Shown here: positions 1 through 64,000 of the stretch, in pieces | Layout: each line of letters starts with the position of its first letter | Position numbering within the stretch: position 1 is the stretch's first letter | Origin: Lichenicola cladoniae | GTDB lineage: Bacteria; Pseudomonadota; Alphaproteobacteria; Acetobacterales; Acetobacteraceae | Reading direction: 5' to 3' | DNA length: 64,000 bases | Assembly (NCBI RefSeq): GCF_013201075.1 | Contig: NZ_CP053708.1 | Span: 4,593,501 to 4,657,500 of the forward strand | Notes under the pieces: model-generated | What the model was told of the DNA's origin: nothing | Databases searched by the model: none | What the model saw: only the letters and a program-made list of their open reading frames with translations | Made by a program: the position numbers and the translations under genes

Positions 1-58
1 GATTCCCGCCAAGAACGGCTGCTAGAGGGACGATATCCATACGCACATACCCTTAAGA

Positions 59-736
59 TCAGGAACCCGGCGCCTCGATACGGCCACGCAGCCTGGCTTT
101 CATCGCATCGAGCTCGCTATCGACCGCGGTGTCGGCCTCGAGCCCCTCGATTTCCTGCTCCAGCGTGCGCTTGCCGAGATCATACGACTCCGCGCGCCCT
201 TCCAGGGCATCCAGATTGCGCTCGATCTGCTCGAAGCGGCCGAATGCATCGCTGATGCGTCCATCGTGCAGGCGCTCGCGCAGCTTCACCCGCGAGGTGG
301 CGATGCTGGTTCGGGACAGCAGCGCCTGCTCACGCGACTTGGCGTCGGCGAGCTTGGCCTGCAGCTTGGCGATGTCGTCGTTCTGGTGCGACAGCCCGGT
401 CATGATCTGCGACAGCTGGCCCTGCAGAGCCTCGCGCGTCTTGATCAGGTGGGTTCGCGCCTGCAGGGCACCACGCGCCAGATCTTCGCGACCATGCGTC
501 AGGGCGAGCTCGGCCTTGCGCTCCCATTCCGCCTCGTCACGGGCCAGGGTGCCGATCCGCCGTTCGATCTCCTTGCGCTCGGCGATGGTCTGGACGGCGG
601 AAGAGCGCACCTCGACCAGGGTATCCTCCATCTCCTGGATGATCAGGCGGATGATCTTCTTCGGATCCTCGGCGCCGGCGACGATGGCGTTGATGTTGGA
701 GTTCACTATGTCGGACAGGCGGGAGAAGATGCTCAT
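59..736 (-). CDS. pspA: Phage shock protein A (PspA/IM30 family)
   Basis: PspA is a peripheral inner-membrane protein that oligomerises to stabilise damaged membranes and, in the classical system, inhibits PspF. The 225-residue product begins MSIFSRLSDIVNSNINA and is almost entirely predicted coiled coil, the normal length and composition of the family. The open frame extends 98 codons further upstream, but the ATG at 736 is the real start: a GGAGG lies 8 bases before it, the family N-terminus starts there, and a sigma-54 promoter lies just upstream. It is divergent from pspF. No pspB or pspC is seen next to it, so this is a reduced pspA/pspF module. Confidence 0.95.
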   Translation of the reverse strand: MSIFSRLSDIVNSNINAIVAGAEDPKKIIRLIIQEMEDTLVEVRSSAVQTIAERKEIERRIGTLARDEAEWERKAELALTHGREDLARGALQARTHLIKTREALQGQLSQIMTGLSHQNDDIAKLQAKLADAKSREQALLSRTSIATSRVKLRERLHDGRISDAFGRFEQIERNLDALEGRAESYDLGKRTLEQEIEGLEADTAVDSELDAMKARLRGRIEAPGS

Positions 737-790
737 GGCGGCCTCCATCACGAGGGTCGGACGCGAAGCTCGTCCTTGATGTTCGGAAGA

Positions 791-805
791 GCAGCTTCCG
801 TGCCA
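791..805 (-). promoter_or_regulatory. Sigma-54 (-24/-12) promoter of pspA
   Basis: Read on the minus strand this site is TGGCACGGAAGCTGC, with the diagnostic GG and GC doublets separated by exactly 10 bases. It sits about 55-70 bases upstream of the pspA start codon, and the divergent neighbour encodes a sigma-54 activator of the PspF type. The predicted transcript would start near 779. The match is read directly; function is inferred from the family. Confidence 0.72.
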
Positions 806-930
806 ACTTGCCGCGGCTTGAGCAGACTGTCCAACCGATTGATTCGCTTGACTGAATTCTGCGGCTTGCACTGCCGGTCGATGCCAGCGACAGTAACAAA
901 TAAGGCCTCGATGGCCCGGAGACCCACATA

Positions 931-1983
931 TTGGCGCGTTCGGCCATCCTGCCTGCTGATAATACGACGCCGATCGGGGAAGCGACAGCCTTTCGCGAAA
1001 TGCTGGCACATATCTCTCTTGCCGCCCCACTGAACCGGCCGGTCCTGGTGGTGGGCGAGCGTGGTACCGGAAAGGAATTGGTGGCGAGCCGCCTCGCCTA
1101 TCTGTCGTTGCGCTGGGACAAGCCGTTCATCAAGCTGAACTGCGCCGTGCTCGGCGAAGCCCTGCTCGACAGCGAGCTGTTCGGCCACGAGGCCGGGTCG
1201 TTCACCGGCGCCTCACGCCGCCGGGCCGGACGGTTCGAGCTGGCCGACGGCGGTACGCTGTTCCTGGACGAGATCGCGACCGCGTCGATGGCCGTGCAGG
1301 AGAAGCTGCTGCGCGTTATCGAATATGGTACGTTCGAGCGCGTCGGCGGCAATGATCCGCAGCAGGTGGATGTGCGCGTAGTCGCCGCCACCCATGCCGA
1401 CCTGCCGGCACTGGTCAGGGCCGACCGGTTCCGCGCCGACCTGCTGGACAGGCTCGCGTTCGACGTGGTCGTGGTGCCGCCGCTGCGCGATCGTCCCGAG
1501 GATATCCCGCTGCTTGCCGGCCACTTTGCACTGCGCATGACGCGCGAACTGGGTCGCGACCTGTTCGCCGGGTTTGCCCCGGACGCGATGGCAACGCTGA
1601 AGTCGCACGAATGGCCCGGCAACGTCCGCGAATTGCGGAATGCGGTCGAGCGCAGCGTCTATCGAATGCAGGACCCGAAAAAGCCGCTGTCCCGGATCGT
1701 GCTCGACCCGTTTCCGAAAAGCTCGGCGCCGGCGGCGGTGGCAACGTCATCGGCGCCGTCCGTTTCCAGACCGGTGGCAGCCGATCCGGTCTCGGGAGAC
1801 TTCCTTTCCCGCACGAGACAATACGAGTCCCGGCTGCTGAGCGAGGCCATGGAAGCGAGCCGGTTCAACCAGCGCGTCGCCGCCACATCCCTCGGCCTCA
1901 CCTATTACCAGCTTCGCCACTACCTCAAGGTGCACGGGCTGCCGGGGCGCCAATCAGGCGTCCCGGTGGCGCGCGAACCGTGA
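931..1983 (+). CDS. pspF: PspF-type sigma-54 enhancer-binding activator
   Basis: This AAA+ ATPase remodels sigma-54 RNA polymerase to activate pspA. The 350-residue product has Walker A GERGTGKE at residues 42-49, Walker B GGTLFLDE at about 107-114, and a C-terminal Fis-type helix-turn-helix near residues 310-335. As in E. coli PspF there is no N-terminal receiver domain, so control would come from PspA binding. The start is a TTG at 931, chosen because the conserved region begins about 14 residues in. The sigma-54-contacting loop reads GSFTGA at residues 89-94 instead of GAFTGA. A linker of about 50 residues rich in Ala, Pro and Ser separates the AAA+ and DNA-binding domains. Confidence 0.92.
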   Translation: MARSAILPADNTTPIGEATAFREMLAHISLAAPLNRPVLVVGERGTGKELVASRLAYLSLRWDKPFIKLNCAVLGEALLDSELFGHEAGSFTGASRRRAGRFELADGGTLFLDEIATASMAVQEKLLRVIEYGTFERVGGNDPQQVDVRVVAATHADLPALVRADRFRADLLDRLAFDVVVVPPLRDRPEDIPLLAGHFALRMTRELGRDLFAGFAPDAMATLKSHEWPGNVRELRNAVERSVYRMQDPKKPLSRIVLDPFPKSSAPAAVATSSAPSVSRPVAADPVSGDFLSRTRQYESRLLSEAMEASRFNQRVAATSLGLTYYQLRHYLKVHGLPGRQSGVPVAREP

Positions 1984-1984
1984 G

Positions 1985-2728
1985 CTACATGATCTTGTTG
2001 GATGCCAAGGTCAGACGCGGGGTCTCGGAGTAGTCCTGGGGAAACAGCTGCTTCAACGCCGCGACCTTCGGCATGTCGTTGATGACGATGTAGCCGGCGT
2101 CCGGGTTATGGGCGAGATAATCCTGGTGGTAGGACTCCGCCGGATAGAACCCGCCGATCGGATCGACGCGGGTGACGATCTTGCCGCCATAGGCATGCGC
2201 CGCATCGAGCTGCGCGATGTAGGCTCGCGCCGCACCCGCTTCGGCCGGGGTAGAGGTCCAGATTTCCGAGCGATACTGGCTGCCGCTGTCCGGGCCCTGT
2301 CCGCCGACCTGGGTCGGATCCAGTGCTACCGAGAAGAAGATCTGCATCAGCCTGGCACGCGAGATTTGGGCCGGATCATAGGTTACCTGGACAGACTCGG
2401 CATGGCCCGTTGTGCCGGTGCTGACCGTCTCGTACTGCGCGGTGTCGGCCTGGCCGCCGGTGTAGCCGGAGACCGCTCGCGTCACGCCTTTCACATGCTC
2501 GAATACGCCCTGGACACCCCAGAAACAGCCGCCCGAGAAGGTGATGCTCTGCGGACCGGCAGCCGCTTCCGCGCCTGCTGCAGCCGGAGCGGACTGCGCG
2601 AACGCCGGTACCAGGCGGGGTGCTTCCTCCGCACGGCTGGGACCGGTTCCCGCCAGCAACAAGGATGCCGGCAATGCCGCAACGGCACCTAGCAGCAGCA
2701 CCCGCTTGGACAGACGAGAGATGTTCAT
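1985..2728 (-). CDS. msrA: Exported peptide methionine sulfoxide reductase MsrA
   Basis: MsrA reduces the S epimer of methionine sulfoxide in proteins. The catalytic GCFWG motif is at residues 67-71 (Cys68 nucleophile), followed by the family-typical GYTGG and the AESVQV segment. An N-terminal stretch (MNISRLSKRVLLLGAVAALP) looks like a Sec signal peptide, so the enzyme should act in the periplasm. The ATG at 2728 is preferred over the in-frame ATG at 2734 because the GGAGG at 2736-2740 is correctly spaced only for 2728. The gene lies 14 bases after msrB and is very likely co-transcribed with it. Confidence 0.93.
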   Translation of the reverse strand: MNISRLSKRVLLLGAVAALPASLLLAGTGPSRAEEAPRLVPAFAQSAPAAAGAEAAAGPQSITFSGGCFWGVQGVFEHVKGVTRAVSGYTGGQADTAQYETVSTGTTGHAESVQVTYDPAQISRARLMQIFFSVALDPTQVGGQGPDSGSQYRSEIWTSTPAEAGAARAYIAQLDAAHAYGGKIVTRVDPIGGFYPAESYHQDYLAHNPDAGYIVINDMPKVAALKQLFPQDYSETPRLTLASNKIM

Positions 2729-2742
2729 AACCATTCCTCCAC

Positions 2743-3288
2743 TTACGCCCCTTGGGGCGGCTTGACGCCGGGTGCCGGCTTGAAGCTCAGCGCGACGCCG
2801 TTCATGCAATAGCGCAGCCCGGTCGGAGCCGGCCCGTCATCGAACACGTGGCCGAGATGGCTCGCGCAGCGGGCGCAATGGACCTCGGTACGCTGCATTC
2901 CCATCGATCCATCCTGGCGCTCGATCACCGCGTTCGGCAGTGGTTTCCAGAAGGACGGCCAGCCAGTGCCGCTATCGAACTTGGTTTCGGACGCATAGGC
3001 AGGATTGTTACAGCCAAGGCAGTCATAAGTGCCCTTGGAGTAGAAATGGTTGAGCGGACTGGAAAACGGCGCCTCGGTGCCTTCCTCGCGCAACACGTCG
3101 AACTGCGCCGGCGACAGCATGCGGTGCCACTCTGCATCCGTATGCCGGACCGGGAAGGATGCCGCACTCGGCATCGCGACCTGGCCGGCGGCTAGGGCCC
3201 GGAACGTCGCAAGCTTCCATGCGACCGCGCCAATGGCCAGGACAGAGGCCGTCTGCAGAAGCTGCCTTCGAGTTCCGGTTGACGCCAC
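2743..3288 (-). CDS. msrB: Exported peptide methionine sulfoxide reductase MsrB
   Basis: MsrB reduces the R epimer of methionine sulfoxide. With the GTG start at 3288 the protein is 181 residues. Two CxxC pairs at about residues 90/93 and 138/141 form the structural zinc site, and the catalytic cysteine is in RYCMN at about residue 161. The N-terminus has a twin-arginine stretch (GTRRQLLQTA) and a hydrophobic segment, suggesting Tat or Sec export. The open frame continues upstream to 3396, but the extra residues are not family-like. It is the promoter-proximal member of an msrB-msrA operon, together giving repair of both epimers outside the cytoplasm. Confidence 0.92.
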   Translation of the reverse strand: MASTGTRRQLLQTASVLAIGAVAWKLATFRALAAGQVAMPSAASFPVRHTDAEWHRMLSPAQFDVLREEGTEAPFSSPLNHFYSKGTYDCLGCNNPAYASETKFDSGTGWPSFWKPLPNAVIERQDGSMGMQRTEVHCARCASHLGHVFDDGPAPTGLRYCMNGVALSFKPAPGVKPPQGA

Positions 3289-3452
3289 GATCGATTGTCC
3301 TCTTGCGCTGAGCTCAGGATATTGGGTGTCGAATGGACTGAAAACAGCGGCTCTGCTGTGCAAAATAGCATGGTAATGCTGCAGGCTGGGCTGCATCCAT
3401 TGTGCTCTCGACAGCGTAGTGGCGCCGGCGCACGGTTACATGGCCAACGGAT

Positions 3453-3761
3453 ATGGACGCCATGACCCTGCTGCTTGGCCCGATTGCCATCCTGGCGCCG
3501 ATCGGAATGAGCGTCCTCATCTCGCGCCCGGTGGACGGCATCGCCGGCCTGGGCGAGGTGATCAAGGCTCTCGGCACCGATCGTCCGCGCGAGCTGGCAC
3601 CGGCGACCGGTTCATACGAGACCATCGGCGGCTTCGTCATGCACCGGCTACGGCGGGTGGCGCGCAAGGCCGACCGGATCGAGGCTGCCGGCTTCATCTT
3701 CGAGGTGGTGGATGTCGAGGGCTTCCGCATCAACCAGCTGCTGGTGACCCGCCGGCCATGA
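3453..3761 (+). CDS. Orphan CorC/HlyC transporter-associated domain protein
   Basis: The C-terminal half of this 102-residue protein (YETIGGFVMHRL, then FIFEVVDVEGFRINQLLV) matches the CorC/HlyC transporter-associated domain that normally ends CBS-domain proteins of the TlyC/CorB/CorC family. The membrane DUF21 and CBS domains that normally precede it are absent; about 40 residues with a short hydrophobic N-terminus replace them. It may be a remnant of a longer gene or a real small protein. Its stop overlaps the next start as ATGA at 3758-3761, so it is still translationally coupled, which argues against complete decay. Confidence 0.55.
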   Translation: MDAMTLLLGPIAILAPIGMSVLISRPVDGIAGLGEVIKALGTDRPRELAPATGSYETIGGFVMHRLRRVARKADRIEAAGFIFEVVDVEGFRINQLLVTRRP

Positions 3762-4603
3762 GCCCCGGCCCCACCAGCAAGGAGCTCCTGAAACAGGCGA
3801 AGCAGAGCCTGGACGATGCGCGCCTGCTGGCCGAACACCGGCGTCGCAACGAGGGCGTGCTGACACGGCTGGCGCTGCACCAGGCGCTGCAGGCGATAAG
3901 CATCTCCGAAGGTCTCGACGCCAACGACGATCTTCGGCTGGACACGCTGCTGAAGCGCGTGCCTGAGGACCATCCACAGGCGGCCCTGCTGGCGACGCTG
4001 CGGTCGGAGGATGCGCAAACGATCGCCGCCGTGGCTGGACTGGTCGAAGCGCTCGACAGGCCGAAAGCGAAGCCGACCGCCACGCCGAAGCCTGCACCGG
4101 CGCCGGTAACGGAACCGGGCGAGGACGATACCAACGATGCTCCGGAGACCGACGAAACCAGGTTTGACGACCTCGACCCGTCCGCGTTGACGGCGCTGGG
4201 AACATCGCCACAGGGCCATGGCCGCGCCGACCCTGCGTCGAGTTTCCCATCGGCGGCGTTCTGGTCGCTGATGGATCGATGGGGGATCGAGGATCTCGAT
4301 GCGTTGGCACTGGTCGGGCATGCGGGCGGCCTGACCAAGAAAGGCACCCGTCCGCGGTTCCGGTTGCAGGGTGCGGAGGCCCATCGCTACGCGGCGTTGC
4401 GCGCGCTGGATACCGCGCTCTCAACGCTGGGGCAGGAGCCGGCCGACTTCCTCCGTGCGAAGCAGACGCGGGCACCATTCGACGGCGATACACCGCTCGC
4501 CGTGTTGCACCGGGACGGGGCCGACGGTGCGCGATCCTTGATCCGTGACCTGACCCGCCAGGGTTTCCAGGCCGGACTGAAACGGGCACTCGAACAGAAC
4601 TAG
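3758..4603 (+). CDS. Xre/MbcA/ParS-like antitoxin-family protein
   Basis: The 281-residue protein starts at the ATG that overlaps the upstream stop. Residues 1-110 are Ala/Leu-rich and helical, followed by a Pro/Ala/Thr linker. The C-terminal third (FWSLMDRWGIEDLDALALVG, then AHRYAALRALDTALSTLG, then PLAVLHRDGADGARSLI) resembles the helix-turn-helix plus toxin-binding region (DUF2384) of Xre/MbcA/ParS antitoxins. No RES-type toxin follows; the downstream gene is a membrane protein more than 270 bases away. The assignment is by remembered pattern, so the function could be regulatory rather than antitoxin. Confidence 0.5.
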   Translation: MSPGPTSKELLKQAKQSLDDARLLAEHRRRNEGVLTRLALHQALQAISISEGLDANDDLRLDTLLKRVPEDHPQAALLATLRSEDAQTIAAVAGLVEALDRPKAKPTATPKPAPAPVTEPGEDDTNDAPETDETRFDDLDPSALTALGTSPQGHGRADPASSFPSAAFWSLMDRWGIEDLDALALVGHAGGLTKKGTRPRFRLQGAEAHRYAALRALDTALSTLGQEPADFLRAKQTRAPFDGDTPLAVLHRDGADGARSLIRDLTRQGFQAGLKRALEQN

Positions 4604-4876
4604 ACGGTTCGGGCTGGTCTCACGGGAGGCTCTACCGATCGACTCATCCTGCACGACATGGTCGGGGGAAGTTTCCGGCATCCGAAGCGCCGCAGAGAAT
4701 ACCGAACGCTTTCCAGAGTACCTTCGGATTTATCACGATCAGCAGCTTTTTTCCCGCGACTGCACGCAGAAGCCGAGGCAAGCCTCGATCGCGCCAGCCG
4801 GAATGATTGCGGATTGCATGATCGGGCAACGGGCTGTCTAATTCGGAGGCCGCAGAGATGGACGTCGACTCACCCT

Positions 4877-5356
4877 ATGCTCGATCTTGTTTGGAAAGGC
4901 GTGCTGATCGGGATCGGCGCCACAGTGGTCATGGATATCTGGGCGATCGTCCTGGCCCAGTTGCCGGGAGAGAGCATGCCGAACTGGGGCCCGGTCGGGC
5001 GCTGGTTCTGTCATCTGCCGCGTGGAACGGTCTTTCATCCGGACATCGGAGCATCGGAAGCCCATCCCTACGAGTCCGCAGTCGGCTGGATCGGTCATTA
5101 CGCAGTCGGCATCCTCTATGGCGTCGTGTTCCTGCTTGTCATGGGGCAGAACTGGCTTGAACATCCGACGTTCCTGCCTGCCTGGGTGTGGGGAATCATC
5201 ACTGTCGCCGCCGGCTGGTTCCTGTTGCAGCCAGGATTGGGAATGGGTTGGGCTGCATCCAAAACAGCGAACCCGACAAAAGTACGGGTTATGAATCTCC
5301 TGGCGCATAGCTGGTTCGCCGTAGGGCTGTACGGCACGGCGCTGCTGCTCCGCTAG
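4877..5356 (+). CDS. DUF2938 family integral membrane protein
   Basis: The 159-residue protein starts MLDLVWKGVLIGIGATVVMD and has about four hydrophobic helices, with a conserved-looking polar segment NWGPVGRWFCHLPRG between the first two. Length and pattern fit the DUF2938 family, whose function is unknown. The frame is open further upstream, but the ATG at 4877 fits the family N-terminus. The 273 bases before it (4604-4876) contain no gene I can support. Confidence 0.7.
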   Translation: MLDLVWKGVLIGIGATVVMDIWAIVLAQLPGESMPNWGPVGRWFCHLPRGTVFHPDIGASEAHPYESAVGWIGHYAVGILYGVVFLLVMGQNWLEHPTFLPAWVWGIITVAAGWFLLQPGLGMGWAASKTANPTKVRVMNLLAHSWFAVGLYGTALLLR

Positions 5357-5427
5357 CGTTACTCCACCCGCTGGTCTCGAAACGGTTACGCAACGGGGTC
5401 CACGCTTCGTTCGCGACGCAACCTGAC

Positions 5428-7041
5428 ATGCCCGCATCATCATCCCGCAAGCTGTGGTATCCCGTCTGGCTGCTTGCGTTGTCGATGCTGATGGCGGCAT
5501 GGCCCTGCGCGGCCGACACCACCGCGCTTGAAATGCCTGCAACCCTTCCGGCCCCGGCCGCGATCGACGCATTGGCCGAGCGTACGTTACGACTATTCAA
5601 CGTTCCCGGCCTGGCGCTTGCGATCGTCCAGGACGGGCATACGGTGTTCGAACGCGGCTACGGATTGCGCGATCGCGACCGAAACAGGCCGGTCGATCCA
5701 CAGACCCTGTTCGGCATCGGCTCGATCACGAAATCATTCACCGCCGCGTCCCTGGCTCTTCTCGTCGATCAGGGAGCGATCGGGTGGGACGACCGGGTCA
5801 TCGACCATCTGCCCGAGCTGCAGCTTTCCGACCCTTATGTGACGCGTGAGCTGACGATACGCGACCTGCTCTCGCACCGGAGCGGCCTCGGCGAAGGCGC
5901 CGGCGACCTGATGCTGTTCTCGCGGAGCCAGTTCACCCGCGAAGAGGCCGTGCACAATCTTCGCTTCCTGCCTCTATCGACCAGCCTGCGATCGCATTTC
6001 GCCTACAACAACATGATGTTCGTGGTCGCCGGCCTGCTGGTCGAGCGTGTTTCCGGCGAGCGCTGGGAGCGGTTCGTGCAGAAGCGTCTGCTCGATCCGC
6101 TCGGCATGAGCGGATGTCATGCCGACCCGGTCGCGGCGCTGGCCCATCCGGCACAGGATGCGGACATCGCGGTCGGGTATCATGAAATCGGCACGACGCT
6201 GATGAAGCTGCCGTCGGACCCTCTCAAGGCGGCGGCGCCGGCGGGTGGCATCCTCTGCAATGCGGACGGCATGGCGCGCTGGATGCGCCTGCAACTCGGA
6301 GCCGGTTCCATCGACGGCCGGCAGATCCTGAGCCGCACGCAGCGTGATGCGATGTGGACGCCGCAGACGATCTTGCCACCCGGTCCGACCGCGGCCCTGA
6401 GCCGGCAGCATTTCCGCAGCTATGGACTCGGCTGGTTTCTCGAGGACTTCAAGGGCGACGAGCGCATCTGGCACAGCGGCACCGTCGCCGGCATGGTCAG
6501 CCTGGTCTCGATGCTGCCGGAACGTGGCACCGGCTTCGTCGTGCTGACCAACCAGGAGGACAGCAACGCGACCAACGGACTCGTGGCGGCACTCACCGAG
6601 GCGGTCCAGGGCGGCAGCTTCGACTGGCTCGGCGAGTACAAGCGTCGCGAACAGGCAGCGGGCGCGGCAAGGGATCGCCGCGCCGTCGATCTGCCCGGAT
6701 CGGCGGCCCGCCCGTTCCTGCACCCTCCGGCGACGGAGCTTGCCGAGTATGCCGGGAACTACCGCGACTCCTGGCGCGGACTCTTTTCCATCAGCCTGCA
6801 GGGGGACCATCTAAGCCTGCGTGTTTCAAAAGCCGACGATCTCGCGGGTTCGATGGACGCGTTGCCGCATGATCTGTTTGTCGTGCATTGGGACGACCGT
6901 GCCTTCAACGGCAGCGATGATGCCTACATCCAGTTCCAGCGGGATCCCGACGGCAGGATCGTGTCCGCGACCATGCGCCTGATCGGGTCGGATTTCAGCT
7001 TCGACGTCCAGGATCTGACTCTGCGCCGCCAGCCGTCCTGA
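5428..7041 (+). CDS. Periplasmic serine hydrolase, class C beta-lactamase family
   Basis: The 537-residue protein has a Sec signal peptide at residues 1-29 and a serine beta-lactamase/DD-peptidase fold. The active-site SxxK is SITK at residues 99-102, a YNN triad occurs in FAYNNMMF at about 192, and HSG occurs at about 350. The C-terminal 100 residues (AEYAGNYRD onward) match the beta-barrel DUF3471 extension found on many esterase-type members. It is more likely an esterase or peptidase than a true beta-lactamase. Its 3' end overlaps the convergent GntR regulator by 47 bases. Confidence 0.85.
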   Translation: MPASSSRKLWYPVWLLALSMLMAAWPCAADTTALEMPATLPAPAAIDALAERTLRLFNVPGLALAIVQDGHTVFERGYGLRDRDRNRPVDPQTLFGIGSITKSFTAASLALLVDQGAIGWDDRVIDHLPELQLSDPYVTRELTIRDLLSHRSGLGEGAGDLMLFSRSQFTREEAVHNLRFLPLSTSLRSHFAYNNMMFVVAGLLVERVSGERWERFVQKRLLDPLGMSGCHADPVAALAHPAQDADIAVGYHEIGTTLMKLPSDPLKAAAPAGGILCNADGMARWMRLQLGAGSIDGRQILSRTQRDAMWTPQTILPPGPTAALSRQHFRSYGLGWFLEDFKGDERIWHSGTVAGMVSLVSMLPERGTGFVVLTNQEDSNATNGLVAALTEAVQGGSFDWLGEYKRREQAAGAARDRRAVDLPGSAARPFLHPPATELAEYAGNYRDSWRGLFSISLQGDHLSLRVSKADDLAGSMDALPHDLFVVHWDDRAFNGSDDAYIQFQRDPDGRIVSATMRLIGSDFSFDVQDLTLRRQPS

Positions 7042-8071
7042 TTTCGGATCGCCGATCGAAGCCGCCGGACGACAGGTTCGCAGCGCGTTCCGGGAGATCG
7101 TCCATGGTCGGGCCGATATACGGTGATGACGGCGGCAGCTGCGTCTCCCGGAACCGGCGCAGCCGGCGCAGCACCTTTGTCCGGGCATTGCGCAGATGCA
7201 CCAGCAACGCGTGCGCTGCAGCTTCTCCGTCACCCTGCTGCAGCGCTGCGAGAACGCGATCATGTTCGCGCATGAACGGGTCGCCTGCCGGCAATGCTCC
7301 GGCATGATGCAGGATGTGCTTGCTCGAGATGATGATGCAGCGGGTTCGCGTCAGCGCTGCCAGCAGTTCGGGATTGCCGGCAAACGACGGACAGACGACA
7401 TGCAGGTCGTGTTCGAGCCGGTCGAGTTGTTCGGCGCCGGCGTCCGGATAGACGAGCATGGCGTCCCGCAGCCCGTTCCGCATGTGCAGCAGAACACCGG
7501 CGGGGATTCGGGTCGCGGCCAGGCGCAGCATCGCCGGCTCCAGCAGTTCGCGCAGCGCATAGAGGTCGCGCACGCGCTGGTCGTCCAGCGGCACGGTGAT
7601 CCAGTGCGCACGCCGGTCCTTGGTCAGGATGCCGGTCGCCTGGATGCGCACCAGCACGTCGTGCCCGACCGTGCGGCCGATGCCGTAATGGCGCGCGAGC
7701 TCGACCTCGTTGACCCGGTGGCAGCCGAACACCGACGCACGTACCAGCTCGTGCTCGACCGCCTGATAGACCGTTTGCCAGGCCCAGACCTTGGCCGGCG
7801 CTTCCGGAAGCTGCCCGATGTCGGCCGGGTCCAGCCGGCGTCGTTCGGGGGCGACGCTGCCATCGCCCACCACGACGCCGCGGCCCTGGAAGCGACTGAC
7901 CGCATTCTCGTCCAGCAGCAGGTCCAGCGCCTGTCGCACGGGCGTGCGGCTGGAGCCGAACAGCTCGGCGATACCGCCTTCGAGCAGCACCGTGCCCGCG
8001 GACAGGCGGCCGGTCCGGATGCTCTGGCGCAGCGCCTCGGCGATGACCTCGTAGCTGCGGCGTGCCGCCAT
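6995..8071 (-). CDS. GntR-family regulator with two winged helices and an FCD domain
   Basis: The protein has one GntR winged helix at about residues 5-65 (IAELFGSSRTPVRQALDLL) and a second at about 100-160 (VNEVELARHYGIGRTVGHD), then an FCD effector-binding domain (VRDLYALRELLEPAMLRLAA). Most FadR-type GntR proteins have only one winged helix. The start at 8071 is 2 bases from the stop of the upstream uxaA-type gene, so both are on one transcript and the regulator probably senses a sugar acid to control the dehydratase and the divergent importer. The last residues overlap the convergent serine hydrolase gene. Confidence 0.85.
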   Translation of the reverse strand: MAARRSYEVIAEALRQSIRTGRLSAGTVLLEGGIAELFGSSRTPVRQALDLLLDENAVSRFQGRGVVVGDGSVAPERRRLDPADIGQLPEAPAKVWAWQTVYQAVEHELVRASVFGCHRVNEVELARHYGIGRTVGHDVLVRIQATGILTKDRRAHWITVPLDDQRVRDLYALRELLEPAMLRLAATRIPAGVLLHMRNGLRDAMLVYPDAGAEQLDRLEHDLHVVCPSFAGNPELLAALTRTRCIIISSKHILHHAGALPAGDPFMREHDRVLAALQQGDGEAAAHALLVHLRNARTKVLRRLRRFRETQLPPSSPYIGPTMDDLPERAANLSSGGFDRRSEIRTAGGAESDPGRRS

Positions 8072-8073
8072 GC

Positions 8074-9597
8074 CTACATCACGGCGCCGATCTGCCACGG
8101 CACGAACTCGTTGTCGCCGTAGTCGAGCTGTTCGCTCAGGCTGGGTTCGCCCGAGGCGATCGCCAGGATGCGCGCGAAGATGCGCCGGCCGGCGGCCTCG
8201 ATGCTGTCGGTACCGTCGACGATGCCGCCGCAGTCGATATCCATGTCATCGGCCATGCGCTGGAACATCGGCGTGTTGGTGGCGATCTTGATGCAGGGAG
8301 CGGGCTTGAAGCCGGAGGTCGAGCCGCGGCCGGTGGTGAAGCAGATGATGGTGCAGCCGCCTGCCACCTGCCCGGTCACCGCCGCCGGGTCGTAGCCGGG
8401 CGTGTCCATGAACACGAAGCCATGCGCGGTGATCGGCTCGGCATATTCATAGACCGCCTCGAGCTGGGAATGCGGACTCTTGGCGACGGCACCGAGCGAC
8501 TTCTCCAGGATGGTGGTCAGGCCGCCCGCCTTGTTGCCGTGCGACGGGTTGTTGTTGAGCTCGGCATCGTTGCGCGTCGCATAGTCGCGCCACCAGTCGA
8601 TCCGGGCGAGCAGCTTCTCGGCGACCGCCGGGGTTGCCGCGCGACGGGTCAGCAGGTGTTCCGCGCCATAGATCTCGGGGGTTTCCGCCAGCACGGCGGT
8701 ACCGCCGTGCCTTACGAGCAGGTCGGCTGCGTGTCCCAGTGCCGGGTTGGCGGAAATACCGGAATATCCGTCCGAGCCGCCGCACTCGAGCGCCAACACC
8801 AGGGCGGAGGCCGGCTGGGTGGTGCGGACCGCGGCGCCGACGGTGTCCAGCATCGAGTTGATCGCCTCGATCGCCGCGGCGATGGTTTTCCGCGTGCCGC
8901 CGGTTTCCTGGATGGTCATGGTGCGCAGCAGCGGGCCCTCGGCCAGGCCGCGCGCCTGCATGAATGCCGGGATCTGGTTGGTCTCGCAGCCGAGCCCGAT
9001 CATCAGCACGCCGTTGACGTTCGGACTGGTGGCGTAGCCGGCCAGCGTCCGGGTCAGATAGAGATAGCCTTCGGTCTTGATGTTGATAGCGCAGCCGCCG
9101 CCATGCGTCAGCGCGATGACGCCATCGACGGTCGGGTGGTTGGCGAGGCCGCCCTTGTTGTTGAAATGGTCGGCGACGGCGCGGCAGACGGTGGCCGAAC
9201 AATTCACCGACGAGATCACCGCGATGTAGTTGCGCGTGCCGACCCGGCCATCGGCGCGCAGGAAGCCCTGGAACGTCGCGCGCTCGGCTTCCGGCAGCAA
9301 GGCGGCCGGCTCGGCATCGACGCAGAACTCGTGCGCCAGGGCGAAGTCGCGCATCTCCAGCCGCTCGGTGTGCACGTGCTGGCCCGGCTCGATGTCCTGT
9401 GTCGCGGTGCCGATCACCTGCCCGTACTTGCGCACGGTCTCACCGGCGGCGATGCGCTGGATGGCGACCTTGTGACCCCTCGGCACCGGCTCGGACGCAC
9501 GCAGCCGGTCCGGCTCCAGCCAATCTCCCGGACCGATGCTTTGCCTGGCGACAGCCACGTTATCCCGGGCATGCAGGATGATGATCGAGGACACCAT
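8074..9597 (-). CDS. uxaA: UxaA/GarD-family sugar-acid dehydratase (altronate dehydratase type)
   Basis: Members dehydrate hexonates or hexarates such as D-altronate to 2-keto-3-deoxy acids. The 507-residue product has an N-terminal SAF-like domain (residues 1-85, RQSIGPGDWLEPDRL) and the large altronate/galactarate dehydratase domains, with hallmark segments ALTHGGGCAIN, LGCETNQI, LALECGGSDGYSG and FMDTPGYDP. The ATG at 9597 is preceded by AAAGGA. It is divergent from a sugar ABC importer and followed by its probable GntR regulator. Which sugar acid it uses (altronate, galactarate or another) cannot be settled from sequence alone. Confidence 0.82.
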   Translation of the reverse strand: MVSSIIILHARDNVAVARQSIGPGDWLEPDRLRASEPVPRGHKVAIQRIAAGETVRKYGQVIGTATQDIEPGQHVHTERLEMRDFALAHEFCVDAEPAALLPEAERATFQGFLRADGRVGTRNYIAVISSVNCSATVCRAVADHFNNKGGLANHPTVDGVIALTHGGGCAINIKTEGYLYLTRTLAGYATSPNVNGVLMIGLGCETNQIPAFMQARGLAEGPLLRTMTIQETGGTRKTIAAAIEAINSMLDTVGAAVRTTQPASALVLALECGGSDGYSGISANPALGHAADLLVRHGGTAVLAETPEIYGAEHLLTRRAATPAVAEKLLARIDWWRDYATRNDAELNNNPSHGNKAGGLTTILEKSLGAVAKSPHSQLEAVYEYAEPITAHGFVFMDTPGYDPAAVTGQVAGGCTIICFTTGRGSTSGFKPAPCIKIATNTPMFQRMADDMDIDCGGIVDGTDSIEAAGRRIFARILAIASGEPSLSEQLDYGDNEFVPWQIGAVM

Positions 9598-9656
9598 GAC
9601 GTTCCTTTGGATTTCCGAACGCTGAAGTTCGGGCGGTCCGGCTCGTGCCGAATGTC

Positions 9657-9669
9657 TTGCGTCCGGCAA
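9657..9669. promoter_or_regulatory. Candidate operator in the uxaA/importer divergent region
   Basis: TTGCGTCCGGCAA is an inverted repeat (TTGC-N5-GCAA) lying between the two divergent transcription units controlled, by inference, by the adjacent GntR protein. The 212-base region 9598-9809 holds both promoters but no gene. The repeat is short and could be chance. Confidence 0.25.
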
Positions 9670-9809
9670 TTAATGACTTTCGCACGCAAAGCGCAAATTT
9701 TTCGTGGGAGGCCGTTGCGTCCGTCCCGTGATCTGCGCAATGGTTCCGGCAGACAGAACCGGCGCAAGTCCGGTCGTTGGGAAACAGATCCATGACCAAG
9801 GAAACCGGC

Positions 9810-10919
9810 ATGATCCGCAGCCGTCGCCTGCATATGTCCATCCTGGCTGCCGGGCTGACCGCCTGCGTGGCCGCACCGGCGATCGCCGCGGATGCGGGGC
9901 AGTGCTTCCAGCCAGCCAGCAGCACCAGTGGCACGGTGAGCCTGCCGGCCAAAAAGGGTCCGTATCGGATCGCGTTCGCCAACGGCTTCATCGGCAATGC
10001 CTGGCGCGTGCAGATGCTGCAGTCGCTGAAGGCCTACGCGTCCCAGCCGGCCGTGGCCGCCCAGATCAAGGAACTGCGCATCGTCAGCGTCGGTACCGAC
10101 GTGTCGGCGCAGATTGCCGCGATGGACAACTTCATCAGTGCCGGCTTCGACGCCATCCTGATCGACGCCAACAGCCCGACCGCCTTCAAGCCGGTGATGC
10201 GTCGCGCCAAGCAGGCCGGCGTGCTGATCGTCAGCTTCGACAACACGCTCGATCGGACCGGCAAGGAGACCAACCTGGTGCAGGTCAACCAGGATCAGGT
10301 CGCGATGGGCAAGATGATGGGTGACTGGCTCAACCAGAACATGAAGGAAAAGAAGCACGTCCTGGAAGTGCGCGGCGTGCCGGGCAACAGTGTCGATCGC
10401 GACCGGCATGACGGCTTCCGCCAGGCCATGGCGGCGGACCCCGGCATCCAGATCACCGAGGTGGTCGGCAACTGGGATGACGGCACCGGCCAGAAGGCTG
10501 TCGCCGACTCGCTGGCAGTGAACGGCGCCGTCGACGGCATCTACACCCAGGGCGGCAGCACCGGTGTCACGCATGCGCTGCTGGACAGCCACAAGCCGCT
10601 GGTCCCGATCGCCGGCGAAGGCGAGAACGGCTTCCGCAAGCTGATCGTGGCGAACGCCAAGGATGGCCTGCTGGGCGAGAGCGCCGGACAGTCCCCTGCC
10701 CTGTCGGCGGTGGCGCTGAAGGCGGCGATCGCGGTGCTGCAGGGCCAGACGGTTCCCGGCGAAATCCGCGTGCCGATCCCGGCGGCCAACTACAAGACGT
10801 TCGAGGCCGGAAAGAACTACTTTCCGGATCTCAGCGACACCTTTTTCGCGGCGCATGACTTCCCGATCTGCGACATCAACATGACGGCGAACGACATCAC
10901 CGGTCAAAACGCCAAATGA
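9810..10919 (+). CDS. Sugar ABC transporter periplasmic binding protein (CUT2 system 1)
   Basis: This is a periplasmic binding protein of the ribose/xylose type (Peripla_BP_4-like), starting MIRSRRLHMSILAAGLTACV with a Sec signal peptide ending near AIAADA. The mature part shows the family segments GPYRIAFANGFIGNAWR, FDAILIDANSP and VDGIYTQGGSTG. The ATG at 9810 has AGGA seven bases upstream; an in-frame ATG at 9792 is possible but has a weaker ribosome site. Its stop overlaps the ATPase start (ATGA). Given the divergent UxaA-type dehydratase, the ligand is probably a sugar acid or its precursor. Confidence 0.88.
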   Translation: MIRSRRLHMSILAAGLTACVAAPAIAADAGQCFQPASSTSGTVSLPAKKGPYRIAFANGFIGNAWRVQMLQSLKAYASQPAVAAQIKELRIVSVGTDVSAQIAAMDNFISAGFDAILIDANSPTAFKPVMRRAKQAGVLIVSFDNTLDRTGKETNLVQVNQDQVAMGKMMGDWLNQNMKEKKHVLEVRGVPGNSVDRDRHDGFRQAMAADPGIQITEVVGNWDDGTGQKAVADSLAVNGAVDGIYTQGGSTGVTHALLDSHKPLVPIAGEGENGFRKLIVANAKDGLLGESAGQSPALSAVALKAAIAVLQGQTVPGEIRVPIPAANYKTFEAGKNYFPDLSDTFFAAHDFPICDINMTANDITGQNAK

Positions 10920-12493
10920 GTGCTGCCGCTTCGTCCTCGCTGACGACGGAGCGGCAGCCTCTCCTGGAGCTCTCCGACATCGTCAAGCGCTACGGGCCGG
11001 TCACGGCCCTGGCGAAGGGGATTTTGCGGTGCGAAGCCGGCTCCATCCATGCGGTCATGGGTGAGAACGGGGCCGGGAAAAGCACCCTCATCAAGGTCAT
11101 CGCCGGTGTCGTGGCACCGACCGAGGGCGAGATGCGTGTCGATGGCGTGCCCGTCCGGTTTCGCGGGCCGGCCGACGCGCAGGAGCACGGCATCGTCTGC
11201 GTGTTCCAGGAATTGTCGCTGCTGCCGGATCTCAGCGTTGCCGACAATATCAGCATCACCGCGCCGCCCCGCCGTTTCGGCCTGATCGACCGGCGGGCGC
11301 AGAACGCGCGGGCGGAGCAACTGCTGGCCGAGATCGGTTGCGAGGGGATCGATCCACGCGAGCGGGTACGCGACCTGCCTCTGTCGCGCAGGCAGATGGT
11401 GGAAATCGCCAAGGCGCTCGGACGGAAGCCGCGCCTGCTGATCCTGGACGAGGCGACGTCGGCCCTGACCGCCGACGACGTCGCGCGCGTCGTCACCCTG
11501 CTGAAGCGGCTGCGCGCCGAGGGCATGGCCATCCTGTATATCTCTCACCGCATGCACGAGATCCGCGAGCTTGCCGACACCTGCTCGGTATTCGCCAACG
11601 GCCGCCATATCGAGACATTTGCCCGCGGAGAGCGCAGCGAGGACGAGATCGTCCGCATGATGATCGGGCGCGAACTGTCGCAGATGTTTCCGCCGCTGCC
11701 GGTCCGCCCCGAGGGTGTGCCGGCGCCGGAGCCGGTTCTGGAAACCCGTGACCTGTCATGGGAAAATCATCTGCGCGGTGTTTCGCTGTCGGTGGCGCCA
11801 GGCGAGATCCTCGGGCTCGGCGGACTGGACGGCCAGGGGCAGCGCGAATACCTGTTGGCGCTATTCGGCTGCCTGTCCGGGGTGACCGGCGAGATCCGTA
11901 TCGACGATATCCCGACCACCCTCGGTAGTCCCCGGCAGGCCATGGCGGAGCCCTCGCGGCTCGCGCTGATCCCGGAGGATCGCAAGACCGAGGGTCTGAT
12001 GCTGCCGATGAGCGTGGCCGAGAACCTCACCGCATCGACCCTGTCGCAATGGTGCCGCGGCCCGTTCCTGAACCGGGCGCGAGAGCGCGAGGCGGTGCAG
12101 GACATCGTCCGGCGCATGCAGATCAAGGCGGTGGTGGATTTGCCGGTGAGCACCTTGTCGGGCGGCAACCAGCAGAAGGTGGCGATCGGCAAATGGCTGC
12201 TGGCCGGCCCGCGCGTACTGCTGCTGTGCGACCCGACCCGCGGCATCGATGTCGGCACCAAGCAGGAAATCTACCGGCTGCTGCGCGAGCTGGCCGCGAA
12301 CGGAACCGCGATCCTGCTGTACACCACCGACTACGACGAGCTGATCGGCCTGTGCGACCGGGTCGCGATCTTCTACTCCGGCCGCATCACCCGCCTGCTG
12401 ACGCGCGCGCCGGATGGTAGCGGCATCACCGAGGAGGCGATCATTTCCGGGGCACTCGATATCGGCGGCGAAATGCGGGAGCATGTGGCGTGA
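10916..12493 (+). CDS. Sugar ABC transporter ATPase, two NBDs (CUT2 system 1)
   Basis: The 525-residue protein has two fused nucleotide-binding domains, as in RbsA/XylG. NBD1 has Walker A GENGAGKST, a variant signature LSRRQMVEIAKAL and Walker B LLILDEATSAL. NBD2 lacks a Walker A lysine (GGLDGQGQRE), has a good signature LSGGNQQKV, and ends in LLLCDPTRGIDVG, where the Walker B aspartate and catalytic glutamate positions read Cys-Asp. NBD2 is therefore probably catalytically weak or dead, a tendency exaggerated from known sugar ATPases. It overlaps its neighbours on both sides (ATGA upstream, GTGA downstream), which indicates translational coupling. Confidence 0.93.
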   Translation: MSAAASSSLTTERQPLLELSDIVKRYGPVTALAKGILRCEAGSIHAVMGENGAGKSTLIKVIAGVVAPTEGEMRVDGVPVRFRGPADAQEHGIVCVFQELSLLPDLSVADNISITAPPRRFGLIDRRAQNARAEQLLAEIGCEGIDPRERVRDLPLSRRQMVEIAKALGRKPRLLILDEATSALTADDVARVVTLLKRLRAEGMAILYISHRMHEIRELADTCSVFANGRHIETFARGERSEDEIVRMMIGRELSQMFPPLPVRPEGVPAPEPVLETRDLSWENHLRGVSLSVAPGEILGLGGLDGQGQREYLLALFGCLSGVTGEIRIDDIPTTLGSPRQAMAEPSRLALIPEDRKTEGLMLPMSVAENLTASTLSQWCRGPFLNRAREREAVQDIVRRMQIKAVVDLPVSTLSGGNQQKVAIGKWLLAGPRVLLLCDPTRGIDVGTKQEIYRLLRELAANGTAILLYTTDYDELIGLCDRVAIFYSGRITRLLTRAPDGSGITEEAIISGALDIGGEMREHVA

Positions 12494-13473
12494 GTGGCTC
12501 GGCGTCCCGGCTGTTCCTGCGTCACAACGCGCTGCCGTTGCTGGCGGGCGCGATCTTCGCCGCCATGTTCGGGCTCTATCTCGCGTTGCAGCCGCACGGC
12601 ATCCACACCGACGTGCTGATTACCGCGTCCAATAAGGGCGTCCTACTGGCCCTGGTCGCGGCGGCGCAGACCCTGCCCGTGCTCACCGGCGGGATCGATC
12701 TTTCGGTCGGCGCGATCGTGGTGCTGTCCAACTGCGTCGCCTCGGTCCTGGTCAGTGGCAGCGGCTTGCAGATCGGGTTCGGCGTGCTGGCGGTACTGGG
12801 CAGCGGCCTGGTCGCCGGGCTGTTTAATGCGCTGGCGGTCGTGGTCGGCCGGTTGCAGCCGATCATCGCGACGCTGGCGACCAGCACGATGTTCTATGGC
12901 GTGTCGTTGCTGGTGCGGCCGAACCCGGGAGGCAACGTGGACGACGATTTCGCCAGCGCGATGACCGGAGCCGTGTTCGGCGTGCCGGTCAGCATGCTGG
13001 TTCTGGCCACGGTGCTGGTCCTGCTATGGATGCCGTTCCGCCGGTCGCTGACCGGACGCGGCGTCTATGCGGTCGGGTCGGCCGAGGCATCCGCGTACAT
13101 GTCAGGTGTGAAGGTCGTGCGCTCCAAGCTCGCGGCCTATGTAGGCTCGGGTCTGCTGGCGAGCCTGGCGGGACTGCTGTTGACGCTGATCGCGGAGTCC
13201 GCGCAGGCAAGTGCCATCCAGGCCGGCGACCTCACCCTGAACAGCATCGCCGCCGTGGTGATCGGCGGCACCTCGCTGTTCGGTGGCGTCGGCGGCATCG
13301 TCGGCTCCATTCTCGGCGCGTTCATCCTGCGCACCATCGGCGACCTGCTGTTCGTGCTGAGCGCCTCGCCGCTGTGGCAGCCGCTGTTCCAGGGCCTGAT
13401 CCTGCTGGTGGCGGTCAGTTTCGGCGCGCTGCCGATGCTGCGTACCCGCAACCGGTTGGAAACCTACCGATGA
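12490..13473 (+). CDS. Sugar ABC transporter permease (CUT2 system 1, first)
   Basis: This is a hydrophobic 327-residue permease of the BPD_transp_2 (RbsC/XylH) type. Signature segments are LPVLTGGIDLSVGAIVVLSN near residue 60, and VIGGTSLFGGVGGIVGSILG near 260. About ten membrane helices are visible. It starts with GTG at 12490, overlapping the ATPase stop, and overlaps the second permease by ATGA. Together with the next gene it forms a heterodimeric channel. Confidence 0.92.
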   Translation: MSGSASRLFLRHNALPLLAGAIFAAMFGLYLALQPHGIHTDVLITASNKGVLLALVAAAQTLPVLTGGIDLSVGAIVVLSNCVASVLVSGSGLQIGFGVLAVLGSGLVAGLFNALAVVVGRLQPIIATLATSTMFYGVSLLVRPNPGGNVDDDFASAMTGAVFGVPVSMLVLATVLVLLWMPFRRSLTGRGVYAVGSAEASAYMSGVKVVRSKLAAYVGSGLLASLAGLLLTLIAESAQASAIQAGDLTLNSIAAVVIGGTSLFGGVGGIVGSILGAFILRTIGDLLFVLSASPLWQPLFQGLILLVAVSFGALPMLRTRNRLETYR

Positions 13474-14477
13474 GCGAGGTGCCGGCGGGTCCGGCCGTCG
13501 TCATGGCGCAGTCCCGAAGCCTCATGCTCAAGGACAGGCTGCGCCGGCTCGACCTGCCGCTGGTTGTCGCCAGCGCCTGCATCGTCGCGATCCTGCTGGG
13601 CGGCTCGCTGTATAATTCCAGCTTCCTGTCACCGCATTACCTGATCCAGCAGCTGCAGGTTGCGTCGTTCCTCGGCATCGTCGCCGCCGGCGCCATGCTG
13701 GTGATCCTGCTGGGCCATATCGACCTGTCGGTTCCCTGGACCCTCACCGCCGGCGCGATGCTCGGGACCGGTCTTGCCGGCAGCACGCTCGGTGGCGTCG
13801 AGGCGATCCCGATCGCACTCGCGGTCGGGGCGGGGATCGGCCTGGTCAACGGGCTCGGCGTGGCGTTCCTGCGTGTCCCGTCGATGATCTTCACGCTCGG
13901 CGTCAATGCGGTGCTGCAGGGATTGATGGTGCTCTACACCGGCGGGTCCGCACCGGCCTCGTCGGCGGCGCCGATCGTGCGCTGGCTGTCCGGCGGCCAA
14001 CTCGTGCCGGGCCTGCCGAACGCGATCCTGGTCTGGGCTGCAGCCGGGGTGTTCACCACGGTGTTGCTGCGCGCGACGCCGTTCGGCCGCTCGGTCTATG
14101 CGATCGGCAATCGCGAGCGTGCAGCCTACCTCTCGGGCATGCCGGTGAAGCGCATCGTCTGCCTGAGCTTCATGCTCGCCGGCAGCGCCAGCGCGCTCGC
14201 CGGCGTGCTGCTCACCGGATACGCCGGCAAGGCGTTCCAGGGCATGGGCGATACCTACCTGCTGCCGGCGATCGCGGCGGTGGTGCTGGGTGGCACCAGC
14301 ATCGCCGGCGGCCGCGGCACCTACACCGGCACCATCATCGGCACCATCCTGATCGTGCTGCTGCAAAGCATGCTGGCAGTGATGCAGATGCCGGATGCCG
14401 GGCGCCAGATCATCTACGGCGCGGTCATCTTCGTGATGCTGCTGCTGTATGGACGCAGCCGCGCAGGCCAGGCGTGA
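13470..14477 (+). CDS. Sugar ABC transporter permease (CUT2 system 1, second)
   Basis: A second BPD_transp_2 permease of 335 residues starts MSEVPAGPAVVMAQSRSLML. It carries MLVILLGHIDLSVPWTLTAG and VVLGGTSIAGGRGTYTGT, equivalent to the motifs of the preceding permease. The GHIDLSVPWT version also occurs in the last permease of system 2, which shows that the two importers are paralogous gene for gene. The ATG at 13470 overlaps the preceding stop. It is the last gene of the four-gene importer operon. Confidence 0.92.
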   Translation: MSEVPAGPAVVMAQSRSLMLKDRLRRLDLPLVVASACIVAILLGGSLYNSSFLSPHYLIQQLQVASFLGIVAAGAMLVILLGHIDLSVPWTLTAGAMLGTGLAGSTLGGVEAIPIALAVGAGIGLVNGLGVAFLRVPSMIFTLGVNAVLQGLMVLYTGGSAPASSAAPIVRWLSGGQLVPGLPNAILVWAAAGVFTTVLLRATPFGRSVYAIGNRERAAYLSGMPVKRIVCLSFMLAGSASALAGVLLTGYAGKAFQGMGDTYLLPAIAAVVLGGTSIAGGRGTYTGTIIGTILIVLLQSMLAVMQMPDAGRQIIYGAVIFVMLLLYGRSRAGQA

Positions 14478-14618
14478 CCGGTCGCAGCCCGCCGCTTGCT
14501 ACCGTGTCCCGTCGATAGACCGGACTAACTCGAGCTGACCCTGTGGCCGGCGATCGTGCAGGGAACCCTGCGGGGGACTCCGGTCGTTCAGGGTCCCACA
14601 CTCAATCAAGGAGACGAC

Positions 14619-15467
14619 ATGGCATCCGAGACATCACCCGTCTGGTTCATCACCGGTTGTTCGACCGGGTTCGGTCATGACCTGGCGAAGCTCGTGCTCG
14701 CACGCGGCTGGCGTGCCGTCGTGACCGCGCGTGATGCGGAGCGCGTGAAGGAACTGGTCGAAGGCGTGGACGAGCGTGGCCTGGCGCTGTCGCTCGACGT
14801 GACGGAGCAGGGCCAGATCGATGCCGGCGTGAAAGCCGCGCTGGACAAGTTTGGCCGCATCGACGTGCTGGTGAACAATGCCGGCTACGGATACCAGGCC
14901 TCGGCCGAGGAGGGTGTGGACGCCGAGATCCGCGCCCAGTTCGACGCCAACGTGTTCGGCCTGTTCGCCATGACCCGGGCGGTGCTGCCGACGATGCGCA
15001 AGCAGCGCTCGGGCAACATCATCAACATCACTTCGGTCGCCGGCCTGGTCGGGTTTCCGGGATCCGGATATTACGCGGCGAGCAAGCATGCTGTGGAAGG
15101 CTGGTCGGATGCGCTGGCGACCGAGACGGCGCCGCTCGGGATCAAGGTGACCTGTGTCGAGCCGGGACCGTTCCGCACCGACTGGGCGGGACGCTCGCTG
15201 AAGCAGACCCCGAGCACGATCGCCGACTACGCAGACACCGCCGGCAAGCGTTTGAAGAGTACGTCCGACATCAGCGGCAAGCAGGCCGGCGACCCGGTCC
15301 GCGCCGGCGAGGCGATGATCCACATTACCGAGATCGACAATCCGCCGCGTCATTTCGTGCTGGGCCGGTGGGGCCACGATGCGGTGCTGAAGCAGATGAA
15401 GGAACGCGTGGCCGAAATCGAAGCCTGGCGCGATGCCGGCCTGGCGGCTGATTTCCCTGGTTCGTAG
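14619..15467 (+). CDS. Short-chain dehydrogenase/reductase
   Basis: The 282-residue protein is a classical SDR with an NAD(P)-binding glycine motif TGCSTGFG near residue 12, NNAG near 87 and the catalytic YYAASK near 156 with an upstream Ser in ITSVAG. It starts at the ATG at 14619 after AAGGAG. The FGHDLAKLVLARGW and C-terminal region resemble the oxidoreductase/SDR group acting on hydrophobic or carbonyl substrates, but the substrate is not recognisable. It stands about 140 bases after the importer operon and may have its own promoter. Confidence 0.85.
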   Translation: MASETSPVWFITGCSTGFGHDLAKLVLARGWRAVVTARDAERVKELVEGVDERGLALSLDVTEQGQIDAGVKAALDKFGRIDVLVNNAGYGYQASAEEGVDAEIRAQFDANVFGLFAMTRAVLPTMRKQRSGNIINITSVAGLVGFPGSGYYAASKHAVEGWSDALATETAPLGIKVTCVEPGPFRTDWAGRSLKQTPSTIADYADTAGKRLKSTSDISGKQAGDPVRAGEAMIHITEIDNPPRHFVLGRWGHDAVLKQMKERVAEIEAWRDAGLAADFPGS

Positions 15468-15515
15468 CAGACTTCTCCCGGCCGACGCCTGCACCGATAC
15501 GAGACGTCGCTTTTT

Positions 15516-15547
15516 ACGAAGGCCGGCTTCATGAAGCCGGCCTTCGT
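15516..15547. repeat. Perfect 32-bp palindrome over a start codon
   Basis: ACGAAGGCCGGCTTCA is followed directly by its exact reverse complement. The centre of the palindrome contains the ATG (15531) used by the POT transporter gene, and the only weak ribosome-site-like GAAGG (15518-15522) is inside the left arm. It lies 48 bases after the SDR stop, so it could act as a terminator-like hairpin, although no T-tract follows on the plus strand (TTTTT precedes it), or as a translational lid. Confidence 0.75.
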
Positions 15548-16907
15548 TCAATCAGGAAACGACCGGTCCTTCTTCGGTCATCCGCGCGGGCTGGCGGTGC
15601 TGGCTCTCACCGAGGGCTGGGTCGGCTTTTCGTTCTACGGCATGCAATCGCTGCTGGTCCTGTACATGACCGGGCAGCTGCTGCGGCCCGGGCATGTCGA
15701 GCACGTGTGGGGCTTCGGCGGATTCCGCGCCATGCTCGGGGTCCTGATGGGGCCGCTCACCGGTGCGCCGCTGGCGTCGGCGATCATGGGCCTCTACGCC
15801 GCGTCGATCTGGGCGACGCCGATCCTGGGCGGGCTGGTGGCGGACCGCCTGCTCGGCCGCACCCGCACCATCGTTCTCGGCAGCGTGCTGATGACCGCCG
15901 GACATTTCCTGCTGGCGTTCGATGCGAGTTTCCTGATTGCGCTCGCGTGCCTGATCGCCGGCAGCGGGTGCGCCGGCTGCCTGAAGGCGCAGGTGGGCGC
16001 GCTCTACGGGCCTGCGGATGCCAGGCGCCCGGACGCGTTCCAGCTCTACACCCTGTCGGTCAGCGTCGCCGTGGTGCTGTCGCCGCTGGTCTGCGGGACA
16101 CTGGGCGAGCGGTCTTCCTGGCACCTGGGCTTCGCCGCTGCCGGGGCCGGGATGCTGATCGGGCTGCTGACCTACCTGGGTGGGCGGCGCTGGCTGCCAC
16201 GCGAGCCGGTTGCTGGTCGTGCGGCAGGAATCGTCACACCCCCGTCCGGACTGTCGGGGTCCGACAAGCGCATCCTGCTGGTGCTGGCAGCCATGCTGCC
16301 GGTGCTGGCGATGGCATCGGTCGGCAACATGGAAATCTTCAACGGCTACCTGCTGTGGGGCCAGCAGAACTACGCCCTGTCGTTCGGCGGACAGACCATG
16401 CCGGTCAGCTGGCTGCTCTCCCTCGACGCGTTCTTCGGGATCGGCACGCTGCTGTCGTCGATGCTGTTCTGGCGCTGGTGGGAGCGGCACCGGCGGATGC
16501 CTGACGAGATCGTGCGGATGGCCGGGGCGAGCGTGCTTCTGATGCTTGCACCGCTGATCCTGGCGCTGGCATCGTTCGAGGCAGGCGGGCACAAGATCGG
16601 GCTCGTATGGGGCGTCGCCTTCCATCTGGTCAACGATTTCGGCTTCTCGAACTTCTATCCGGTCGGGATGGCGCTTTATTCGCGGCTCGCTCCGCGTGCG
16701 TTGGGTGCCACGGTCGTCAATGGCTTCGTGCTGCACCTATTCCTGGCCAACTTGCTCGTCGCTCGCCTGGCCGGGCTGCTCGGGCAGATGTCCGGAACCC
16801 GGTTCTGGCTGTTGCATGCAGGGCTGATCGGTCTGGCGGCGATCCTGATCGGCGTTTTTGCGATGCTGTTCCGCAGGATGCTGGCACCTCCGCACGCTAC
16901 CGCATGA
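15531..16907 (+). CDS. POT/PTR family proton-coupled oligopeptide transporter
   Basis: The 458-residue membrane protein begins MKPAFVQSGNDRSFFGHPRG and continues into the family signature near helix 1 (YGMQSLLVLYMTGQLL). A second signature, LGGLVADRLLGRTRTI, follows near residue 100. About twelve hydrophobic helices are visible. Members import di- and tripeptides or related molecules by proton symport. No alternative ATG, GTG or TTG lies between the upstream stop at 15465-15467 and the conserved FFGHPRG, so the start inside the palindrome appears obligatory. Confidence 0.88.
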   Translation: MKPAFVQSGNDRSFFGHPRGLAVLALTEGWVGFSFYGMQSLLVLYMTGQLLRPGHVEHVWGFGGFRAMLGVLMGPLTGAPLASAIMGLYAASIWATPILGGLVADRLLGRTRTIVLGSVLMTAGHFLLAFDASFLIALACLIAGSGCAGCLKAQVGALYGPADARRPDAFQLYTLSVSVAVVLSPLVCGTLGERSSWHLGFAAAGAGMLIGLLTYLGGRRWLPREPVAGRAAGIVTPPSGLSGSDKRILLVLAAMLPVLAMASVGNMEIFNGYLLWGQQNYALSFGGQTMPVSWLLSLDAFFGIGTLLSSMLFWRWWERHRRMPDEIVRMAGASVLLMLAPLILALASFEAGGHKIGLVWGVAFHLVNDFGFSNFYPVGMALYSRLAPRALGATVVNGFVLHLFLANLLVARLAGLLGQMSGTRFWLLHAGLIGLAAILIGVFAMLFRRMLAPPHATA

Positions 16908-17053
16908 GCCGATTCCGGTGTCGGGCTTCGGCTCTGCCCGGGCAGCAGAAGCGGCTGGTGATCGCGGGTCCGGAGCGCGACCTGCTTCTGCATCTGGCGT
17001 TGTCGTGATCGCCGTGCCCATGCTGGCGGCACGAACGACGAGGAGACGGACCG

Positions 17054-17980
17054 ATGGCCGACTGGACGCTTGCCGACATGCCCGACCAGACCGGTCGCAT
17101 CGTCATCGTGACCGGTGCCAGCAGCGGCATTGGCGCCGAGGCGGCGCTGGCGCTGGCCGGCAAGGGTGCGCACGTCGTGCTGGCGGTTCGTGACCAGGCG
17201 CGTGGCGATGCGACGCTGGCGCGGATCCTCAAGCTGCACCCTGCTGCACAGGCCGTGGTGTCGCTGCTCGATGTCGCCGATCTCTCCAGCGTCAGGGCTT
17301 TCGCCGCACGCATGGAGACGACGTTCCCGCGGATCGACGTCCTGCTGAACAATGCCGGGCTCGGAATGCAGTCGGTTCGCGCGACGACCGTCGATGGGTT
17401 CGAGCGTCAGTTCGGCACCAATCATCTCGGCCATTTCGCACTGACCGGCCTGCTGATGCCACTGCTGTTGCGCGCTCCGGCACCACGCGTGGTGGCGATC
17501 AGCAGCATCGCCCACCGCCGCGGGGCAATCGATTTCGACGATCTTCAAGGTGCGCGCACTTACAATGGCAGCAAGGCGTACAGCCAGTCGAAGCTCGCCA
17601 ACCTGATGTTCATGCTCGAACTCGACCGGCGTGCCCGCATCGTGCAGTCGCGGCTGATCAGTGTGGCTGCGCATCCCGGCATCGCCACGAGCGGCTTCAT
17701 CAATGCGATCGGGATGCCGCGTCCGGCCGCGGCCGCGATCAATTTCGGCGTCGGCCTGCTGGGCAACGATGGCGCCCGCGGCGCCCTGCCGGGCCTGTAT
17801 GCGGCGACGATGCAAGGCGTCAAAGGCGGGCAGTATTTCGGGCCGGACGGATTCAAGGAGATCCGTGGCGCCCCGAAGCTGGGGAAGATCTCGACGCACG
17901 CGCTGGACAAGGAAGCGGGCCGCAAGCTCTGGACCGTGTCGGAAGACCTGACGCACGTGGTCTACCCGCCACTCGCCTGA
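17054..17980 (+). CDS. Short-chain dehydrogenase, retinol-dehydrogenase-like
   Basis: This 308-residue SDR has TGASSGIG near residue 19, LLNNAGLGMQ near 96, a catalytic Ser in AISSIAHRR near 153 and YSQSK near 176. The long C-terminal part with HPGIATSGF is typical of the retinol dehydrogenase/WW-oxidoreductase-like group common in bacteria. The ATG at 17054 follows AGGAG. No neighbour reveals the substrate, and the gene is convergent with the pseudouridine synthase gene 8 bases downstream. Confidence 0.85.
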   Translation: MADWTLADMPDQTGRIVIVTGASSGIGAEAALALAGKGAHVVLAVRDQARGDATLARILKLHPAAQAVVSLLDVADLSSVRAFAARMETTFPRIDVLLNNAGLGMQSVRATTVDGFERQFGTNHLGHFALTGLLMPLLLRAPAPRVVAISSIAHRRGAIDFDDLQGARTYNGSKAYSQSKLANLMFMLELDRRARIVQSRLISVAAHPGIATSGFINAIGMPRPAAAAINFGVGLLGNDGARGALPGLYAATMQGVKGGQYFGPDGFKEIRGAPKLGKISTHALDKEAGRKLWTVSEDLTHVVYPPLA

Positions 17981-17988
17981 ACCCGGTC

Positions 17989-18645
17989 CTAAATAGGACG
18001 ATAGCCGCAGGCCCGTAGCGCATCGATCATGTGCGCAGGCGGCTGTGCCGTCGCCGAGACCGGCGGATCGAGCGGCAATAGGATCGAGCGGGCCAGCAGC
18101 TGCAGCCGGCCTGCCGCCGACGGCTGCGGTCCATAGACCGGGTCGCCGAGGATCGGCCATCCGGCCACGGCGCAATGCACGCGTGCCTGGTGCGTGCGCC
18201 CGGTGAGCAGGCGCAGTTCAACCCAGGCGAGCCCCGGTGCGCGGCCGAGCACGCGCCATTCGGTATGCGCCGGCTGGCCCTTGGGGTCGGCGCGCATGGC
18301 CCAGCCATCCTGGGTCACGTGCTTGGCGAGCGGCCGGTCGACCACGCCGGTCTCCGCCTCGGGGCCATCGCCGACCACCGCCCAGTAGGTCTTGGAGGCA
18401 CGGCCTTCCGCGAAACAGGCCTGTGCCTGGATCAACGGCGTCTTGCGGAGTGCCACGACCAGACAGCCGGCGGTGTCGGTATCCAGCCGGTGCGCCAGCC
18501 ATGGCCCGTCCTTGCGCTTGCTGAGGAGCGAGAAACAATCCTCGATCGACTCGCCGCCCCGGGGCCCGGGATGCACCGGCAGCCCGGCCGGCTTGTCCAG
18601 CACGACGAAATGGATATCCCGGAACAGGATCGGCGGGACGATCAA
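17989..18645 (-). CDS. RluA-family RNA pseudouridine synthase
   Basis: The 218-residue protein carries the catalytic motif AHRLDTDTAGCLVVA (aspartate nucleophile) and the RluA-type segments VVLDKPAGLPVHPGP and RLLTGRTHQARVH. It lacks an N-terminal S4 domain, matching the short single-domain members that modify tRNA or rRNA. The exact uridine target cannot be assigned. The start overlaps the stop of the upstream exporter gene by 4 bases (ATGA), so the two are co-translated. Confidence 0.88.
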   Translation of the reverse strand: MIVPPILFRDIHFVVLDKPAGLPVHPGPRGGESIEDCFSLLSKRKDGPWLAHRLDTDTAGCLVVALRKTPLIQAQACFAEGRASKTYWAVVGDGPEAETGVVDRPLAKHVTQDGWAMRADPKGQPAHTEWRVLGRAPGLAWVELRLLTGRTHQARVHCAVAGWPILGDPVYGPQPSAAGRLQLLARSILLPLDPPVSATAQPPAHMIDALRACGYRPI

Positions 18646-19883
18646 GCCGTCCGCTCCCGCGCGTGATCCAGGTTCGGCAGCAGCACGGTCAGCATCCCGA
18701 GGGCCGGCAGGAAGGCGCAGGCGCTGTACACGAAGTCGATCCCCCTGACGTCCGCAAGCACGCCCAGCACGGCGGCACCGAGACCGCCCATGCCGAATGC
18801 AAGCCCGAAGAACAGGCCCGCCACCATCCCGACCCGCCCCGGCAGCAACTCGGTCGCGTACACCAGGATCGCGGAGAAGGCCGAGGACAGCACCAGCCCG
18901 ATCACCACGCTGAGGCCGATGGTCCAGCCGAGCCCGACATGCGGCAGCGCCAGGCTGAATGGCAGGACCCCCAGGATCGAGACCCAGATCACCGCCTTGC
19001 GGCCGATCCGGTCGCCGACCGGACCGCCGATCAGCGTGCCGGCCGCGACGGCGCCGAGGAACACGAACAGGTCGGTCTGGGCTTCCATGGTTGACAGGCC
19101 GAACCGATGGATCAGGTAGAAGATGTAGTAGCTGGTGAAGCTCGACAGGTAGAAATATTTGGAAAACACCAGTGCGATCAGCACGGTCATGGCCCCGGCG
19201 ACACGGGCCTTGCTCAGGCCGGTACCGCCGGCCTTGCCGCCGCGCGGGCCGGCAATCGGCTGTGCCGCATACCAGCGGCCGACATAGGCCTGCAGCACGC
19301 CGCCAAGCACGGCCAGCAGGCAGAACCAGCCGAGACTGGCCTGGCCCAGCGGCAGCACGATGAAGGCAGCCAGCAGCGGGCCGAACGAGGTGCCGAGATT
19401 GCCGCCGACCTGGAACAGCGACTGCGCGAAGCCATGCCGGCCACCGGAGGAGAGCCGGGCGATCCGGGAAGATTCCGGGTGGAAGATCGACGAGCCGATG
19501 CCGAGCAGGGCGGCACCCACCAGCAGGTGTGCGTAGGTGTGGGCCAGCGACAATCCGGCCAGCCCGGCGAAGGTGAATGCCATGCCGGCGGTCAGCGACC
19601 AGGGCAGCTTGCGCTTGTCGGTATAGTGCCCGATCAGCGGCTGCAGCAGCGAGGCGGTCACCTGGTAGGTGAAGGTCAGCATGCCGATCTGGCCGAAGCT
19701 GAGGCGGAAGTCGCGCTTCAGCAGCGGGTAGATCGCCGGCAGCAGCGCCTGCATCGCATCGTTGAGCAGATGGCAGCCGGTGATGACCAGCAGGATGGCG
19801 AACGCGGCACGCGCGGCCGGGTCGGTAGGAGTGGACTGCGTGGCGGCAGGCCGGTCGGCGGTGAAACCCTGGCTACGGTTCAT
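18642..19883 (-). CDS. MFS exporter, fosmidomycin-resistance (Fsr) type
   Basis: The 413-residue protein has about twelve transmembrane helices. Fsr-type segments include LLVITGCHLLNDAMQALLPA near residue 33, FTYQVTASLLQPLIGHYTDK near 70 and GIGSSIFHPESSRIARL near 128. Members export fosmidomycin or related small molecules. The start ATG at 19883 gives a hydrophilic N-terminal tail of about 25 residues. It is upstream of and overlapping the pseudouridine synthase gene. The 264 bases upstream (19884-20147) contain no gene I can support. Confidence 0.87.
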   Translation of the reverse strand: MNRSQGFTADRPAATQSTPTDPAARAAFAILLVITGCHLLNDAMQALLPAIYPLLKRDFRLSFGQIGMLTFTYQVTASLLQPLIGHYTDKRKLPWSLTAGMAFTFAGLAGLSLAHTYAHLLVGAALLGIGSSIFHPESSRIARLSSGGRHGFAQSLFQVGGNLGTSFGPLLAAFIVLPLGQASLGWFCLLAVLGGVLQAYVGRWYAAQPIAGPRGGKAGGTGLSKARVAGAMTVLIALVFSKYFYLSSFTSYYIFYLIHRFGLSTMEAQTDLFVFLGAVAAGTLIGGPVGDRIGRKAVIWVSILGVLPFSLALPHVGLGWTIGLSVVIGLVLSSAFSAILVYATELLPGRVGMVAGLFFGLAFGMGGLGAAVLGVLADVRGIDFVYSACAFLPALGMLTVLLPNLDHARERTA

Positions 19884-20147
19884 GAGCGTCCGTCCTTGCG
19901 GCTTTGCCCGCTCTTATGGGGCAATGCTGCGCCGCACAGGAATAACGGAGGGCGCATGGCTGGCCGGCAGGAGATGGCAGCACATGGCGTCGGAAACCCA
20001 GCGACTGCCATTGATACGCCGCGACGCGCAGAATGGCGCAAGCCGGACATATGCCAGAAGGGCGCCGGCCTAACGGCCGAACGGGTGCTCCAAGCGGATG
20101 GCCGGCTCAGCCGTGATCATAATTGGCCAAGCGTCCCATCCCTCGCC

Positions 20148-23132
20148 TTAATCCTCCTCGGGGGCGGCGCGACGCACCAGCACCTCGCGCTTGCCGACAT
20201 GGTTGGCGCTGCTGACGATGCCGTCCTTCTCCATCTGCTCGATCAGCTTGGCTGCGCGGTTGTAGCCGATCGACAAATGCCGCTGGATGAAGCTGGTCGA
20301 GGCCTTGCCCTCGCGCGCCACCAGCGCCACCGCCTGGTCGAACAGGGCGGTATCGCCGTCGAAACCGCCGCCACCGAGCCCGTTGCCGGAACCGCCGCCG
20401 GAGCCGCCCGACGAGCCCGAACCGCCATCATCCTCGAACAGAGACGTCACCTCGTCGACATAGACCGGCTCGCCTTGCGCGCGCAGGTGGCGCACCACGT
20501 CCTCGACCTCGAGGTCGCCGACGAACGGTCCGTGCACGCGGGTGATCCGGCCGCCGCCGGCCATGTAGAGCATGTCGCCCTGGCCGAGCAGCTGCTCGGA
20601 ACCGCCCTCGCCGAGGATGGTGCGGCTGTCGAACTTGCTGATCACCTGGAACGAGATGCGGGTCGGGAAGTTGGCCTTGATCGTGCCGGTAATGACGTCC
20701 ACCGATGGCCGCTGAGTCGCCATGATGACGTGGATGCCGGCGGCACGCGCCATCTGCGCCAGGCGCTGCACCGTGGTTTCGATCTCCTTGCCGGCGACCA
20801 TCATCAGGTCCGCCATCTCGTCGATCACCACGACGATGTAGGGTAGGTTCTCCAGCGAGAGATTCTGCTCCTCGAAGATCGGGCGGCCGGTCTCGGGGTC
20901 GAACCCGGTCTGCACCTTGCGGGTCATGGTCTCGCCGCTGGCGCGGGCGGCGGCGGTACGCTCGTTGTAGCCGGCGATGTTGCGCACGCCGAGCTGGCTC
21001 ATGCCACGATAGCGGCGCTCCATCTCGCGCACGGTCCATTTCAGCGCCATTACCGCCTTGGCCGGATCGGTCACCACCGGCGCCATCAGATGCGGGATGC
21101 CGTCATAGATCGACAGCTCCAGCATCTTCGGGTCGATCATGATCAGCCGGCACTCTTCCGGCGACAACCGGTAGAGCAGCGACAGGATCATCGAGTTGAT
21201 GCCCACCGACTTGCCGGAACCGGTAGTGCCGGCGATCAGCAGGTGCGGCATGCGCGCCAAGTCGGCATAGACCGGGGCGCCGGAGATATCCTTGCCGAGG
21301 GCAAGGCAGAGGCGGGCCGGATTTTCCACCCAGGCATCGCTGTCGAGCAGCTCCGAGAAATATACCGTCTCGCGCTTGGCGTTCGGCACCTCGATGCCGA
21401 TCACGTTGCGGCCGGGCACCGTGGCGATACGCACCGCGGTCACCGACAGCGAGCGTGCGATGTCGTCGGCAAGCCCGATCACCCGCGCCGACCGGATGCC
21501 CGGTGCCGGCTCGAGCTCGTACAACGTGACCACAGGTCCCGCATGGATGTCGCCGATCGCGCCCTGCACGCCATAGTCGGAGAGCACGGTTTCGAGCAGG
21601 CGGGCATTGGCGTGCATGCTCTCGGCGGATGGGCCGGTCGATTCGCGTGGCGGTGCCGGCTTCAGCAGCGACAATGGCGGGAGCCGCCACTGTGCATCGT
21701 CCGGGTAGGCTGGCTTGCGCGCCGACTGGGCCGGAGCGCTGCCATTGCCCGATCCGGACCCGGATGGCGGGGTCGACCCGAACAGACCCGGACCGGTCGG
21801 GCCCGACCTCGACTGGACTGGTCCGGCCGGACGTTGCGGCGCCGGCTCGCGGGTGCCGAGCAGCCGTGCGATCGACAGCATTCCGCCGGTTTTCGGAACC
21901 GCGGCAGGTACCGGCTCGTCGGCCCGGGCAGTTGGCTGCTCGGACGCGCGGTTGAGCCTCGAATCATCGATGGGCGCGCCAAGTCGGATCGGCGGAGATT
22001 CCGGCAGCGGCGACCGCGTGGCCTTGATCGCCGAGCGCGACCGCATCGGCAGCACCGGCATGTCATCGGGCTCCTCGGCGGCACCCGGTGGCAGCACCCA
22101 GCCGCTCGACCCAAGCTTGGGACGCGCCGCCGGCTTGTCCGCGCGACGCCCGAGCAGGCTGGGCTCCTTGCGATCGACGCGCGGACGTGCGGCTGCGTCC
22201 TGCGCGACCAGGGCTCCCGAACCACCCATTGCCGAATCGGCGAAGCCCCTTCCATCGCCGGCCGTCCGTCCATTGGCGCGCATCGCATCTGCCGCGAACG
22301 GCGACTCGCCGGGCATCACGTGGTCGAAATCATCCTCGTCGGTGAATGCACGCGCCGCGGGTCCGGCCGGACGCCGGCTGAACCGGCTCAGCAACGACCG
22401 GCGCGGGGTATCCTCCCGGTCCTGCCGGCGGGCGCGGGCGATCGGATAGCGGACCGTGCGATGCGCGCTGCGACCGACGGCGCGCCATTCCCGCGCCGAC
22501 AGGCCGAGGCACAAAGGGATCAGCAGGATCGCCAGCGCCAGGGTCAGCAGCCAAACCAGCACCCCGCCGAAGGCGCCCAAGGCGCCGCGTCCGGCATCGA
22601 TCGCGGCCTGGCCGAGCGAGGTCCCGACAGCGCCGCCGAAGCCGGCCGCACCGGGCCATCCGGCATGCACCAAACCCGTCATCGGCACGGTCAGCTTCAA
22701 CAAAGGGCCGGCCGCTGCCGTGTGCGGCAGCAGCATCGGCGCCCCCGCGAGCACGGAGGCCGAAACCGGCAATACGAAGACCAGCGCCACGAGCCGCAGG
22801 GTCAGGCTGCCGAGACCGCCGCGTGACGCGATCCGCCAGGCCCACGCCAGCAGCGCCAGCACCGGCAACAGCCCGGCGACGCCGAAATACTGCAGCATCA
22901 GGTCGGCGAACGCGGCGCCAACCGGCCCGGCCAGGTTGCTCGGCTGGACCATGGTCGCGGTATCCGGCGACGGATCGCGCGGATTGTAGCTGACGAGCGC
23001 CACCAGCATGGCGATGGCGATCGCGGCGAGTGCCACGCCGCCGAGTTCGGCCAGCCGACGCCGGATCGAGGCCTGGAGCTGCGGCGACGCGAACCGCTCA
23101 GGGATGAACCGGCTGGGTAGGGCAAGTTGCAT
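20148..23132 (-). CDS. ftsK: DNA translocase FtsK
   Basis: FtsK anchors at the division septum and pumps DNA during chromosome segregation. The 994-residue protein has about four N-terminal membrane helices (residues 30-190), a Pro/Ala/Gly-rich linker to about 470, and a RecA-like motor with Walker [15 protein letters not shown] and Walker [13 protein letters not shown]. It ends in a gamma winged-helix domain ([20 protein letters not shown]) that reads KOPS-type sequences. The ATG at 23132 is chosen over an in-frame TTG at 23159. A Gly/Ser-rich stretch ([16 protein letters not shown]) separates motor and gamma domain. Confidence 0.95.
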
Positions 23133-23309
23133 GAGCGGTGCTCTGGCCTTTCTTCGCAAACAGCATGAAGCATAGCCTGGAACATGTTGTCGGAAGAAGC
23201 GCAGAGGTGTCGAAACCAGTCGGTCTCGTGCCCTTGCTTCGAAATGCTGAGGTCGAACGTGACGATATTCGTCTCACGCACTGAGGATTTATCGGCAGAG
23301 GCGTCGGGC

Positions 23310-24104
23310 TCATTCGGCTGGCCTCAGCCGGTGCGGGAAGACCATTTTCCAGACCGGCTTTCGGAGCCCGAGGCGACCAAGTCCCGGCAGCTTCAAGGCG
23401 GGACGCCTGATGTCGAAGCCCGCAACCGCCCCGAACAGGTTGAGCTCGAGGCCTTCGACCCAACCAACCGTTAGTCCGACATAGCCGCGGTAGGTGATCC
23501 GCAAACCAAGACGCGACGGCGTCCGCCGCAACCAGCGCCCGTCATAGGGATAGTCCTTGCCGACCGCCGTGGGCGGCAATGTCATGCGGATTTCAGGCGC
23601 CGCATCCATGATGGCGGTGACGAAGGTGTTCGAGTTGGGACCGGGCCAAGCGCGATAATCGCCGGCTTTTGCAAATGCATATGCCCGAATCGCCTCCTGC
23701 ATCCTGGGGATCAGGGCGTCCGCTGCCGCCCCGTCGGCCGCGAAAACGATCTCCGGCGCGCTCCCGAACCAACGTCCGTCCGGCTCGAAACCGTTCAGGC
23801 GGATCGGCGATCCCCACGCGGTGTAGTCATAGCGCATGTAGCGGGTGGCGCCCGCCTGCTTGAACACGATCCAGCAATGGGTCGCGAAGATGCCTTTCCA
23901 GCGTACGGTGGGTGCCGAAAAGACGCGGACGACCGCCTCCGGGTCCCTTGCCGGCGGAAGGTGCCCGATGCTGGACCGATCGGCCGTCTGCCAGCCAACA
24001 TCGGTTGCCCGCGACCGGTAGAGCGCGAACGCAACGCCGATGGGAAGCAGGTAGAACAGGAAAAACACCAGGAAAAGCCACGCCAGCACATCGAGCATCC
24101 ACAA
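23310..24104 (-). CDS. DUF3750 domain membrane-anchored protein
   Basis: This 264-residue protein starts MWMLDVLAWLFLVFFLFYLL, a single N-terminal membrane anchor, followed by a soluble domain with KGIFATHCWIVFK, YDYTAWGSPIR and PGPNSNTFVT, which match the DUF3750 family found in proteobacteria. The His/Cys and Asn/Ser segments resemble a papain-like amidase layout, but that is inference. Function is unknown. No operon partner is visible. Confidence 0.72.
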   Translation of the reverse strand: MWMLDVLAWLFLVFFLFYLLPIGVAFALYRSRATDVGWQTADRSSIGHLPPARDPEAVVRVFSAPTVRWKGIFATHCWIVFKQAGATRYMRYDYTAWGSPIRLNGFEPDGRWFGSAPEIVFAADGAAADALIPRMQEAIRAYAFAKAGDYRAWPGPNSNTFVTAIMDAAPEIRMTLPPTAVGKDYPYDGRWLRRTPSRLGLRITYRGYVGLTVGWVEGLELNLFGAVAGFDIRRPALKLPGLGRLGLRKPVWKMVFPHRLRPAE

Positions 24105-24421
24105 GAGATTGGTGCTGCGGCCCGTGGAGCCAACTCCGCAACGGCGCCAGGCTCAGTGACGTCCGGCCCGTTCGAGCGGAGCCCGCAGGGACCCGGGAAA
24201 CCGCTGCGCCAAGGTCTCCGCCGCCAGTGGGGCACAACTCGCCCCCGGCCGCGACGAGGGCATCCGGATTGGAATTGCGTTGCCAAGGTCCGGCCGATCG
24301 ACCCCGGAATTTATCGCCGCGTGTTTCACGCAAATCATGGACTTCCTGCGCGATATGCGCAAAATAAAGGACCTTGAATGAAGTCGCCGCGCGAGATGAC
24401 GCGGCACCGTCCGGGAGGAAC

Positions 24422-24842
24422 ATGGCGTATTTCGAGATCAGCGGGCCTCGCTTCAGCGACCTCATCATCGCGCCCTCTCGGCTCGAGCGTCTCTCTACGG
24501 ACGCGCGGTCGGCCGACGATCGCGACCTGCTGGCCAGCGACATCCCGAGACCGAGCAGGTCAACCTGTTCCGCTGCCCATCGAACCGTGTCCATCGCGGC
24601 GAATTGGATAGCGGCGAGACACGTGTCTGCGCCGATGATTTTGATAAACCTCACCATGTTCCGGCCGTCGACGTGACCGCTGGCGGTATGGATTGGTCCA
24701 CGCCTGGAGACCAGTCGATCGGCAAGATCGTGCCGGAGCCGGTAGTAGCCATAGCTTCGGCAATCCGTGGGACAACCGGCTCTTCATCACCGCGAGTAGT
24801 CCTCTCCATGCGGTGTTCCTGAACACGACCGGATTACAAACT
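24422..24842 (+). pseudogene. Decayed gluconolactonase (SMP-30 family) pseudogene
   Basis: Three fragments in three different frames follow SMP-30/gluconolactonase order. Frame 1 from ATG 24422 reads RLERLSTDARSADDRDLLAS and SDIPRP, like the family N-terminus RLERL..RWAEGP..SDIPN. Frame 2 from about 24541 reads EQVNLFRCPSNRV, GELDSGETRVCADDFDKP and GMDWSTPGD..IGKIVPEPV. Frame 3 from about 24756 reads SFGNPWDNRLFITASS and HAVFLNTTGLQTP, like the usual C-terminus FGGP..NRLFITA..LYAVY.NT.G. The family is about 300 residues; here only about 140 codons remain, so internal deletions accompany the frameshifts. It lies just upstream of an intact sugar importer. The stretch 24105-24421 before it holds no recognisable gene. 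Confidence 0.78.
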
Positions 24843-24888
24843 CCCCACCGAATTCCTGCCGACAACGAGAAGCCAAAGGATGAATGCC

Positions 24889-25968
24889 GTGAAGAAGTCT
24901 CTGCTCATGCTGACCGGTTGCCTGCTGGCGTTTGGAAGCGCCGCTCGCGCCGCGGACATCCTGTCGGACGAGACGCTGGCGCAGTGCTTCGTGAAGGCGT
25001 CCCCTTCGACCATTGCAATCGCGCCGAAATCGAAGACCGGGCCATTCCGGATCGCCTTCAGCAACTCGCTCTACGGCAATAACTGGCGCACCGAGATGCT
25101 GAACTCGGTATCGGCGTATGTGAAGCAGCCCGACGTCGCGTCCCACGTCAAGGAGTTCAAGATCTACAACGCAGGCAATGACGTCGCCCAGCAGATCGCG
25201 CAGATCCGCGAGATGATCCTGTCGGGCTACGACGCGATCGTCGTGAACGCGGCATCCTCGTCCGGTCTGGATAGTGTTCTGAACCAGGCAGCCAAGCGGG
25301 GCATCGTCGTGGTTTCGTTCGACAACGTCGTCACCACCACGAAGTCGATCAATGTCAACGAGGACCAGCGCGAGATGGGCCGCCAGTGGGCCGAGTTCCT
25401 GGTCGGCAAAGTCGCCGACGGCAAATCGATCCTGATGGTGCATGGCCTCGCCGGCACGACGGTGGACAACGACCAGGCCGACGGCGCCATGTCGGTGTTC
25501 CGGCAGCACCCGAACCTGAAAATCATCAACGTCTACGGCAACTGGGATGTCGGCACCAACCAGAAGGTGACGGCGGATGCGCTCTCGACGAACCATGATA
25601 TTGGTGGCGTCTGGGGTACCGAGGGTGCTACCGGCGCGTTGCAGGCCTTCCTTCAACTCAACATGCCGGTCGTGCCGATGACCGGCGAATCCGACAATGG
25701 CTTCATGCGGCTGGCCGCGGAGCATCATGTTCCAGCGCTGGTCATCGGTCAGTCGCCAAGCCTGGCCTCGGCCGGCGTGCTGGCGGCGATCGCCTCGCTC
25801 TCCGGGAAATCCCTGCCGCAGTCGGCCAGCATCCCGCTTGCACCGGTGACGACCGACCAGATGAAGCCTGCTGCCGACTACTTCCCGGACCTGCCGGGAA
25901 GTTTCGTGACCGACATCAACATAGCCAAGTGCGGCATAGCGATCCCGGTCGGCGCCGTCGTCAAATAG
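24889..25968 (+). CDS. Sugar ABC transporter periplasmic binding protein (CUT2 system 2)
   Basis: This binding protein of about 359 residues is paralogous to the one of system 1 (shared GPFRIAFSNSLYGNNWR, YDAIVVNAASS and GVWGTEGATG). A Sec signal peptide ends near SAARAAD. The GTG at 24889 has AAAGGA eight bases upstream; the in-frame ATG at 24880 overlaps that ribosome site and is less likely. It heads a four-gene importer operon. No regulator or catabolic enzyme is adjacent apart from the dead lactonase, so the ligand may be a sugar lactone, aldonate or similar, which is inference. Confidence 0.88.
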   Translation: MKKSLLMLTGCLLAFGSAARAADILSDETLAQCFVKASPSTIAIAPKSKTGPFRIAFSNSLYGNNWRTEMLNSVSAYVKQPDVASHVKEFKIYNAGNDVAQQIAQIREMILSGYDAIVVNAASSSGLDSVLNQAAKRGIVVVSFDNVVTTTKSINVNEDQREMGRQWAEFLVGKVADGKSILMVHGLAGTTVDNDQADGAMSVFRQHPNLKIINVYGNWDVGTNQKVTADALSTNHDIGGVWGTEGATGALQAFLQLNMPVVPMTGESDNGFMRLAAEHHVPALVIGQSPSLASAGVLAAIASLSGKSLPQSASIPLAPVTTDQMKPAADYFPDLPGSFVTDINIAKCGIAIPVGAVVK

Positions 25969-25979
25969 GGGAAACCGGG

Positions 25980-27509
25980 ATGGGGGCCGTTCTGGACGCA
26001 ACCGGCCTGCACGCCGCCGGGTTGACCAAGCGCTATGGCGGCATCACCGCGTTGCAGGATGTCTCGCTGAAGCTCGTGCCCGGTGAGGTGCACGCCTTGC
26101 TGGGCGCGAACGGTGCCGGCAAGAGCACGCTGGTAAAGATCCTCGCCGGTATCATCCAGCCGGACGAGGGAACCCTGGAGCTCAACCGCGAGCCAATCCG
26201 TCTCGGCTCCCCGCAGGCTGCCTACCGCGCACGGATCGCCACGGTGCATCAGGAGCTTTCCTTGTTCCCGGGCCTGACCGTCGCGCAGAACGTGCTGATC
26301 GGGCGCGAGACGCGCGACCGCATAGGCTGGATCCGGGAAGCCGCGTCGATCGATACCGCACGTGCCCTGCTGGAACAGCTCGATGTCCAGGACATCGCGC
26401 CGACAGCAATGGTCTCCGATCTTTCTCTTGCGCAGCAGCAACTGGTCGAAATTGCCAAGGCGATGTTGTTCGATCCGCTGGTGCTGATCCTGGATGAACC
26501 CACCTCGGCACTCGGACGAAGCGATGTCGAGCACTTGCTTGGCGTGGTGCGCAAGCTTCGCGGACGCGGCTGCGCCATCGTGTTCATTTCCCACCGAATG
26601 GACGAGATCACGTCGATTGCCGACCAGGTGACCGTGCTGCGCAACGGCCGCAAGGTCGGGGAGATGAGCCGGGCCACGTTCAACCCGGCGAAGGCGCTGG
26701 AGCTGATGCTCGGAGATACGCCGCGCCATCTTCAGCGGCTCAAGGCCCCTGCATCGCCTGACCTGCAGCCGCCTCTGCTGGACGTGCGTGACCTCACGGT
26801 GCCGGGCCGACTTGCGGGCCTGTCGCTGGAGGTGCGGCCAGGCGAAGTCGTGGGTTTGGCCGGCCTGGAAGGACAGGGACAGAAGGAGGCTTTATTCGCC
26901 TTGTTCGGGCTGTTCCGGCGTGGCCTGAGCGGATCCGTCAAGGTTCGTGGCAAGCCCGCGCGGGCCACGCGACCCCGCCAGGCGATCGCCTCCGCCTTTG
27001 CGCTGATCCCGGATGATCGCAAGGCGATGGGCGGTTTCGTCGGCCTCGGGGTCGGCCGGAACATCTCCATCACGGTTCTCGACCGGCTCCGCAGCCTCGG
27101 CGTCATCAGCCCGGGGCGAGAACGGTCCCTCGTGGCAGGGCTGGTGGAGCGTTTGCGTATCAAGTGCGCCTCGCCGGCGGTGCCACTCGGCAGTCTCAGC
27201 GGCGGCAACCAGCAGAAGGTGGTCGCCGCCAAGTGGCTTGCGCATGGTGCGGATGTCTATCTTTTCTGCGACCCGACCCGTGGGGTCGATGCCGGCGCCC
27301 GGGAGATTCTCTACGAAACCATTCATAGTCTTGCAGCCGAGGGACGCTCGATTCTGATCTACTCGACCGACATGAACGAGTTTGCGATCCTTTGCTCGCG
27401 CGTGCTCGTGTTTCGCGGTGGCCACGTCAGCGGAAGCCTGGTTGGAGCGGAGATCACCGAGGAGAATATTCTTGGCCTCTCTTTCCATGAGGCGGCGCAC
27501 GCAGCATGA
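25980..27509 (+). CDS. Sugar ABC transporter ATPase, two NBDs (CUT2 system 2)
   Basis: The 509-residue ATPase starts MGAVLDATGLHAAGLTKRYG. NBD1 has Walker A GANGAGKST, a signature-region variant LSLAQQQLVEIAKAM and Walker B LILDEPTSAL. NBD2 has a degenerate Walker A (GLEGQGQKE), signature LSGGNQQKV and a Walker B region reading LFCDPTRGVDAG, the same Cys-Asp change seen in system 1. The frame is open upstream into the binding-protein gene, but 25980 is the natural start. It overlaps the first permease by ATGA at 27506-27509. Confidence 0.93.
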   Translation: MGAVLDATGLHAAGLTKRYGGITALQDVSLKLVPGEVHALLGANGAGKSTLVKILAGIIQPDEGTLELNREPIRLGSPQAAYRARIATVHQELSLFPGLTVAQNVLIGRETRDRIGWIREAASIDTARALLEQLDVQDIAPTAMVSDLSLAQQQLVEIAKAMLFDPLVLILDEPTSALGRSDVEHLLGVVRKLRGRGCAIVFISHRMDEITSIADQVTVLRNGRKVGEMSRATFNPAKALELMLGDTPRHLQRLKAPASPDLQPPLLDVRDLTVPGRLAGLSLEVRPGEVVGLAGLEGQGQKEALFALFGLFRRGLSGSVKVRGKPARATRPRQAIASAFALIPDDRKAMGGFVGLGVGRNISITVLDRLRSLGVISPGRERSLVAGLVERLRIKCASPAVPLGSLSGGNQQKVVAAKWLAHGADVYLFCDPTRGVDAGAREILYETIHSLAAEGRSILIYSTDMNEFAILCSRVLVFRGGHVSGSLVGAEITEENILGLSFHEAAHAA

Positions 27510-28528
27510 CCGGTTCACCCACGCCATTTTCAAAGATCGGCCCACCTTCGCGTTTCAAGCAGGCGATCCGGCATTTCGGAGGCGCCGCGTTCTGCGGTAT
27601 CGGACTTTTTCTTCTTCTCGTCGTTTATTTCTACGAGCAGCCCCTCGCCCTTTCGAGTTTTGGAATCTCCAGCCTGGCCAACGCTTCCTTGGCACTGGTG
27701 CTGGTGGCAGCGGGCCAGACCTGCGTGCTGCTCGGCGGCGGACTGGACCTGTCGATCGGCGCGATCGTGAGCCTGGTGAACTGCTTTGCCGCCACGCTGA
27801 TGGGAGACAGCATCCTGAGCGTGGCACTCGTCGTGCTCGGCTCGCTGCTGCTTGGAATGCTGGCCGGCGCGGTGAATGGGCTGCTCATTGCCTATGGTCG
27901 GCTGGAGCCGCTGATCTCGACCTTCTGCACCCTGTTCGTCTATGGCGGACTGGCGCTGACCATTCGTCCTCAGCCGGGCGGCCATGTCTCCGACGACTTC
28001 GCGACCCTGCTCACCGGTAACCTGGGCGTGCTTCCCTACGCGGCGATCGTGCTCGCGGCCATGCTGCTACTGGTCTGGATGCCGATCTTCCGCTCCCGGC
28101 TTGGCCGGTTCATCGTCGCCGTCGGCGATAACAGCGACAGCGCCTATGCCTCCGGTCTCCCGGTTCGGCCAGTGCGTCTTGCGACCTACGTGATTTCAGG
28201 TCTGTTCGCCGCGGTCGCGGCGCTTTTCCTGACGGCGGAAACAACCTCGGGCGATGCCAGCATCGGCGCCAGCTACACCCTGAATTCTCTTGCGGCCGCC
28301 GTGCTGGGTGGGGTGGCATTGACCGGTGGGCGCGGCAGCGTAGTCGGCGCCATTCTCGGTGGCATCGTGCTGTCCCTCATCCTGAACCTGCTCAGCGTGT
28401 TGGGCGTACCTGCTTTCTGGCAGGACCTGATCGAGGGCTGCCTGCTGGTCCTCGTGCTGGCTGCCGCGGGAGTGCAGCGCCTTCGCATCGACGACTGGAC
28501 CAAGCTGCTCGGGAAGGGCCGGTCATGA
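27506..28528 (+). CDS. Sugar ABC transporter permease (CUT2 system 2, first)
   Basis: This 340-residue BPD_transp_2 permease has QTCVLLGGGLDLSIGAIVSL near residue 72 and LGGVALTGGRGSVVGAILGG near 272. It has a hydrophilic N-terminal tail of about 25 residues and then about ten hydrophobic helices. The start overlaps the ATPase stop and the stop overlaps the next permease start, so the four importer genes are tightly coupled. Confidence 0.92.
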   Translation: MTGSPTPFSKIGPPSRFKQAIRHFGGAAFCGIGLFLLLVVYFYEQPLALSSFGISSLANASLALVLVAAGQTCVLLGGGLDLSIGAIVSLVNCFAATLMGDSILSVALVVLGSLLLGMLAGAVNGLLIAYGRLEPLISTFCTLFVYGGLALTIRPQPGGHVSDDFATLLTGNLGVLPYAAIVLAAMLLLVWMPIFRSRLGRFIVAVGDNSDSAYASGLPVRPVRLATYVISGLFAAVAALFLTAETTSGDASIGASYTLNSLAAAVLGGVALTGGRGSVVGAILGGIVLSLILNLLSVLGVPAFWQDLIEGCLLVLVLAAAGVQRLRIDDWTKLLGKGRS

Positions 28529-29499
28529 GCGACGCGGCGCATCCCATCAAGATGCCAACGCGGTTGAAGGACAGGCTGACGAGGAGACCGGGCAGCAACC
28601 TATCCTGGGTCATCCTTGCGGTCGTGTTCGCACTGAGCGTGGCGATCAATCCTGCATTCCTGACCTGGGGCACCATTCGGCTGCAGCTGGTGCAGGCTGC
28701 GCTGATCGGCATCGTCGCGATCGGCGAAACGCTGGCGATCCTGATCGGTCACATCGATCTTTCGATTCCATGGACCATCACCCTCTCGGGTATATTGTCC
28801 GCCGACGTCTACGCCGCACACCCATCGGCGTGGGTACCGTTCGCTGTGGTCATTGCGGTGGGCGTGAGCGTAGGCTTGGTCAATGCCTTCGGCATCTACC
28901 TTCTGCGTGTCCACTCGCTGATCTGGACGCTGAGCGTAAACCTCATCCTGCAGGGTCTGACCCTCGTCTACACCAACGCCACGGCCTCCGCGCCAAGCGT
29001 GCCGCCGGTCGCACGCACGCTGGCGCTGGATAATTGGGGCGGGTTTCCTGTTGCCAGCCTGGTCTGGGCGGCCTGCGCAGTCGCGGTGATCCTGGCGCTA
29101 CGGGCCCTGCCGTTCGGCCGCCATGTCTATGCGGTCGGAAGCAACGAGCTGGCTGCGCTGATGTCCGGCGTTCCCACGGGCCGAACCTACGTTGTCGTGT
29201 ATGTCATCAGCGGGCTTTGCGCCGCGTTCGTCGGGCTGATGATCAGCGGCTACGCCTCGCAGGCCTATCTCGGCATGGGTGACAGCTACCTGCTGCCACC
29301 GGTGGCAGCCGTCGTTATCGGAGGCACCCGGTTATCGGGCGGAAGCGGAGGCTACGCCGGCACCATCAGCGGCAGCCTTTCGGTCATCCTGCTGCAAGCG
29401 ATGCTGGTAAGCCTGAACATATCGGAAGGCCTGCGGCAGATCATATTCGGCGTCATCCTGCTGGGCCTGGTTTTCTTGTTCACCCGTCAGCGTAAATGA
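28525..29499 (+). CDS. Sugar ABC transporter permease (CUT2 system 2, second)
   Basis: The second permease has 324 residues, with LAILIGHIDLSIPWTITLSG near residue 70 and VVIGGTRLSGGSGGYAGT near 265. It is closely similar in pattern to the second permease of system 1 (GHIDLSVPWT), supporting duplication of the whole importer. It is convergent with the NmrA-like gene 73 bases downstream. I see no clear intrinsic terminator in that gap. Confidence 0.92.
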   Translation: MSDAAHPIKMPTRLKDRLTRRPGSNLSWVILAVVFALSVAINPAFLTWGTIRLQLVQAALIGIVAIGETLAILIGHIDLSIPWTITLSGILSADVYAAHPSAWVPFAVVIAVGVSVGLVNAFGIYLLRVHSLIWTLSVNLILQGLTLVYTNATASAPSVPPVARTLALDNWGGFPVASLVWAACAVAVILALRALPFGRHVYAVGSNELAALMSGVPTGRTYVVVYVISGLCAAFVGLMISGYASQAYLGMGDSYLLPPVAAVVIGGTRLSGGSGGYAGTISGSLSVILLQAMLVSLNISEGLRQIIFGVILLGLVFLFTRQRK

Positions 29500-29572
29500 C
29501 CCCGACGAACCCGATCTCCGGCATGCTCCTTAACCAAGATTTCGAACTCGCTATGGGACGGGGCCGAAGAAT

Positions 29573-30481
29573 TTAGCTTCGTCCGGCCTGGTCGAGCACA
29601 TCGCGCGCGGAGGTCCAGGGCACCACCCCGTAACGATCATTGTCGAGCTGTTGCAGCTTGCCGCGGCCGCTCGCCATGTCACGTAGATACTGCATGCCCT
29701 GCCAGACCGAAAAGACTGCGTCACGCTGCGGGGCCAGCTTGCGAACGACCCGAATGACCATGCTGAGACGACCGATCCCGCCGGCGCGGAGCAGTCCGAA
29801 GCGCTTCCCGGTCATCTGGGTCATGGTGTCCGCGAGCGATCGGGGGGTGACCACCTCACCGGCTATGCGCAGGTAGCGCGGCGCTTCCGGATCCAGCGCC
29901 GCCGCCGCCGTATATCGGGCCACGTCGTCCTTGGTCGTGAAATCCATCGGCTGGTCGGCGTCTCCCCAATAGAGAACCTTCCTGACTCCACGAAGAACGA
30001 TCGGCGCCTGCCCGGCCAGCATATCGGCGAAAGCTCCGTTCAGGATGGAGGTCGCCCTGATCGGCGCACTGTCGACCTGCGCCATGAACTCGCGCCGCAG
30101 GTCCATGTTCCGGTTATCGCCCGGCCGGGTCCGGGTATAGTCGAGCGAGAAGTCCGACGGAATGAAGCGTGGCACCCCGCTGGCGACGGCAGCCTGCAGG
30201 ATACGCCCCTGCATCCCGATGATGATCGGGCGCAAGCCGTTGAGCGCCGACACGACGCAGGTGGCGCCCCGGCAGGCATCGATCAATTCGTTCGGATGAT
30301 CGAAATCAACCTCGATCACCGTCACGCCGAGCTTCGACAGCCGGTCACGCTTGTCGCCTGACGTTCCGGAATGGACGAGCGCGCGGACCTGCCCCCCCCG
30401 GTCCACGAGCGACCGCGCGATCCGTCCACCGAGATCGCCGGTTCCGCCCGCAAGAACAATGGCTCGGGTCGTGTTGCTCAT
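29573..30481 (-). CDS. NmrA-like NAD(P)-binding protein
   Basis: The 302-residue protein has an N-terminal Rossmann motif, VLAGGTGDLGGRIARSL, and the NmrA/isoflavone-reductase-like segments FIPSDFSLDYTRTRPGDN and MDFTTKDDVARYTAAAAL. Such atypical SDRs act as redox sensors or reductases; the substrate is unknown. The ATG at 30481 is preferred over 30490 because AAGGA lies eight bases before it. It follows the SorC-type regulator gene by 19 bases and is probably in its operon. A run of eight G on the coding strand (30392-30399) falls within the codons for DRGGQV, a potential slippage site. Confidence 0.78.
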   Translation of the reverse strand: MSNTTRAIVLAGGTGDLGGRIARSLVDRGGQVRALVHSGTSGDKRDRLSKLGVTVIEVDFDHPNELIDACRGATCVVSALNGLRPIIIGMQGRILQAAVASGVPRFIPSDFSLDYTRTRPGDNRNMDLRREFMAQVDSAPIRATSILNGAFADMLAGQAPIVLRGVRKVLYWGDADQPMDFTTKDDVARYTAAAALDPEAPRYLRIAGEVVTPRSLADTMTQMTGKRFGLLRAGGIGRLSMVIRVVRKLAPQRDAVFSVWQGMQYLRDMASGRGKLQQLDNDRYGVVPWTSARDVLDQAGRS

Positions 30482-30500
30482 CACGTTCATCCTTCGATCG

Positions 30501-31508
30501 TCATTGGTTTCGAGCTCCGGATGCAACGGCATATGCGGTGTCCCCATCGATGATCAGCCCCCGGACCACTCCGGTCCGCAGCAGGGAATGGACTGCCGCC
30601 ATTTTCTGCAGGCCGGCGGCGGCAAGGACAACGTCGCGACCCCGCAGCTCGGTAAAGTCGACCGCGAGGGTGCGGCGGGTCAGCTCGTGATCGACCTCCG
30701 CCCCATTCCTGTTGAACAGGCGACCCAGAGAGTCCGCGACCGCACCTTTGGCCCGCACACTTCGAAGTTCGGAGGCCGAAAGCATGCCGTGTTTTCGCAG
30801 GAACGCGGTGTCGCTCAGCTCGCCGACGCTGATCATGTAGACATCGGCGGATCGTGCCAGGGCCAAGGCTTCAGCCACGGTGCGCTGGGACATGAAAACC
30901 GCCCGGTCGGCTTCCGTATCGGCGATGAACGGCACCGGCAGGAAATGCGCCTCCCCGCCGGTCCGGGCAGCCAGCGCCTGTACCACCTCGAACGGGTTGG
31001 AGGCCGAGTTGCGGGTCAGCGACCCCATGAGCGACACGAAGCACGCGCGCGAGTTCTGCACGCCCGACAGGTGCAACGCCATCTGTTCCAGCGTGCGTCC
31101 CCAACTTACGCCGACGGTGACGGCGCCGCGACCGGTCAGCTTGCCCTTGAGGAAGTTGGCGGCAGCGGCACCGACCGCACGTCGTGAGATCATGTCCTGG
31201 GCGGCGGCGAGGTTCGGCTCGTCGGTCGCCAGCTCGAAACCCATCCGGGGCGTCGCGATGCAGAAATCCAGCCCGTAGCGGCTGGTCAAGGTATCCTCGA
31301 CTTCCAGGTCGCGGATCGTCTCGTGGTTGATGGTCACGCTGACCAGGCCCTTCTCGCGCGCATCGCTCAACAACCTGACGACGCGCGTGCGATGCACGCC
31401 GAGACGCCGGGCGACCTCCTCCTGGGTCATGCCGCCGACATGATAGAGCCAGGCTGCCCTGACCATGATGTCCGCGTCGGGTTCATGGCCCAGGTTCAAG
31501 GTCATCAT
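30501..31508 (-). CDS. SorC/DeoR-family sugar-responsive regulator
   Basis: The 335-residue regulator has an N-terminal helix-turn-helix (MTQEEVARRLGVHRTRVVRL) and a large SorC-type sugar-phosphate-binding domain with VGVSWGRTLEQMA and MISVGELSDTAFLRKHGMLS. Family members bind phosphorylated sugars. The ATG at 31508 is chosen because AGGA lies five bases upstream; the in-frame ATG at 31523 is an alternative. It is divergent from the kinase/dehydrogenase/importer operon and very likely controls it, with a phosphorylated intermediate made by the kinase as effector. Confidence 0.88.
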   Translation of the reverse strand: MMTLNLGHEPDADIMVRAAWLYHVGGMTQEEVARRLGVHRTRVVRLLSDAREKGLVSVTINHETIRDLEVEDTLTSRYGLDFCIATPRMGFELATDEPNLAAAQDMISRRAVGAAAANFLKGKLTGRGAVTVGVSWGRTLEQMALHLSGVQNSRACFVSLMGSLTRNSASNPFEVVQALAARTGGEAHFLPVPFIADTEADRAVFMSQRTVAEALALARSADVYMISVGELSDTAFLRKHGMLSASELRSVRAKGAVADSLGRLFNRNGAEVDHELTRRTLAVDFTELRGRDVVLAAAGLQKMAAVHSLLRTGVVRGLIIDGDTAYAVASGARNQ

Positions 31509-31585
31509 CGGGGTCCTGCTCATCGGGCGATAATACCCATTGACTTCTGTCGCGCCTAACGACGATTGTCGGCTCAAGAGCAAAT

Positions 31586-31620
31586 GTCGTCCAGTGCATC
31601 ATATGTGCAGATGGTACGAC
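31586..31620. promoter_or_regulatory. Candidate SorC operator upstream of the kinase operon
   Basis: GTCGT (31586-31590) and ACGAC (31616-31620) are inverted arms, and within them CATATG (31600-31605) flanked by TGCA on both sides (31595-31598 and 31606-31609) shares nearly the same centre. A further inverted repeat, CGAC-GATT-GTCG, lies at 31560-31571. The site is in the 129-base gap between the divergent regulator and kinase genes. Symmetry is seen directly; binding by the SorC protein is inference. Confidence 0.4.
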
Positions 31621-31637
31621 GTGGATGGGTCCGGGTG

Positions 31638-33140
31638 ATGGTCTACGTAATCGGCATCGATGGCGGGACGGAGAGCGTGCGTGCGACGGTGTTCGATCTG
31701 GCCGGCCGCCGGATCGCCTCTGCCTCGTCCGCGTATCCAACGCAGTTTTCCGCAGGCGCCCGTGCCGAGCAGGACCCGGAATCATGGTGGTCGGCTCTAG
31801 GCATCGCGGTACGGCGCGTCGTGGAGGAAGCCGGTGTCGGAATCCACGATGTCGCCGCCATCTGTGCCACTACGACCTGCTGCACCGTCGTTGCCCTCGA
31901 CGAGGCAGTGCGTCCGTTGCGCCCGGCGATCCTCTGGATGGACGTGCGGGCAGGCAAGGAGGCCGATGCCGTTCTAGCGACCGGGGATCCGGCACTGGTC
32001 CTGAACGGAGCCGGCCAGGGTCCGGTTTCAGCCGAGTGGATGATCCCCAAGGCCTTGTGGCTGGCACGGCATGAACCGGAGATCTTCGAGGCTGCGCATA
32101 CGATCTGCGAGTACCAGGATTTCATGAACTGGCGCCTGACAGGGCGGCGGACGGCGAGCCTGAACAATGCCTCCATACGCTGGCATTACCGTGACGATGC
32201 AGGTGGCTGGCCCGACAGCCTGCTCGACACGCTGAACCTGTCGGAACTTCGGAAAAAATGGCCTGCAGAAGTGCTGCCGCCCGGGGCTGCGATCGGCACG
32301 CTGACAGCCCGCGCAGCCGATCATCTTGGACTCGCGGAGACCGTGCTGGTGTTGCAGGGCGGCGCCGATGCGCTGATCGGCATGATCGGGTTGGCCGTTG
32401 CGCGCCCCGGCCAGCTCGCGCTGATCACCGGTTCGTCGCATCTGCAGTTCGCGGTCGGCGACCGGACCACCAGCGTCGCTGGACTGTGGGGAACCTACAG
32501 CAACGCGGTGTATCCCGGCCGGACGATCCTGGAGGGTGGCCAGACATCGACGGGATCGATCGTCGCCTGGTTGCGCCGGCTCATGGGCGACGGTTTCGAT
32601 CTCGACGCGCTCAACCTCGAGGCCGGCCGGCTGGAGCCGGGAGCCGATGGCCTGCTGGTGCTCGACCATTTCCAGGGAAACCGGACTCCGTACACCGATC
32701 CACTGGCGCGCGGCGCGATCACCGGATTATCCCTGCACCATACCGGTGCGCATCTGTTCCGGGCCACGCTGGAAGGGATCGGTTTCGGTACCCGCGCCAT
32801 CCTGGACCGCATGGCCGAGGCCGGTTGCGGCGCCGCCGAAATCACCGCCGGTGGCGGCGCGACACGCTCGCCGTTGTGGCTGCAGATCCACGCCGACACG
32901 TCGGGCCTGCCGGTGGTCGTCCCCGAAGTGGCCGAAGCGCCGTCGCTGGGGGCCGCGGTGCTGGCAGCCCACGGCTCGGGACATTTCGCCAGCATCGACG
33001 ACGGCATCGCCGCGATGGTCCGCACCGGCCGGCGTATCGAGCCGATCGCCGAGAACGTCGACCGCTACCAGTCGATCTACCAGCGCTACGTCGAGCTCTA
33101 TCCTGCCCTGAAGCCGCTCCGAGAGGTTGTTCCTGCATGA
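31638..33140 (+). CDS. FGGY-family carbohydrate kinase
   Basis: The 500-residue kinase begins MVYVIGIDGGTESVRATVFD, the phosphate-binding motif of the hexokinase/actin fold. It has ILWMDVRAGKEAD near residue 98, LEGGQTSTGSIVAWL near 298 and the second family signature region with AEITAGGGATRSPLWLQIHA near 405. The pattern is closest to ribulokinase-like or erythritol-kinase-like FGGY members, so a ketose or polyol is the likely substrate. The ATG at 31638 is used; a GTG at 31635 is possible. Its stop overlaps the next start (ATGA), coupling it to a dehydrogenase subunit. Confidence 0.88.
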   Translation: MVYVIGIDGGTESVRATVFDLAGRRIASASSAYPTQFSAGARAEQDPESWWSALGIAVRRVVEEAGVGIHDVAAICATTTCCTVVALDEAVRPLRPAILWMDVRAGKEADAVLATGDPALVLNGAGQGPVSAEWMIPKALWLARHEPEIFEAAHTICEYQDFMNWRLTGRRTASLNNASIRWHYRDDAGGWPDSLLDTLNLSELRKKWPAEVLPPGAAIGTLTARAADHLGLAETVLVLQGGADALIGMIGLAVARPGQLALITGSSHLQFAVGDRTTSVAGLWGTYSNAVYPGRTILEGGQTSTGSIVAWLRRLMGDGFDLDALNLEAGRLEPGADGLLVLDHFQGNRTPYTDPLARGAITGLSLHHTGAHLFRATLEGIGFGTRAILDRMAEAGCGAAEITAGGGATRSPLWLQIHADTSGLPVVVPEVAEAPSLGAAVLAAHGSGHFASIDDGIAAMVRTGRRIEPIAENVDRYQSIYQRYVELYPALKPLREVVPA

Positions 33141-34153
33141 CGCTACCGAACACGATGCTGCCGGACCTGTATCGCACGATGCGGCGCATCCGGACCTTCG
33201 AGGAGCGGGTCGCCGAGTTGTACGCGCGAGGCCTTTCCGCCGGTTCCATGCTGCATCTCTCTATCGGCGAGGAAGGGGCCGCGGCCGGCGTTGCGGCGGC
33301 GATGCAGCCGCAGGACAGCTTCACCACACATCATCGCGGGCATGGAATTTTTCTGGCGCGTGGCGCCGATCCGGGCCGGATGATGGCTGAGATCGGCGGC
33401 AAGGATTCCGGCTATTGCCGCGGCAAAGGCGGGTCGATGCATATCGCCGACATGGCGCTCGGTCATCTCGGCGCAAATGCGATCGTCGGCGGCGGTATTC
33501 CCCACGTCGTCGGTGCAGGCCTCAGCTACAAGAACCTGAAAAGCGACGCGATCGCGGTGGCATTCTTCGGCGACGGCGCGATGCAGCAGGGCGTCCTCTA
33601 CGAGAGCATGAACATGGCGGCACTCTGGGACCTGCCGGTGCTGTTCGTCTGCATCAACAACCAATATGGCATGGGCACGCGCATCGACCGGGCCACCCGC
33701 TCGATCGAGTTCGACCGGCGTGCCGAGGCGTTCGGCCTGGCTGCGGCAATGGTCGACGGGGAAGATGTCGAGGCGGTGACGCAGACCGCACGAACTCTCG
33801 CCGACGGCGCCCGTGCCGGCAGGCCGGGATTCATGGCGGTGTCCTGCTTCCGCTTCTTCGGTCACGGCCGGATGGACAAGTCGCCGTACCGGACGGCGGA
33901 TGAGGAAAGCATCGGCCGCGCGCGGGATCCGGTTATCCGCGCCCGCAGCACGTTGCTGTCGAGCGGGCAGAGCGATAGCGCCACGCTCGACGTGCTCGAT
34001 GCCGAGATCGCGCTCGAAATGGACGCGACGATCGATTTCACCGCGGCAGCGGAAGCTCCCGCCGCAGCCAGCATGTTCCGCGATGTCTATGGTCCCGGCG
34101 AAGCCGAGCCCGAACCGCTTGCCAAGCGCCTCGACCGTATCCTCGCGGCCTGA
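33137..34153 (+). CDS. Acetoin-dehydrogenase-like E1 component, alpha subunit
   Basis: This 338-residue thiamine-diphosphate enzyme subunit matches AcoA/PDHA. It has RIRTFEERVAELYARG near residue 17, GGSMHIADMALGHLGANAI near 97 (closer to AcoA than to pyruvate dehydrogenase in the MHIAD..GANAIVGG stretch), and the thiamine-diphosphate/Mg motif GDGAMQQGV...FVCINN around 153-183. With the beta subunit it would decarboxylate a 2-oxo acid or cleave an acetoin-like alpha-hydroxyketone. Its start overlaps the kinase stop, an unusual pairing that suggests the true substrate is a kinase product. Confidence 0.88.
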   Translation: MTLPNTMLPDLYRTMRRIRTFEERVAELYARGLSAGSMLHLSIGEEGAAAGVAAAMQPQDSFTTHHRGHGIFLARGADPGRMMAEIGGKDSGYCRGKGGSMHIADMALGHLGANAIVGGGIPHVVGAGLSYKNLKSDAIAVAFFGDGAMQQGVLYESMNMAALWDLPVLFVCINNQYGMGTRIDRATRSIEFDRRAEAFGLAAAMVDGEDVEAVTQTARTLADGARAGRPGFMAVSCFRFFGHGRMDKSPYRTADEESIGRARDPVIRARSTLLSSGQSDSATLDVLDAEIALEMDATIDFTAAAEAPAAASMFRDVYGPGEAEPEPLAKRLDRILAA

Positions 34154-34167
34154 TCGGACACCGAACC

Positions 34168-35151
34168 ATGGCGACCATCGAGATCACCTACCGCGACGCG
34201 CTGCGAAAGGCGTTGCAGGATTCCATGCGCGAGGACGAGACCATCGTCGTCATCGGCGAGGAAGTCGGCGCGTATGGCGGCGCATACGGCGTCACCAAGG
34301 ATCTGATCGGCGAGTTCGGGGCGACGCGCCTGATCGACACCCCGATCAGCGAGCCGGCCATCGTCGGTGTCGCGGTGGGTGCCGCGATGACCGGGCTGCG
34401 GCCGGTCGCCGAGCTGATGTATGTCGATTTCCTCGGCCTGGTAATGGATCAGCTTGCAAACCAGGCCGCGAAGATCCGCTACATGTTCGGCGGCCAGATC
34501 GGCGTGCCCATGGTCCTGCGCACCCAGGGTGGCACCGGCCGGTCCGCCGGCGCACAGCATTCGCAGAGCCTCGAAGGTTGGATCATGCATACGCCGGGCC
34601 TGCGCCTCGCCATGCCGGCGACCGCGGAGGATGCCTACCACCTGCTGCGCCACAGCCTGACCCTGCCCGATCCTGTTGTGTTCATCGAGCACAAGTCGCT
34701 CTACACGCGGAAGGAAATGGCCGACCTGGACACGCCGGCAGCCCCGTGGGGCAAGGCCATCGTTCGCCGGGCGGGCACGCAGGCGACGCTGGTGACCTAT
34801 TCCCGCATGGTGCATTCGGCACTTGCGGCGGCGGAGATCCTGGAAAAGCAGGGCGTCTCGATCGAGGTGATCGATCTGCGTACGCTCAACCCGCTGGATA
34901 TGGAGACGGTGATCGCCTCCGTGGAGCGCACCGGGCGTGCGATGGTGGTGAGCGAGGGGCCGCTGACGGCGGGCGTCGCCGCCGAGCTGGCCGCACGCAT
35001 ATCCGAAGAGTGCTTCGATTATCTCGAGGACCCGGTGATCCGGATCGCCGGTGAGGATATTCCGATCCCGGTTTCGCCCGCGCTCGAGGCGGCCAGCATC
35101 CCGACCCCGGACCTGATCGTGCAGACCCTGTTGCGGATGCTGCGCCGGTGA
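34168..35151 (+). CDS. Acetoin-dehydrogenase-like E1 component, beta subunit
   Basis: The 327-residue partner carries the transketolase pyrimidine-binding domain (IGEEVGAYGGAYGVTKDLIG, DTPISEPAIVGVAVGAAMTG) and the C-terminal transketolase domain (IEVIDLRTLNPLDMETVIAS). It starts 14 bases after the alpha subunit and overlaps the E2-like gene by GTGA. The family forms an alpha2beta2 heterotetramer with the previous product. Residues alone do not distinguish acetoin from 2-oxo acid use, so assignment leans on the alpha subunit and on the hydrolase-fused E2. Confidence 0.9.
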   Translation: MATIEITYRDALRKALQDSMREDETIVVIGEEVGAYGGAYGVTKDLIGEFGATRLIDTPISEPAIVGVAVGAAMTGLRPVAELMYVDFLGLVMDQLANQAAKIRYMFGGQIGVPMVLRTQGGTGRSAGAQHSQSLEGWIMHTPGLRLAMPATAEDAYHLLRHSLTLPDPVVFIEHKSLYTRKEMADLDTPAAPWGKAIVRRAGTQATLVTYSRMVHSALAAAEILEKQGVSIEVIDLRTLNPLDMETVIASVERTGRAMVVSEGPLTAGVAAELAARISEECFDYLEDPVIRIAGEDIPIPVSPALEAASIPTPDLIVQTLLRMLRR

Positions 35152-36404
35152 TCGCCGAACTGACCCTCCCTCGTCTGGGAGAAACCATGGAGACCGGCCG
35201 CGTCAGCGCATGGCTGAAGCAGCCGGGCGAGTCGTTCAAGCGCGGCGAGACGCTGGTCGAGATCGAGAGCGACAAGACCGTCGTCGAGATGCCGGCCCTT
35301 GCGGATGGAGTGCTGTTTGAGATCGTCGTCGAGGCCGGGCAGGATGCCGATGTCGGGGCCGTGCTCTGCCGCTATGAAGACGGCCGCGCCGCAACCTCTG
35401 TCCCGGACTCCAGGCCGGAACCGATTCGCGACCCGGTTCCGGTCCAAGCGACGGTCGCGCCGGAAGCGCCCGGCAAGGGCGTCTCGTCCGGAGGCACTCG
35501 TGCAACCCCGCTGGCCCGGCGCGTGGCCCGGGACGGCAACGTCGCACTCGACGGTCTGATCGGCACCGGCCGGCGCGGCCGGATCGAGGCTGCGGACGTG
35601 CGGCGGTGGCTTGCGCAGGCGCCCGGCGCGGAGACGCCGGCAGCCCGGATCTCGAGCCTTGACGTCTCGGGCGGACGTCTCGATCGGCGTGACTGGGCAG
35701 CAGCGAACGCAACCGGTCCACGCATCGTGCTGCTGCACGGGCTCGCGGCGGACGTCCAGAGCTGGTCCGCGCTCGCCTCGATGCTGATGCGCGCAGGCCG
35801 GAGCGTGACGGCGATCGATCTACCCGGGCACGGCACGACCAGTCTCGACGCAATCTCCGTCGATCACGCTGCGGACACCGTCGCGGACTTCCTGAAGACG
35901 CTCGGCGGCGAACCGGTGGAACTGGTCGGGCACTCGCTCGGCGGCGCGATCGCGGCGCGGGCGGCACGATCCGCCTCCGCCCAGGTGCGCCGCCTCACGC
36001 TGCTGGCCCCGGCCGGCCTGGACCGGGCGATCGACGTCGACTTCATCCGGAACATCGTCCGGGTGCGTTCGAGCGGGGCGCTCCAGCATCTGCTGCGTCG
36101 TCTGGTGGTTCGGCCGGCTCTCCTGACCGCTGCACAACTCGACGCACTCGCAGGCGAACTCGGCCGCGGACGGCTGACCGGTCTTGCGGACACGCTGGTG
36201 GACGAGGGCGGCCAGCAGATCGACATCACCGCCGACCTGCGCGCGCTGACGATGCCGGTCCGGATCGTCTGGGGCGTGCAGGACCGCATCATTCCATGGA
36301 CCCAGGTCAGCCAGGCCGGAAGCCGGTGCGCCATCCACCTGATCCAGGATGCCGGACATGTCCCGCACTGGGATCAGCCGGCGGAGGTTGCGGCCTTGTT
36401 CTGA
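35148..36404 (+). CDS. Lipoyl-domain/alpha-beta-hydrolase fusion, AcoC-type E2
   Basis: This 418-residue protein has a lipoyl domain (residues 1-78, lipoylated lysine in ESDKTVVEM at about residue 43), a peripheral-subunit-binding domain (TPLARRVARDGNVALDGLIG near 120), then an alpha/beta hydrolase (VLLHGLAADVQSW, LVGHSLGGAIAAR, VWGVQDRIIPW, AGHVPHWD). That replaces the usual acyltransferase catalytic domain, as in AcoC proteins of acetoin dehydrogenase complexes. GTG start at 35148. No dihydrolipoamide dehydrogenase (E3) gene is nearby, so E3 must be shared with a housekeeping complex. Confidence 0.88.
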   Translation: MIAELTLPRLGETMETGRVSAWLKQPGESFKRGETLVEIESDKTVVEMPALADGVLFEIVVEAGQDADVGAVLCRYEDGRAATSVPDSRPEPIRDPVPVQATVAPEAPGKGVSSGGTRATPLARRVARDGNVALDGLIGTGRRGRIEAADVRRWLAQAPGAETPAARISSLDVSGGRLDRRDWAAANATGPRIVLLHGLAADVQSWSALASMLMRAGRSVTAIDLPGHGTTSLDAISVDHAADTVADFLKTLGGEPVELVGHSLGGAIAARAARSASAQVRRLTLLAPAGLDRAIDVDFIRNIVRVRSSGALQHLLRRLVVRPALLTAAQLDALAGELGRGRLTGLADTLVDEGGQQIDITADLRALTMPVRIVWGVQDRIIPWTQVSQAGSRCAIHLIQDAGHVPHWDQPAEVAALF

Positions 36405-36441
36405 CGTGCCCGACCACTAGAAACCAGGGAGGTAAAAAACG

Positions 36442-37548
36442 ATGAGCAACGACTCACGCATTATCCAGCCGACCCGTCGCAGCCTGTTGCGCGGCATGGG
36501 ACTCGGTGCCGCCGCCGTCGGTGGAGCGCAACTGGCACAGTTCGCGTTCGGCAGCACCGAAGCCCACGCGCAGACAAACACCAGGCCGGTAAAGCTCGCA
36601 GTGGTGGCGCAACAGATGTCCGCGCAATCGGATCAGCGCAGCTGGGCCGGGTTCCAGCAGTGGCTGAAGACTACCGGGCTCGACAAGAGCTGGGAGGTCA
36701 ACATGAGCGATGCCAAGGGCGATCCAGGCGCGCTTGTCAGCCAGATCGAGAATGCGATCACCGCGAAATCCGATGCGATCCTGGTGATGTATGGCACGCT
36801 GACCGCGGCACACAGCGCGCTCGATGATCTCGCCAAGTCGAAAATACCGTTCTTCAGCCTCGATAGCGGCTGGCAGTCGCCGGCGATCGCCGACATCACC
36901 AGCAACAACTGGGTGATGGGCGGCCAATACACGCAATACATGGTCGACCGGCTGCTCGGCGACGGCAAGCAGACAGCCAACATCTGCGCAGTGGTCGCCA
37001 ACTTCCATCACGGGACACGCAAGCGCGGCAAGGTGATGCGGGCGGTGCTCACCGAAAACGAGTGGATCACCCTCAAGGCCGATCGGGTCATCCAGTATTC
37101 GGCCTTCTACGAGACCACGCAGAACGTGGTGAATGACTGGCTCGCCCGTTATGGCAACGATCTCGACGCGATCTGGTGCCCTTGGGACGAACCCGGGATG
37201 GCGGCAGCGGAGGTCATCAAGTCCCGCAACATGCAGGACAAGGTGTTCGTCGTCTCTGCCGATGGACAGTCGACCGCGGTCGACCGGATGCGGGACCTGA
37301 GCTACCCGCTGAAGGCGACCACGGCCCAGGCCTTCGAGGTGTGGGGCGCCTATACCGGCTGGCTGATCAACGAGATCGTCGGCAAGGGCCGCCCGGCCAA
37401 GGAGGTGGTGCCGGTGCCGACCGTCGAGTTCCCGGCGCCGCTGCTCGTCAACGGCATCAACGTTCCGCCGGCCGGCAAGCCGACATACGAAGCGACCGAC
37501 CTGTACTACATCTATCGCGATCGGGCCCTCGCCGGAATGAAAGCCTGA
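36442..37548 (+). CDS. Tat-exported sugar ABC binding protein (CUT2 system 3)
   Basis: The 368-residue binding protein has a twin-arginine signal (TRRSLLRGMG at residues 11-20, cleavage near AHAQT), so it is exported folded, unlike the Sec-type binding proteins of systems 1 and 2. The mature protein is of the Peripla_BP_4 type (SDAILVMYGTLT, DAIWCPWDEPGMAAAEVI). It starts after GGAGG (36429-36433). It sits between the dehydrogenase complex and its ATPase, which makes it the uptake component for the locus substrate. Confidence 0.88.
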   Translation: MSNDSRIIQPTRRSLLRGMGLGAAAVGGAQLAQFAFGSTEAHAQTNTRPVKLAVVAQQMSAQSDQRSWAGFQQWLKTTGLDKSWEVNMSDAKGDPGALVSQIENAITAKSDAILVMYGTLTAAHSALDDLAKSKIPFFSLDSGWQSPAIADITSNNWVMGGQYTQYMVDRLLGDGKQTANICAVVANFHHGTRKRGKVMRAVLTENEWITLKADRVIQYSAFYETTQNVVNDWLARYGNDLDAIWCPWDEPGMAAAEVIKSRNMQDKVFVVSADGQSTAVDRMRDLSYPLKATTAQAFEVWGAYTGWLINEIVGKGRPAKEVVPVPTVEFPAPLLVNGINVPPAGKPTYEATDLYYIYRDRALAGMKA

Positions 37549-37553
37549 CCGCC

Positions 37554-39131
37554 ATGCCGGGCAGCACCGCCGCATCGTCCAGCCTGTCCGATCCCGGCGG
37601 GCTGGATACTGCGACAGCGCGGATCGCGGCAGGCGCGCCGCTGCTCCGGGTTCGTGGCGCCGGCAAGAGCTTTGCCGGAACCGCGGCGCTGACCGGCGTC
37701 GACCTCGATCTTCGGGCGGGCGAAATGCTCGCCCTGGTTGGAGCCAACGGCGCCGGCAAGTCGACGCTGGTGAAGATCATCTGCGGCGCGGTGATGCCGG
37801 ACGCGGGGACGCTGGAGGTCGGCGGACGCACCGTCCATCTCCGCACCGTCGCCGACGCGCTCGCCGCCGGCATCGCGGTCGCGCACCAGCAGGTCGCGAT
37901 CATTCGCCAGTTGACCGGCGCCGAGAACATCATGCTTGGCCGTGAGCCGTTGCACGGGGGCCTGATCGACAGGCGTGCGCTCACCGCCGCGGCGCAGGAA
38001 TTGGCGGATCGGTTCGATGTGCGGATCGACCTGTCGTGCGAGTGCGACACGTTGAGCCTCGGCGAGCTCAAGATCCTCGACATTCTCAAGGCCCTGGCCA
38101 CCACGCCGCGCATCCTGATCCTGGACGAACCCACCGCGTCGCTGACCCTGGCCGAAACGCAGCGCCTGTTCGCGTTCCTGGCCGACCTCAAGCAACGGGG
38201 TATCGGCATCCTGTTCATCTCGCATCACATGAACGAGGTGTTCGCGCAGTGCGATCGCGTGGTGGTGCTCAAGGACGGGCGAAAGGTCCATGACGGCGAT
38301 CTCGCCGACACGACCCTGCCGGCCGTGGTGCGTCTCATGGTCGGGCGGACGATCGAGGAAACGGACTGGACCAGTCATGCCGTCATCGGCAAAAGCGACG
38401 ACGACGTCATCTCGATCAGGGGCCTGCGCATCGGCCGGCTGGGGGTTCCGGACCTCACGGTGCGCCGGGGCGAAGTGGTCGGTGTCGCGGGGGTGCTCGG
38501 CGCGGGGCAGACCGAACTGCTGGAATGTCTTGCCGGCGCCGCCCGTCCGGTCGATCCGGGACAGGTACGGCTTGCCGATCTTGGCCGCCTGCCGCGCAAC
38601 GTCGCGGACGCGGTCGATCACGGCATCTACCTCGTTGCCGACGACAGGCTGCGCAAGGCGATCTTTCGCGGCCTGTCGGTCGAGGAGAACATACTTGCCG
38701 GCTCGCTCGCGCAGATCAGCCGCCATGGTTTCGTCCAGGGCCGGACTGCGATGGCAAGCGTCCGGACCATCATCGAGCGCCTGCGCGTCAAATGCAGTGG
38801 TCCGCACCAGGAGGTCCTGCAACTTTCCGGCGGCAACCAGCAGAAAGTGATTTTCGGTCGCTGGCTTGCGCGGATCGGTAGCGGCGCCACGCCACCGGTA
38901 CTGCTGCTGGACAATCCTACCGAGGGCGTCGATGTCGGCAGCAAGGCCGAGTTGTATGCCCTGATCAGCGACCTTGCGCGGCAGGGGGCCGCGATCCTGA
39001 TCGCCTCGGCCGAATTCTCGGAGCTCATCACGCTCTGCGACCGGGTCTACTGCATCACACATAGCCGGACCGCCGTCTGCGTCCCGCGCACCGAACTTTC
39101 CGAAGACCGGCTCCTGCTCGAGGTGAACTGA
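37554..39131 (+). CDS. Sugar ABC transporter ATPase, two NBDs (CUT2 system 3)
   Basis: The 525-residue ATPase starts at the ATG 37554, five bases after the binding-protein stop. NBD1 has Walker A GANGAGKST, signature-region LSLGELKILDILKAL (no canonical SGGQ) and Walker B ILILDEPTASL. NBD2 lacks the Walker A lysine (GVLGAGQTE), has LSGGNQQKV and ends LLLDNPTEGVDVG, with Asn in place of the catalytic Glu. It shares one base with the permease start. A 30-residue N-terminal extension precedes NBD1. Confidence 0.92.
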   Translation: MPGSTAASSSLSDPGGLDTATARIAAGAPLLRVRGAGKSFAGTAALTGVDLDLRAGEMLALVGANGAGKSTLVKIICGAVMPDAGTLEVGGRTVHLRTVADALAAGIAVAHQQVAIIRQLTGAENIMLGREPLHGGLIDRRALTAAAQELADRFDVRIDLSCECDTLSLGELKILDILKALATTPRILILDEPTASLTLAETQRLFAFLADLKQRGIGILFISHHMNEVFAQCDRVVVLKDGRKVHDGDLADTTLPAVVRLMVGRTIEETDWTSHAVIGKSDDDVISIRGLRIGRLGVPDLTVRRGEVVGVAGVLGAGQTELLECLAGAARPVDPGQVRLADLGRLPRNVADAVDHGIYLVADDRLRKAIFRGLSVEENILAGSLAQISRHGFVQGRTAMASVRTIIERLRVKCSGPHQEVLQLSGGNQQKVIFGRWLARIGSGATPPVLLLDNPTEGVDVGSKAELYALISDLARQGAAILIASAEFSELITLCDRVYCITHSRTAVCVPRTELSEDRLLLEVN

Positions 39132-40114
39132 TGTCCGTCACTACGTCGGCGCCCACCCGTCGCCCTATCGATACCGGCGCGCTGGCAGCCCGCTACGGTA
39201 CGGTTGCTGCGGCTGTGCTCATTTTCGTGGTGTTCGCGCTTTCCAGCAGCCAGTTCACCTCGGCCGCCAACATCAGCAATATCCTGGTGCAGATCTCGGT
39301 GCTGATGGTGATCTCGTCAGGTGTCACCGTCGCCGTGGCGAGCGGCGAGTTCGATCTGTCCGTCGGTCAGATCGCCGGATTGTCGGGCGTGCTGGTCGCC
39401 GGGTTGATGGCATGGTCCAAGCTTCCGATCCCGCTTGCCATCGTCCTGGCGGTGCTGGCGGGCGTTCTGCTTGGCGCACTCAGCGGAGTCCTGGTCACCA
39501 GGCTGCGTATTCCCTCGCTGATCGCCACGCTGGCGATGGGACCGATCGCACTCGGCCTGAACTACGCCTATGACGGCGGAGACTCGATCTACACGCAGTT
39601 CCCGAAGCCGTTCTATGTGATCGCGACCGGGCGAGTGTTCGGCGTCATACCGGTGCCGATCATCATCGCCTTCGTGGTGGTGACCGCCTTCTACGTCCTG
39701 ATCAACAAGACCCGTCTCGGGCGGGCCCTGGTCGCCACCGGATCCAACCTGCAGGCAGCCCGGCTTTCGGGGATCAACGTCAACCGGTGCCGGATGCTGG
39801 CGCTGACCTTGTCGGCACTCGGTGCGGCGATGGGCGGCATCATGCTCACCGCCCGGCTCGGAACCGGTCAGCCCGGCGCGGGCGAACCGTATCTGATGGA
39901 CAGCCTGACCGCGGTATTCCTCGGCATGACCGCGTTCAAGCCGGGCCGTGCCACGGTGCAGGGCACGCTGGTCGGCGTCGTCATTATCGGCATGCTCGAT
40001 AACGGGCTCAATCTCCTGGGCGCGCCGTTCTACCTGCAGAACGAGGTGCGAGGCGTGGTGATGATCGCCGCCGTCAGCCTCGCCGTGCTTCGCGGCGAAA
40101 TACGTTTCTTCTGA
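39131..40114 (+). CDS. Sugar ABC transporter permease (CUT2 system 3)
   Basis: This is a single BPD_transp_2 permease of 327 residues with VTVAVASGEFDLSVGQIAGL near residue 68 and VFLGMTAFKPGRATVQGTLV near 260. Unlike systems 1 and 2 there is only one permease gene, so it should act as a homodimer. The start is the ATG formed by TGATG across the ATPase stop. It is followed 13 bases later by an SDR gene in the same direction. Confidence 0.92.
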   Translation: MSVTTSAPTRRPIDTGALAARYGTVAAAVLIFVVFALSSSQFTSAANISNILVQISVLMVISSGVTVAVASGEFDLSVGQIAGLSGVLVAGLMAWSKLPIPLAIVLAVLAGVLLGALSGVLVTRLRIPSLIATLAMGPIALGLNYAYDGGDSIYTQFPKPFYVIATGRVFGVIPVPIIIAFVVVTAFYVLINKTRLGRALVATGSNLQAARLSGINVNRCRMLALTLSALGAAMGGIMLTARLGTGQPGAGEPYLMDSLTAVFLGMTAFKPGRATVQGTLVGVVIIGMLDNGLNLLGAPFYLQNEVRGVVMIAAVSLAVLRGEIRFF

Positions 40115-40127
40115 AGGAGGACCAGAC

Positions 40128-40889
40128 ATGGCAAAACCGGCAAACGGTCGCACTGCCCTCGTAACCGGCGCCAGTCGCGGTATCGGCCGGGCGATCGCGC
40201 TCGGGCTCGCCGGCGACGGGTTCGACATCGTGCTGAACGATATCGAACGGCAGCGGGACGAACTCGAAGCCGTCGCGGGCGAGATCGCCCGGATCGGACG
40301 GCGTGCCATCCCGTTATTCGCCGATGTCGGGAATCGCGACCAGGTGCGGGCGATGGTTGCAACCGGACTTGCGCAGGCCGGGCGGATCGACGTCGTCGTC
40401 AACAATGCCGGCATCCTGATCCCGAACCTGGTGGAAAACCTCCTCGAGCAGGAATGGGATGCGGTGATGGACATCAACGCGAAGGGCACATTCCTGGTCG
40501 TTCAGGCTGTGTTGCCGCACATGCGCGAACGTGGTTACGGGCGTATCGTCAACATCGCCTCGATCGGCGGCAAGCATGGTGCGCCGGAGCAGGCGCATTA
40601 CTCGGCCAGCAAGGCGGCGGTCATGGGTTTCACCCGGGTGCTCGCGCAGGAAGTCGGACAGTTCGGCATTACCGCGAACTGCGTCTGCCCCGGCATCATC
40701 GTCACCGACATGGGCCGCACCAACCTGTCCGAGCAGGCCAGCATCGATAAATGGGTCGGCATCACGGCGTTGCGTCGCCTGGGCCAGCCCGAGGATGTCG
40801 TGGGGCCAGCCTGCTTCCTGGCTTCCGATGCGTCGGCCTTTGTCACCGGCCAGTCCCTCAACGTGTGCGGCGGTATTACCCTGAGCTGA
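40128..40889 (+). CDS. SDR family dehydrogenase (polyol/ketose type, locus 3)
   Basis: This 253-residue classical SDR has VTGASRGIGRAIALGL at the N-terminus, VVNNAGIL near residue 88 and the catalytic tetrad with YSASK near 157. GGAGG lies about nine bases before the ATG at 40128. By position at the end of a sugar-import and kinase operon it probably oxidises a polyol or interconverts a ketose. FabG-like annotation would be the default, but the context argues for carbohydrate metabolism. Confidence 0.87.
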   Translation: MAKPANGRTALVTGASRGIGRAIALGLAGDGFDIVLNDIERQRDELEAVAGEIARIGRRAIPLFADVGNRDQVRAMVATGLAQAGRIDVVVNNAGILIPNLVENLLEQEWDAVMDINAKGTFLVVQAVLPHMRERGYGRIVNIASIGGKHGAPEQAHYSASKAAVMGFTRVLAQEVGQFGITANCVCPGIIVTDMGRTNLSEQASIDKWVGITALRRLGQPEDVVGPACFLASDASAFVTGQSLNVCGGITLS

Positions 40890-40924
40890 ACCGGCAGCTT
40901 TGGTCTTCGGGAAAGTCGACGACA

Positions 40925-41698
40925 ATGTACATGCGGAAATTGCGTCTCGATGGCCGGGTCGCGGTGGTCACAGGTGGAGCCGGCGGTATCGGGCTCGCCT
41001 GCGTACACGCCCTGGCCGAAGCGGGTGCGCATGTCGTCATCGCCGATCTCGACATGACCCAGGCCGAAGCCGGGGCGCAGGCTGTCAAGGAAGCCGGCGG
41101 TCAGGCAAGCGTCGTCGCGCTGGACGTCACCAGAACGACAAGCGTCAAAGAGGCCGCTCAGGCTGTGCTCGCAAGGCTGGGCAAGGTCGATATCCTCGTC
41201 TGCAACGCCGGGATCGTCGTCTCCGAGATCAAGGCGGAAGACCTCGATGACGAGGTCTGGAACCGGCATATCGACATCAACCTGGGCGGCGTTTTTCGCT
41301 GCTGCCGCGAATTCGGCCGCAGCATGCTTCAGCAGCAACGGGGCTCGATCATCAATATCGGGTCGATGGCAGGATCCATCGTCGTCAGGCCGCAGGAACA
41401 GGCGGCCTACAACGCCTCGAAAGCCGGGGTTCATCAACTCACCCGGTCGCTGGCCGCGGAGTGGGCGATGCGCGGCGTTCGCGTGAACGCCGTCGCACCG
41501 ACGTACATCGAAACGCCACTGACGCGTTTCGGAATGGCCAAGCCGGCGCTCTATGATCAATGGCTGGCGCACACTCCAATGAACCGGGTGGGACAACCAG
41601 ACGAGATCGCCTCGGTGGTCCACTTCCTGGCATCGGATGCCGCAAGCCTGATGACCGGCAGCATCGTGTATGCGGATGGCGGCTACACCGTCTGGTAG
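40925..41698 (+). CDS. SDR family dehydrogenase (second, locus 3)
   Basis: This 257-residue SDR has VVTGGAGGIGLACVHAL near residue 15, LVCNAGIVVSE near 95, INIGSMAG near 147 and YNASKAG near 163. The residues VNAVAPTYIETPLTRFG and the polyol-dehydrogenase-like N-terminus suggest a sugar alcohol or sugar substrate. It starts 35 bases after the preceding SDR and completes the operon; the ATG at 40931 is an alternative start. The presence of two SDRs implies two redox steps, or two stereoisomers. Confidence 0.86.
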   Translation: MYMRKLRLDGRVAVVTGGAGGIGLACVHALAEAGAHVVIADLDMTQAEAGAQAVKEAGGQASVVALDVTRTTSVKEAAQAVLARLGKVDILVCNAGIVVSEIKAEDLDDEVWNRHIDINLGGVFRCCREFGRSMLQQQRGSIINIGSMAGSIVVRPQEQAAYNASKAGVHQLTRSLAAEWAMRGVRVNAVAPTYIETPLTRFGMAKPALYDQWLAHTPMNRVGQPDEIASVVHFLASDAASLMTGSIVYADGGYTVW

Positions 41699-41714
41699 CC
41701 GACGGTATCCACGT

Positions 41715-42029
41715 TCACGCCTGGTCGGAGAACCACCCGGCGTACGGGGTGTTGCGGGCCATGTGCCGGTTATAGTCGGGCGCGCCGTCGGTCCACCACA
41801 CGGGACCACGTTCGCCCAGCGCTTGCTTTGCGGCATCCACACGCGCCCGGGCCGTTTCCCGCGCTGCCTTGTCATCCTGGCGCATCGCGGTCTGCTTGGC
41901 GCGGCGTGCGGACATGAGTTCGTGGGTGAGGCTGGCCCGGGTATCGTCGTCGAGGCCGGGGTTGGTGCAGCGCCACAACCGGCCGCGCACGACGAAGTAT
42001 CGCCCGTCCGGCGTGACCGGGTAGCGCAT
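41715..42029 (-). CDS. Small conserved hypothetical protein
   Basis: The 104-residue protein starts MRYPVTPDGRYFVVRGRLWR, includes RCTNPGLDDDTRASLTHELM and ends near YNRHMARNTPYAGWFSDQA. I recognise the pattern as a small protein found in several alphaproteobacteria, but I know no function. The middle is strongly charged and helical. The ATG at 42029 begins 10 bases after the rsmD stop, so it is the last gene of that transcript. The frame is open further upstream, inside rsmD, and those residues are ignored. Confidence 0.65.
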   Translation of the reverse strand: MRYPVTPDGRYFVVRGRLWRCTNPGLDDDTRASLTHELMSARRAKQTAMRQDDKAARETARARVDAAKQALGERGPVWWTDGAPDYNRHMARNTPYAGWFSDQA

Positions 42030-42039
42030 GGCGGCAGGA

Positions 42040-42594
42040 TCAGCCGGCACGCCAGATGCAGAGCCGCGCGGCGCCATGCCGCCGCTCCGCCAGCATCTCG
42101 ATGCCGGTCGGCGCGGGCTCGTCGGCGCCGACCTCGGCAACGATCAGCGCTTCCGGCCCGATCCAGCCTTTCGCCGTCAGAGCCGCCAGGGAGGGTGCGA
42201 CCAGGTTGCCGCCATAGGGCGGGTCCAGGAACACCAGCCCGGCGGCGCCCCAGCCGTCGCGCGCGGCGGACGGGCGGGTCGCGTCGCCCGGCACCACAAG
42301 GCACTGGGCCTCCACGCCGCAGGTGGCGACGTTGGCGCGCACGCAGGCCAGCGCGAACCGGTCCCGCTCGATGAAGGTGGCGCGGGTGGCGCCGCGCGAC
42401 AGCGCTTCCAGGCCGAACGCCCCGGTTCCGGCGAACGCGTCGAGCACCGGGCCGTCCAACGCATCCTCGGCCCACTCGGCGTGGCGCAGCATGTCGAACA
42501 GCGCCTGCCGCACGCGGTCCGCGGTCGGGCGCGTCGCGTCTCCCTCCGGCATGGAAAGGCTGCGACCGCGCAGGCTGCCGGCAACGATGCGCAT
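42040..42594 (-). CDS. rsmD: 16S rRNA (guanine966-N2)-methyltransferase RsmD
   Basis: RsmD uses S-adenosylmethionine to methylate G966 of 16S rRNA. The 184-residue protein begins MRIVAGSLRGRSLSMPEG, has PTADRVRQALFDML near residue 26, a SAM-binding segment LDAFAGTGAFGLEALSRGA near 50-68 and the catalytic DPPY in FLDPPYGGN near 129. It lies 10 bases after the pseudouridine synthase gene, a pairing of two ribosomal RNA modifiers that is common in alphaproteobacteria. Confidence 0.93.
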   Translation of the reverse strand: MRIVAGSLRGRSLSMPEGDATRPTADRVRQALFDMLRHAEWAEDALDGPVLDAFAGTGAFGLEALSRGATRATFIERDRFALACVRANVATCGVEAQCLVVPGDATRPSAARDGWGAAGLVFLDPPYGGNLVAPSLAALTAKGWIGPEALIVAEVGADEPAPTGIEMLAERRHGAARLCIWRAG

Positions 42595-42604
42595 GGGCGG
42601 CCTC

Positions 42605-43408
42605 TCAGATCTTCGGGATCTGTTCGCGCAGGACCTTGCCGGTGACTTCCTCGAGCTCAGACTTGGCCAGCGTACTGAGCTGGAACGGGCCGTAGGAGGT
42701 CCGGATCAGCCGGCTCACATGGAAGCCCAGGCTGATCATCACGCGGCGGATCTCGCGGTTGCGGCCCTCGCGCAGCGCGATCGTCAGCCACGCATTATCG
42801 CCCTTCTGGCTGTCCAGCCCCGCCTCGATCGGGCCGTACTGGACGCCTTCCACCACCGGACCGTCGGCCAGGGCGGCCAGCTGGCGCTCGTCCACCTGGC
42901 CGAACACGCGCACCCGGTAGCGGCGGATCCAGCCGTTCGAGGGCAGTTCGAGCTGGCGGGCCAGTGCGCCGTCGTTGGTCAGCAGCAGCAGCCCCTCGCT
43001 GTTGAGGTCGAGCCGGCCGACCGACACCACGCGCGGCAGCCCCGGCGGCAGGGCGGCGAACACGGTCGGACGACCCTCGGGGTCCTTGTGCGTCGTCACC
43101 AGCCCGTCCGGCTTGTGGTAGCGCCACAGCCGGGTGCGGTCCGGCTGGTCGATCACCTTGCCGGACACCTGCACCATGTCGCCCGGCTGCACGAAGGTCG
43201 CCGGATGGGTGATGACCCGGTTGTTCATCCTGACCTTGCCCTCGGTCAGCAGCTTCTCGGCATCGCGACGGCTGGCGACACCGGCCCGCGCCAGCCACTT
43301 GGCGATGCGCTCGCCGCGGCCGGGAGCCTCTACCTCGGAAGCGTCGGGCGCCTGCACGACGACGTCGTCATCATGGTCGTCATCGCCGGGCGGAATCGTG
43401 TCGGTCAT
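42605..43408 (-). CDS. rluB: RsuA/RluB-family ribosomal pseudouridine synthase
   Basis: The 267-residue protein has an acidic N-terminal tail, an S4 RNA-binding domain (RIAKWLARAGVASRRDAEKL near residue 33) and the catalytic GRLDLNSEGLLLLTNDG near 128. KGDNAWLTIALREGRNREIR completes the RsuA-type pattern. RluB (23S U2605) is the more likely family member, though RsuA-like specificity cannot be excluded. It ends before the glutamine amidotransferase gene by 3 bases of spacing in transcript order, so the four genes from 44143 to 41715 may form one operon. Confidence 0.88.
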   Translation of the reverse strand: MTDTIPPGDDDHDDDVVVQAPDASEVEAPGRGERIAKWLARAGVASRRDAEKLLTEGKVRMNNRVITHPATFVQPGDMVQVSGKVIDQPDRTRLWRYHKPDGLVTTHKDPEGRPTVFAALPPGLPRVVSVGRLDLNSEGLLLLTNDGALARQLELPSNGWIRRYRVRVFGQVDERQLAALADGPVVEGVQYGPIEAGLDSQKGDNAWLTIALREGRNREIRRVMISLGFHVSRLIRTSYGPFQLSTLAKSELEEVTGKVLREQIPKI

Positions 43409-43411
43409 GTT

Positions 43412-44143
43412 CTAGCCCAATGCCGCGGAAACCAGCGCCTCGAACACCCGGCGGTCGCCGGGGTCGATGCCGAACTCGGGATGCCATTGCAGCCCGAGGC
43501 AGAAACGGCGGGCTGGATCCTCGATGCCCTCGATGACCCCGTCCTCGGCCATCGCATTGACGCGGCCGCGGCCCGGATCGCGCACCGCCTGATGGTGCGA
43601 CGAGTTCACCTGCATCTCGCCGGTGCCGACGATGCGCGCCAGCAGCGTGCCGGGCTCGATCCGCACCGGATGGCCGGCCTCGTGTCGCGGGTTGGGTTGT
43701 TCGTGCGCCAAAGCGCCTTCGATGCTGTCGGGGATGTGCTGGATCAGCGAGCCACCGAGCGCCACGGCGAGCAATTGCTGGCCGCCGCAGATACCCAGGA
43801 TCGGCATGTCCCGCTCCAGCGCGCCCTGCAGCAGGGCCAGTTCGGCGGCGGTACGGCCCTGTTTCAGGATCACGGTCTCATGCCGGTCGCCATCGCCGTA
43901 CAGGCCGGGATCGACGTCGAACGCGCCGCCGGTGACCACCAGGGCATCGATCGTATCGAGGATCTGCGCGGTGAGGCTGGCATCGTGCGGCAGCGCCATC
44001 GGCAGGCCGCCGGCCTCGATTAGGCTGCTCATGTAGTTCTCACGCAGCGCATACCAGGGATAGAGCGAGTAGGCTGGGCTTTCCGAAGTGCCAGCCCTCT
44101 CGCTATCGAGGGTGACGCCGATGACGGGACGGGTTCGTTTCAT
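43412..44143 (-). CDS. Class I glutamine amidotransferase, PuuD/YvdE type
   Basis: The 243-residue protein resembles gamma-glutamyl-GABA hydrolases. The nucleophile elbow is PILGICGGQQLLAVALGG (Cys near residue 118), with the catalytic His-Glu in GLQWHPEF near 220. PuuD-like proteins hydrolyse gamma-glutamyl amides such as gamma-glutamyl-GABA in putrescine degradation, but no other puu genes are present here, so the substrate is uncertain. It is divergent from tadA. Confidence 0.85.
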   Translation of the reverse strand: MKRTRPVIGVTLDSERAGTSESPAYSLYPWYALRENYMSSLIEAGGLPMALPHDASLTAQILDTIDALVVTGGAFDVDPGLYGDGDRHETVILKQGRTAAELALLQGALERDMPILGICGGQQLLAVALGGSLIQHIPDSIEGALAHEQPNPRHEAGHPVRIEPGTLLARIVGTGEMQVNSSHHQAVRDPGRGRVNAMAEDGVIEGIEDPARRFCLGLQWHPEFGIDPGDRRVFEALVSAALG

Positions 44144-44195
44144 TCGCCCTGGTTAAAGCAATATCGTCCTCTAAGGAATTCTCCGGGAGTGGGTC

Positions 44196-44666
44196 ATGAC
44201 GCCGGACGATGACACGGGAAGCCTGACGCCGATGCAGTCGGCACTGCAGCAGGCCCGTGCGGCTGCCGATCGTGGCGAGGTCCCGGTCGGTGCGCTGGTG
44301 CTGGCACCGGACGGCACTGTTCTGGCCGAGGCCGGCAACGAGGTCGAGGCGCGTGGCGATGCGTCCGCCCATGCCGAGATGCTGGTCATGCGCGCCGCCG
44401 CCGCCCGGCTCGGCCAGACCAGGCTCGAGGGCTGCACCCTGGTCGCAACCCTCGAACCCTGCCCGATGTGCGCCGCCGCCGCCTCGCATTTCCGGGTGGC
44501 GCAGGTCATGTTCGGCGCCTACGACCCCAAGGGCGGCGGCATCGAGCACGGCCCGCGTCTGTACGAACAACCCGGCTGCCTGCACCGCCCGCACACCATC
44601 GGCGGCATCCACGAACGGGAAGCCGCCAGCCTCCTCCGCCATTTCTTCCAGGCGCTCCGCAGCTAG
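44196..44666 (+). CDS. tadA: tRNA-specific adenosine deaminase TadA
   Basis: TadA deaminates the wobble adenosine of tRNA-Arg(ACG) to inosine. The 156-residue protein has the zinc-ligand and proton-shuttle motif HAE at residues 59-61 and PCPMC with Cys89 and Cys92, both in proper order and spacing for the family. The ATG at 44196 follows GGGAG. Its neighbour set (rsmD, rluB) is also RNA modification. A structured repeat element begins 19 bases after the stop. Confidence 0.93.
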   Translation: MTPDDDTGSLTPMQSALQQARAAADRGEVPVGALVLAPDGTVLAEAGNEVEARGDASAHAEMLVMRAAAARLGQTRLEGCTLVATLEPCPMCAAAASHFRVAQVMFGAYDPKGGGIEHGPRLYEQPGCLHRPHTIGGIHEREAASLLRHFFQALRS

Positions 44667-44684
44667 TTCTTCCGCGATCATCCA

Positions 44685-44842
44685 GGATCGAGAGGGAATG
44701 CGCTGTGCCGGGTGAGAGCTCCCGCTTCGGGAGCGCCCGTCGTGGGTGTCGGGAACCGGCGCGGAGCGGCCTCCTGGCCGTGAGCACTGGAAGCGCAGGC
44801 AGCCGCGTCGGATCGCCGGCACGGCGCATTCCCGTTTGATCC
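44685..44842 (+). repeat. Structured dispersed repeat element, copy 1
   Basis: This element of about 158 bp is bounded by imperfect inverted arms of about 27 bp (GGATCGAGAGGGAATGCGC on the left pairs with the complement on the right, GCGCATTCCCGTTTGATCC). Inside are a GCTCCCG/CGGGAGC hairpin (about 44717-44733) and CGGCC-TCCT-GGCCG (44767-44780). The core is nearly identical to the second copy at 61152-61312, while the terminal arms differ but remain self-complementary. It fills most of the 301-base gap between tadA and the Do-protease gene. Confidence 0.82.
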
Positions 44843-44967
44843 CTTACGGAGGTTTCATCGGGGGGAAGGGCTGGCGCACAGCGTCCCGGCGCATTGTCTG
44901 TTGCAGTGTCGGAATTGGTCCCAGCACCGTTACTGATTGCACGGGCCCCAGAAACAGCAGGAACTCC

Positions 44968-46665
44968 ATGTTTGATCCATCGCTCAAGACCCCCGCTCCT
45001 CGCGGCAACAGCCTGCTCCGCAACCCCAGGCGCTCCGCCCTGGCGCTCCTGGTCGCCGGCACCGCCCTGGGCGGTATCGCGGTCGGGACCATCGAGGGAC
45101 GCCCGGCAGTCGCCCAGACCGCCATCCAGCCCAGCGGCATGGCGCAGAAGATCCCGGACTTCGTCGGACTGGTGAAGCAGGTGAAGCCGGCGGTGGTGTC
45201 GATCACCTCCACCCTCAAGGACGATGGCTCGGACGACGACAGCAGCCAGGGTGGAAGCCAGGGCGGCGGTGGCCAGGGTGGCCAGCAGATGCCGTTCCCG
45301 TTCCCATTCCCGTTCCAGATGGCGCCGCAGGGCCACGCCTCCCGCACCGTCGAGGCGCGCGGATCTGGCTTCATCATCTCGGCCGATGGCTTCATCGTCA
45401 CCAACAATCACGTGGTCAAGGGCGCCACCAGCGTCAGTGTCACGCTCGATGACGGCACCGTCCTCAAGGCCAAGGTGGTCGGCCGCGATGCCGGCACCGA
45501 CCTGGCACTGCTCAAGGTCAAGCCGTCGGCCAAGCTGTCGTTCATCGCACTCGGCGAAAGCAACGATGTGGAGCCGGGCCAGTGGGTGATCGCGGTCGGC
45601 AACCCGTTCGGACTGGGCGGTTCGGTCACTGCCGGCATCGTCTCGGCGCGCGGCCGCGATATCGGCGACGGGCCATACGACAGCTTCATCCAGGTCGATG
45701 CACCGATCAACCGCGGCAACTCGGGCGGCCCGCTGATCACCCAGGACGGCAAGGTGGTCGGCGTGAACACCGCCATCCTGTCGCCGTCGGGCGGCAGCAT
45801 CGGCATCGGCTTCGCGATCCCGTCCGACGTGGTGCGGACCGTGGTGGCCCAGCTGCAGAAGACCGGCCACGTCACGCGCGGCTATCTCGGCGTGACCGCA
45901 CAGGAGATCTCGCCCGGCATGGCCAAGGCGCTGAGCCTGCCGGCGACTTCGGGCGGTCCCGCGGCAGGCGCGCTGGTCGCGAGCGTGCAGGATAACAGCC
46001 CGGCGGAGAAGGCCGGGATCAAACCGGGTGACGTCATCACCCAGCTAAACGGGCAAAAGATCGCCAACCCGAAGGAGCTGGCGATCAAGGTTGCCGACGT
46101 CGTGCCGAACAGCAAGGTCACGATCTCCTACCTGCGCAACGGCACCACGCAGACCGCCGACGCGACGGTGGCCAACCTCGCCAATCGCGGTTCGAGCTCG
46201 AACGGCCAGTCCGGAGGCCAGTCCGGCAATCCCGCCGGCAACGGCTCGATCGGTGTCTCGCTGTCGCCGCTGACCCCCGAGCTGCGCCAGCAGCTCGGCA
46301 TCAACGACGGCACGCGCGGCGTCGTGGTGCGTTCGGTCCGTTCGGGATCGCCTGCGGAAACCGCCGGCATCCAGGCCGGCGACGTCATCGTGGCCGTAGG
46401 CAACACGATGGTGAACAACCCGCACGAGGTGGTGGACGCGGTACATGCCGCCCTCAAGAAGGGCGATGTGGCGCTGCGCATCCTGCACAACGGACAGATG
46501 GCGTTCGTTGCCGTCTCGCCTGAAACCAGCTCGGCGAGCAACGGGGCCAACAGCAGCGGTGCCGGCAGCGACGACGATAGCGGCAACTCGAACAACGGCG
46601 ACGGCAGCAGCGACCAGGACAACAACGACAGCGGCAACAGCAACGGCGGCGACCAGCCGGGCTGA
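44968..46665 (+). CDS. degP: Do-family periplasmic serine protease (DegP/DegQ/MucD)
   Basis: The 565-residue protease has an N-terminal export segment (SALALLVAGTALGG), a trypsin-like domain with triad segments TNNHVV (His), GRDAGTDLALLKV (Asp) and GNSGGPL (Ser), and two PDZ domains with SPAEKAGIKPGDVITQLNG and SPAETAGIQAGDVIVAVGN. It degrades or refolds damaged envelope proteins. Start ATG 44968 has AGGA five bases before it. Oddities: a Gly/Gln loop with a PFPFPFPF run encoded by a repetitive tract at 45292-45316, and a 40-residue Asn/Asp/Ser/Gly-rich C-terminal tail. DegQ or MucD naming is equally possible. Confidence 0.92.
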   Translation: MFDPSLKTPAPRGNSLLRNPRRSALALLVAGTALGGIAVGTIEGRPAVAQTAIQPSGMAQKIPDFVGLVKQVKPAVVSITSTLKDDGSDDDSSQGGSQGGGGQGGQQMPFPFPFPFQMAPQGHASRTVEARGSGFIISADGFIVTNNHVVKGATSVSVTLDDGTVLKAKVVGRDAGTDLALLKVKPSAKLSFIALGESNDVEPGQWVIAVGNPFGLGGSVTAGIVSARGRDIGDGPYDSFIQVDAPINRGNSGGPLITQDGKVVGVNTAILSPSGGSIGIGFAIPSDVVRTVVAQLQKTGHVTRGYLGVTAQEISPGMAKALSLPATSGGPAAGALVASVQDNSPAEKAGIKPGDVITQLNGQKIANPKELAIKVADVVPNSKVTISYLRNGTTQTADATVANLANRGSSSNGQSGGQSGNPAGNGSIGVSLSPLTPELRQQLGINDGTRGVVVRSVRSGSPAETAGIQAGDVIVAVGNTMVNNPHEVVDAVHAALKKGDVALRILHNGQMAFVAVSPETSSASNGANSSGAGSDDDSGNSNNGDGSSDQDNNDSGNSNGGDQPG

Positions 46666-46678
46666 CGCACCGGAGCAT

Positions 46679-46715
46679 GCTCGGCTGGGGGGCCTCCGGG
46701 ACCTTCAGCCGAGCA
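46679..46715. terminator. Inverted repeat between convergent genes
   Basis: TGCTCGGCTG (46679-46688) pairs exactly with CAGCCGAGCA (46706-46715) around a 17-base GC-rich loop. It lies between the 3' ends of the convergent protease and TauE-like genes and overlaps the latter's last codons. It could serve as a bidirectional terminator, but no T-tract follows on either strand. Confidence 0.42.
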
Positions 46716-47493
46716 GCTTCACGCCCACCACCACCAGGATCAGCGCGAGTGCCGGGCGAAGCACGCGTTCCGAGATCCGGGTGCCGATCAGGCTGCCGAT
46801 CACCACGCCCGGGATCGAGCCCACGATCAGCGACGCGAACAGGTGCCAGTCGACCGAGCCGATCAGCCAGTGACCGGCACCGGCGAGCAATGTCAGCGGC
46901 ACCGCGTGGGCGATATCGGATCCGACCACCCGCGCGATCGGCATCGTCGGATACAGCAGGATCAGCGCGGTCACCCCGATCGCCCCGGCGCCGACCGAAG
47001 AGATCGTCACCGCCACACCGAGATACAGGCCGAGCATCACCGTCAGCAGCGCAGCGCGCCGGCTGCCCGGGTTGAGGTCGTGCTGCTGCGCCCACCTCAT
47101 GATGCGGTCGCGGAACACCAGGCTGGCTGCGGTGAGCAGCAGCGCCACGCCGAGCGCCACCGACAGCAGGTGTCCGGTCGAGGCCAGGGGCGGGCCGAGC
47201 CGGTAGATGATGGCCAGTGTCGCTACCGTGCCGGGCAGGCTCCCGGTCGCGAGCAGTCCGACCACGCGCCAGTCCACGGTGCCGGCGAAGCCATGCACCA
47301 GCGTTCCGGCGGTCTTGGTGGTGGCCGCGAACAGCAGGTCGGTGCCGATGGCGGTCGCCGGATGGAAGCGGAACAGAAGCACCAGGAGCGGTGTCATCAG
47401 CGATCCGCCGCCGACACCGGTAAACCCGACCAGGATGCCGACCAGCAGTCCCGATACGGCATAGGCAGGCGAGATCAACGGGTTCGTTGGCAT
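46705..47493 (-). CDS. TauE/SafE family anion permease
   Basis: The 262-residue membrane protein has about eight hydrophobic helices and the family motif SGLLVGILVGFTGVGGGSLM near residue 13, with a partly repeated GLYLGVAVTISSVGAGAIG near 150. Members export sulfite, sulfoacetate or related anions. The ATG at 47493 gives MPTNPLISPAYAV as the start; 25 upstream codons are not family-like. The sulfonate genes at 58-63 kb are in the same window but not adjacent, so a link is only possible. Confidence 0.85.
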   Translation of the reverse strand: MPTNPLISPAYAVSGLLVGILVGFTGVGGGSLMTPLLVLLFRFHPATAIGTDLLFAATTKTAGTLVHGFAGTVDWRVVGLLATGSLPGTVATLAIIYRLGPPLASTGHLLSVALGVALLLTAASLVFRDRIMRWAQQHDLNPGSRRAALLTVMLGLYLGVAVTISSVGAGAIGVTALILLYPTMPIARVVGSDIAHAVPLTLLAGAGHWLIGSVDWHLFASLIVGSIPGVVIGSLIGTRISERVLRPALALILVVVGVKLLG

Positions 47494-47610
47494 GAAGCAG
47501 TCCTGCAGGGCAGCCCGGCACGAGACATCAGGGAGCCCGGTCTGTCCATCGCCGTCGTTTGCGGCCAAGGTCGACGCACATAATCGGTCCTGTCTCCAGG
47601 AGCCGAAGCG

Positions 47611-49062
47611 ATGGCGACACGTTCCGTCAACGGTCGATCGCTGCCAAGAAGTGAGTGCGCCATGTCCAGCTCAGCTGCCCTTTCCCACAGTTCGGCCAGC
47701 CCGCCGATACCAACCCGGGCATTTGTCATCTGCGGCCTCGCCAGCCTCGCCGGCCTGATGTTCGGCCTCGATATCGGCGTCATCGCCGGGGCGCTCGACT
47801 TCATCGGCAAGGCGTTCAACGCCTCGCAGCGTACCCAGGAATGGATCGTCAGCATCATGATGGTCGGGGCCGCGATCGGTGCGGCCGGAGCCGGCACTTT
47901 GTCCTATGGGCTCGGCCGCAAGAAATCCCTGCTGATCGGGGCGATCCTGTTCGTCATTGGCGCGATCCTGTGCGCATTCGCGCCGTCGGTTGCGACCCTG
48001 ATGATCGGGCGGGTGATCCTGGGACTGGCAATCGGCATCGTCGCCTTTACCGGGCCGCTCTACATCTCCGAGGTGGCGCCGGCGCATTGGCGCGGTGCCA
48101 TGGTGTCGCTCTACCAGCTGATGGTGACGGTGGGCATCTTCGCGGCATTTGTGTCCGACAGCCTCCTGACCGCAAGCGGCAACTGGCGCCTCATGCTGGG
48201 CATCATCGCGGTGCCTGGGGTGGCGTTCCTGGTGGCGGTGGTGTTCCTGCCGGAAAGCCCACGCTGGTTCCTGCTGCGCCAGCGCCCGGAGGAAGCACGC
48301 GCGGTTCTCTACACGCTGCGGTCGGACAACAAGGCCGTGGATCGCGAGATCAGCGAGATCAGCGACCAGCTCAAGGTGCGCCAGCTCGGCGGCAGCCTGT
48401 TCCGGAACAACCCGAACTTCCGCCGGTCGGTCTATCTCGGCATCGGGCTGCAGATCATCCAGCAGCTCACCGGCATCAACGTGATCATGTATTACGCGCC
48501 GAAGATCTTCACGATCGCCGGGTTCGGTGCAGGTGCCGCGAACTGGGCCACGGCGATCGTCGGATTGACCAACGTGCTGGCGACGCTGCTCGCGATCGGG
48601 TTCTCGGATCGCCTGGGCCGGAAGCCGATGCTGTATGCAGGCTTCGTGACCATGGCGATCGGCATGGCCGCCGTCGGCATCCTGCTCTCCAGCGGTGTGC
48701 ACAGCGATGCCGCACGCTACCTTCTGGTCGGCATGGTGCTGGTGTTCATCGTGGGCTTCGCCGCTGCCCCCGGTCCGCTGATCTGGACGTTGTGCTCCGA
48801 GATCCAGCCGTTGCAGGGTCGCGACTTCGGCGTCGGCTGCTCGACCGTCACCAACTGGGTGGCGAACTGGCTGGTCGGCAACACCTTCCTGACCATGCTG
48901 AGCGTGCTCGGCCAGGCCAACACTTTCTGGCTGTTCGCGGTCCTGAATGCCGGCTTCATCCTGTTCATCGTGTTCCTGGTGCCGGAAACCAAGGGCGTGT
49001 CGCTCGAGGCGATCGAGCACAACCTGATGGACGGAAAATCACTCCGCCATATCGGCGCCTGA
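47611..49062 (+). CDS. Sugar:proton symporter (MFS sugar porter)
   Basis: The 483-residue transporter matches the GalP/XylE/AraE group: GLMFGLDIGVIAGALDFI near residue 48, RVILGLAIGIVAFTGPLYISE near 135, PESPRWFL near 215, GINVIMYYAPKIF near 285 and the C-terminal VPETKGVSLEAIE. Twelve helices are visible. The ATG at 47611 has GGAG eight bases before it; an internal ATG at 47662 would also leave a complete transporter. It is followed directly by a strong terminator. Confidence 0.9.
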   Translation: MATRSVNGRSLPRSECAMSSSAALSHSSASPPIPTRAFVICGLASLAGLMFGLDIGVIAGALDFIGKAFNASQRTQEWIVSIMMVGAAIGAAGAGTLSYGLGRKKSLLIGAILFVIGAILCAFAPSVATLMIGRVILGLAIGIVAFTGPLYISEVAPAHWRGAMVSLYQLMVTVGIFAAFVSDSLLTASGNWRLMLGIIAVPGVAFLVAVVFLPESPRWFLLRQRPEEARAVLYTLRSDNKAVDREISEISDQLKVRQLGGSLFRNNPNFRRSVYLGIGLQIIQQLTGINVIMYYAPKIFTIAGFGAGAANWATAIVGLTNVLATLLAIGFSDRLGRKPMLYAGFVTMAIGMAAVGILLSSGVHSDAARYLLVGMVLVFIVGFAAAPGPLIWTLCSEIQPLQGRDFGVGCSTVTNWVANWLVGNTFLTMLSVLGQANTFWLFAVLNAGFILFIVFLVPETKGVSLEAIEHNLMDGKSLRHIGA

Positions 49063-49069
49063 CACAGCC

Positions 49070-49100
49070 GGCCTCTGCGCAAGGGTATTGCGCAGAGGCC
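49070..49100 (+). terminator. Intrinsic terminator after the sugar symporter
   Basis: GGCCTCTGCGCAA pairs with TTGCGCAGAGGCC (13 perfect base pairs) around the loop GGGTA, then GTTTCG follows. It starts 8 bases after the stop codon. It also marks the boundary beyond which base composition drops. The tail is only weakly T-rich. Confidence 0.75.
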
Positions 49101-49549
49101 GTTTCGGGTCGGGTATCAACTCCATACATTTCATGGCAGCTGAGTTTAAAGCCGGAAGAATCGGCGGCAGGTCGATCTCACCTGTGGTGCCCAGAGCTTC
49201 GGCAGAAAGCCGTCATTTCCGTTGGCGAATTTCTTGAGCAGGCAAATCATCAAAGTTGATAGAAAGCTTCTATTGCTGAACTTGATCCCACCACCAGACT
49301 GCACGCTAACCAAGCCGCTCATCGTCGAATAACGATCATCAAGAAGCAGCGTCACAGGCATACGATAGAGTCTTGCCACTGGAGCGATGACAGTTGTGGT
49401 CCACGACCCAGGATCTTTCGCCCAATCTGGGCTCCCGGGTCCTTCCGCTTAGCTAAGCATCGCCAAGATGAGGCATTGACAAACTCGGACCAAGTTGATT
49501 CAACCCTAAACGGCGCGGGAGTTCCATGGCAGCCTGATGGGAGACCGCA
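49101..49549. other. AT-richer intergenic stretch, no supported gene
   Basis: These 449 bases form the left edge of the low-GC island. A 77-codon open frame on the minus strand (49146-49379) has no recognisable domain, poor codon texture and no ribosome site, so I do not call it a gene. No terminal inverted repeat, tRNA or attachment site is visible to me here. The promoter of the downstream three-gene operon should lie in the last 100 bases. Confidence 0.5.
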
Positions 49550-50599
49550 ATGTCAAGGCGTCTGCGACTCACGAAATTTCGGGATCTTTCTATTGATGAC
49601 CCGTTTTTCGATAGCCTGAAAGCAGGTTACACCGAATTCCCTCGCTGGTTCTGTAGCAAGGCAAATGAAGATCTCTACGTCGTTGATGACGACGATGAAC
49701 TGAGTGGGATGATCTATCTTAAGCGAGAAGATGGTGTTGTCGCTGATGTCATTCCGCCGCTACCAGCAAAGACTTGGTTGAAGGTCGGGACTTTGAAGAT
49801 CGTCTCAAGGGGGACAAAGCTCGGCGAGCGAGTTATCAAGAAGATTTTTGATACTGCCCTCGATTTAGGCGCTGAAGGCATCTATGTTACCATCTTTGAT
49901 GTCCACAATGATCTGATTGCACTCTTTTTGCGATACGGCTTCCAGCAAACTGCTGTCAAGATAACTCCAAATGGTACGGAAAGTGTTCTCACGCGCTCAC
50001 TTACAGACTTTACAGGAGATCGACTTAAAGATTACCCGTTTGTCCACACTGTCGGCCAAAATTACTGGTTGTTAGCAATTTATCCGGACTACCACACGCG
50101 ATTGCTGCCTGACTCCATTCTAAGAAATGAGGCACGAGAAATAGTCCAGGACGTGTCGCATTCGAATACGATCCATAAAGTCTATATTTCCGGTCTATCC
50201 CTTCAAAGAATGTCACCAGGAGATGTTGTCGTTTTTTACCGGACTACCGATCGACAGGGTCCAGCGCATTACAGGTCTGTGGTTACTTCGGTGTGCGTTA
50301 TCGAAGAAGTAAAACTAAAGCGAGATTTTCGAGATATAGCGTCGTTCCTGGCCTACACTATGCCGCGAAGTGTTTTCTCAGAAGCAGAGCTACGTGAACA
50401 GTTTACAACGAGGAAGCGCCTTAGTGTCGCTAAGATGACTTATAATGCGGCCTTTAACCGCCGCACGACCCGCGGGCGCCTTATAGACGACGGCATAATG
50501 ACGGTTCAACCGCGTTGGGATCTCCGGCGTTTAGACGAAGATCAACTCATGTGTATTTTAGCCGCAGGAGAAGTGAATGCGCGTCTTGTTGTCAATTAA
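49550..50599 (+). CDS. GNAT acetyltransferase fused to a PUA/EVE-like domain
   Basis: The 349-residue protein has an N-terminal GNAT-like domain (DELSGMIYLKREDGVVADV, then RVIKKIFDTALDLGAEGIYV and ALFLRYGFQQ near residue 130) and a C-terminal region with SLQRMSPGDVVVFYRTTD and HYRSVVTSVCVIEEV, typical of PUA/EVE-like folds that bind modified nucleic acid bases. Function is not known. Codon use and base composition are AT-rich compared with the rest of the window. It overlaps the ASCH gene by 23 bases, so the proteins are probably made together. Confidence 0.7.
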   Translation: MSRRLRLTKFRDLSIDDPFFDSLKAGYTEFPRWFCSKANEDLYVVDDDDELSGMIYLKREDGVVADVIPPLPAKTWLKVGTLKIVSRGTKLGERVIKKIFDTALDLGAEGIYVTIFDVHNDLIALFLRYGFQQTAVKITPNGTESVLTRSLTDFTGDRLKDYPFVHTVGQNYWLLAIYPDYHTRLLPDSILRNEAREIVQDVSHSNTIHKVYISGLSLQRMSPGDVVVFYRTTDRQGPAHYRSVVTSVCVIEEVKLKRDFRDIASFLAYTMPRSVFSEAELREQFTTRKRLSVAKMTYNAAFNRRTTRGRLIDDGIMTVQPRWDLRRLDEDQLMCILAAGEVNARLVVN

Positions 50600-50996
50600 T
50601 CCGATTCACGTAGAAAACATTTTAAAGGGTATAAAGACTTTTGAATTTCGGCGCCGACTTTTTGCCCGGCGAGATATAACTACTGTATTGATCTACTCGA
50701 CAATGCCGGTGGGTCGCTTTGTAGCAGAATTCGACATCGCAGATATCCTTGAAGATGACCCGGAACGCTTGTGGAAGTTCACTCAAAAAGGATCAGGAAT
50801 CTCTAAACGTTTCTATGATACTTATTTCGCTGGTCGACAAAAAGCTTTTGCACTTCAAATCGGCGAACTACGTGTCTTTGACAAACCTATCAACCCTTTA
50901 GATGTGTTAGTGAATTTTACGCCTCCCCAATCATATATGTATATCGGTGGGCGTGGCGAGGACATCAGACGTCAACAACAATTAGTCCTCGTGTAA
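50577..50996 (+). CDS. ASCH-domain (PUA-like) protein
   Basis: The 139-residue protein begins MRVLLSINPIHVENILKGIK, then TFEFRRRLF and VLIYSTMPVGRFVAEFDI, the hallmark pattern of ASCH domains (Gly-x-Lys-x-x-Glu-x-Arg after helix 1). ASCH is a PUA-related RNA- or nucleotide-binding fold; no enzymatic activity can be named here. It overlaps the GNAT fusion gene upstream and is separated from the kinase gene by a single base (TAAGATG), so it is the middle member of a translationally coupled trio. Confidence 0.75.
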   Translation: MRVLLSINPIHVENILKGIKTFEFRRRLFARRDITTVLIYSTMPVGRFVAEFDIADILEDDPERLWKFTQKGSGISKRFYDTYFAGRQKAFALQIGELRVFDKPINPLDVLVNFTPPQSYMYIGGRGEDIRRQQQLVLV

Positions 50997-50997
50997 G

Positions 50998-51561
50998 ATG
51001 GGACGTGCACACTTAATCATGGTCTTCGGCATCTCGGGAGTGGGCAAGACGACGGCATGCCAGTCATATGTAAATGTTCACCCTGATTATTTATATCAGA
51101 GGGCGAGTACGATCTTGCAGACAGCACATGGTTTGGCTGCTGAAACTCTCCGGACGGCACTTCCAAGCTCCGTAATATCGAATCAAGATGTCCTGGCTTC
51201 GGCGATTACGTCATTCAAGGACGCAAACCCTGACAAGAACATACTGCTAGACTCGCACGCAGTGATTGACAACGATGTCGTTCTGATTGAAATTCCGTTA
51301 GAAATTATTGCTGCGCTAGCACCGGACGGATTTATTTTGCTTGAAGCAGATGCGTCTTTAATTAAAGATAGAAGAAAGAAAGGATTACGAAAACGCCCGT
51401 CTCGCATGATTAATCAGATCCAAGCGGAAGCAGAGGCAGAGCGACGGGTCGTTATGTCATATGCGAACAGCCTTGACAGGCCTCTAGTAAGAGATACGGT
51501 CTACTATGGTTTCGACCTCGCGAATGCAGTTAATCAACTGAAAGCCAAGATGGCGCTGTAG
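50998..51561 (+). CDS. P-loop kinase resembling archaeal-type adenylate kinase
   Basis: This 187-residue protein has Walker A VFGISGVGKTTACQ near residue 9, a Walker B-like ILLDSHAVID near 82, and APDGFILLEADASLIKDRR near 108, the order and spacing of the AdkA/AAA_18 nucleoside-phosphate kinase group. The lid-like basic helix (RRKKGLRKRPSRM) follows. The substrate could be a nucleotide, a modified base or an RNA end. It is the last gene of the coupled trio, and its 3' end overlaps the convergent GNAT gene by 32 bases. Confidence 0.7.
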   Translation: MGRAHLIMVFGISGVGKTTACQSYVNVHPDYLYQRASTILQTAHGLAAETLRTALPSSVISNQDVLASAITSFKDANPDKNILLDSHAVIDNDVVLIEIPLEIIAALAPDGFILLEADASLIKDRRKKGLRKRPSRMINQIQAEAEAERRVVMSYANSLDRPLVRDTVYYGFDLANAVNQLKAKMAL

Positions 51562-52075
51562 GCTTCTGCGGAGCGTCGGCTTTTTGATCTTTCTCATTAA
51601 AACCCAACTCTATCGCTCGTGGCAAATAAAGATCAGTTTTACTAGAGGTTCGAGAAAATCCATAGTAATCAAAGATTCGCTCGAACATTGGCAACTTAGA
51701 GCTGTTTATGGTCAGGTGAGGCTTATCATCATCAAGCCATGTGAGTAGTTTATCAAATATTCGAACGCCTATCCCACGACCCGCGTGGGACGGCGCTACA
51801 CGGACCGTGCAAATTTTGCGTTCATCATGATCTCTCTTCGCAATCCCCAGACCGACTAACTCCCCGTCTCGCTCGACGCGGAGAAGCATTCGCGAGCCAG
51901 ACCGCAGACCAGGTATGACTCTGCCAGCGAACCACCGATCAATGCCAGGGTAATCGGCGGACAACGGGAGGAGGAATTCTAAGGCCTCGGCTTCAGACGG
52001 CAGCAGATCGGCTTTCGATCTCCCGCTGGAGGCCGACGGCCTAGAAAGTTTGGTAGATATGCGCAAAATCATCAC
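51530..52075 (-). CDS. GNAT family N-acetyltransferase
   Basis: The 181-residue protein carries a GNAT core: LLRVERDGELVGLGIAKRD, then CTVRVAPSHAGRGIGVRIFD (acetyl-CoA pyrophosphate loop RGIG) and PMFERIFDYYGFSR. It starts with GTG at 52075, overlapping the upstream stop, and is AT-rich like its neighbours. It is convergent with and overlaps the kinase gene, so the two mini-operons face each other. The acceptor substrate is unknown. Confidence 0.78.
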   Translation of the reverse strand: MMILRISTKLSRPSASSGRSKADLLPSEAEALEFLLPLSADYPGIDRWFAGRVIPGLRSGSRMLLRVERDGELVGLGIAKRDHDERKICTVRVAPSHAGRGIGVRIFDKLLTWLDDDKPHLTINSSKLPMFERIFDYYGFSRTSSKTDLYLPRAIELGFNEKDQKADAPQKPTAPSWLSVD

Positions 52076-53235
52076 TCCCCATGCTTATCACGTTCTAAAG
52101 CACCGGTGGTAGCTTCGGGATACCCTAATTTAGGGCGATGTAGAGCACCTGAGGGCATAGCTTCCATCGTCCATGTGGTTGCAGCATCAAGTCCTTTCTG
52201 GACATAATTGGCAGCTAAGTTCCCGAGTACCCCAAATGTGAACGCGATAACAATATAGGCCAAGTATATCTGTTTACCTGATCGACGAGTCATCAACTTA
52301 ACAAACGCGGTGAAGTCGTTGATTTCACCCACAATAGCGCCTCTTTCTAAAGTGATTCCCGGGCTATTGAGAGATCGCTTCCAATGGTAGACCATCATAC
52401 CTTCAGGAATTCCACCCGGCATGTAAGTATTCCAAAGATCATGTTCAAGCAGTCGCATTTTATGGGAAGGTGTATTCGAAATGGCTATCTCCGACTGAAC
52501 TGGAATGGCTGTCAGGAAAGCTACGAGACGTAGCTTGACGCCAACACCTTGCTCAGTTCTCATATCCATTTCAATACGGTCTGGAAGTGTCCGTGCTTCG
52601 TTTACTCTAAAGTCTAAATACTCTATTTCTTCGTAACTGCTTTGGAAAAAACGGTCCGGTGTTGGGATCACTCGAACGAAAGGATTGTGTCTGTCGAAGT
52701 TGAGCGATACGCGGAGTCGGAAATAAGCCGGGACGCCCGGGGTCCAGAGGTTCGTTGCATCATTCAGAGCACCACGCTCAATCGACAACAGGGTCCCACC
52801 GTCTCGCTTGATGACTGTAAGTTCAGTAGGCGCAAATTCCTGTTTCGAAAGAGTAAAGCTATGTATCCTGCTAAAAGTTGAGTTGTCTGCTCTCAACAAT
52901 TCAATGCAGCGTGGCCCTGCAGCGGCAGGCCCTGCACCACGTAACACATCGTTGAATATACCCTGGGCAATATCCGCAGCTCGAAAATAGTCTGAGCAAT
53001 CAGATATTGCCTTCTCCTTGACTTCGAAAGGCATAAATATTTTGATTGCATCAATATTGGTTGGATCGTCTACAAGAACACCAAACTCAATGAAATCAAG
53101 CGCCGGCTTTCGGTCACTCCTGCGGAAAGCGCGGTCACCTGCAACGTGCCAATAGTTGAAATGCGCTTCAATCTGGGTCGTGGCCGAGTGCTGCTTGGGC
53201 TTGCACCAAATCGCAAAGCTCACATTAGACGTCAT
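52072..53235 (-). CDS. Unrecognised protein with C-terminal membrane helix
   Basis: I do not recognise a family for this 387-residue protein. A soluble region of about 320 residues is followed by one hydrophobic helix (IYLAYIVIAFTFGVLGNLAA near 340) and a short tail, suggesting a C-terminally anchored membrane protein. Segments such as VEVKEKAISD-like charged stretches and repeated beta-rich patterns (YFRLRVSLNFDRHNPFVRVI) are visible. It is the first gene of a minus-strand pair with the GNAT gene. AT-rich base composition matches the island. Confidence 0.6.
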   Translation of the reverse strand: MTSNVSFAIWCKPKQHSATTQIEAHFNYWHVAGDRAFRRSDRKPALDFIEFGVLVDDPTNIDAIKIFMPFEVKEKAISDCSDYFRAADIAQGIFNDVLRGAGPAAAGPRCIELLRADNSTFSRIHSFTLSKQEFAPTELTVIKRDGGTLLSIERGALNDATNLWTPGVPAYFRLRVSLNFDRHNPFVRVIPTPDRFFQSSYEEIEYLDFRVNEARTLPDRIEMDMRTEQGVGVKLRLVAFLTAIPVQSEIAISNTPSHKMRLLEHDLWNTYMPGGIPEGMMVYHWKRSLNSPGITLERGAIVGEINDFTAFVKLMTRRSGKQIYLAYIVIAFTFGVLGNLAANYVQKGLDAATTWTMEAMPSGALHRPKLGYPEATTGALERDKHGE

Positions 53236-53483
53236 TTCTTACTCGCGACTCTGTTCTGCCGACATTCCAGCTTGTCTATATTGACGAAAATTTGGCTGAA
53301 GGGAAGTCCTTGCCGGCCTGAACCCCTTAGTGACCAACAACTGTGGGTGTATGCCTTCCAGGCAGCGGTTAAGTGTTCACTCGACGCGGCGGTGACCGTT
53401 GCTTGCACAGATATCGCTCGTGCAGCTTCAAGACAGAAAGTGAATCAGCCAAATGTTTTTTAAACAGAACTGTTTCTGAATTT

Positions 53484-55361
53484 TCAGCTCGGCACCAACG
53501 CATGCTCGTGCAGCATGATATCGATGGCGGCCATGACCTTAGCTTCGTCGATCCTGAAGTTACAGATCGACGGGATGAAATCATCACCGAGCCTGACCAC
53601 CAGTTCTGCATCCGGCATGTCCTCGACGGCATCCTCGGGGATGAACGTCAGCGGTGTCGGATTCTCCATCGCATCTGGGTGGTGGTAGATGAACCGGTCG
53701 CCGAGATGGCCGAGGTTCCACCGGTTGGTCAGCAGCAGTCCGGGGATGTTGCAGACCCAGCGGTATTTCGCGAGCCCGGCGCCCCAGATGGCGATCAGCG
53801 CGTCGGCTTCGTGACCGCAGGCCAGGCTTTCGGTGATCGGCAGCCCGATGGTATCGACGATCTCGATACCGGTGTCTTTCGCGGCATCCCGCATCGCCAT
53901 CACCAGGTCGCGCTCGATCATGATCGGGCTGCGCACGGCACCGCGTTCGCCATGGCTCCGAATGAAATCGTCCCGGCTGCCGATCCGGCTGTTATGGCCG
54001 TCCACGACCAGCACCGCCTTGCCCAGCGTGCGTGCCAGGTGCGTGACCAGGCTGGTGCAGAAGCTTTCCAGCTCGACGATGGTGCGGTTCTCGACCCGCA
54101 CCCCGAACATGATGACCGGCACGCTGTCGATGCGCGCCTCGCGGCAGATCGACGCTGGCGAGGTCGGGCCGAGCGGCCGGATCGTCGCCAGGATCCGCGT
54201 CCGCATATCCGCGGTCACCTTCATCGAGGATGAACGGATCAGGGTCTGGCCGTTTTCGTAGAAGGACGGGATCGCCTCCATCAACGAGTCGGTCCGGCGA
54301 TCGACGAGACCGAGCAGCTCCGGGAAGATCGCATCGAGCGGGCCATACATCTCCGGCTCGTACTGCGCCTCGAACACCATGAAGCGCGGCAGCTTCGCCC
54401 TTGGCACACCGGACACGATCGAGCCGATACCCGAGATGTCGTTCCACAGCACGTGGCCGATATGCATCGCTGTCACGCCGCGCCAGGCATGCACCGGTTT
54501 TGTGGTTCCGCGAGCGAAATAAGGTCCAAGCAGGTTCCCGTGCTGCATAATTCGGGCAAAGAACTCGCGGAACAGATCCGGCATCTGCGCGCGCATCCCG
54601 GCCGGATCGAAGCCGACGAACACCCGGCCTGCGGGAATGAAGATGCCGGCGATCCGGAAATAGATCTCGCTGGCGATCAGGAACATGACGGTCCCGGTAC
54701 CCGCGTCAACCGCGCGATAGGCATAGATCACGCCATGCAGGATGAGCGCGTGCCGGACGATCATCGGCCGGCCGTCGATCGGCGAGGGAAACGTCATGTG
54801 CCCGAGCTCGATGAAGGCCAGGTTCTGCTGCTGCAACGCGCCCGAGTTGAGCAGCGCGTGCAGGTAATTGCTCTGGAGCGGCTGCCGGCGCGAACCGAAA
54901 TCGATCACCTGGCTGCCCGGATGCCCCGGGCTCATCTCATCGACCGGGACATACCGGGTGCCGGTGTCGAAGCTGCCCAGGAACAGGCCCAGCAGCTCGG
55001 CGCGGCTGCCTTCGGGCAGACGGTAGAACGCCTCCTCGCGTTCATCGAGCGCCGGCGGCACCGACGTCTCCATGATCTTTGCCCAGAGCCCATCGAACAG
55101 CGAACAAGTCGCCTCGGTCAGGATCCGGCTTGCGTCCGGCGGCAACTCATGGACCGAACCACCCAGCCGGTTGAGGTTCTCGTCCAGGTACCAGGTCGCA
55201 AGATCGCCTCCGTCATGCTGGAAGCACAGGATCACCAGCGGTGCCAGACCGAGATAGGCGATGGTCGGTGTCCAGCCGGGAACGTAGATCGCGGGTCTGC
55301 CGTCGTTCCGCACTTCACCGAGCTGGTCGACATCGACCAGCATGCCGTCGTGTAGCAACAT
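53484..55361 (-). CDS. Unrecognised 625-residue protein, possible GT61-like C-terminus
   Basis: I do not recognise the first 400 residues (MLLHDGMLVDVDQLGEVRND, VPGWTPTIAYLGLAPLVILC). The C-terminal 220 residues have VIMFGVRVENRTIVE, VLVVDGHNSRIG and ALIAIWGAGLAKYRWVCNIP, which faintly resemble the GAG(L) loop of DUF563/glycosyltransferase 61 proteins, where a polysaccharide is made. The protein has no signal peptide. High-GC composition shows it lies outside the island. Function should be treated as unknown. Confidence 0.6.
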   Translation of the reverse strand: MLLHDGMLVDVDQLGEVRNDGRPAIYVPGWTPTIAYLGLAPLVILCFQHDGGDLATWYLDENLNRLGGSVHELPPDASRILTEATCSLFDGLWAKIMETSVPPALDEREEAFYRLPEGSRAELLGLFLGSFDTGTRYVPVDEMSPGHPGSQVIDFGSRRQPLQSNYLHALLNSGALQQQNLAFIELGHMTFPSPIDGRPMIVRHALILHGVIYAYRAVDAGTGTVMFLIASEIYFRIAGIFIPAGRVFVGFDPAGMRAQMPDLFREFFARIMQHGNLLGPYFARGTTKPVHAWRGVTAMHIGHVLWNDISGIGSIVSGVPRAKLPRFMVFEAQYEPEMYGPLDAIFPELLGLVDRRTDSLMEAIPSFYENGQTLIRSSSMKVTADMRTRILATIRPLGPTSPASICREARIDSVPVIMFGVRVENRTIVELESFCTSLVTHLARTLGKAVLVVDGHNSRIGSRDDFIRSHGERGAVRSPIMIERDLVMAMRDAAKDTGIEIVDTIGLPITESLACGHEADALIAIWGAGLAKYRWVCNIPGLLLTNRWNLGHLGDRFIYHHPDAMENPTPLTFIPEDAVEDMPDAELVVRLGDDFIPSICNFRIDEAKVMAAIDIMLHEHALVPS

Positions 55362-55608
55362 GACCGCTGGACCTTCTCAACCTGGAACCGCCGGCTTCCA
55401 CAGCCGGAGATGAAGGCGGCATTGTCGCCCGGCCCGGTTGATCGGCCAAGTCATGACAGCCCGGATGGCGGTCCGACGGCTGCCTGCCACCGGCTCACCC
55501 GGACCCATTCCGTCTGGACAACGGCTCGCATCGGGTCACCATCCACCAGGACGGTGCCGCCGACGATCGCGGTGCGATACCGGACAACCATGCATCGGGA
55601 ACCATGCG

Positions 55609-56385
55609 ATGATCATCACCAGTGACGAGACCGCGGACATCCCCGTTCCCGGCGCGTCGTCTTCGATGCGGTTGCACCTGTTCCGGCCGGCGATGCCTGG
55701 CCGGTATCCGGGCATCCTGCTGTTTTCCGAGATCTACCAGGTAACCGACCCGATCCGCCGGCTTGCGGCGATGGTCGCCGGGCAGGGCTACGTGGTGGCG
55801 GTGCCGGAGGTCTATCACGAGTACGAACCGGCAGGTACCGTTCTCCGCTACGACGCACCGGGCACCGAGCGGGGCAACGCGCTCAAGTTCGCCAAGCCGG
55901 TCGCCGGCTTCGACGCCGATGCTCGTGCGGCGGTCGGGTTCCTGCGCGACCACCCCGCTTGCACCGGCCGGATTGGCAGCCTCGGCATCTGCCTCGGCGG
56001 CCACCTGGCCTATCGGGCGGCCCTCGATCCGGCAGTGTCGGCAGTGGCCTGCTTCTATGCCACCGACATCCATTCGAAATCGCTCGGCGAAGGCCGGAAC
56101 GACGACAGCCTGGCGCGGATGGACGAACTCAAGGCTGAGGCGCTGTTCGTCTGGGGCCGGCAGGACCCGCATGTCCCGTTCGCCGGCAGGCAGGCGATCC
56201 GCGAGCGGCTGGAGGAGGTCGGCGCGCGCTACGAGTGGCATGAGGTCAACGGCGCGCACGCGTTCCTGCGCGACGAGGGCCCGCGCTACGACCCGGCCCT
56301 GTTCCTGCAGGCGATCGGCTGGACGCTGGCCCTGTTCCAGCGGACGCTGGGCGGACATGAGCCAGCCGGCCCGGCAGCGGGCTAG
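55609..56385 (+). CDS. Dienelactone hydrolase family protein
   Basis: The 258-residue alpha/beta hydrolase has a cysteine nucleophile in LGICLGGHLAYR (Cys128), the acid in VWGRQDPHVPF and the histidine in VNGAHAFLRDE, the catalytic set of dienelactone hydrolases. An ILLFSEIYQVTDPIRRLA segment near residue 36 supports the family. Many members have other substrates, and no catechol or chlorocatechol genes are nearby. The ATG at 55609 follows GGGA eight bases away; the open frame runs upstream to 55438 without family similarity. The gap 55362-55608 otherwise holds nothing I can support. Confidence 0.85.
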   Translation: MIITSDETADIPVPGASSSMRLHLFRPAMPGRYPGILLFSEIYQVTDPIRRLAAMVAGQGYVVAVPEVYHEYEPAGTVLRYDAPGTERGNALKFAKPVAGFDADARAAVGFLRDHPACTGRIGSLGICLGGHLAYRAALDPAVSAVACFYATDIHSKSLGEGRNDDSLARMDELKAEALFVWGRQDPHVPFAGRQAIRERLEEVGARYEWHEVNGAHAFLRDEGPRYDPALFLQAIGWTLALFQRTLGGHEPAGPAAG

Positions 56386-56446
56386 ATCCGTTCGGGGACA
56401 CGGCCGCCCGAGCCGTCGTCCCCGATCGCCAGGACCGGTGGGGCGA

Positions 56447-57304
56447 TTACGGCTTGCGGAACTTCAGCACGAAATTGTCGGCCTCGCCGATCGCCGCGTA
56501 GCGGTCATGATCCTTCGCACCGAGCGCGAAGGTGGGCGGCAGGGTCCAGACCCCTTCCGGCCAGTCGGCGGTGTCTTTCGGGTTGGCGTCCATCTCGGAG
56601 CTGGCCACGAACTTGAAGCCGGCCGCACGGGCCTGGGCGATTGCCGATTGCTGGCTGACGTAGCCGTCCTTGGCCTGCGGGTCATAGGCCCCGGTGCGAT
56701 GGCCGCGATGGTCCTCGATGCCGAGGATGCCGCCCGGCTTGAGCGCCCGATAAAAGGCTGCGAGCATCTGCGGCGCATCGCCCTGCTTCATCCAGTTGTG
56801 CAGGTTGCGGAACGTCACCACCAGGTCGGCGCTGTTGGCAGGTGCGATGTCGGCCGCTCCACCCGCCTGGGTGATCTTCACGTGGTCATAGAGGGCAGGT
56901 TGCGCCGCGAGCTTCTGGGCAAAGGGCGAGCCCGGCTTCATCGGCGCGCCGACCGCCGCGTAGTACGTGCCATGATCGTGCAGGTAGGGCGCGAGGATCT
57001 CGGTCCAGTAGCCACCGCTGGGCCAGATCTCGACCACCGTCTGGTTCGGCTTCAGCCCGAAGAAGGTGAGCTCCTGCACCGGATGCCGCGCCTCGTCACG
57101 CTTGACGAAGGCCGGGTCGCGGGCGGGGTTAGCGATTGCCGACTGCAGCGCAGGGTCCGGCTGCAAGGCGATCCCGGCGGTCGCGGCCCGGGCGGCGGTC
57201 GCGGGCACCAGCGCCAGACCGATGGCCACCAGCCCGAGCAAGAATGGCCCGGCCAGGGCAGGCGTGCGTGCAGGCGACAGGCGATCGTTCAAGCTTCGGG
57301 TCAT
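56447..57304 (-). CDS. Exported SAM-methyltransferase-like protein
   Basis: The 285-residue protein has a probable signal peptide (PALAGPFLLGLVAIGLALV, cleavage near AARAA), then a class I methyltransferase-like core: QTVVEIWPSGGYWTEILAPY near residue 87 and ILGIEDHRGHRTGAYDPQ near 195. This predicted-methyltransferase group is frequently exported, which is odd because S-adenosylmethionine is cytoplasmic; its true activity is unclear. It is divergent from the condensation-domain gene at 57337. Confidence 0.75.
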   Translation of the reverse strand: MTRSLNDRLSPARTPALAGPFLLGLVAIGLALVPATAARAATAGIALQPDPALQSAIANPARDPAFVKRDEARHPVQELTFFGLKPNQTVVEIWPSGGYWTEILAPYLHDHGTYYAAVGAPMKPGSPFAQKLAAQPALYDHVKITQAGGAADIAPANSADLVVTFRNLHNWMKQGDAPQMLAAFYRALKPGGILGIEDHRGHRTGAYDPQAKDGYVSQQSAIAQARAAGFKFVASSEMDANPKDTADWPEGVWTLPPTFALGAKDHDRYAAIGEADNFVLKFRKP

Positions 57305-57336
57305 GCGGAAATTCCTCGGTGCTTCGCGCAGGCAGG

Positions 57337-58713
57337 ATGAGCGACCTGCGTATTTCGCACAACTTGGCTGGCATGATCATCGGTCCTGACCGATCATGCG
57401 ACGGCATGCAGCGCGGCCTCTTCTTCTTCGAGCGGTTTCTTCTCGTCGGTGGCCGCCGTCCCTGGAACGTCTTGCTCGCGGCCCGCCTGGCCGGAACCAT
57501 CGAAGCCGCAGAGCTGCACCGGGCGCTGGTGCAACTCCAGGCCCGGCATCCGATGCTGTGCGTCGGCATCGTCCAGAAGGGCAAGCGCCCGCACTTCGTC
57601 ACCCCCGACCCGATCCCCCCGATCAGCCTGCGCATCATCGACCGCACCGACGACGAAGACTGGTTCGAGGCGGTCCGCCATGAGATCGACCTGCCGTTCG
57701 ACAATGCGCATGGTCCGCTACTGCGCGTGGTCTGGATCCGTTCATCGGCGGTGAGCGAGCTTGTGCTGGTCGGCTACCACTGCATCTGCGACGGCAAGTC
57801 GATGCTGTTGCTGACGCGCGAACTGATCGCGGAACTTGGGGGCATCCGGCCGGAGCCGGTCCCGGTGCGGCCGGCGCCGCGGCGGATCGCCACTATCCAC
57901 GAACTGTTCACCGAAGATCGGCGCCTGAGCCGGCGCTGGCGCAGCCTGCTCTCGCATGCGAGTGCTGCGAAGTGGCTGCTGCACGCCGCGACCGGCCTTG
58001 CACGACGCGGACCGGCAGCCGCCGTCTTGCCGAGCTATGTCATCCGCTGGACCCTGGAAGCCTCGACTTGCGATGCCCTGCGGGCACGGTGCCGGGACGA
58101 GACGGTGACCCTGTATGCAGTCCTGGCCACCGCTTTCCTGCGCGCGGTCCGCAAGGTTCGGCCCGCGCAGGCCCGCAACCGCCTGCTATGCCCTATCGAT
58201 GTGCGGCCGATGCTGCCGGCGATCGAGGCGGACATGCTGTTCGGCTATCCGGACACCGTGCATCTGTCGATCGATCGGGCGCTGGACCAGGGCTTCTGGG
58301 AGCAGGCACGCAAGCTGAAGCGGGATCTGACCGCGCGCCGGGGGCGGCTCGATCCGAGGCGGACGCTGCTGACCGCGGAGTGGCTGCATGCGCTGTCGGA
58401 CTGGTTCATCGACCTGCAACTGCATGGCAAAGCCAGGAACGACCTGATGTTTTCCCATGTCGGGGAGGCCGTGGTTCCGCCGGGCGCGTCGGTGCTGGGC
58501 TTCCTGTCCTCGATGCCGTGGCGGGGCACCACGGCGGTCTTTTCCCTGCTTGACCAGGGATGCGTGCGGTTCTTCCTGGTCGCGCGGGAGACGTCGCTAC
58601 CATCAGCCGATGCCGAGCGCATCCGTGCCTGTGCGATGTCTCTGCTGGATGCCGAACTCGGTGTGCCGGCGCAGGCCGCACCCCGAAGCGGCCGGAGACG
58701 ATCGACGCGGTGA
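57337..58713 (+). CDS. Stand-alone condensation-domain acyltransferase
   Basis: The 458-residue protein has the fold pattern of NRPS condensation domains and PapA-type acyltransferases: LVQLQARHPMLCVGIVQKGK near residue 65 and the active-site region VLVGYHCICDGKSMLLLTRE near 146, with HxxxDG retained but the first His of HHxxxDG replaced by Tyr. Such proteins join acyl chains to alcohols or amines in lipid or siderophore making. No carrier protein, thioesterase or NRPS is nearby. The start at 57337 is tentative (ATGs at 57373 and 57406 also possible). Confidence 0.72.
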   Translation: MSDLRISHNLAGMIIGPDRSCDGMQRGLFFFERFLLVGGRRPWNVLLAARLAGTIEAAELHRALVQLQARHPMLCVGIVQKGKRPHFVTPDPIPPISLRIIDRTDDEDWFEAVRHEIDLPFDNAHGPLLRVVWIRSSAVSELVLVGYHCICDGKSMLLLTRELIAELGGIRPEPVPVRPAPRRIATIHELFTEDRRLSRRWRSLLSHASAAKWLLHAATGLARRGPAAAVLPSYVIRWTLEASTCDALRARCRDETVTLYAVLATAFLRAVRKVRPAQARNRLLCPIDVRPMLPAIEADMLFGYPDTVHLSIDRALDQGFWEQARKLKRDLTARRGRLDPRRTLLTAEWLHALSDWFIDLQLHGKARNDLMFSHVGEAVVPPGASVLGFLSSMPWRGTTAVFSLLDQGCVRFFLVARETSLPSADAERIRACAMSLLDAELGVPAQAAPRSGRRRSTR

Positions 58714-58715
58714 GC

Positions 58716-59669
58716 TCAGCCGGGCACCCAGACCGCATCCTGCACGGTCAGGTGCGTCGGGATCAGATGCTGGGCAAAGAACGCGTCGGCGATCCGCTGC
58801 TGCTCGGCGACCACGTCCGGCGTCATCGGCGATGCGCCGAAGGTCAGGCGGTCGACCGCCTTGGCGACTACAGCGAGGGGCAGGCCGGTATCGGTGGCGA
58901 GGTACTGGCTGACCTGATCCTTGTGCGCCTGCGTCCAGCTGTCCGACCGGTTGATCTGGGCCAGCAGCAGATGGACCAGGTCCGGACTACGTGTGGCGAA
59001 CTGGCGATCGGCCAGGAAGAACTGCCGGTTGCCGACCACGCCGCCGGCCGAGGTCAGGATGCGCGGGTCGGACGCGGCCTGCACCGAGGAAAGGTACGGG
59101 TCCCAGATCGCCCAGGCATCCAGGCGACCGCTGTCGAAGGCCGGGCGGGCGGCACCGGGGATGAGGAACACCGGCTGTATGTCGGCCATCGTGAGCCCGG
59201 CCTTGGACAAGGCGGCCAGCAGGAGCCAATGGACGTTCGACGCACGGTTCAGCCCGACGGTCTTGCCCTTCAGGCCGGCGATATCGCGGATGGTGCTGGT
59301 TTTCGGCACGATGATCGCCTCGCCGAACGGCGCCACCGGCTCGGCCGCGACATAGACGACGCGGTTGCTGGCCGCCTGGGCGAAGATCGGCGGCGCATCG
59401 CCGGTGATGCCGAAATCGATCGCGCCGGCCCCCATCGCCTGCAGCATCTGCGGTCCGGCCGGAAATTCGCTCCACGCGACCTTGTCGCCGGTATGGGCAA
59501 GCTCGGCCTCGAGGTAGCCGGTATGCTTCAGGATGATGAGGGTACCGTAGCGCTGGTAGCCGATCCGGATCGTGCGCGGGCTGGCGGCCCTGGCTCGCCG
59601 CCCGGCAATCCCGGCAACCGTGAGTGCTGCCATAGAAACAACAGTGCGTCTGGTTATCGCCACTTGCAT
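58716..59669 (-). CDS. ssuA: Aliphatic sulfonate ABC binding protein SsuA
   Basis: SsuA binds alkanesulfonates in the periplasm for uptake. The start MQVAITRRTVVSMAALTVAG has a twin-arginine-like motif (TRRTVVS) and hydrophobic stretch. The mature part has IRIGYQRYGTLIILKHTGYL, GAIDFGITGDAPPIFAQAA and GLKGKTVGLNRASNVHWLL, the SsuA/TauA pattern. It is divergent from the monooxygenase gene ssuD, and the permease and ATPase genes lie on the minus strand further right, so the transport operon is split. Confidence 0.85.
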   Translation of the reverse strand: MQVAITRRTVVSMAALTVAGIAGRRARAASPRTIRIGYQRYGTLIILKHTGYLEAELAHTGDKVAWSEFPAGPQMLQAMGAGAIDFGITGDAPPIFAQAASNRVVYVAAEPVAPFGEAIIVPKTSTIRDIAGLKGKTVGLNRASNVHWLLLAALSKAGLTMADIQPVFLIPGAARPAFDSGRLDAWAIWDPYLSSVQAASDPRILTSAGGVVGNRQFFLADRQFATRSPDLVHLLLAQINRSDSWTQAHKDQVSQYLATDTGLPLAVVAKAVDRLTFGASPMTPDVVAEQQRIADAFFAQHLIPTHLTVQDAVWVPG

Positions 59670-59782
59670 GGTCCCTTGTCTTTCTTCGTGCATTGCATGA
59701 AGTCACGAGCTGATCCAGCCTGTTGGCTAAATTAAACGATTGTCGAACGTGATTTAGTTCGCATCGTCAGGAGACTGCGACC

Positions 59783-61003
59783 TTGGCACCCGATACACAC
59801 CCTGGCTCCGACCTTCTTAATCCCGCCGGCCCCCTGGAGCCGGATCATGCCGCGCGCGAGGCGGATGTGCTGTGGTTCCTGCCGACGCATGGCGACGGGC
59901 GCTACCTCGGCTCGCAGGTCGGTGCACGCCACGTCACCCTGAACTATCTGAGCCAGATCGCGCGTGCCGCCGACGAGCTCGGCTATTTCGGGATGCTGCT
60001 GCCGACCGGCAAATCCTGCGAAGATTCCTGGGTCGTCGCATCGTCGATGATCCCGCTGACCTCGCGGGTGCGGTTCCTGGTGGCGGTGCGGCCCGGCCTG
60101 TCCGAGCCATCGATGACCGCGCGGATGGCGGCGACCTTCGACCGGCTGTCCGGCGGACGCCTGCTGGTCAATGTGGTGACCGGCGGCGATCCGGCGGAAC
60201 TGGCCGGCGACGGGGTGTTCCTGGACCATACCGAGCGCTACCAGGCAACGGATGAATATCTCCAGGTCTGGCGCCGGATGATGGCCGGCGAGACGGTGGA
60301 TTTCGAAGGCAGGCACCTGCGCGTGCAGGGCGCGAAGCTGCTGTATCCGCCGGTGCAGGCGCCGTATCCGTCGCTGTATTTCGGCGGCTCCTCGGAGGTC
60401 GGCCAGCAGGTGGCGGCAGACCAGGTCGACGTTTACCTGACCTGGGGTGAGCCGCCCGCCGCGGTCGGCGAGAAGATCGCCGCCGTGCGTGCGCTCGCGG
60501 CCGCACGCGGTCGCACCCTGTCGTTCGGGATCAGGCTGCATGTGATCGTGCGCGAGACCTCCGAGGAGGCCTGGCGCGAGGCGGACGCGCTGATCAGCCA
60601 CGTCAGCGAGGAGGATATCGCGCGGGCCCAGGCGGCATTCTCCAAATTCGACAGCGTCGGCCAGCAGCGGATGGCCGAACTGCACAAGGGCGGCCGCGAC
60701 CGGCTGGTGATATCGCCCAACCTCTGGGCCGGCGTCGGCCTGGTGCGTGGCGGCGCCGGCACCGCCCTGGTCGGCAACCCCGACGAAGTGGCGGCCCGGA
60801 TGCGCGAATACATGGCGCTCGGGATCGACCGGTTCATCCTGTCCGGTTATCCGCATCTCGAGGAATGCTACCGCTTCGCCGAGCTGGTTTTCCCCAAGCT
60901 CCCCCTGAGATCCACCACCGGAAACGGCTACGCCCCCGCCCGCAACGCCGGCCCCTTCGGCGAAATGATCGCCAACGTCGGAGCGCCCGCCGCCAAACGC
61001 TGA
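59783..61003 (+). CDS. ssuD: FMNH2-dependent alkanesulfonate monooxygenase SsuD
   Basis: SsuD releases sulfite from alkanesulfonates using reduced flavin and oxygen. The 406-residue luciferase-like enzyme shows [59 protein letters not shown] and LFFGG-equivalent [15 protein letters not shown] segments of the family. The start is TTG at 59783 with AGGAGA seven bases upstream. An NADPH-flavin reductase (ssuE) is not seen, so it must be elsewhere. It is divergent from ssuA. Confidence 0.92.
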
Positions 61004-61013
61004 GCGCCAGCCT

Positions 61014-61037
61014 CGGCAGTGCAAGAGCGCGCTGCCG
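61014..61037 (+). terminator. Hairpin after ssuD
   Basis: CGGCAGTGC (61014-61022) pairs with GCGCTGCCG (61029-61037), nine pairs including one G-T wobble, around the loop AAGAGC. It begins 10 bases after the ssuD stop. No T-tract follows, so it is a weak terminator candidate. Confidence 0.35.
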
Positions 61038-61151
61038 AACGAGAGCTCCCGTCGGGAACACGGGCGGCGGTTAAGGTAACCGGGGCGGAAAAGCCTTATC
61101 GGCTGTAGCAACGCTGGCCGGTTGAACAAGTCTCCTTGATCTCGGCGGTGA

Positions 61152-61312
61152 GAGATCGCTCGAGAACGGGCTGTGCCGAGTGAGAGCTCCCCCTCGGGGG
61201 AGCGCCCGTCGTGGGTATCGAGAACCGGAGCGGAGCGGCCGTCGGGCCGTGAGCACCGGCAGCGCAGAGACCCGCGTCGGATCGCCGACACAGCCCGTTA
61301 TCGAGCGATCTC
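61152..61312 (+). repeat. Structured dispersed repeat element, copy 2
   Basis: This element of about 161 bp has left arm GAGATCGCTCGAGAACGGG and right arm CCCGTTATCGAGCGATCTC, near-perfect inverted repeats of about 27 bp. The internal hairpins GCTCCCC/GGGGAGC and CGGCC/GGCCG match those of copy 1 with changed loop and stem bases. The core aligns with copy 1 along its whole length. Its right arm covers the final five codons (encoding Glu-Ile-Ala-Arg and the stop) of the convergent ssuB gene, so the repeat supplies that gene's C-terminus. It occupies most of the gap 61004-61297. Confidence 0.84.
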
Positions 61313-62026
61313 AACGTCCAGGGCGGTTAGGAGGGCCCGCCGCGCCGGCGCGAACTCAGGATCATCATGGCGCCGGGGCCGCGCCATATGGATCGGCAGG
61401 TTCCTGGAGATGCGACCGTGGTCGAGCACGACGGCCCGGTCGCCGAGCAGCAGCGCCTCGTCGACATCGTGGGTCACCAGCAACACGGCGCAGCGGTGCT
61501 TCTGCCAGAGCTCGGCCACCATGGCCTGCATGCGCAGCCGGGTCAGTGCATCCAGGCTGGCGAACGGTTCATCCAGCATCAGGAAATCCGGTTCACGCAC
61601 CATGGCGCGGGCGATCCCAACGCGCTGGGCCTCGCCGCCGGAAAGCGTGAGTGGCCAGGCATCGAGGCGATGGCCGAGGCCGACTTCCTCCAGTGCCGCC
61701 ACGGCGCGATCGCGCGCATCGCGGCCGGGCAGTCCGAGGGCGACGTTCTGCCAGACCCGCCGCCAGGGCAGCAGGCGGCTCTCCTGGAACACCACGGCGA
61801 CATTGCGCGGCACCGATACGGCGCCCTCCTCGACCGGATCGAGCCCGGCCAGGGTGCGCAGCAACGTCGTCTTGCCGGACCCGCTGCGACCGAGCAGGGA
61901 TACGAACTCGCCCGGCTCGATGGTCAGGTCGAGGTCGTCGAGCACGGCCGGCCCGCCGAAACGACGGCTCAGCCCCTCGACGCGGATGGACGGGCGCTCG
62001 GTCAGACGTGGATCGATGGCGTTCAT
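61298..62026 (-). CDS. ssuB: Sulfonate ABC transporter ATPase SsuB
   Basis: The 242-residue ATPase has Walker A GRSGSGKTTLLRTLAG, Q-loop VFQESRLLPWRRV, signature LSGGEAQRVGIARAM and Walker B FLMLDEPFASLDALT, with the switch His in VTHDVDEALLLGD. The LLPWRRVWQNVALGL region is typical of SsuB/TauB. The start is the ATG at 62026, overlapping the ssuC stop (ATGA); the frame is open further upstream inside ssuC. The last residues (VEIAR) and stop lie within the structured repeat. Confidence 0.9.
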   Translation of the reverse strand: MNAIDPRLTERPSIRVEGLSRRFGGPAVLDDLDLTIEPGEFVSLLGRSGSGKTTLLRTLAGLDPVEEGAVSVPRNVAVVFQESRLLPWRRVWQNVALGLPGRDARDRAVAALEEVGLGHRLDAWPLTLSGGEAQRVGIARAMVREPDFLMLDEPFASLDALTRLRMQAMVAELWQKHRCAVLLVTHDVDEALLLGDRAVVLDHGRISRNLPIHMARPRRHDDPEFAPARRALLTALDVEIAR

Positions 62027-62898
62027 CCGCGCCGGCCCAGCCCGACCGTCTGCGGCCGCCAGGCCAGGAATACCCGCTCCATCGTCCGTACGATCTGGTC
62101 GCTGATCAACCCCAGGGCTGCGTAGATCAGCAAACCCACCAGGATGATGTCGGTGCGCAGGAAGTCCTCGGCATCCATCATCATGTGGCCGATGCCGGAG
62201 TTGGCGTTGACCTGCTCGGCCACCACCAGCATCAGCCATGAGATGCCGACCGAGAAGCGCAGGCCGACCAGCAGGTCCGGCAATGCACCGGGAAGAACGA
62301 TGTCGCGGATCGTCTGGGCCCGCGACAGGCCGAGCGTGCGGCCCATCTCGAGCAACTTCGGGTCGACCGAGCGGATGCCCTTGAACAGGTTGAGATAGAT
62401 CGGGACCAGCGCACCAAGGGCGATCAGGGCGATCTTCGGGGTCTCGCCGATGCCGAACCACAGGATGAACAACGGCACCAGGGCCAGGGCCGGCAAGGTG
62501 CGTATCATCTGCATCGGCCCGTCGATCGCATCCTCGCCAACGCGGGACAGGCCGGCGATCAGCGCCAGGACGACGCCGGCGACGATGGCGATCGCCAGGC
62601 CGCTCCCGGCCCGGACCAGTGAAACCGACAGATTGTGCAACAGGCTGCCGTCGGCGATCAGGCCGCGCATGGTGACCAGGATGCGCCAGGGCGAGGCGAG
62701 GGTCTGTGGCGAAACCAGGCCGGACGAGGAAGCCGCCTGCCAGATCGCCAGGATCAGCAGCGGCGAGACCGCCCGGCGCATGCCATTGCCGGAAAGCCAG
62801 GCGAACAAGCGTGAAGGGCGGCGGGCGACAGAACGGCTCGTGCGGTTCGCCGGAGCCGAGCCGGTTCGCGTCCGAACTCCTGCAGTCATGTCGAGCAT
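62023..62898 (-). CDS. ssuC: Sulfonate ABC transporter permease SsuC
   Basis: The 291-residue permease has about six helices and the binding-protein-dependent transport signature region IRTLPALALVPLFILWFG, then GRTLGLSRAQTIRDIVLPGA (EAA loop equivalent) and ISWLMLVVAEQVNANSGIG, all typical of SsuC/TauC. The start ATG at 62898 has GGAG six bases upstream; an ATG at 62889 is possible. A basic N-terminal tail of about 40 residues is longer than usual. It heads the ssuC-ssuB transcript. Confidence 0.9.
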   Translation of the reverse strand: MLDMTAGVRTRTGSAPANRTSRSVARRPSRLFAWLSGNGMRRAVSPLLILAIWQAASSSGLVSPQTLASPWRILVTMRGLIADGSLLHNLSVSLVRAGSGLAIAIVAGVVLALIAGLSRVGEDAIDGPMQMIRTLPALALVPLFILWFGIGETPKIALIALGALVPIYLNLFKGIRSVDPKLLEMGRTLGLSRAQTIRDIVLPGALPDLLVGLRFSVGISWLMLVVAEQVNANSGIGHMMMDAEDFLRTDIILVGLLIYAALGLISDQIVRTMERVFLAWRPQTVGLGRRG

Positions 62899-63027
62899 CG
62901 CGTGCTCCGTTCTCTGGCTGATGCGTCAGCCGGAGAAAACCATCATGAGCGACAGGACGTCAAGTTATCACGCGATGACAGAACGTGTATTAGCGGACAT
63001 GTTATATGTCCAGCGTAGAACCCGGGT

Positions 63028-63468
63028 TCAGTTCCGGGATCTCCCGGACCATCGGTCGGACGCACCGCCGGACAGCAGACGTCGTGTCATCAGCAACGCC
63101 CCGCCGACCGTCAGCAGCAGAGCCAGCAGCCAGTGCGAGCCATGCAGCGACCGGCCCCAGTCATGCGGTTCGCCTGCCAACAGCAGGAACAGCAGGGTCA
63201 CCACGATCGCCGCGGTCATCGACGGCATCCCTCTCCGGCGCGCCAGCACGCACAGCACGATGAACACCACGTAGGCGGCAATCGCGAAGCCACGGATCAT
63301 CTCCCGCAGCGGATCGCCAAGCTGCGCCAGCACCCGGGAGACCGTATCGAAGCTACGGTCCAGCGCGCCTGCCAGCGTGGTGCCGAGCATGCCCGGGCCA
63401 ATCACGGTCAGCAGTACCGCGAGCACTAGGCCACCGACCCAGATCAGGCCGATCGTGTTCCTGTTCAT
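63028..63468 (-). CDS. Small hypothetical membrane protein
   Basis: This 146-residue protein of unknown family has about four hydrophobic segments: IGLIWVGGLVLAVLLTVIGP, FAIAAYVVFIVLCVLA, MTAAIVVTLLFLLLAG and HWLLALLLTVGGALL. It starts MNRNTIGLIW. I see no motif. It lies between the sulfonate permease and the glycosyltransferase gene and shows normal high-GC codon use. Confidence 0.65.
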   Translation of the reverse strand: MNRNTIGLIWVGGLVLAVLLTVIGPGMLGTTLAGALDRSFDTVSRVLAQLGDPLREMIRGFAIAAYVVFIVLCVLARRRGMPSMTAAIVVTLLFLLLAGEPHDWGRSLHGSHWLLALLLTVGGALLMTRRLLSGGASDRWSGRSRN

Positions 63469-63498
63469 TCATCCATCCTGTCAGCACGATCAGGCTTG

Positions 63499-64000
63499 CT
63501 AGCCGATCAGGAACCATAGACGGAACAGGGCGGTTTCCGCCCGCGTCTGACGAACCAGGCCGCTGATCCGGCGCATCGCGCGCATCCGTTCCAGCGGACC
63601 ACCGGACAGGGCCCGATCCAGCAGCGCCAGATCGTGCAGCGCCGACGGCGAGAGTGCCTGCGGATTAGCGACCAACCCACGAACATGACGGCGAAACAGC
63701 TGCATGAACTCGTCCGGACCACGGCGCACCGCCATCATCCCGCGCCTGACCGACGAGTGCGGCGCGCCGATGGCGTTCGCGCGATGCTGGCGATACAGCA
63801 CCACCGGCACCGGATCCGCGATCAGCCGCCCGCCCGCCGCACTCACGACAAGGTAGGACCACCAGTCGTGCAGCGTTCCGTCGGGCGGATTGCTGGCAGC
63901 GATCAGCGCCACCGCCGCCGGGTTCAGCATGACGGTGCAGCCGGTCGCCACATTCTGGGTGAGGGCCGCCGGAAAAACCGCAGGCCCTCCCCGGTACGGC
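63499..64000 (-). CDS. Glycosyltransferase family 2, C-terminal part (runs off window)
   Basis: This is the 3' portion of a gene whose start lies beyond 64000; the frame is open to the window edge. The visible 167 residues include ALTQNVATGCTVMLNPAAVA (the conserved NVATGCT loop of rhamnosyltransferase-like GT2 enzymes), HDWWSYLVVSAAGGRL and VLYRQHRANAIGA. They predict transfer of a sugar to a cell-surface polysaccharide. The GTG at 63951 could be mistaken for the start, but the family sequence continues upstream of it. Confidence 0.82.
   Translation of the reverse strand, partial: PYRGGPAVFPAALTQNVATGCTVMLNPAAVALIAASNPPDGTLHDWWSYLVVSAAGGRLIADPVPVVLYRQHRANAIGAPHSSVRRGMMAVRRGPDEFMQLFRRHVRGLVANPQALSPSALHDLALLDRALSGGPLERMRAMRRISGLVRQTRAETALFRLWFLIG

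What the first reader, a model, noticed from the sequence alone, without database searches (positions are those of the whole stretch)
31508..41698. Kinase + acetoin-dehydrogenase-like complex + ABC importer: candidate new ketose catabolism
Seen: a SorC regulator divergent from an operon of FGGY kinase, E1alpha, E1beta and lipoyl/hydrolase E2 (joined by ATGA and GTGA overlaps), a Tat-exported CUT2 binding protein, ATPase, permease and two SDRs. Known: acetoin dehydrogenase cleaves CH3-CO-CHOH-R to acetyl-CoA plus aldehyde. Inferred: a phosphorylated 1-deoxyketose (for example 1-deoxyxylulose-type) made by the kinase would be cleaved to acetyl-CoA and a phospho-aldehyde such as glyceraldehyde 3-phosphate; a normal ketose phosphate would instead give glycolyl-CoA. 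The SDRs would supply the ketose from a polyol. I know of no described pathway with this gene set.
Basis: partly seen in the sequence, partly recalled or inferred. Interest (0 to 1): 0.8.

Follow-up and report, generated by a model that had tools for sequence, protein, structure and literature searches.

The report
Kinase-linked sugar-cleaving dehydrogenase operon
A bacterial operon joins a sugar importer and a sugar kinase to its own branch of the big enzyme complexes that normally burn pyruvate, probably to cut an unusual sugar phosphate into an energy-rich two-carbon unit and a smaller sugar phosphate; the same set recurs in many other bacteria, but the sugar is not yet known.

Summary
The gene set is real and as described. 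The core (FGGY kinase, E1alpha, E1beta, AcoC-type E2) recurs within a few kilobases on one strand in 38 kinase loci, from Acetobacteraceae, Rhizobiaceae and Rhodobacterales to Verrucomicrobiota. Among 72,556 plasmids the nine with a >=60% kinase and the nine with a >=60% E1alpha are the same nine. In 250 genomes of the order all five E1alpha carriers lie among the seven strong kinase carriers; in one the kinase is about 300 kb from the E1-E2 operon. E1alpha and E1beta each form a 100/100 clade outside acetoin dehydrogenase and PDH, with changed pocket and phospholoop residues; only the E2 is of acetoin type. SDR2 resembles polyol dehydrogenase Gox2181. Best reading: polyol to ketose, phosphorylation, then E1-E2 cleavage to acyl-CoA plus phospho-aldehyde. 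Acetyl-CoA from a 1-deoxyketose phosphate fits best (a few relatives carry deoxypentose-salvage genes) but is unproven. Against: related kinases occur in genomes without the E1, and DhaK-DhaL neighbours are unexplained. Ten searches of an open-access library listed no paper on it.

The parts
30501..31508 (-). SorC/DeoR-type sugar-binding transcriptional regulator, divergent from the operon
   Evidence: Sugar-bind PF04198 178.6 bits; LsrR model 92.1 bits against cut-off 486; SorC-like gene in 35 of 38 E1-positive kinase loci
31638..33140 (+). FGGY carbohydrate kinase
   Evidence: FGGY_N/FGGY_C; xylulokinase model 310.8 bits, under the 380.25 cut-off; start supported by the ortholog alignment A1
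33137..34153 (+). TPP-dependent E1 alpha subunit, own clade
   Evidence: PF00676 210 bits; clade 100/100; ATGA overlap with the kinase
34168..35151 (+). TPP-dependent E1 beta subunit, own clade
   Evidence: PF02779 and PF02780; clade 100/100
35148..36404 (+). E2: lipoyl domain, E3-binding domain, alpha/beta-hydrolase domain (AcoC type)
   Evidence: PRK14875 324.8 bits against cut-off 307; PF00364, PF02817, PF12697; GTGA overlap with E1beta
36442..37548 (+). CUT2 periplasmic sugar/polyol-binding protein with twin-arginine leader
   Evidence: PF13407 98.1 bits; model pLDDT 82.2; nearest folds 3l49 and 4wt7
37554..39131 (+). CUT2 ABC transporter ATPase, two ATP-binding domains
   Evidence: PF00005, 2 stretches
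39131..40114 (+). CUT2 ABC transporter permease
   Evidence: PF02653 145.7 bits
40128..40889 (+). SDR1 short-chain dehydrogenase, conserved partner
   Evidence: PF13561; SDR1 orthologs (>=60% to one of two reference copies) in 25 of 38 E1-positive kinase loci
40925..41698 (+). SDR2 polyol-dehydrogenase-like SDR (Gox2181 type)
   Evidence: PDB 3awd E 2.3e-103; SDR2 orthologs (>=55%) in 19 of 38 loci

Best explanation
A SorC-controlled catabolic operon for a polyol or ketose. The CUT2 importer brings the compound in; one or both SDRs oxidise a polyol to a ketose; the FGGY kinase phosphorylates the terminal hydroxymethyl group; the dedicated E1 (alpha and beta) attacks the ketose carbonyl with thiamine diphosphate, cuts the C2-C3 bond, releases a phospho-aldehyde and passes the remaining acyl group to the lipoyl arm of E2, which makes acyl-CoA; E3 is shared with another complex of the cell. 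The likeliest acyl group is acetyl, so the phosphoketose would be a 1-deoxyketose (for a pentulose: acetyl-CoA plus glyceraldehyde 3-phosphate, in effect DXP synthase run backwards and oxidatively). Shown: gene content, conservation and co-occurrence, a separate E1 clade with changed loops, a polyol-type SDR2, E3 genes elsewhere in the genome. Inferred: order of steps, that the kinase product is the E1 substrate, and the acyl group. Nested estimates: E1 acts on the kinase product about 0.5; that it yields acetyl-CoA from a 1-deoxyketose phosphate about 0.3. The confidence below is for the wider claim, which includes the glycolyl variant listed as a rival.
For: Kinase and E1 travel together. 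The same 9 of 72,556 plasmid records hold both at >=60% identity; below them the kinase falls to 53% and E1alpha to 44-47% in the rows nearest below. In G019 the E1-E2-importer-SDR1 operon lacks the kinase, but the one kinase match of that genome (E<=1e-60; 6 of its 12 candidates were scored) lies about 300 kb away. In 38 of 38 E1-positive kinase loci kinase and E1beta are on one strand, at most 2.3 kb apart (having E1beta in the locus defines the set). E1alpha and E1beta clades have 100/100 support, apart from the group that holds the annotated acetoin operons L123 and L124 and from PDH-type rows. Clade-specific residues (39 alpha and 40 beta rows against 37 and 36 others): alpha S36-M37-L38, H64, R244 and K247, each 39/39; beta Q120, G121, T123, S126 just before QHSQ, each 40/40. 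That R244/K247 lie in phospholoop A and M37 at the pyruvate-pocket phenylalanine is placed from recalled PDH numbering. SDR2 is closest to 3awd, which is Gox2181, an NAD(H)-dependent polyol dehydrogenase (PMC9304392, passages). Deoxysugar hints in relatives: L058 has MtnK over its cut-off and a protein 67% identical to the MtnA of L059, beyond an epimerase-like gene next to the regulator; L059 has MtnA (over cut-off), DhaK, DhaL, kinase and a fuculose-phosphate-type aldolase in a row. Two lipoamide dehydrogenases over cut-off lie elsewhere in the genome.
Against: No substrate is known. In the 44-row kinase clade 6 rows lack E1 in the locus, and the 8 rows just outside it (7 plus L028) lack it in the locus too; two of those outside (L059, L088) have the E1alpha on another contig of the genome, but 9 of 17 kinase-bearing genomes, chosen partly for this, have no E1alpha at E<=1e-90. 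Kinases at 53% (Skermanella) and 45% (Rubrobacter) have no E1 beside them. In L064 the kinase (70%) sits in a polyol cluster with a tagatose-kinase-like PfkB protein (302.6 bits, under the 420 cut-off), so it may serve ordinary ketoses. MtnK is seen in one locus and MtnA-type proteins in two. DhaK-DhaL beside the core in 6 of 38 loci would be redundant if the aldehyde product is already phosphorylated. No deoxysugar gene was recognised in loci of the window's kind. Basic residues in the phospholoop are only suggestive; some other E1s have R or K there. SDR1 is not found in 13 of 38 loci (some loci are cut by contig ends).
Confidence: 0.5

Rival explanations
1. E1-E2 is an acetoin/2,3-butanediol-type dehydrogenase complex or takes another small acyloin or 2-oxoacid, and the kinase and importer serve a separate sugar branch in the same regulon.
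For: E2 passes the AcoC equivalog cut-off. An AhpD-like CMD gene stands in 20 of 38 kinase loci and also in an annotated acetoin operon of Paracoccus. SDR1's best structure match is a putative acetoin (diacetyl) reductase, 4weo. The own genome has no other AcoC-type E2 over cut-off.
Against: E1alpha and E1beta lie outside the acetoin group with full support and differ at clade-wide residues. None of the ten window products is AcoX, and the regulator is SorC-type. The kinase is kept beside it in two phyla.
Confidence: 0.2
2. The E1-E2 complex cleaves an ordinary ketose phosphate to glycolyl-CoA plus an aldose phosphate (a variant inside the wider best claim).
For: Kinase nearest to xylulokinase and ribulokinase models; a related kinase in a polyol cluster with a tagatose-kinase-like protein (L064); D-psicose-3-epimerase-like gene in 5 of 38 loci.
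Against: Ordinary ketose phosphates already enter the pentose phosphate pathway (general knowledge), and no gene for glycolyl-CoA or glycolate use was recognised among the neighbours that were scanned (many ORFs were not).
Confidence: 0.12
3. E1-E2 cuts an unphosphorylated deoxyketose to acyl-CoA plus a free hydroxyaldehyde, which a kinase (FGGY or DhaK-DhaL) then phosphorylates.
For: DhaK-DhaL (dihydroxyacetone kinase family) adjoin the core in 6 of 38 loci, and stand beside E1alpha-E1beta on a 6.8 kb contig without the FGGY kinase in L230, whose genome has that kinase on another contig.
Against: The FGGY kinase, not DhaK-DhaL, is the commoner partner; the window operon has no DhaK-DhaL (34-48% matches elsewhere in the genome).
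Confidence: 0.12
4. The operon processes the signal autoinducer-2 (DPD), as the Lsr system does with LsrK, LsrR and LsrACDB.
For: Same kinds of parts: FGGY kinase, SorC-type regulator, CUT2 importer; DPD carries a methyl ketone. The binding protein of the other cluster type matches LsrB at 5.4e-25; LuxP is rank 50 in the fold search of the window protein.
Against: Kinase 174.7 bits against the LsrK cut-off of 528; regulator 92.1 against 486 for LsrR; none of the ten products looks like LsrF or LsrG. No LsrB among the 9 PDB sequence matches of the window's binding protein at E<=1e-5.
Confidence: 0.04

Closest known systems
Acetoin dehydrogenase complex AcoABC(+L), e.g. Paracoccus plasmid locus L123
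   Same: E1alpha/E1beta plus lipoyl/alpha-beta-hydrolase E2 (AcoC type); SDR and CMD neighbours in L123
   Different: E1 subunits form another 100/100 clade (42-45% identical to L123 and L124); FGGY kinase, SorC regulator and CUT2 importer in place of AcoX, sigma-54 regulators and butanediol dehydrogenase
Pyruvate dehydrogenase E1 alpha/beta
   Same: Fold family, TPP and E2-coupled chemistry; best structure match is human PDH E1alpha
   Different: E1alpha under both PDH equivalog cut-offs (302.8/393.85 and 189/411.35); changed pocket loop and phospholoop
D-apiose non-oxidative transketolase route (isomerase, FGGY kinase, two-subunit transketolase; recalled, no call)
   Same: An FGGY kinase whose product goes to a thiamine enzyme
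   Different: Here a PDH-type E1 with lipoyl E2, giving an acyl-CoA, not a ketol transfer
DHAP shunt / 5-deoxyribose salvage (DrdK-DrdI-DrdA; PMC6079011, abstract and passages)
   Same: Deoxypentose phosphate cut to a two-carbon and a three-carbon unit; MtnK/MtnA/aldolase homologs neighbour the kinase in L058 and L059
   Different: Aldol cleavage to DHAP and acetaldehyde; none of these genes is in the window operon
MTA-isoprenoid shunt (makes 1-deoxyxylulose 5-phosphate; PMC5893883, passages)
   Same: Provides the compound class proposed as substrate
   Different: Feeds isoprenoid synthesis; the passages seen mention no E1-E2 cleavage

Membership tests
Acetoin dehydrogenase complex | E2 of AcoC type | tested here: met
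   PRK14875 324.8 against cut-off 307
Acetoin dehydrogenase complex | E1 subunits within the acetoin clade | tested here: not met
   Sugar-operon E1s are a separate 100/100 clade in both trees; L123 and L124 (operons annotated with acetoin genes) group with L088, L149 and L154 at 100/100
Acetoin dehydrogenase complex | Cleavage of acetoin | not testable with these tools
   needs enzyme assay
Pyruvate dehydrogenase E1alpha (equivalog) | Score over the curated cut-off | tested here: not met
   302.8/393.85 and 189/411.35; the broader beta-subunit subfamily NF006667 is met, 355.8/321, the beta equivalog NF008854 is not, 356.8/454
Lsr autoinducer-2 system | LsrK and LsrR over cut-off | tested here: not met
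   174.7/528 and 92.1/486
Xylulokinase (XylB equivalog) | Score over the curated cut-off | tested here: not met
   310.8/380.25
DHAP shunt | MtnK-type kinase, MtnA-type isomerase and class II aldolase in the operon | tested here: not met
   None among the ten window products; the genome's one MtnA over cut-off lies elsewhere
Polyol dehydrogenase Gox2181 type (SDR2) | Close full-length sequence match | tested here: met
   3awd E 2.3e-103 over query 1-256; activity not testable here
CUT2 sugar importer | Peripla_BP_4 binding protein, double ABC_tran ATPase, BPD_transp_2 permease | tested here: met

The most novel reading that the evidence does not exclude
A new kind of glycolytic C-C cleavage: a PDH-type thiamine/lipoyl complex that oxidatively splits a phosphorylated 1-deoxyketose into acetyl-CoA and a phospho-aldehyde (the reverse sense of DXP synthase), giving bacteria a direct route from deoxy-alditols or 1-deoxyketoses to acetyl-CoA without an aldolase or the pentose phosphate pathway; other E1-E2 clusters linked to SorC-type regulators (L121, L125, L199) would be further branches.
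Probability: 0.3. Interest if true: 0.82.

Novelty: new variant of a known kind. Interest (0 to 1): 0.62.

Why it matters
2-oxoacid dehydrogenase complexes are textbook machines for pyruvate, 2-oxoglutarate, branched-chain oxoacids and acetoin. A conserved, separately evolved branch tied to a sugar kinase would show that such complexes also cleave phosphosugars, would explain a widespread module now annotated merely as 'pyruvate dehydrogenase E1' and 'acetoin dehydrogenase', and would offer a short, carbon-conserving route from sugar to acetyl-CoA for metabolic engineering. The question is directly testable with four purified proteins and an E3.

Tried and rejected
Promoter scans were not run. 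Rfam over 22-44 kb: 0 matches at gathering score. Autoinducer-2 and plain xylulokinase were rejected as identities on curated cut-offs. Looked for a CMD/AhpD-like gene: none of the ten window products; 5 PF02627 matches elsewhere in the genome. In L034 only a 25-residue E2 remnant precedes CMD and the kinase, so that operon looks decayed. At first the locus-level gene filter hid overlapping ORFs; later counts use unfiltered hits. Rows dropped: partial or duplicate loci named in the script and kinases under 38% identity before the kinase tree; 21 sugar-clade rows were kept for each E1 tree, while residue counts used 39 and 40. The fold search of the binding protein gave general CUT2 kin: 3l49, 4wt7, ribose binders and, lower, a 5-methylthioribose binder 4ry8, and in plain sequence 4wt7 is only fifth for the window protein, so it does not settle the ligand. 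SDR2-like genes are common in the host family (52 of 249 genomes at E<=1e-70), far commoner than the kinase, so SDR2 is not diagnostic. A second FGGY kinase (PF21546) stands near the aldolase or the core in L059, L061, L062 and L193: unexplained. Paper searches: ten; some listings were capped (15 of 160, 15 of 163, 15 of 27). Papers opened, only as found passages: PMC6079011, PMC6302742, PMC5893883, PMC10318746, PMC12193009, PMC9304392.
Full report
What is there. The window lies at G000:C1:4593501-4657500 of a 6.06 Mb genome in 8 contigs. A contig of a same-genus genome, G058, has the length and kinase position of a record titled uncultured Acetobacteraceae. The operon runs kinase, E1alpha, E1beta, E2, binding protein, ATPase, permease, SDR1, SDR2, with a SorC-type regulator facing the other way. 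The E2 is of AcoC type (lipoyl, E3-binding, alpha/beta-hydrolase; 324.8 bits against a cut-off of 307). No E3 is in the operon; two lipoamide dehydrogenases over cut-off lie elsewhere. The genome has no second AcoC-type E2 over cut-off.

Conservation. A kinase search of 72,556 plasmid records gave 67 records at E<=1e-60, nine of them at 60-80% identity and the next at 53%. The E1alpha search gave 62 records at E<=1e-60, nine at 60-80%, the rest under 60% and at 44-47% in the rows nearest below. The two sets of nine accessions are the same. Five of these nine plasmids were opened (Rhizobium CIAT894, Nitratireductor OM-1, two Tritonibacter mobilis, Roseateles XES5). All five carry regulator, binding protein, ATPase, permease, E1alpha, E1beta, E2, a small CMD/AhpD-like protein, kinase and at least one SDR. 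Plasmids with kinases at 53% and 45% (Skermanella, Rubrobacter) do not have E1 beside them. In the kinase tree of 78 rows a clade of 44 has support 100/99; 38 of its rows have E1beta (>=60%) in the same locus and 6 do not. In those 38, E1alpha at >=55% is found in 37, E2 in 38, SorC in 35, SDR1 in 25, SDR2 in 19, CMD in 20, the window-type binding protein in 26, DhaK and DhaL in 6, AKR in 4, the epimerase-like protein in 5; kinase and E1beta are on one strand in 38 of 38, at most 2.3 kb apart. Some of these loci are cut by contig ends, so the numbers of absences may be too high. The rows include Acetobacteraceae, Rhizobiaceae, Paracoccaceae, Azospirillum, Caballeronia and two Verrucomicrobiota MAGs.

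Co-occurrence. In 250 genomes of the host order a kinase match at E<=1e-60 is in 15 and at E<=1e-200 in seven; E1alpha at E<=1e-100 is in five, all five among the seven (hypergeometric 2.7e-9; the seven are of two genera, so this overstates independence). In a class sample of 385 genomes E1alpha at 60% or more is in two, with no other listed row above 46% (the list was cut), and the kinase at E<=1e-110 in five, including those two. In G019 the operon E1alpha-E1beta-E2-binding protein-ATPase-permease-SDR1 has no kinase, and the one kinase match of that genome (6 of 12 candidates scored) is about 300 kb away in a polyol cluster (L227, L194). Results against a strict pairing: 9 of the 17 genomes checked, a set that included loci chosen for lacking E1, have no E1alpha at E<=1e-90; the other 8 have one, four of them away from the kinase (G019, and the genomes of L059, L060 and L088).

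The E1 is its own family. Trees of 58 E1alpha and 57 E1beta rows put the 21 sugar-operon rows in one clade with 100/100 support, away from the group holding the annotated acetoin operons L123 and L124 (100/100) and from the PDH-like rows. Deeper placement is weak and long branches are flagged. Residues invariant in the clade and rare outside it (39 against 37 alpha rows, 40 against 36 beta rows) include alpha S36, M37, L38 with a one-residue insertion, H64 beside the HRGHG motif, R244 and K247 in the loop GHxRxDKSPYR, and beta Q120, G121, T123 and S126 just before QHSQ (alignment shown for fewer rows). By recalled PDH numbering the first group is at the pyruvate pocket and the loop with R244 and K247 is phospholoop A. 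A larger, more basic entrance is what a phosphorylated substrate would need, but this is inference.

Which compound. [quoted passage not shown] The Rhizobium binding protein's best PDB sequence matches are 3l49 and 4wt7, and the window protein's model gives the same two first, although in plain sequence 4wt7 is fifth for the window protein; 4wt7 was solved with allitol (PMC10318746, passages). The window-type binding proteins share invariant motifs (DSG, HHGTRKRG, PWDEP), so they probably share a ligand. Loci with the same kinase/E1/E2 core but another CUT2 importer lack the SDRs and carry, in varying combinations, an aldo-keto reductase, a D-psicose-3-epimerase-like protein and DhaK-DhaL (L051, L054, L056, L058, L065, L066). 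L058 adds MtnK (439 bits against 275) and a protein 67% identical to the MtnA of L059 beyond the epimerase-like gene next to the regulator; L059 has MtnA (403.5 bits against 279), DhaK, DhaL, kinase and a fuculose-phosphate-type aldolase in a row; L193 has that aldolase, DhaK, DhaL, regulator, kinase, E1alpha, E1beta and E2 together; L072 adds a FucU-like protein under its cut-off. MtnK-, MtnA- and fuculose-phosphate-aldolase-like enzymes are the parts of 5-deoxyribose salvage (PMC6079011, abstract and passages). This tilts the balance toward deoxysugars, hence toward a 1-deoxyketose phosphate and acetyl-CoA, but it rests on few loci, none of the window's own kind, and DhaK-DhaL remain unexplained.

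Reading. Polyol or ketose import, oxidation, phosphorylation, thiamine-dependent cleavage to acyl-lipoyl and a phospho-aldehyde, then acyl-CoA. The step order is inferred. Ten searches of the open-access library listed no paper that describes this gene set; several listings were capped and that library lacks most subscription journals.

Wider pattern. Other E1-E2(-E3) clusters with sugar-binding regulators or sugar genes turned up: L121 (Sinorhizobium chiapasense: sugar kinase, CUT1, aldolase), L122 and L196 (Pacificitalea and Phaeobacter: CUT2, SDRs), L125 (a Clostridioides plasmid) and L199 (Priestia plasmid: E1beta, E2, E3, two sugar-binding regulators, SAF-domain protein and a 41% FGGY kinase). 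They suggest that sugar-linked E1-E2 complexes may be a general, little-studied class.

Noticed in passing
window 24880-29499: A second CUT2-type importer (binding protein, ATPase, two permeases; judged from the translations) directly upstream, followed by an NmrA-like gene (29573-30547, -) that overlaps the end of the SorC gene; it may belong to the same regulon.
   Followed up: partly
L121:6265-14901: Sinorhizobium chiapasense plasmid: sugar-binding regulator, NAD(P)H-dependent oxidoreductase, E1alpha, E1beta, E2, Lpd and class II aldolase beside a CUT1 importer and sugar kinase: another sugar-linked E1-E2-E3 cluster.
   Followed up: partly
L199:1-10566: Priestia plasmid with E1beta, E2, Lpd, two sugar-binding regulators, SAF-domain protein and an FGGY kinase (41% to the window's): a Gram-positive counterpart of the same idea.
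   Followed up: no
L059:284-6919: MtnA, DhaK, DhaL, FGGY kinase and fuculose-phosphate-type aldolase in a row, with a second FGGY_C_2 kinase divergent: looks like a deoxysugar cluster; its genome has the E1alpha (71%) on another contig.
   Followed up: partly
L123:11927-12256: A CMD/AhpD-like gene sits in an annotated acetoin operon, and a CMD gene is present in 20 of 38 kinase loci, between E2 and kinase in the five plasmids opened; the Rhizobium copy has a CEDC motif. It may serve the lipoyl arm of AcoC-type E2s.
   Followed up: no
L034:9520-9949: Only a 25-residue E2 remnant (64%) before CMD and kinase in Rhizobium sp. RU20A: a decayed operon that kept the kinase.
   Followed up: partly
window 48001-56000: G+C falls to 0.53-0.59 against about 0.63-0.68 elsewhere in the window; ORFs there look like GNAT-type acetyltransferases, an ATP-binding protein and uncharacterised proteins (judged by eye), possibly a foreign insert after a sugar-transporter-like gene at 47611-49062.
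   Followed up: no
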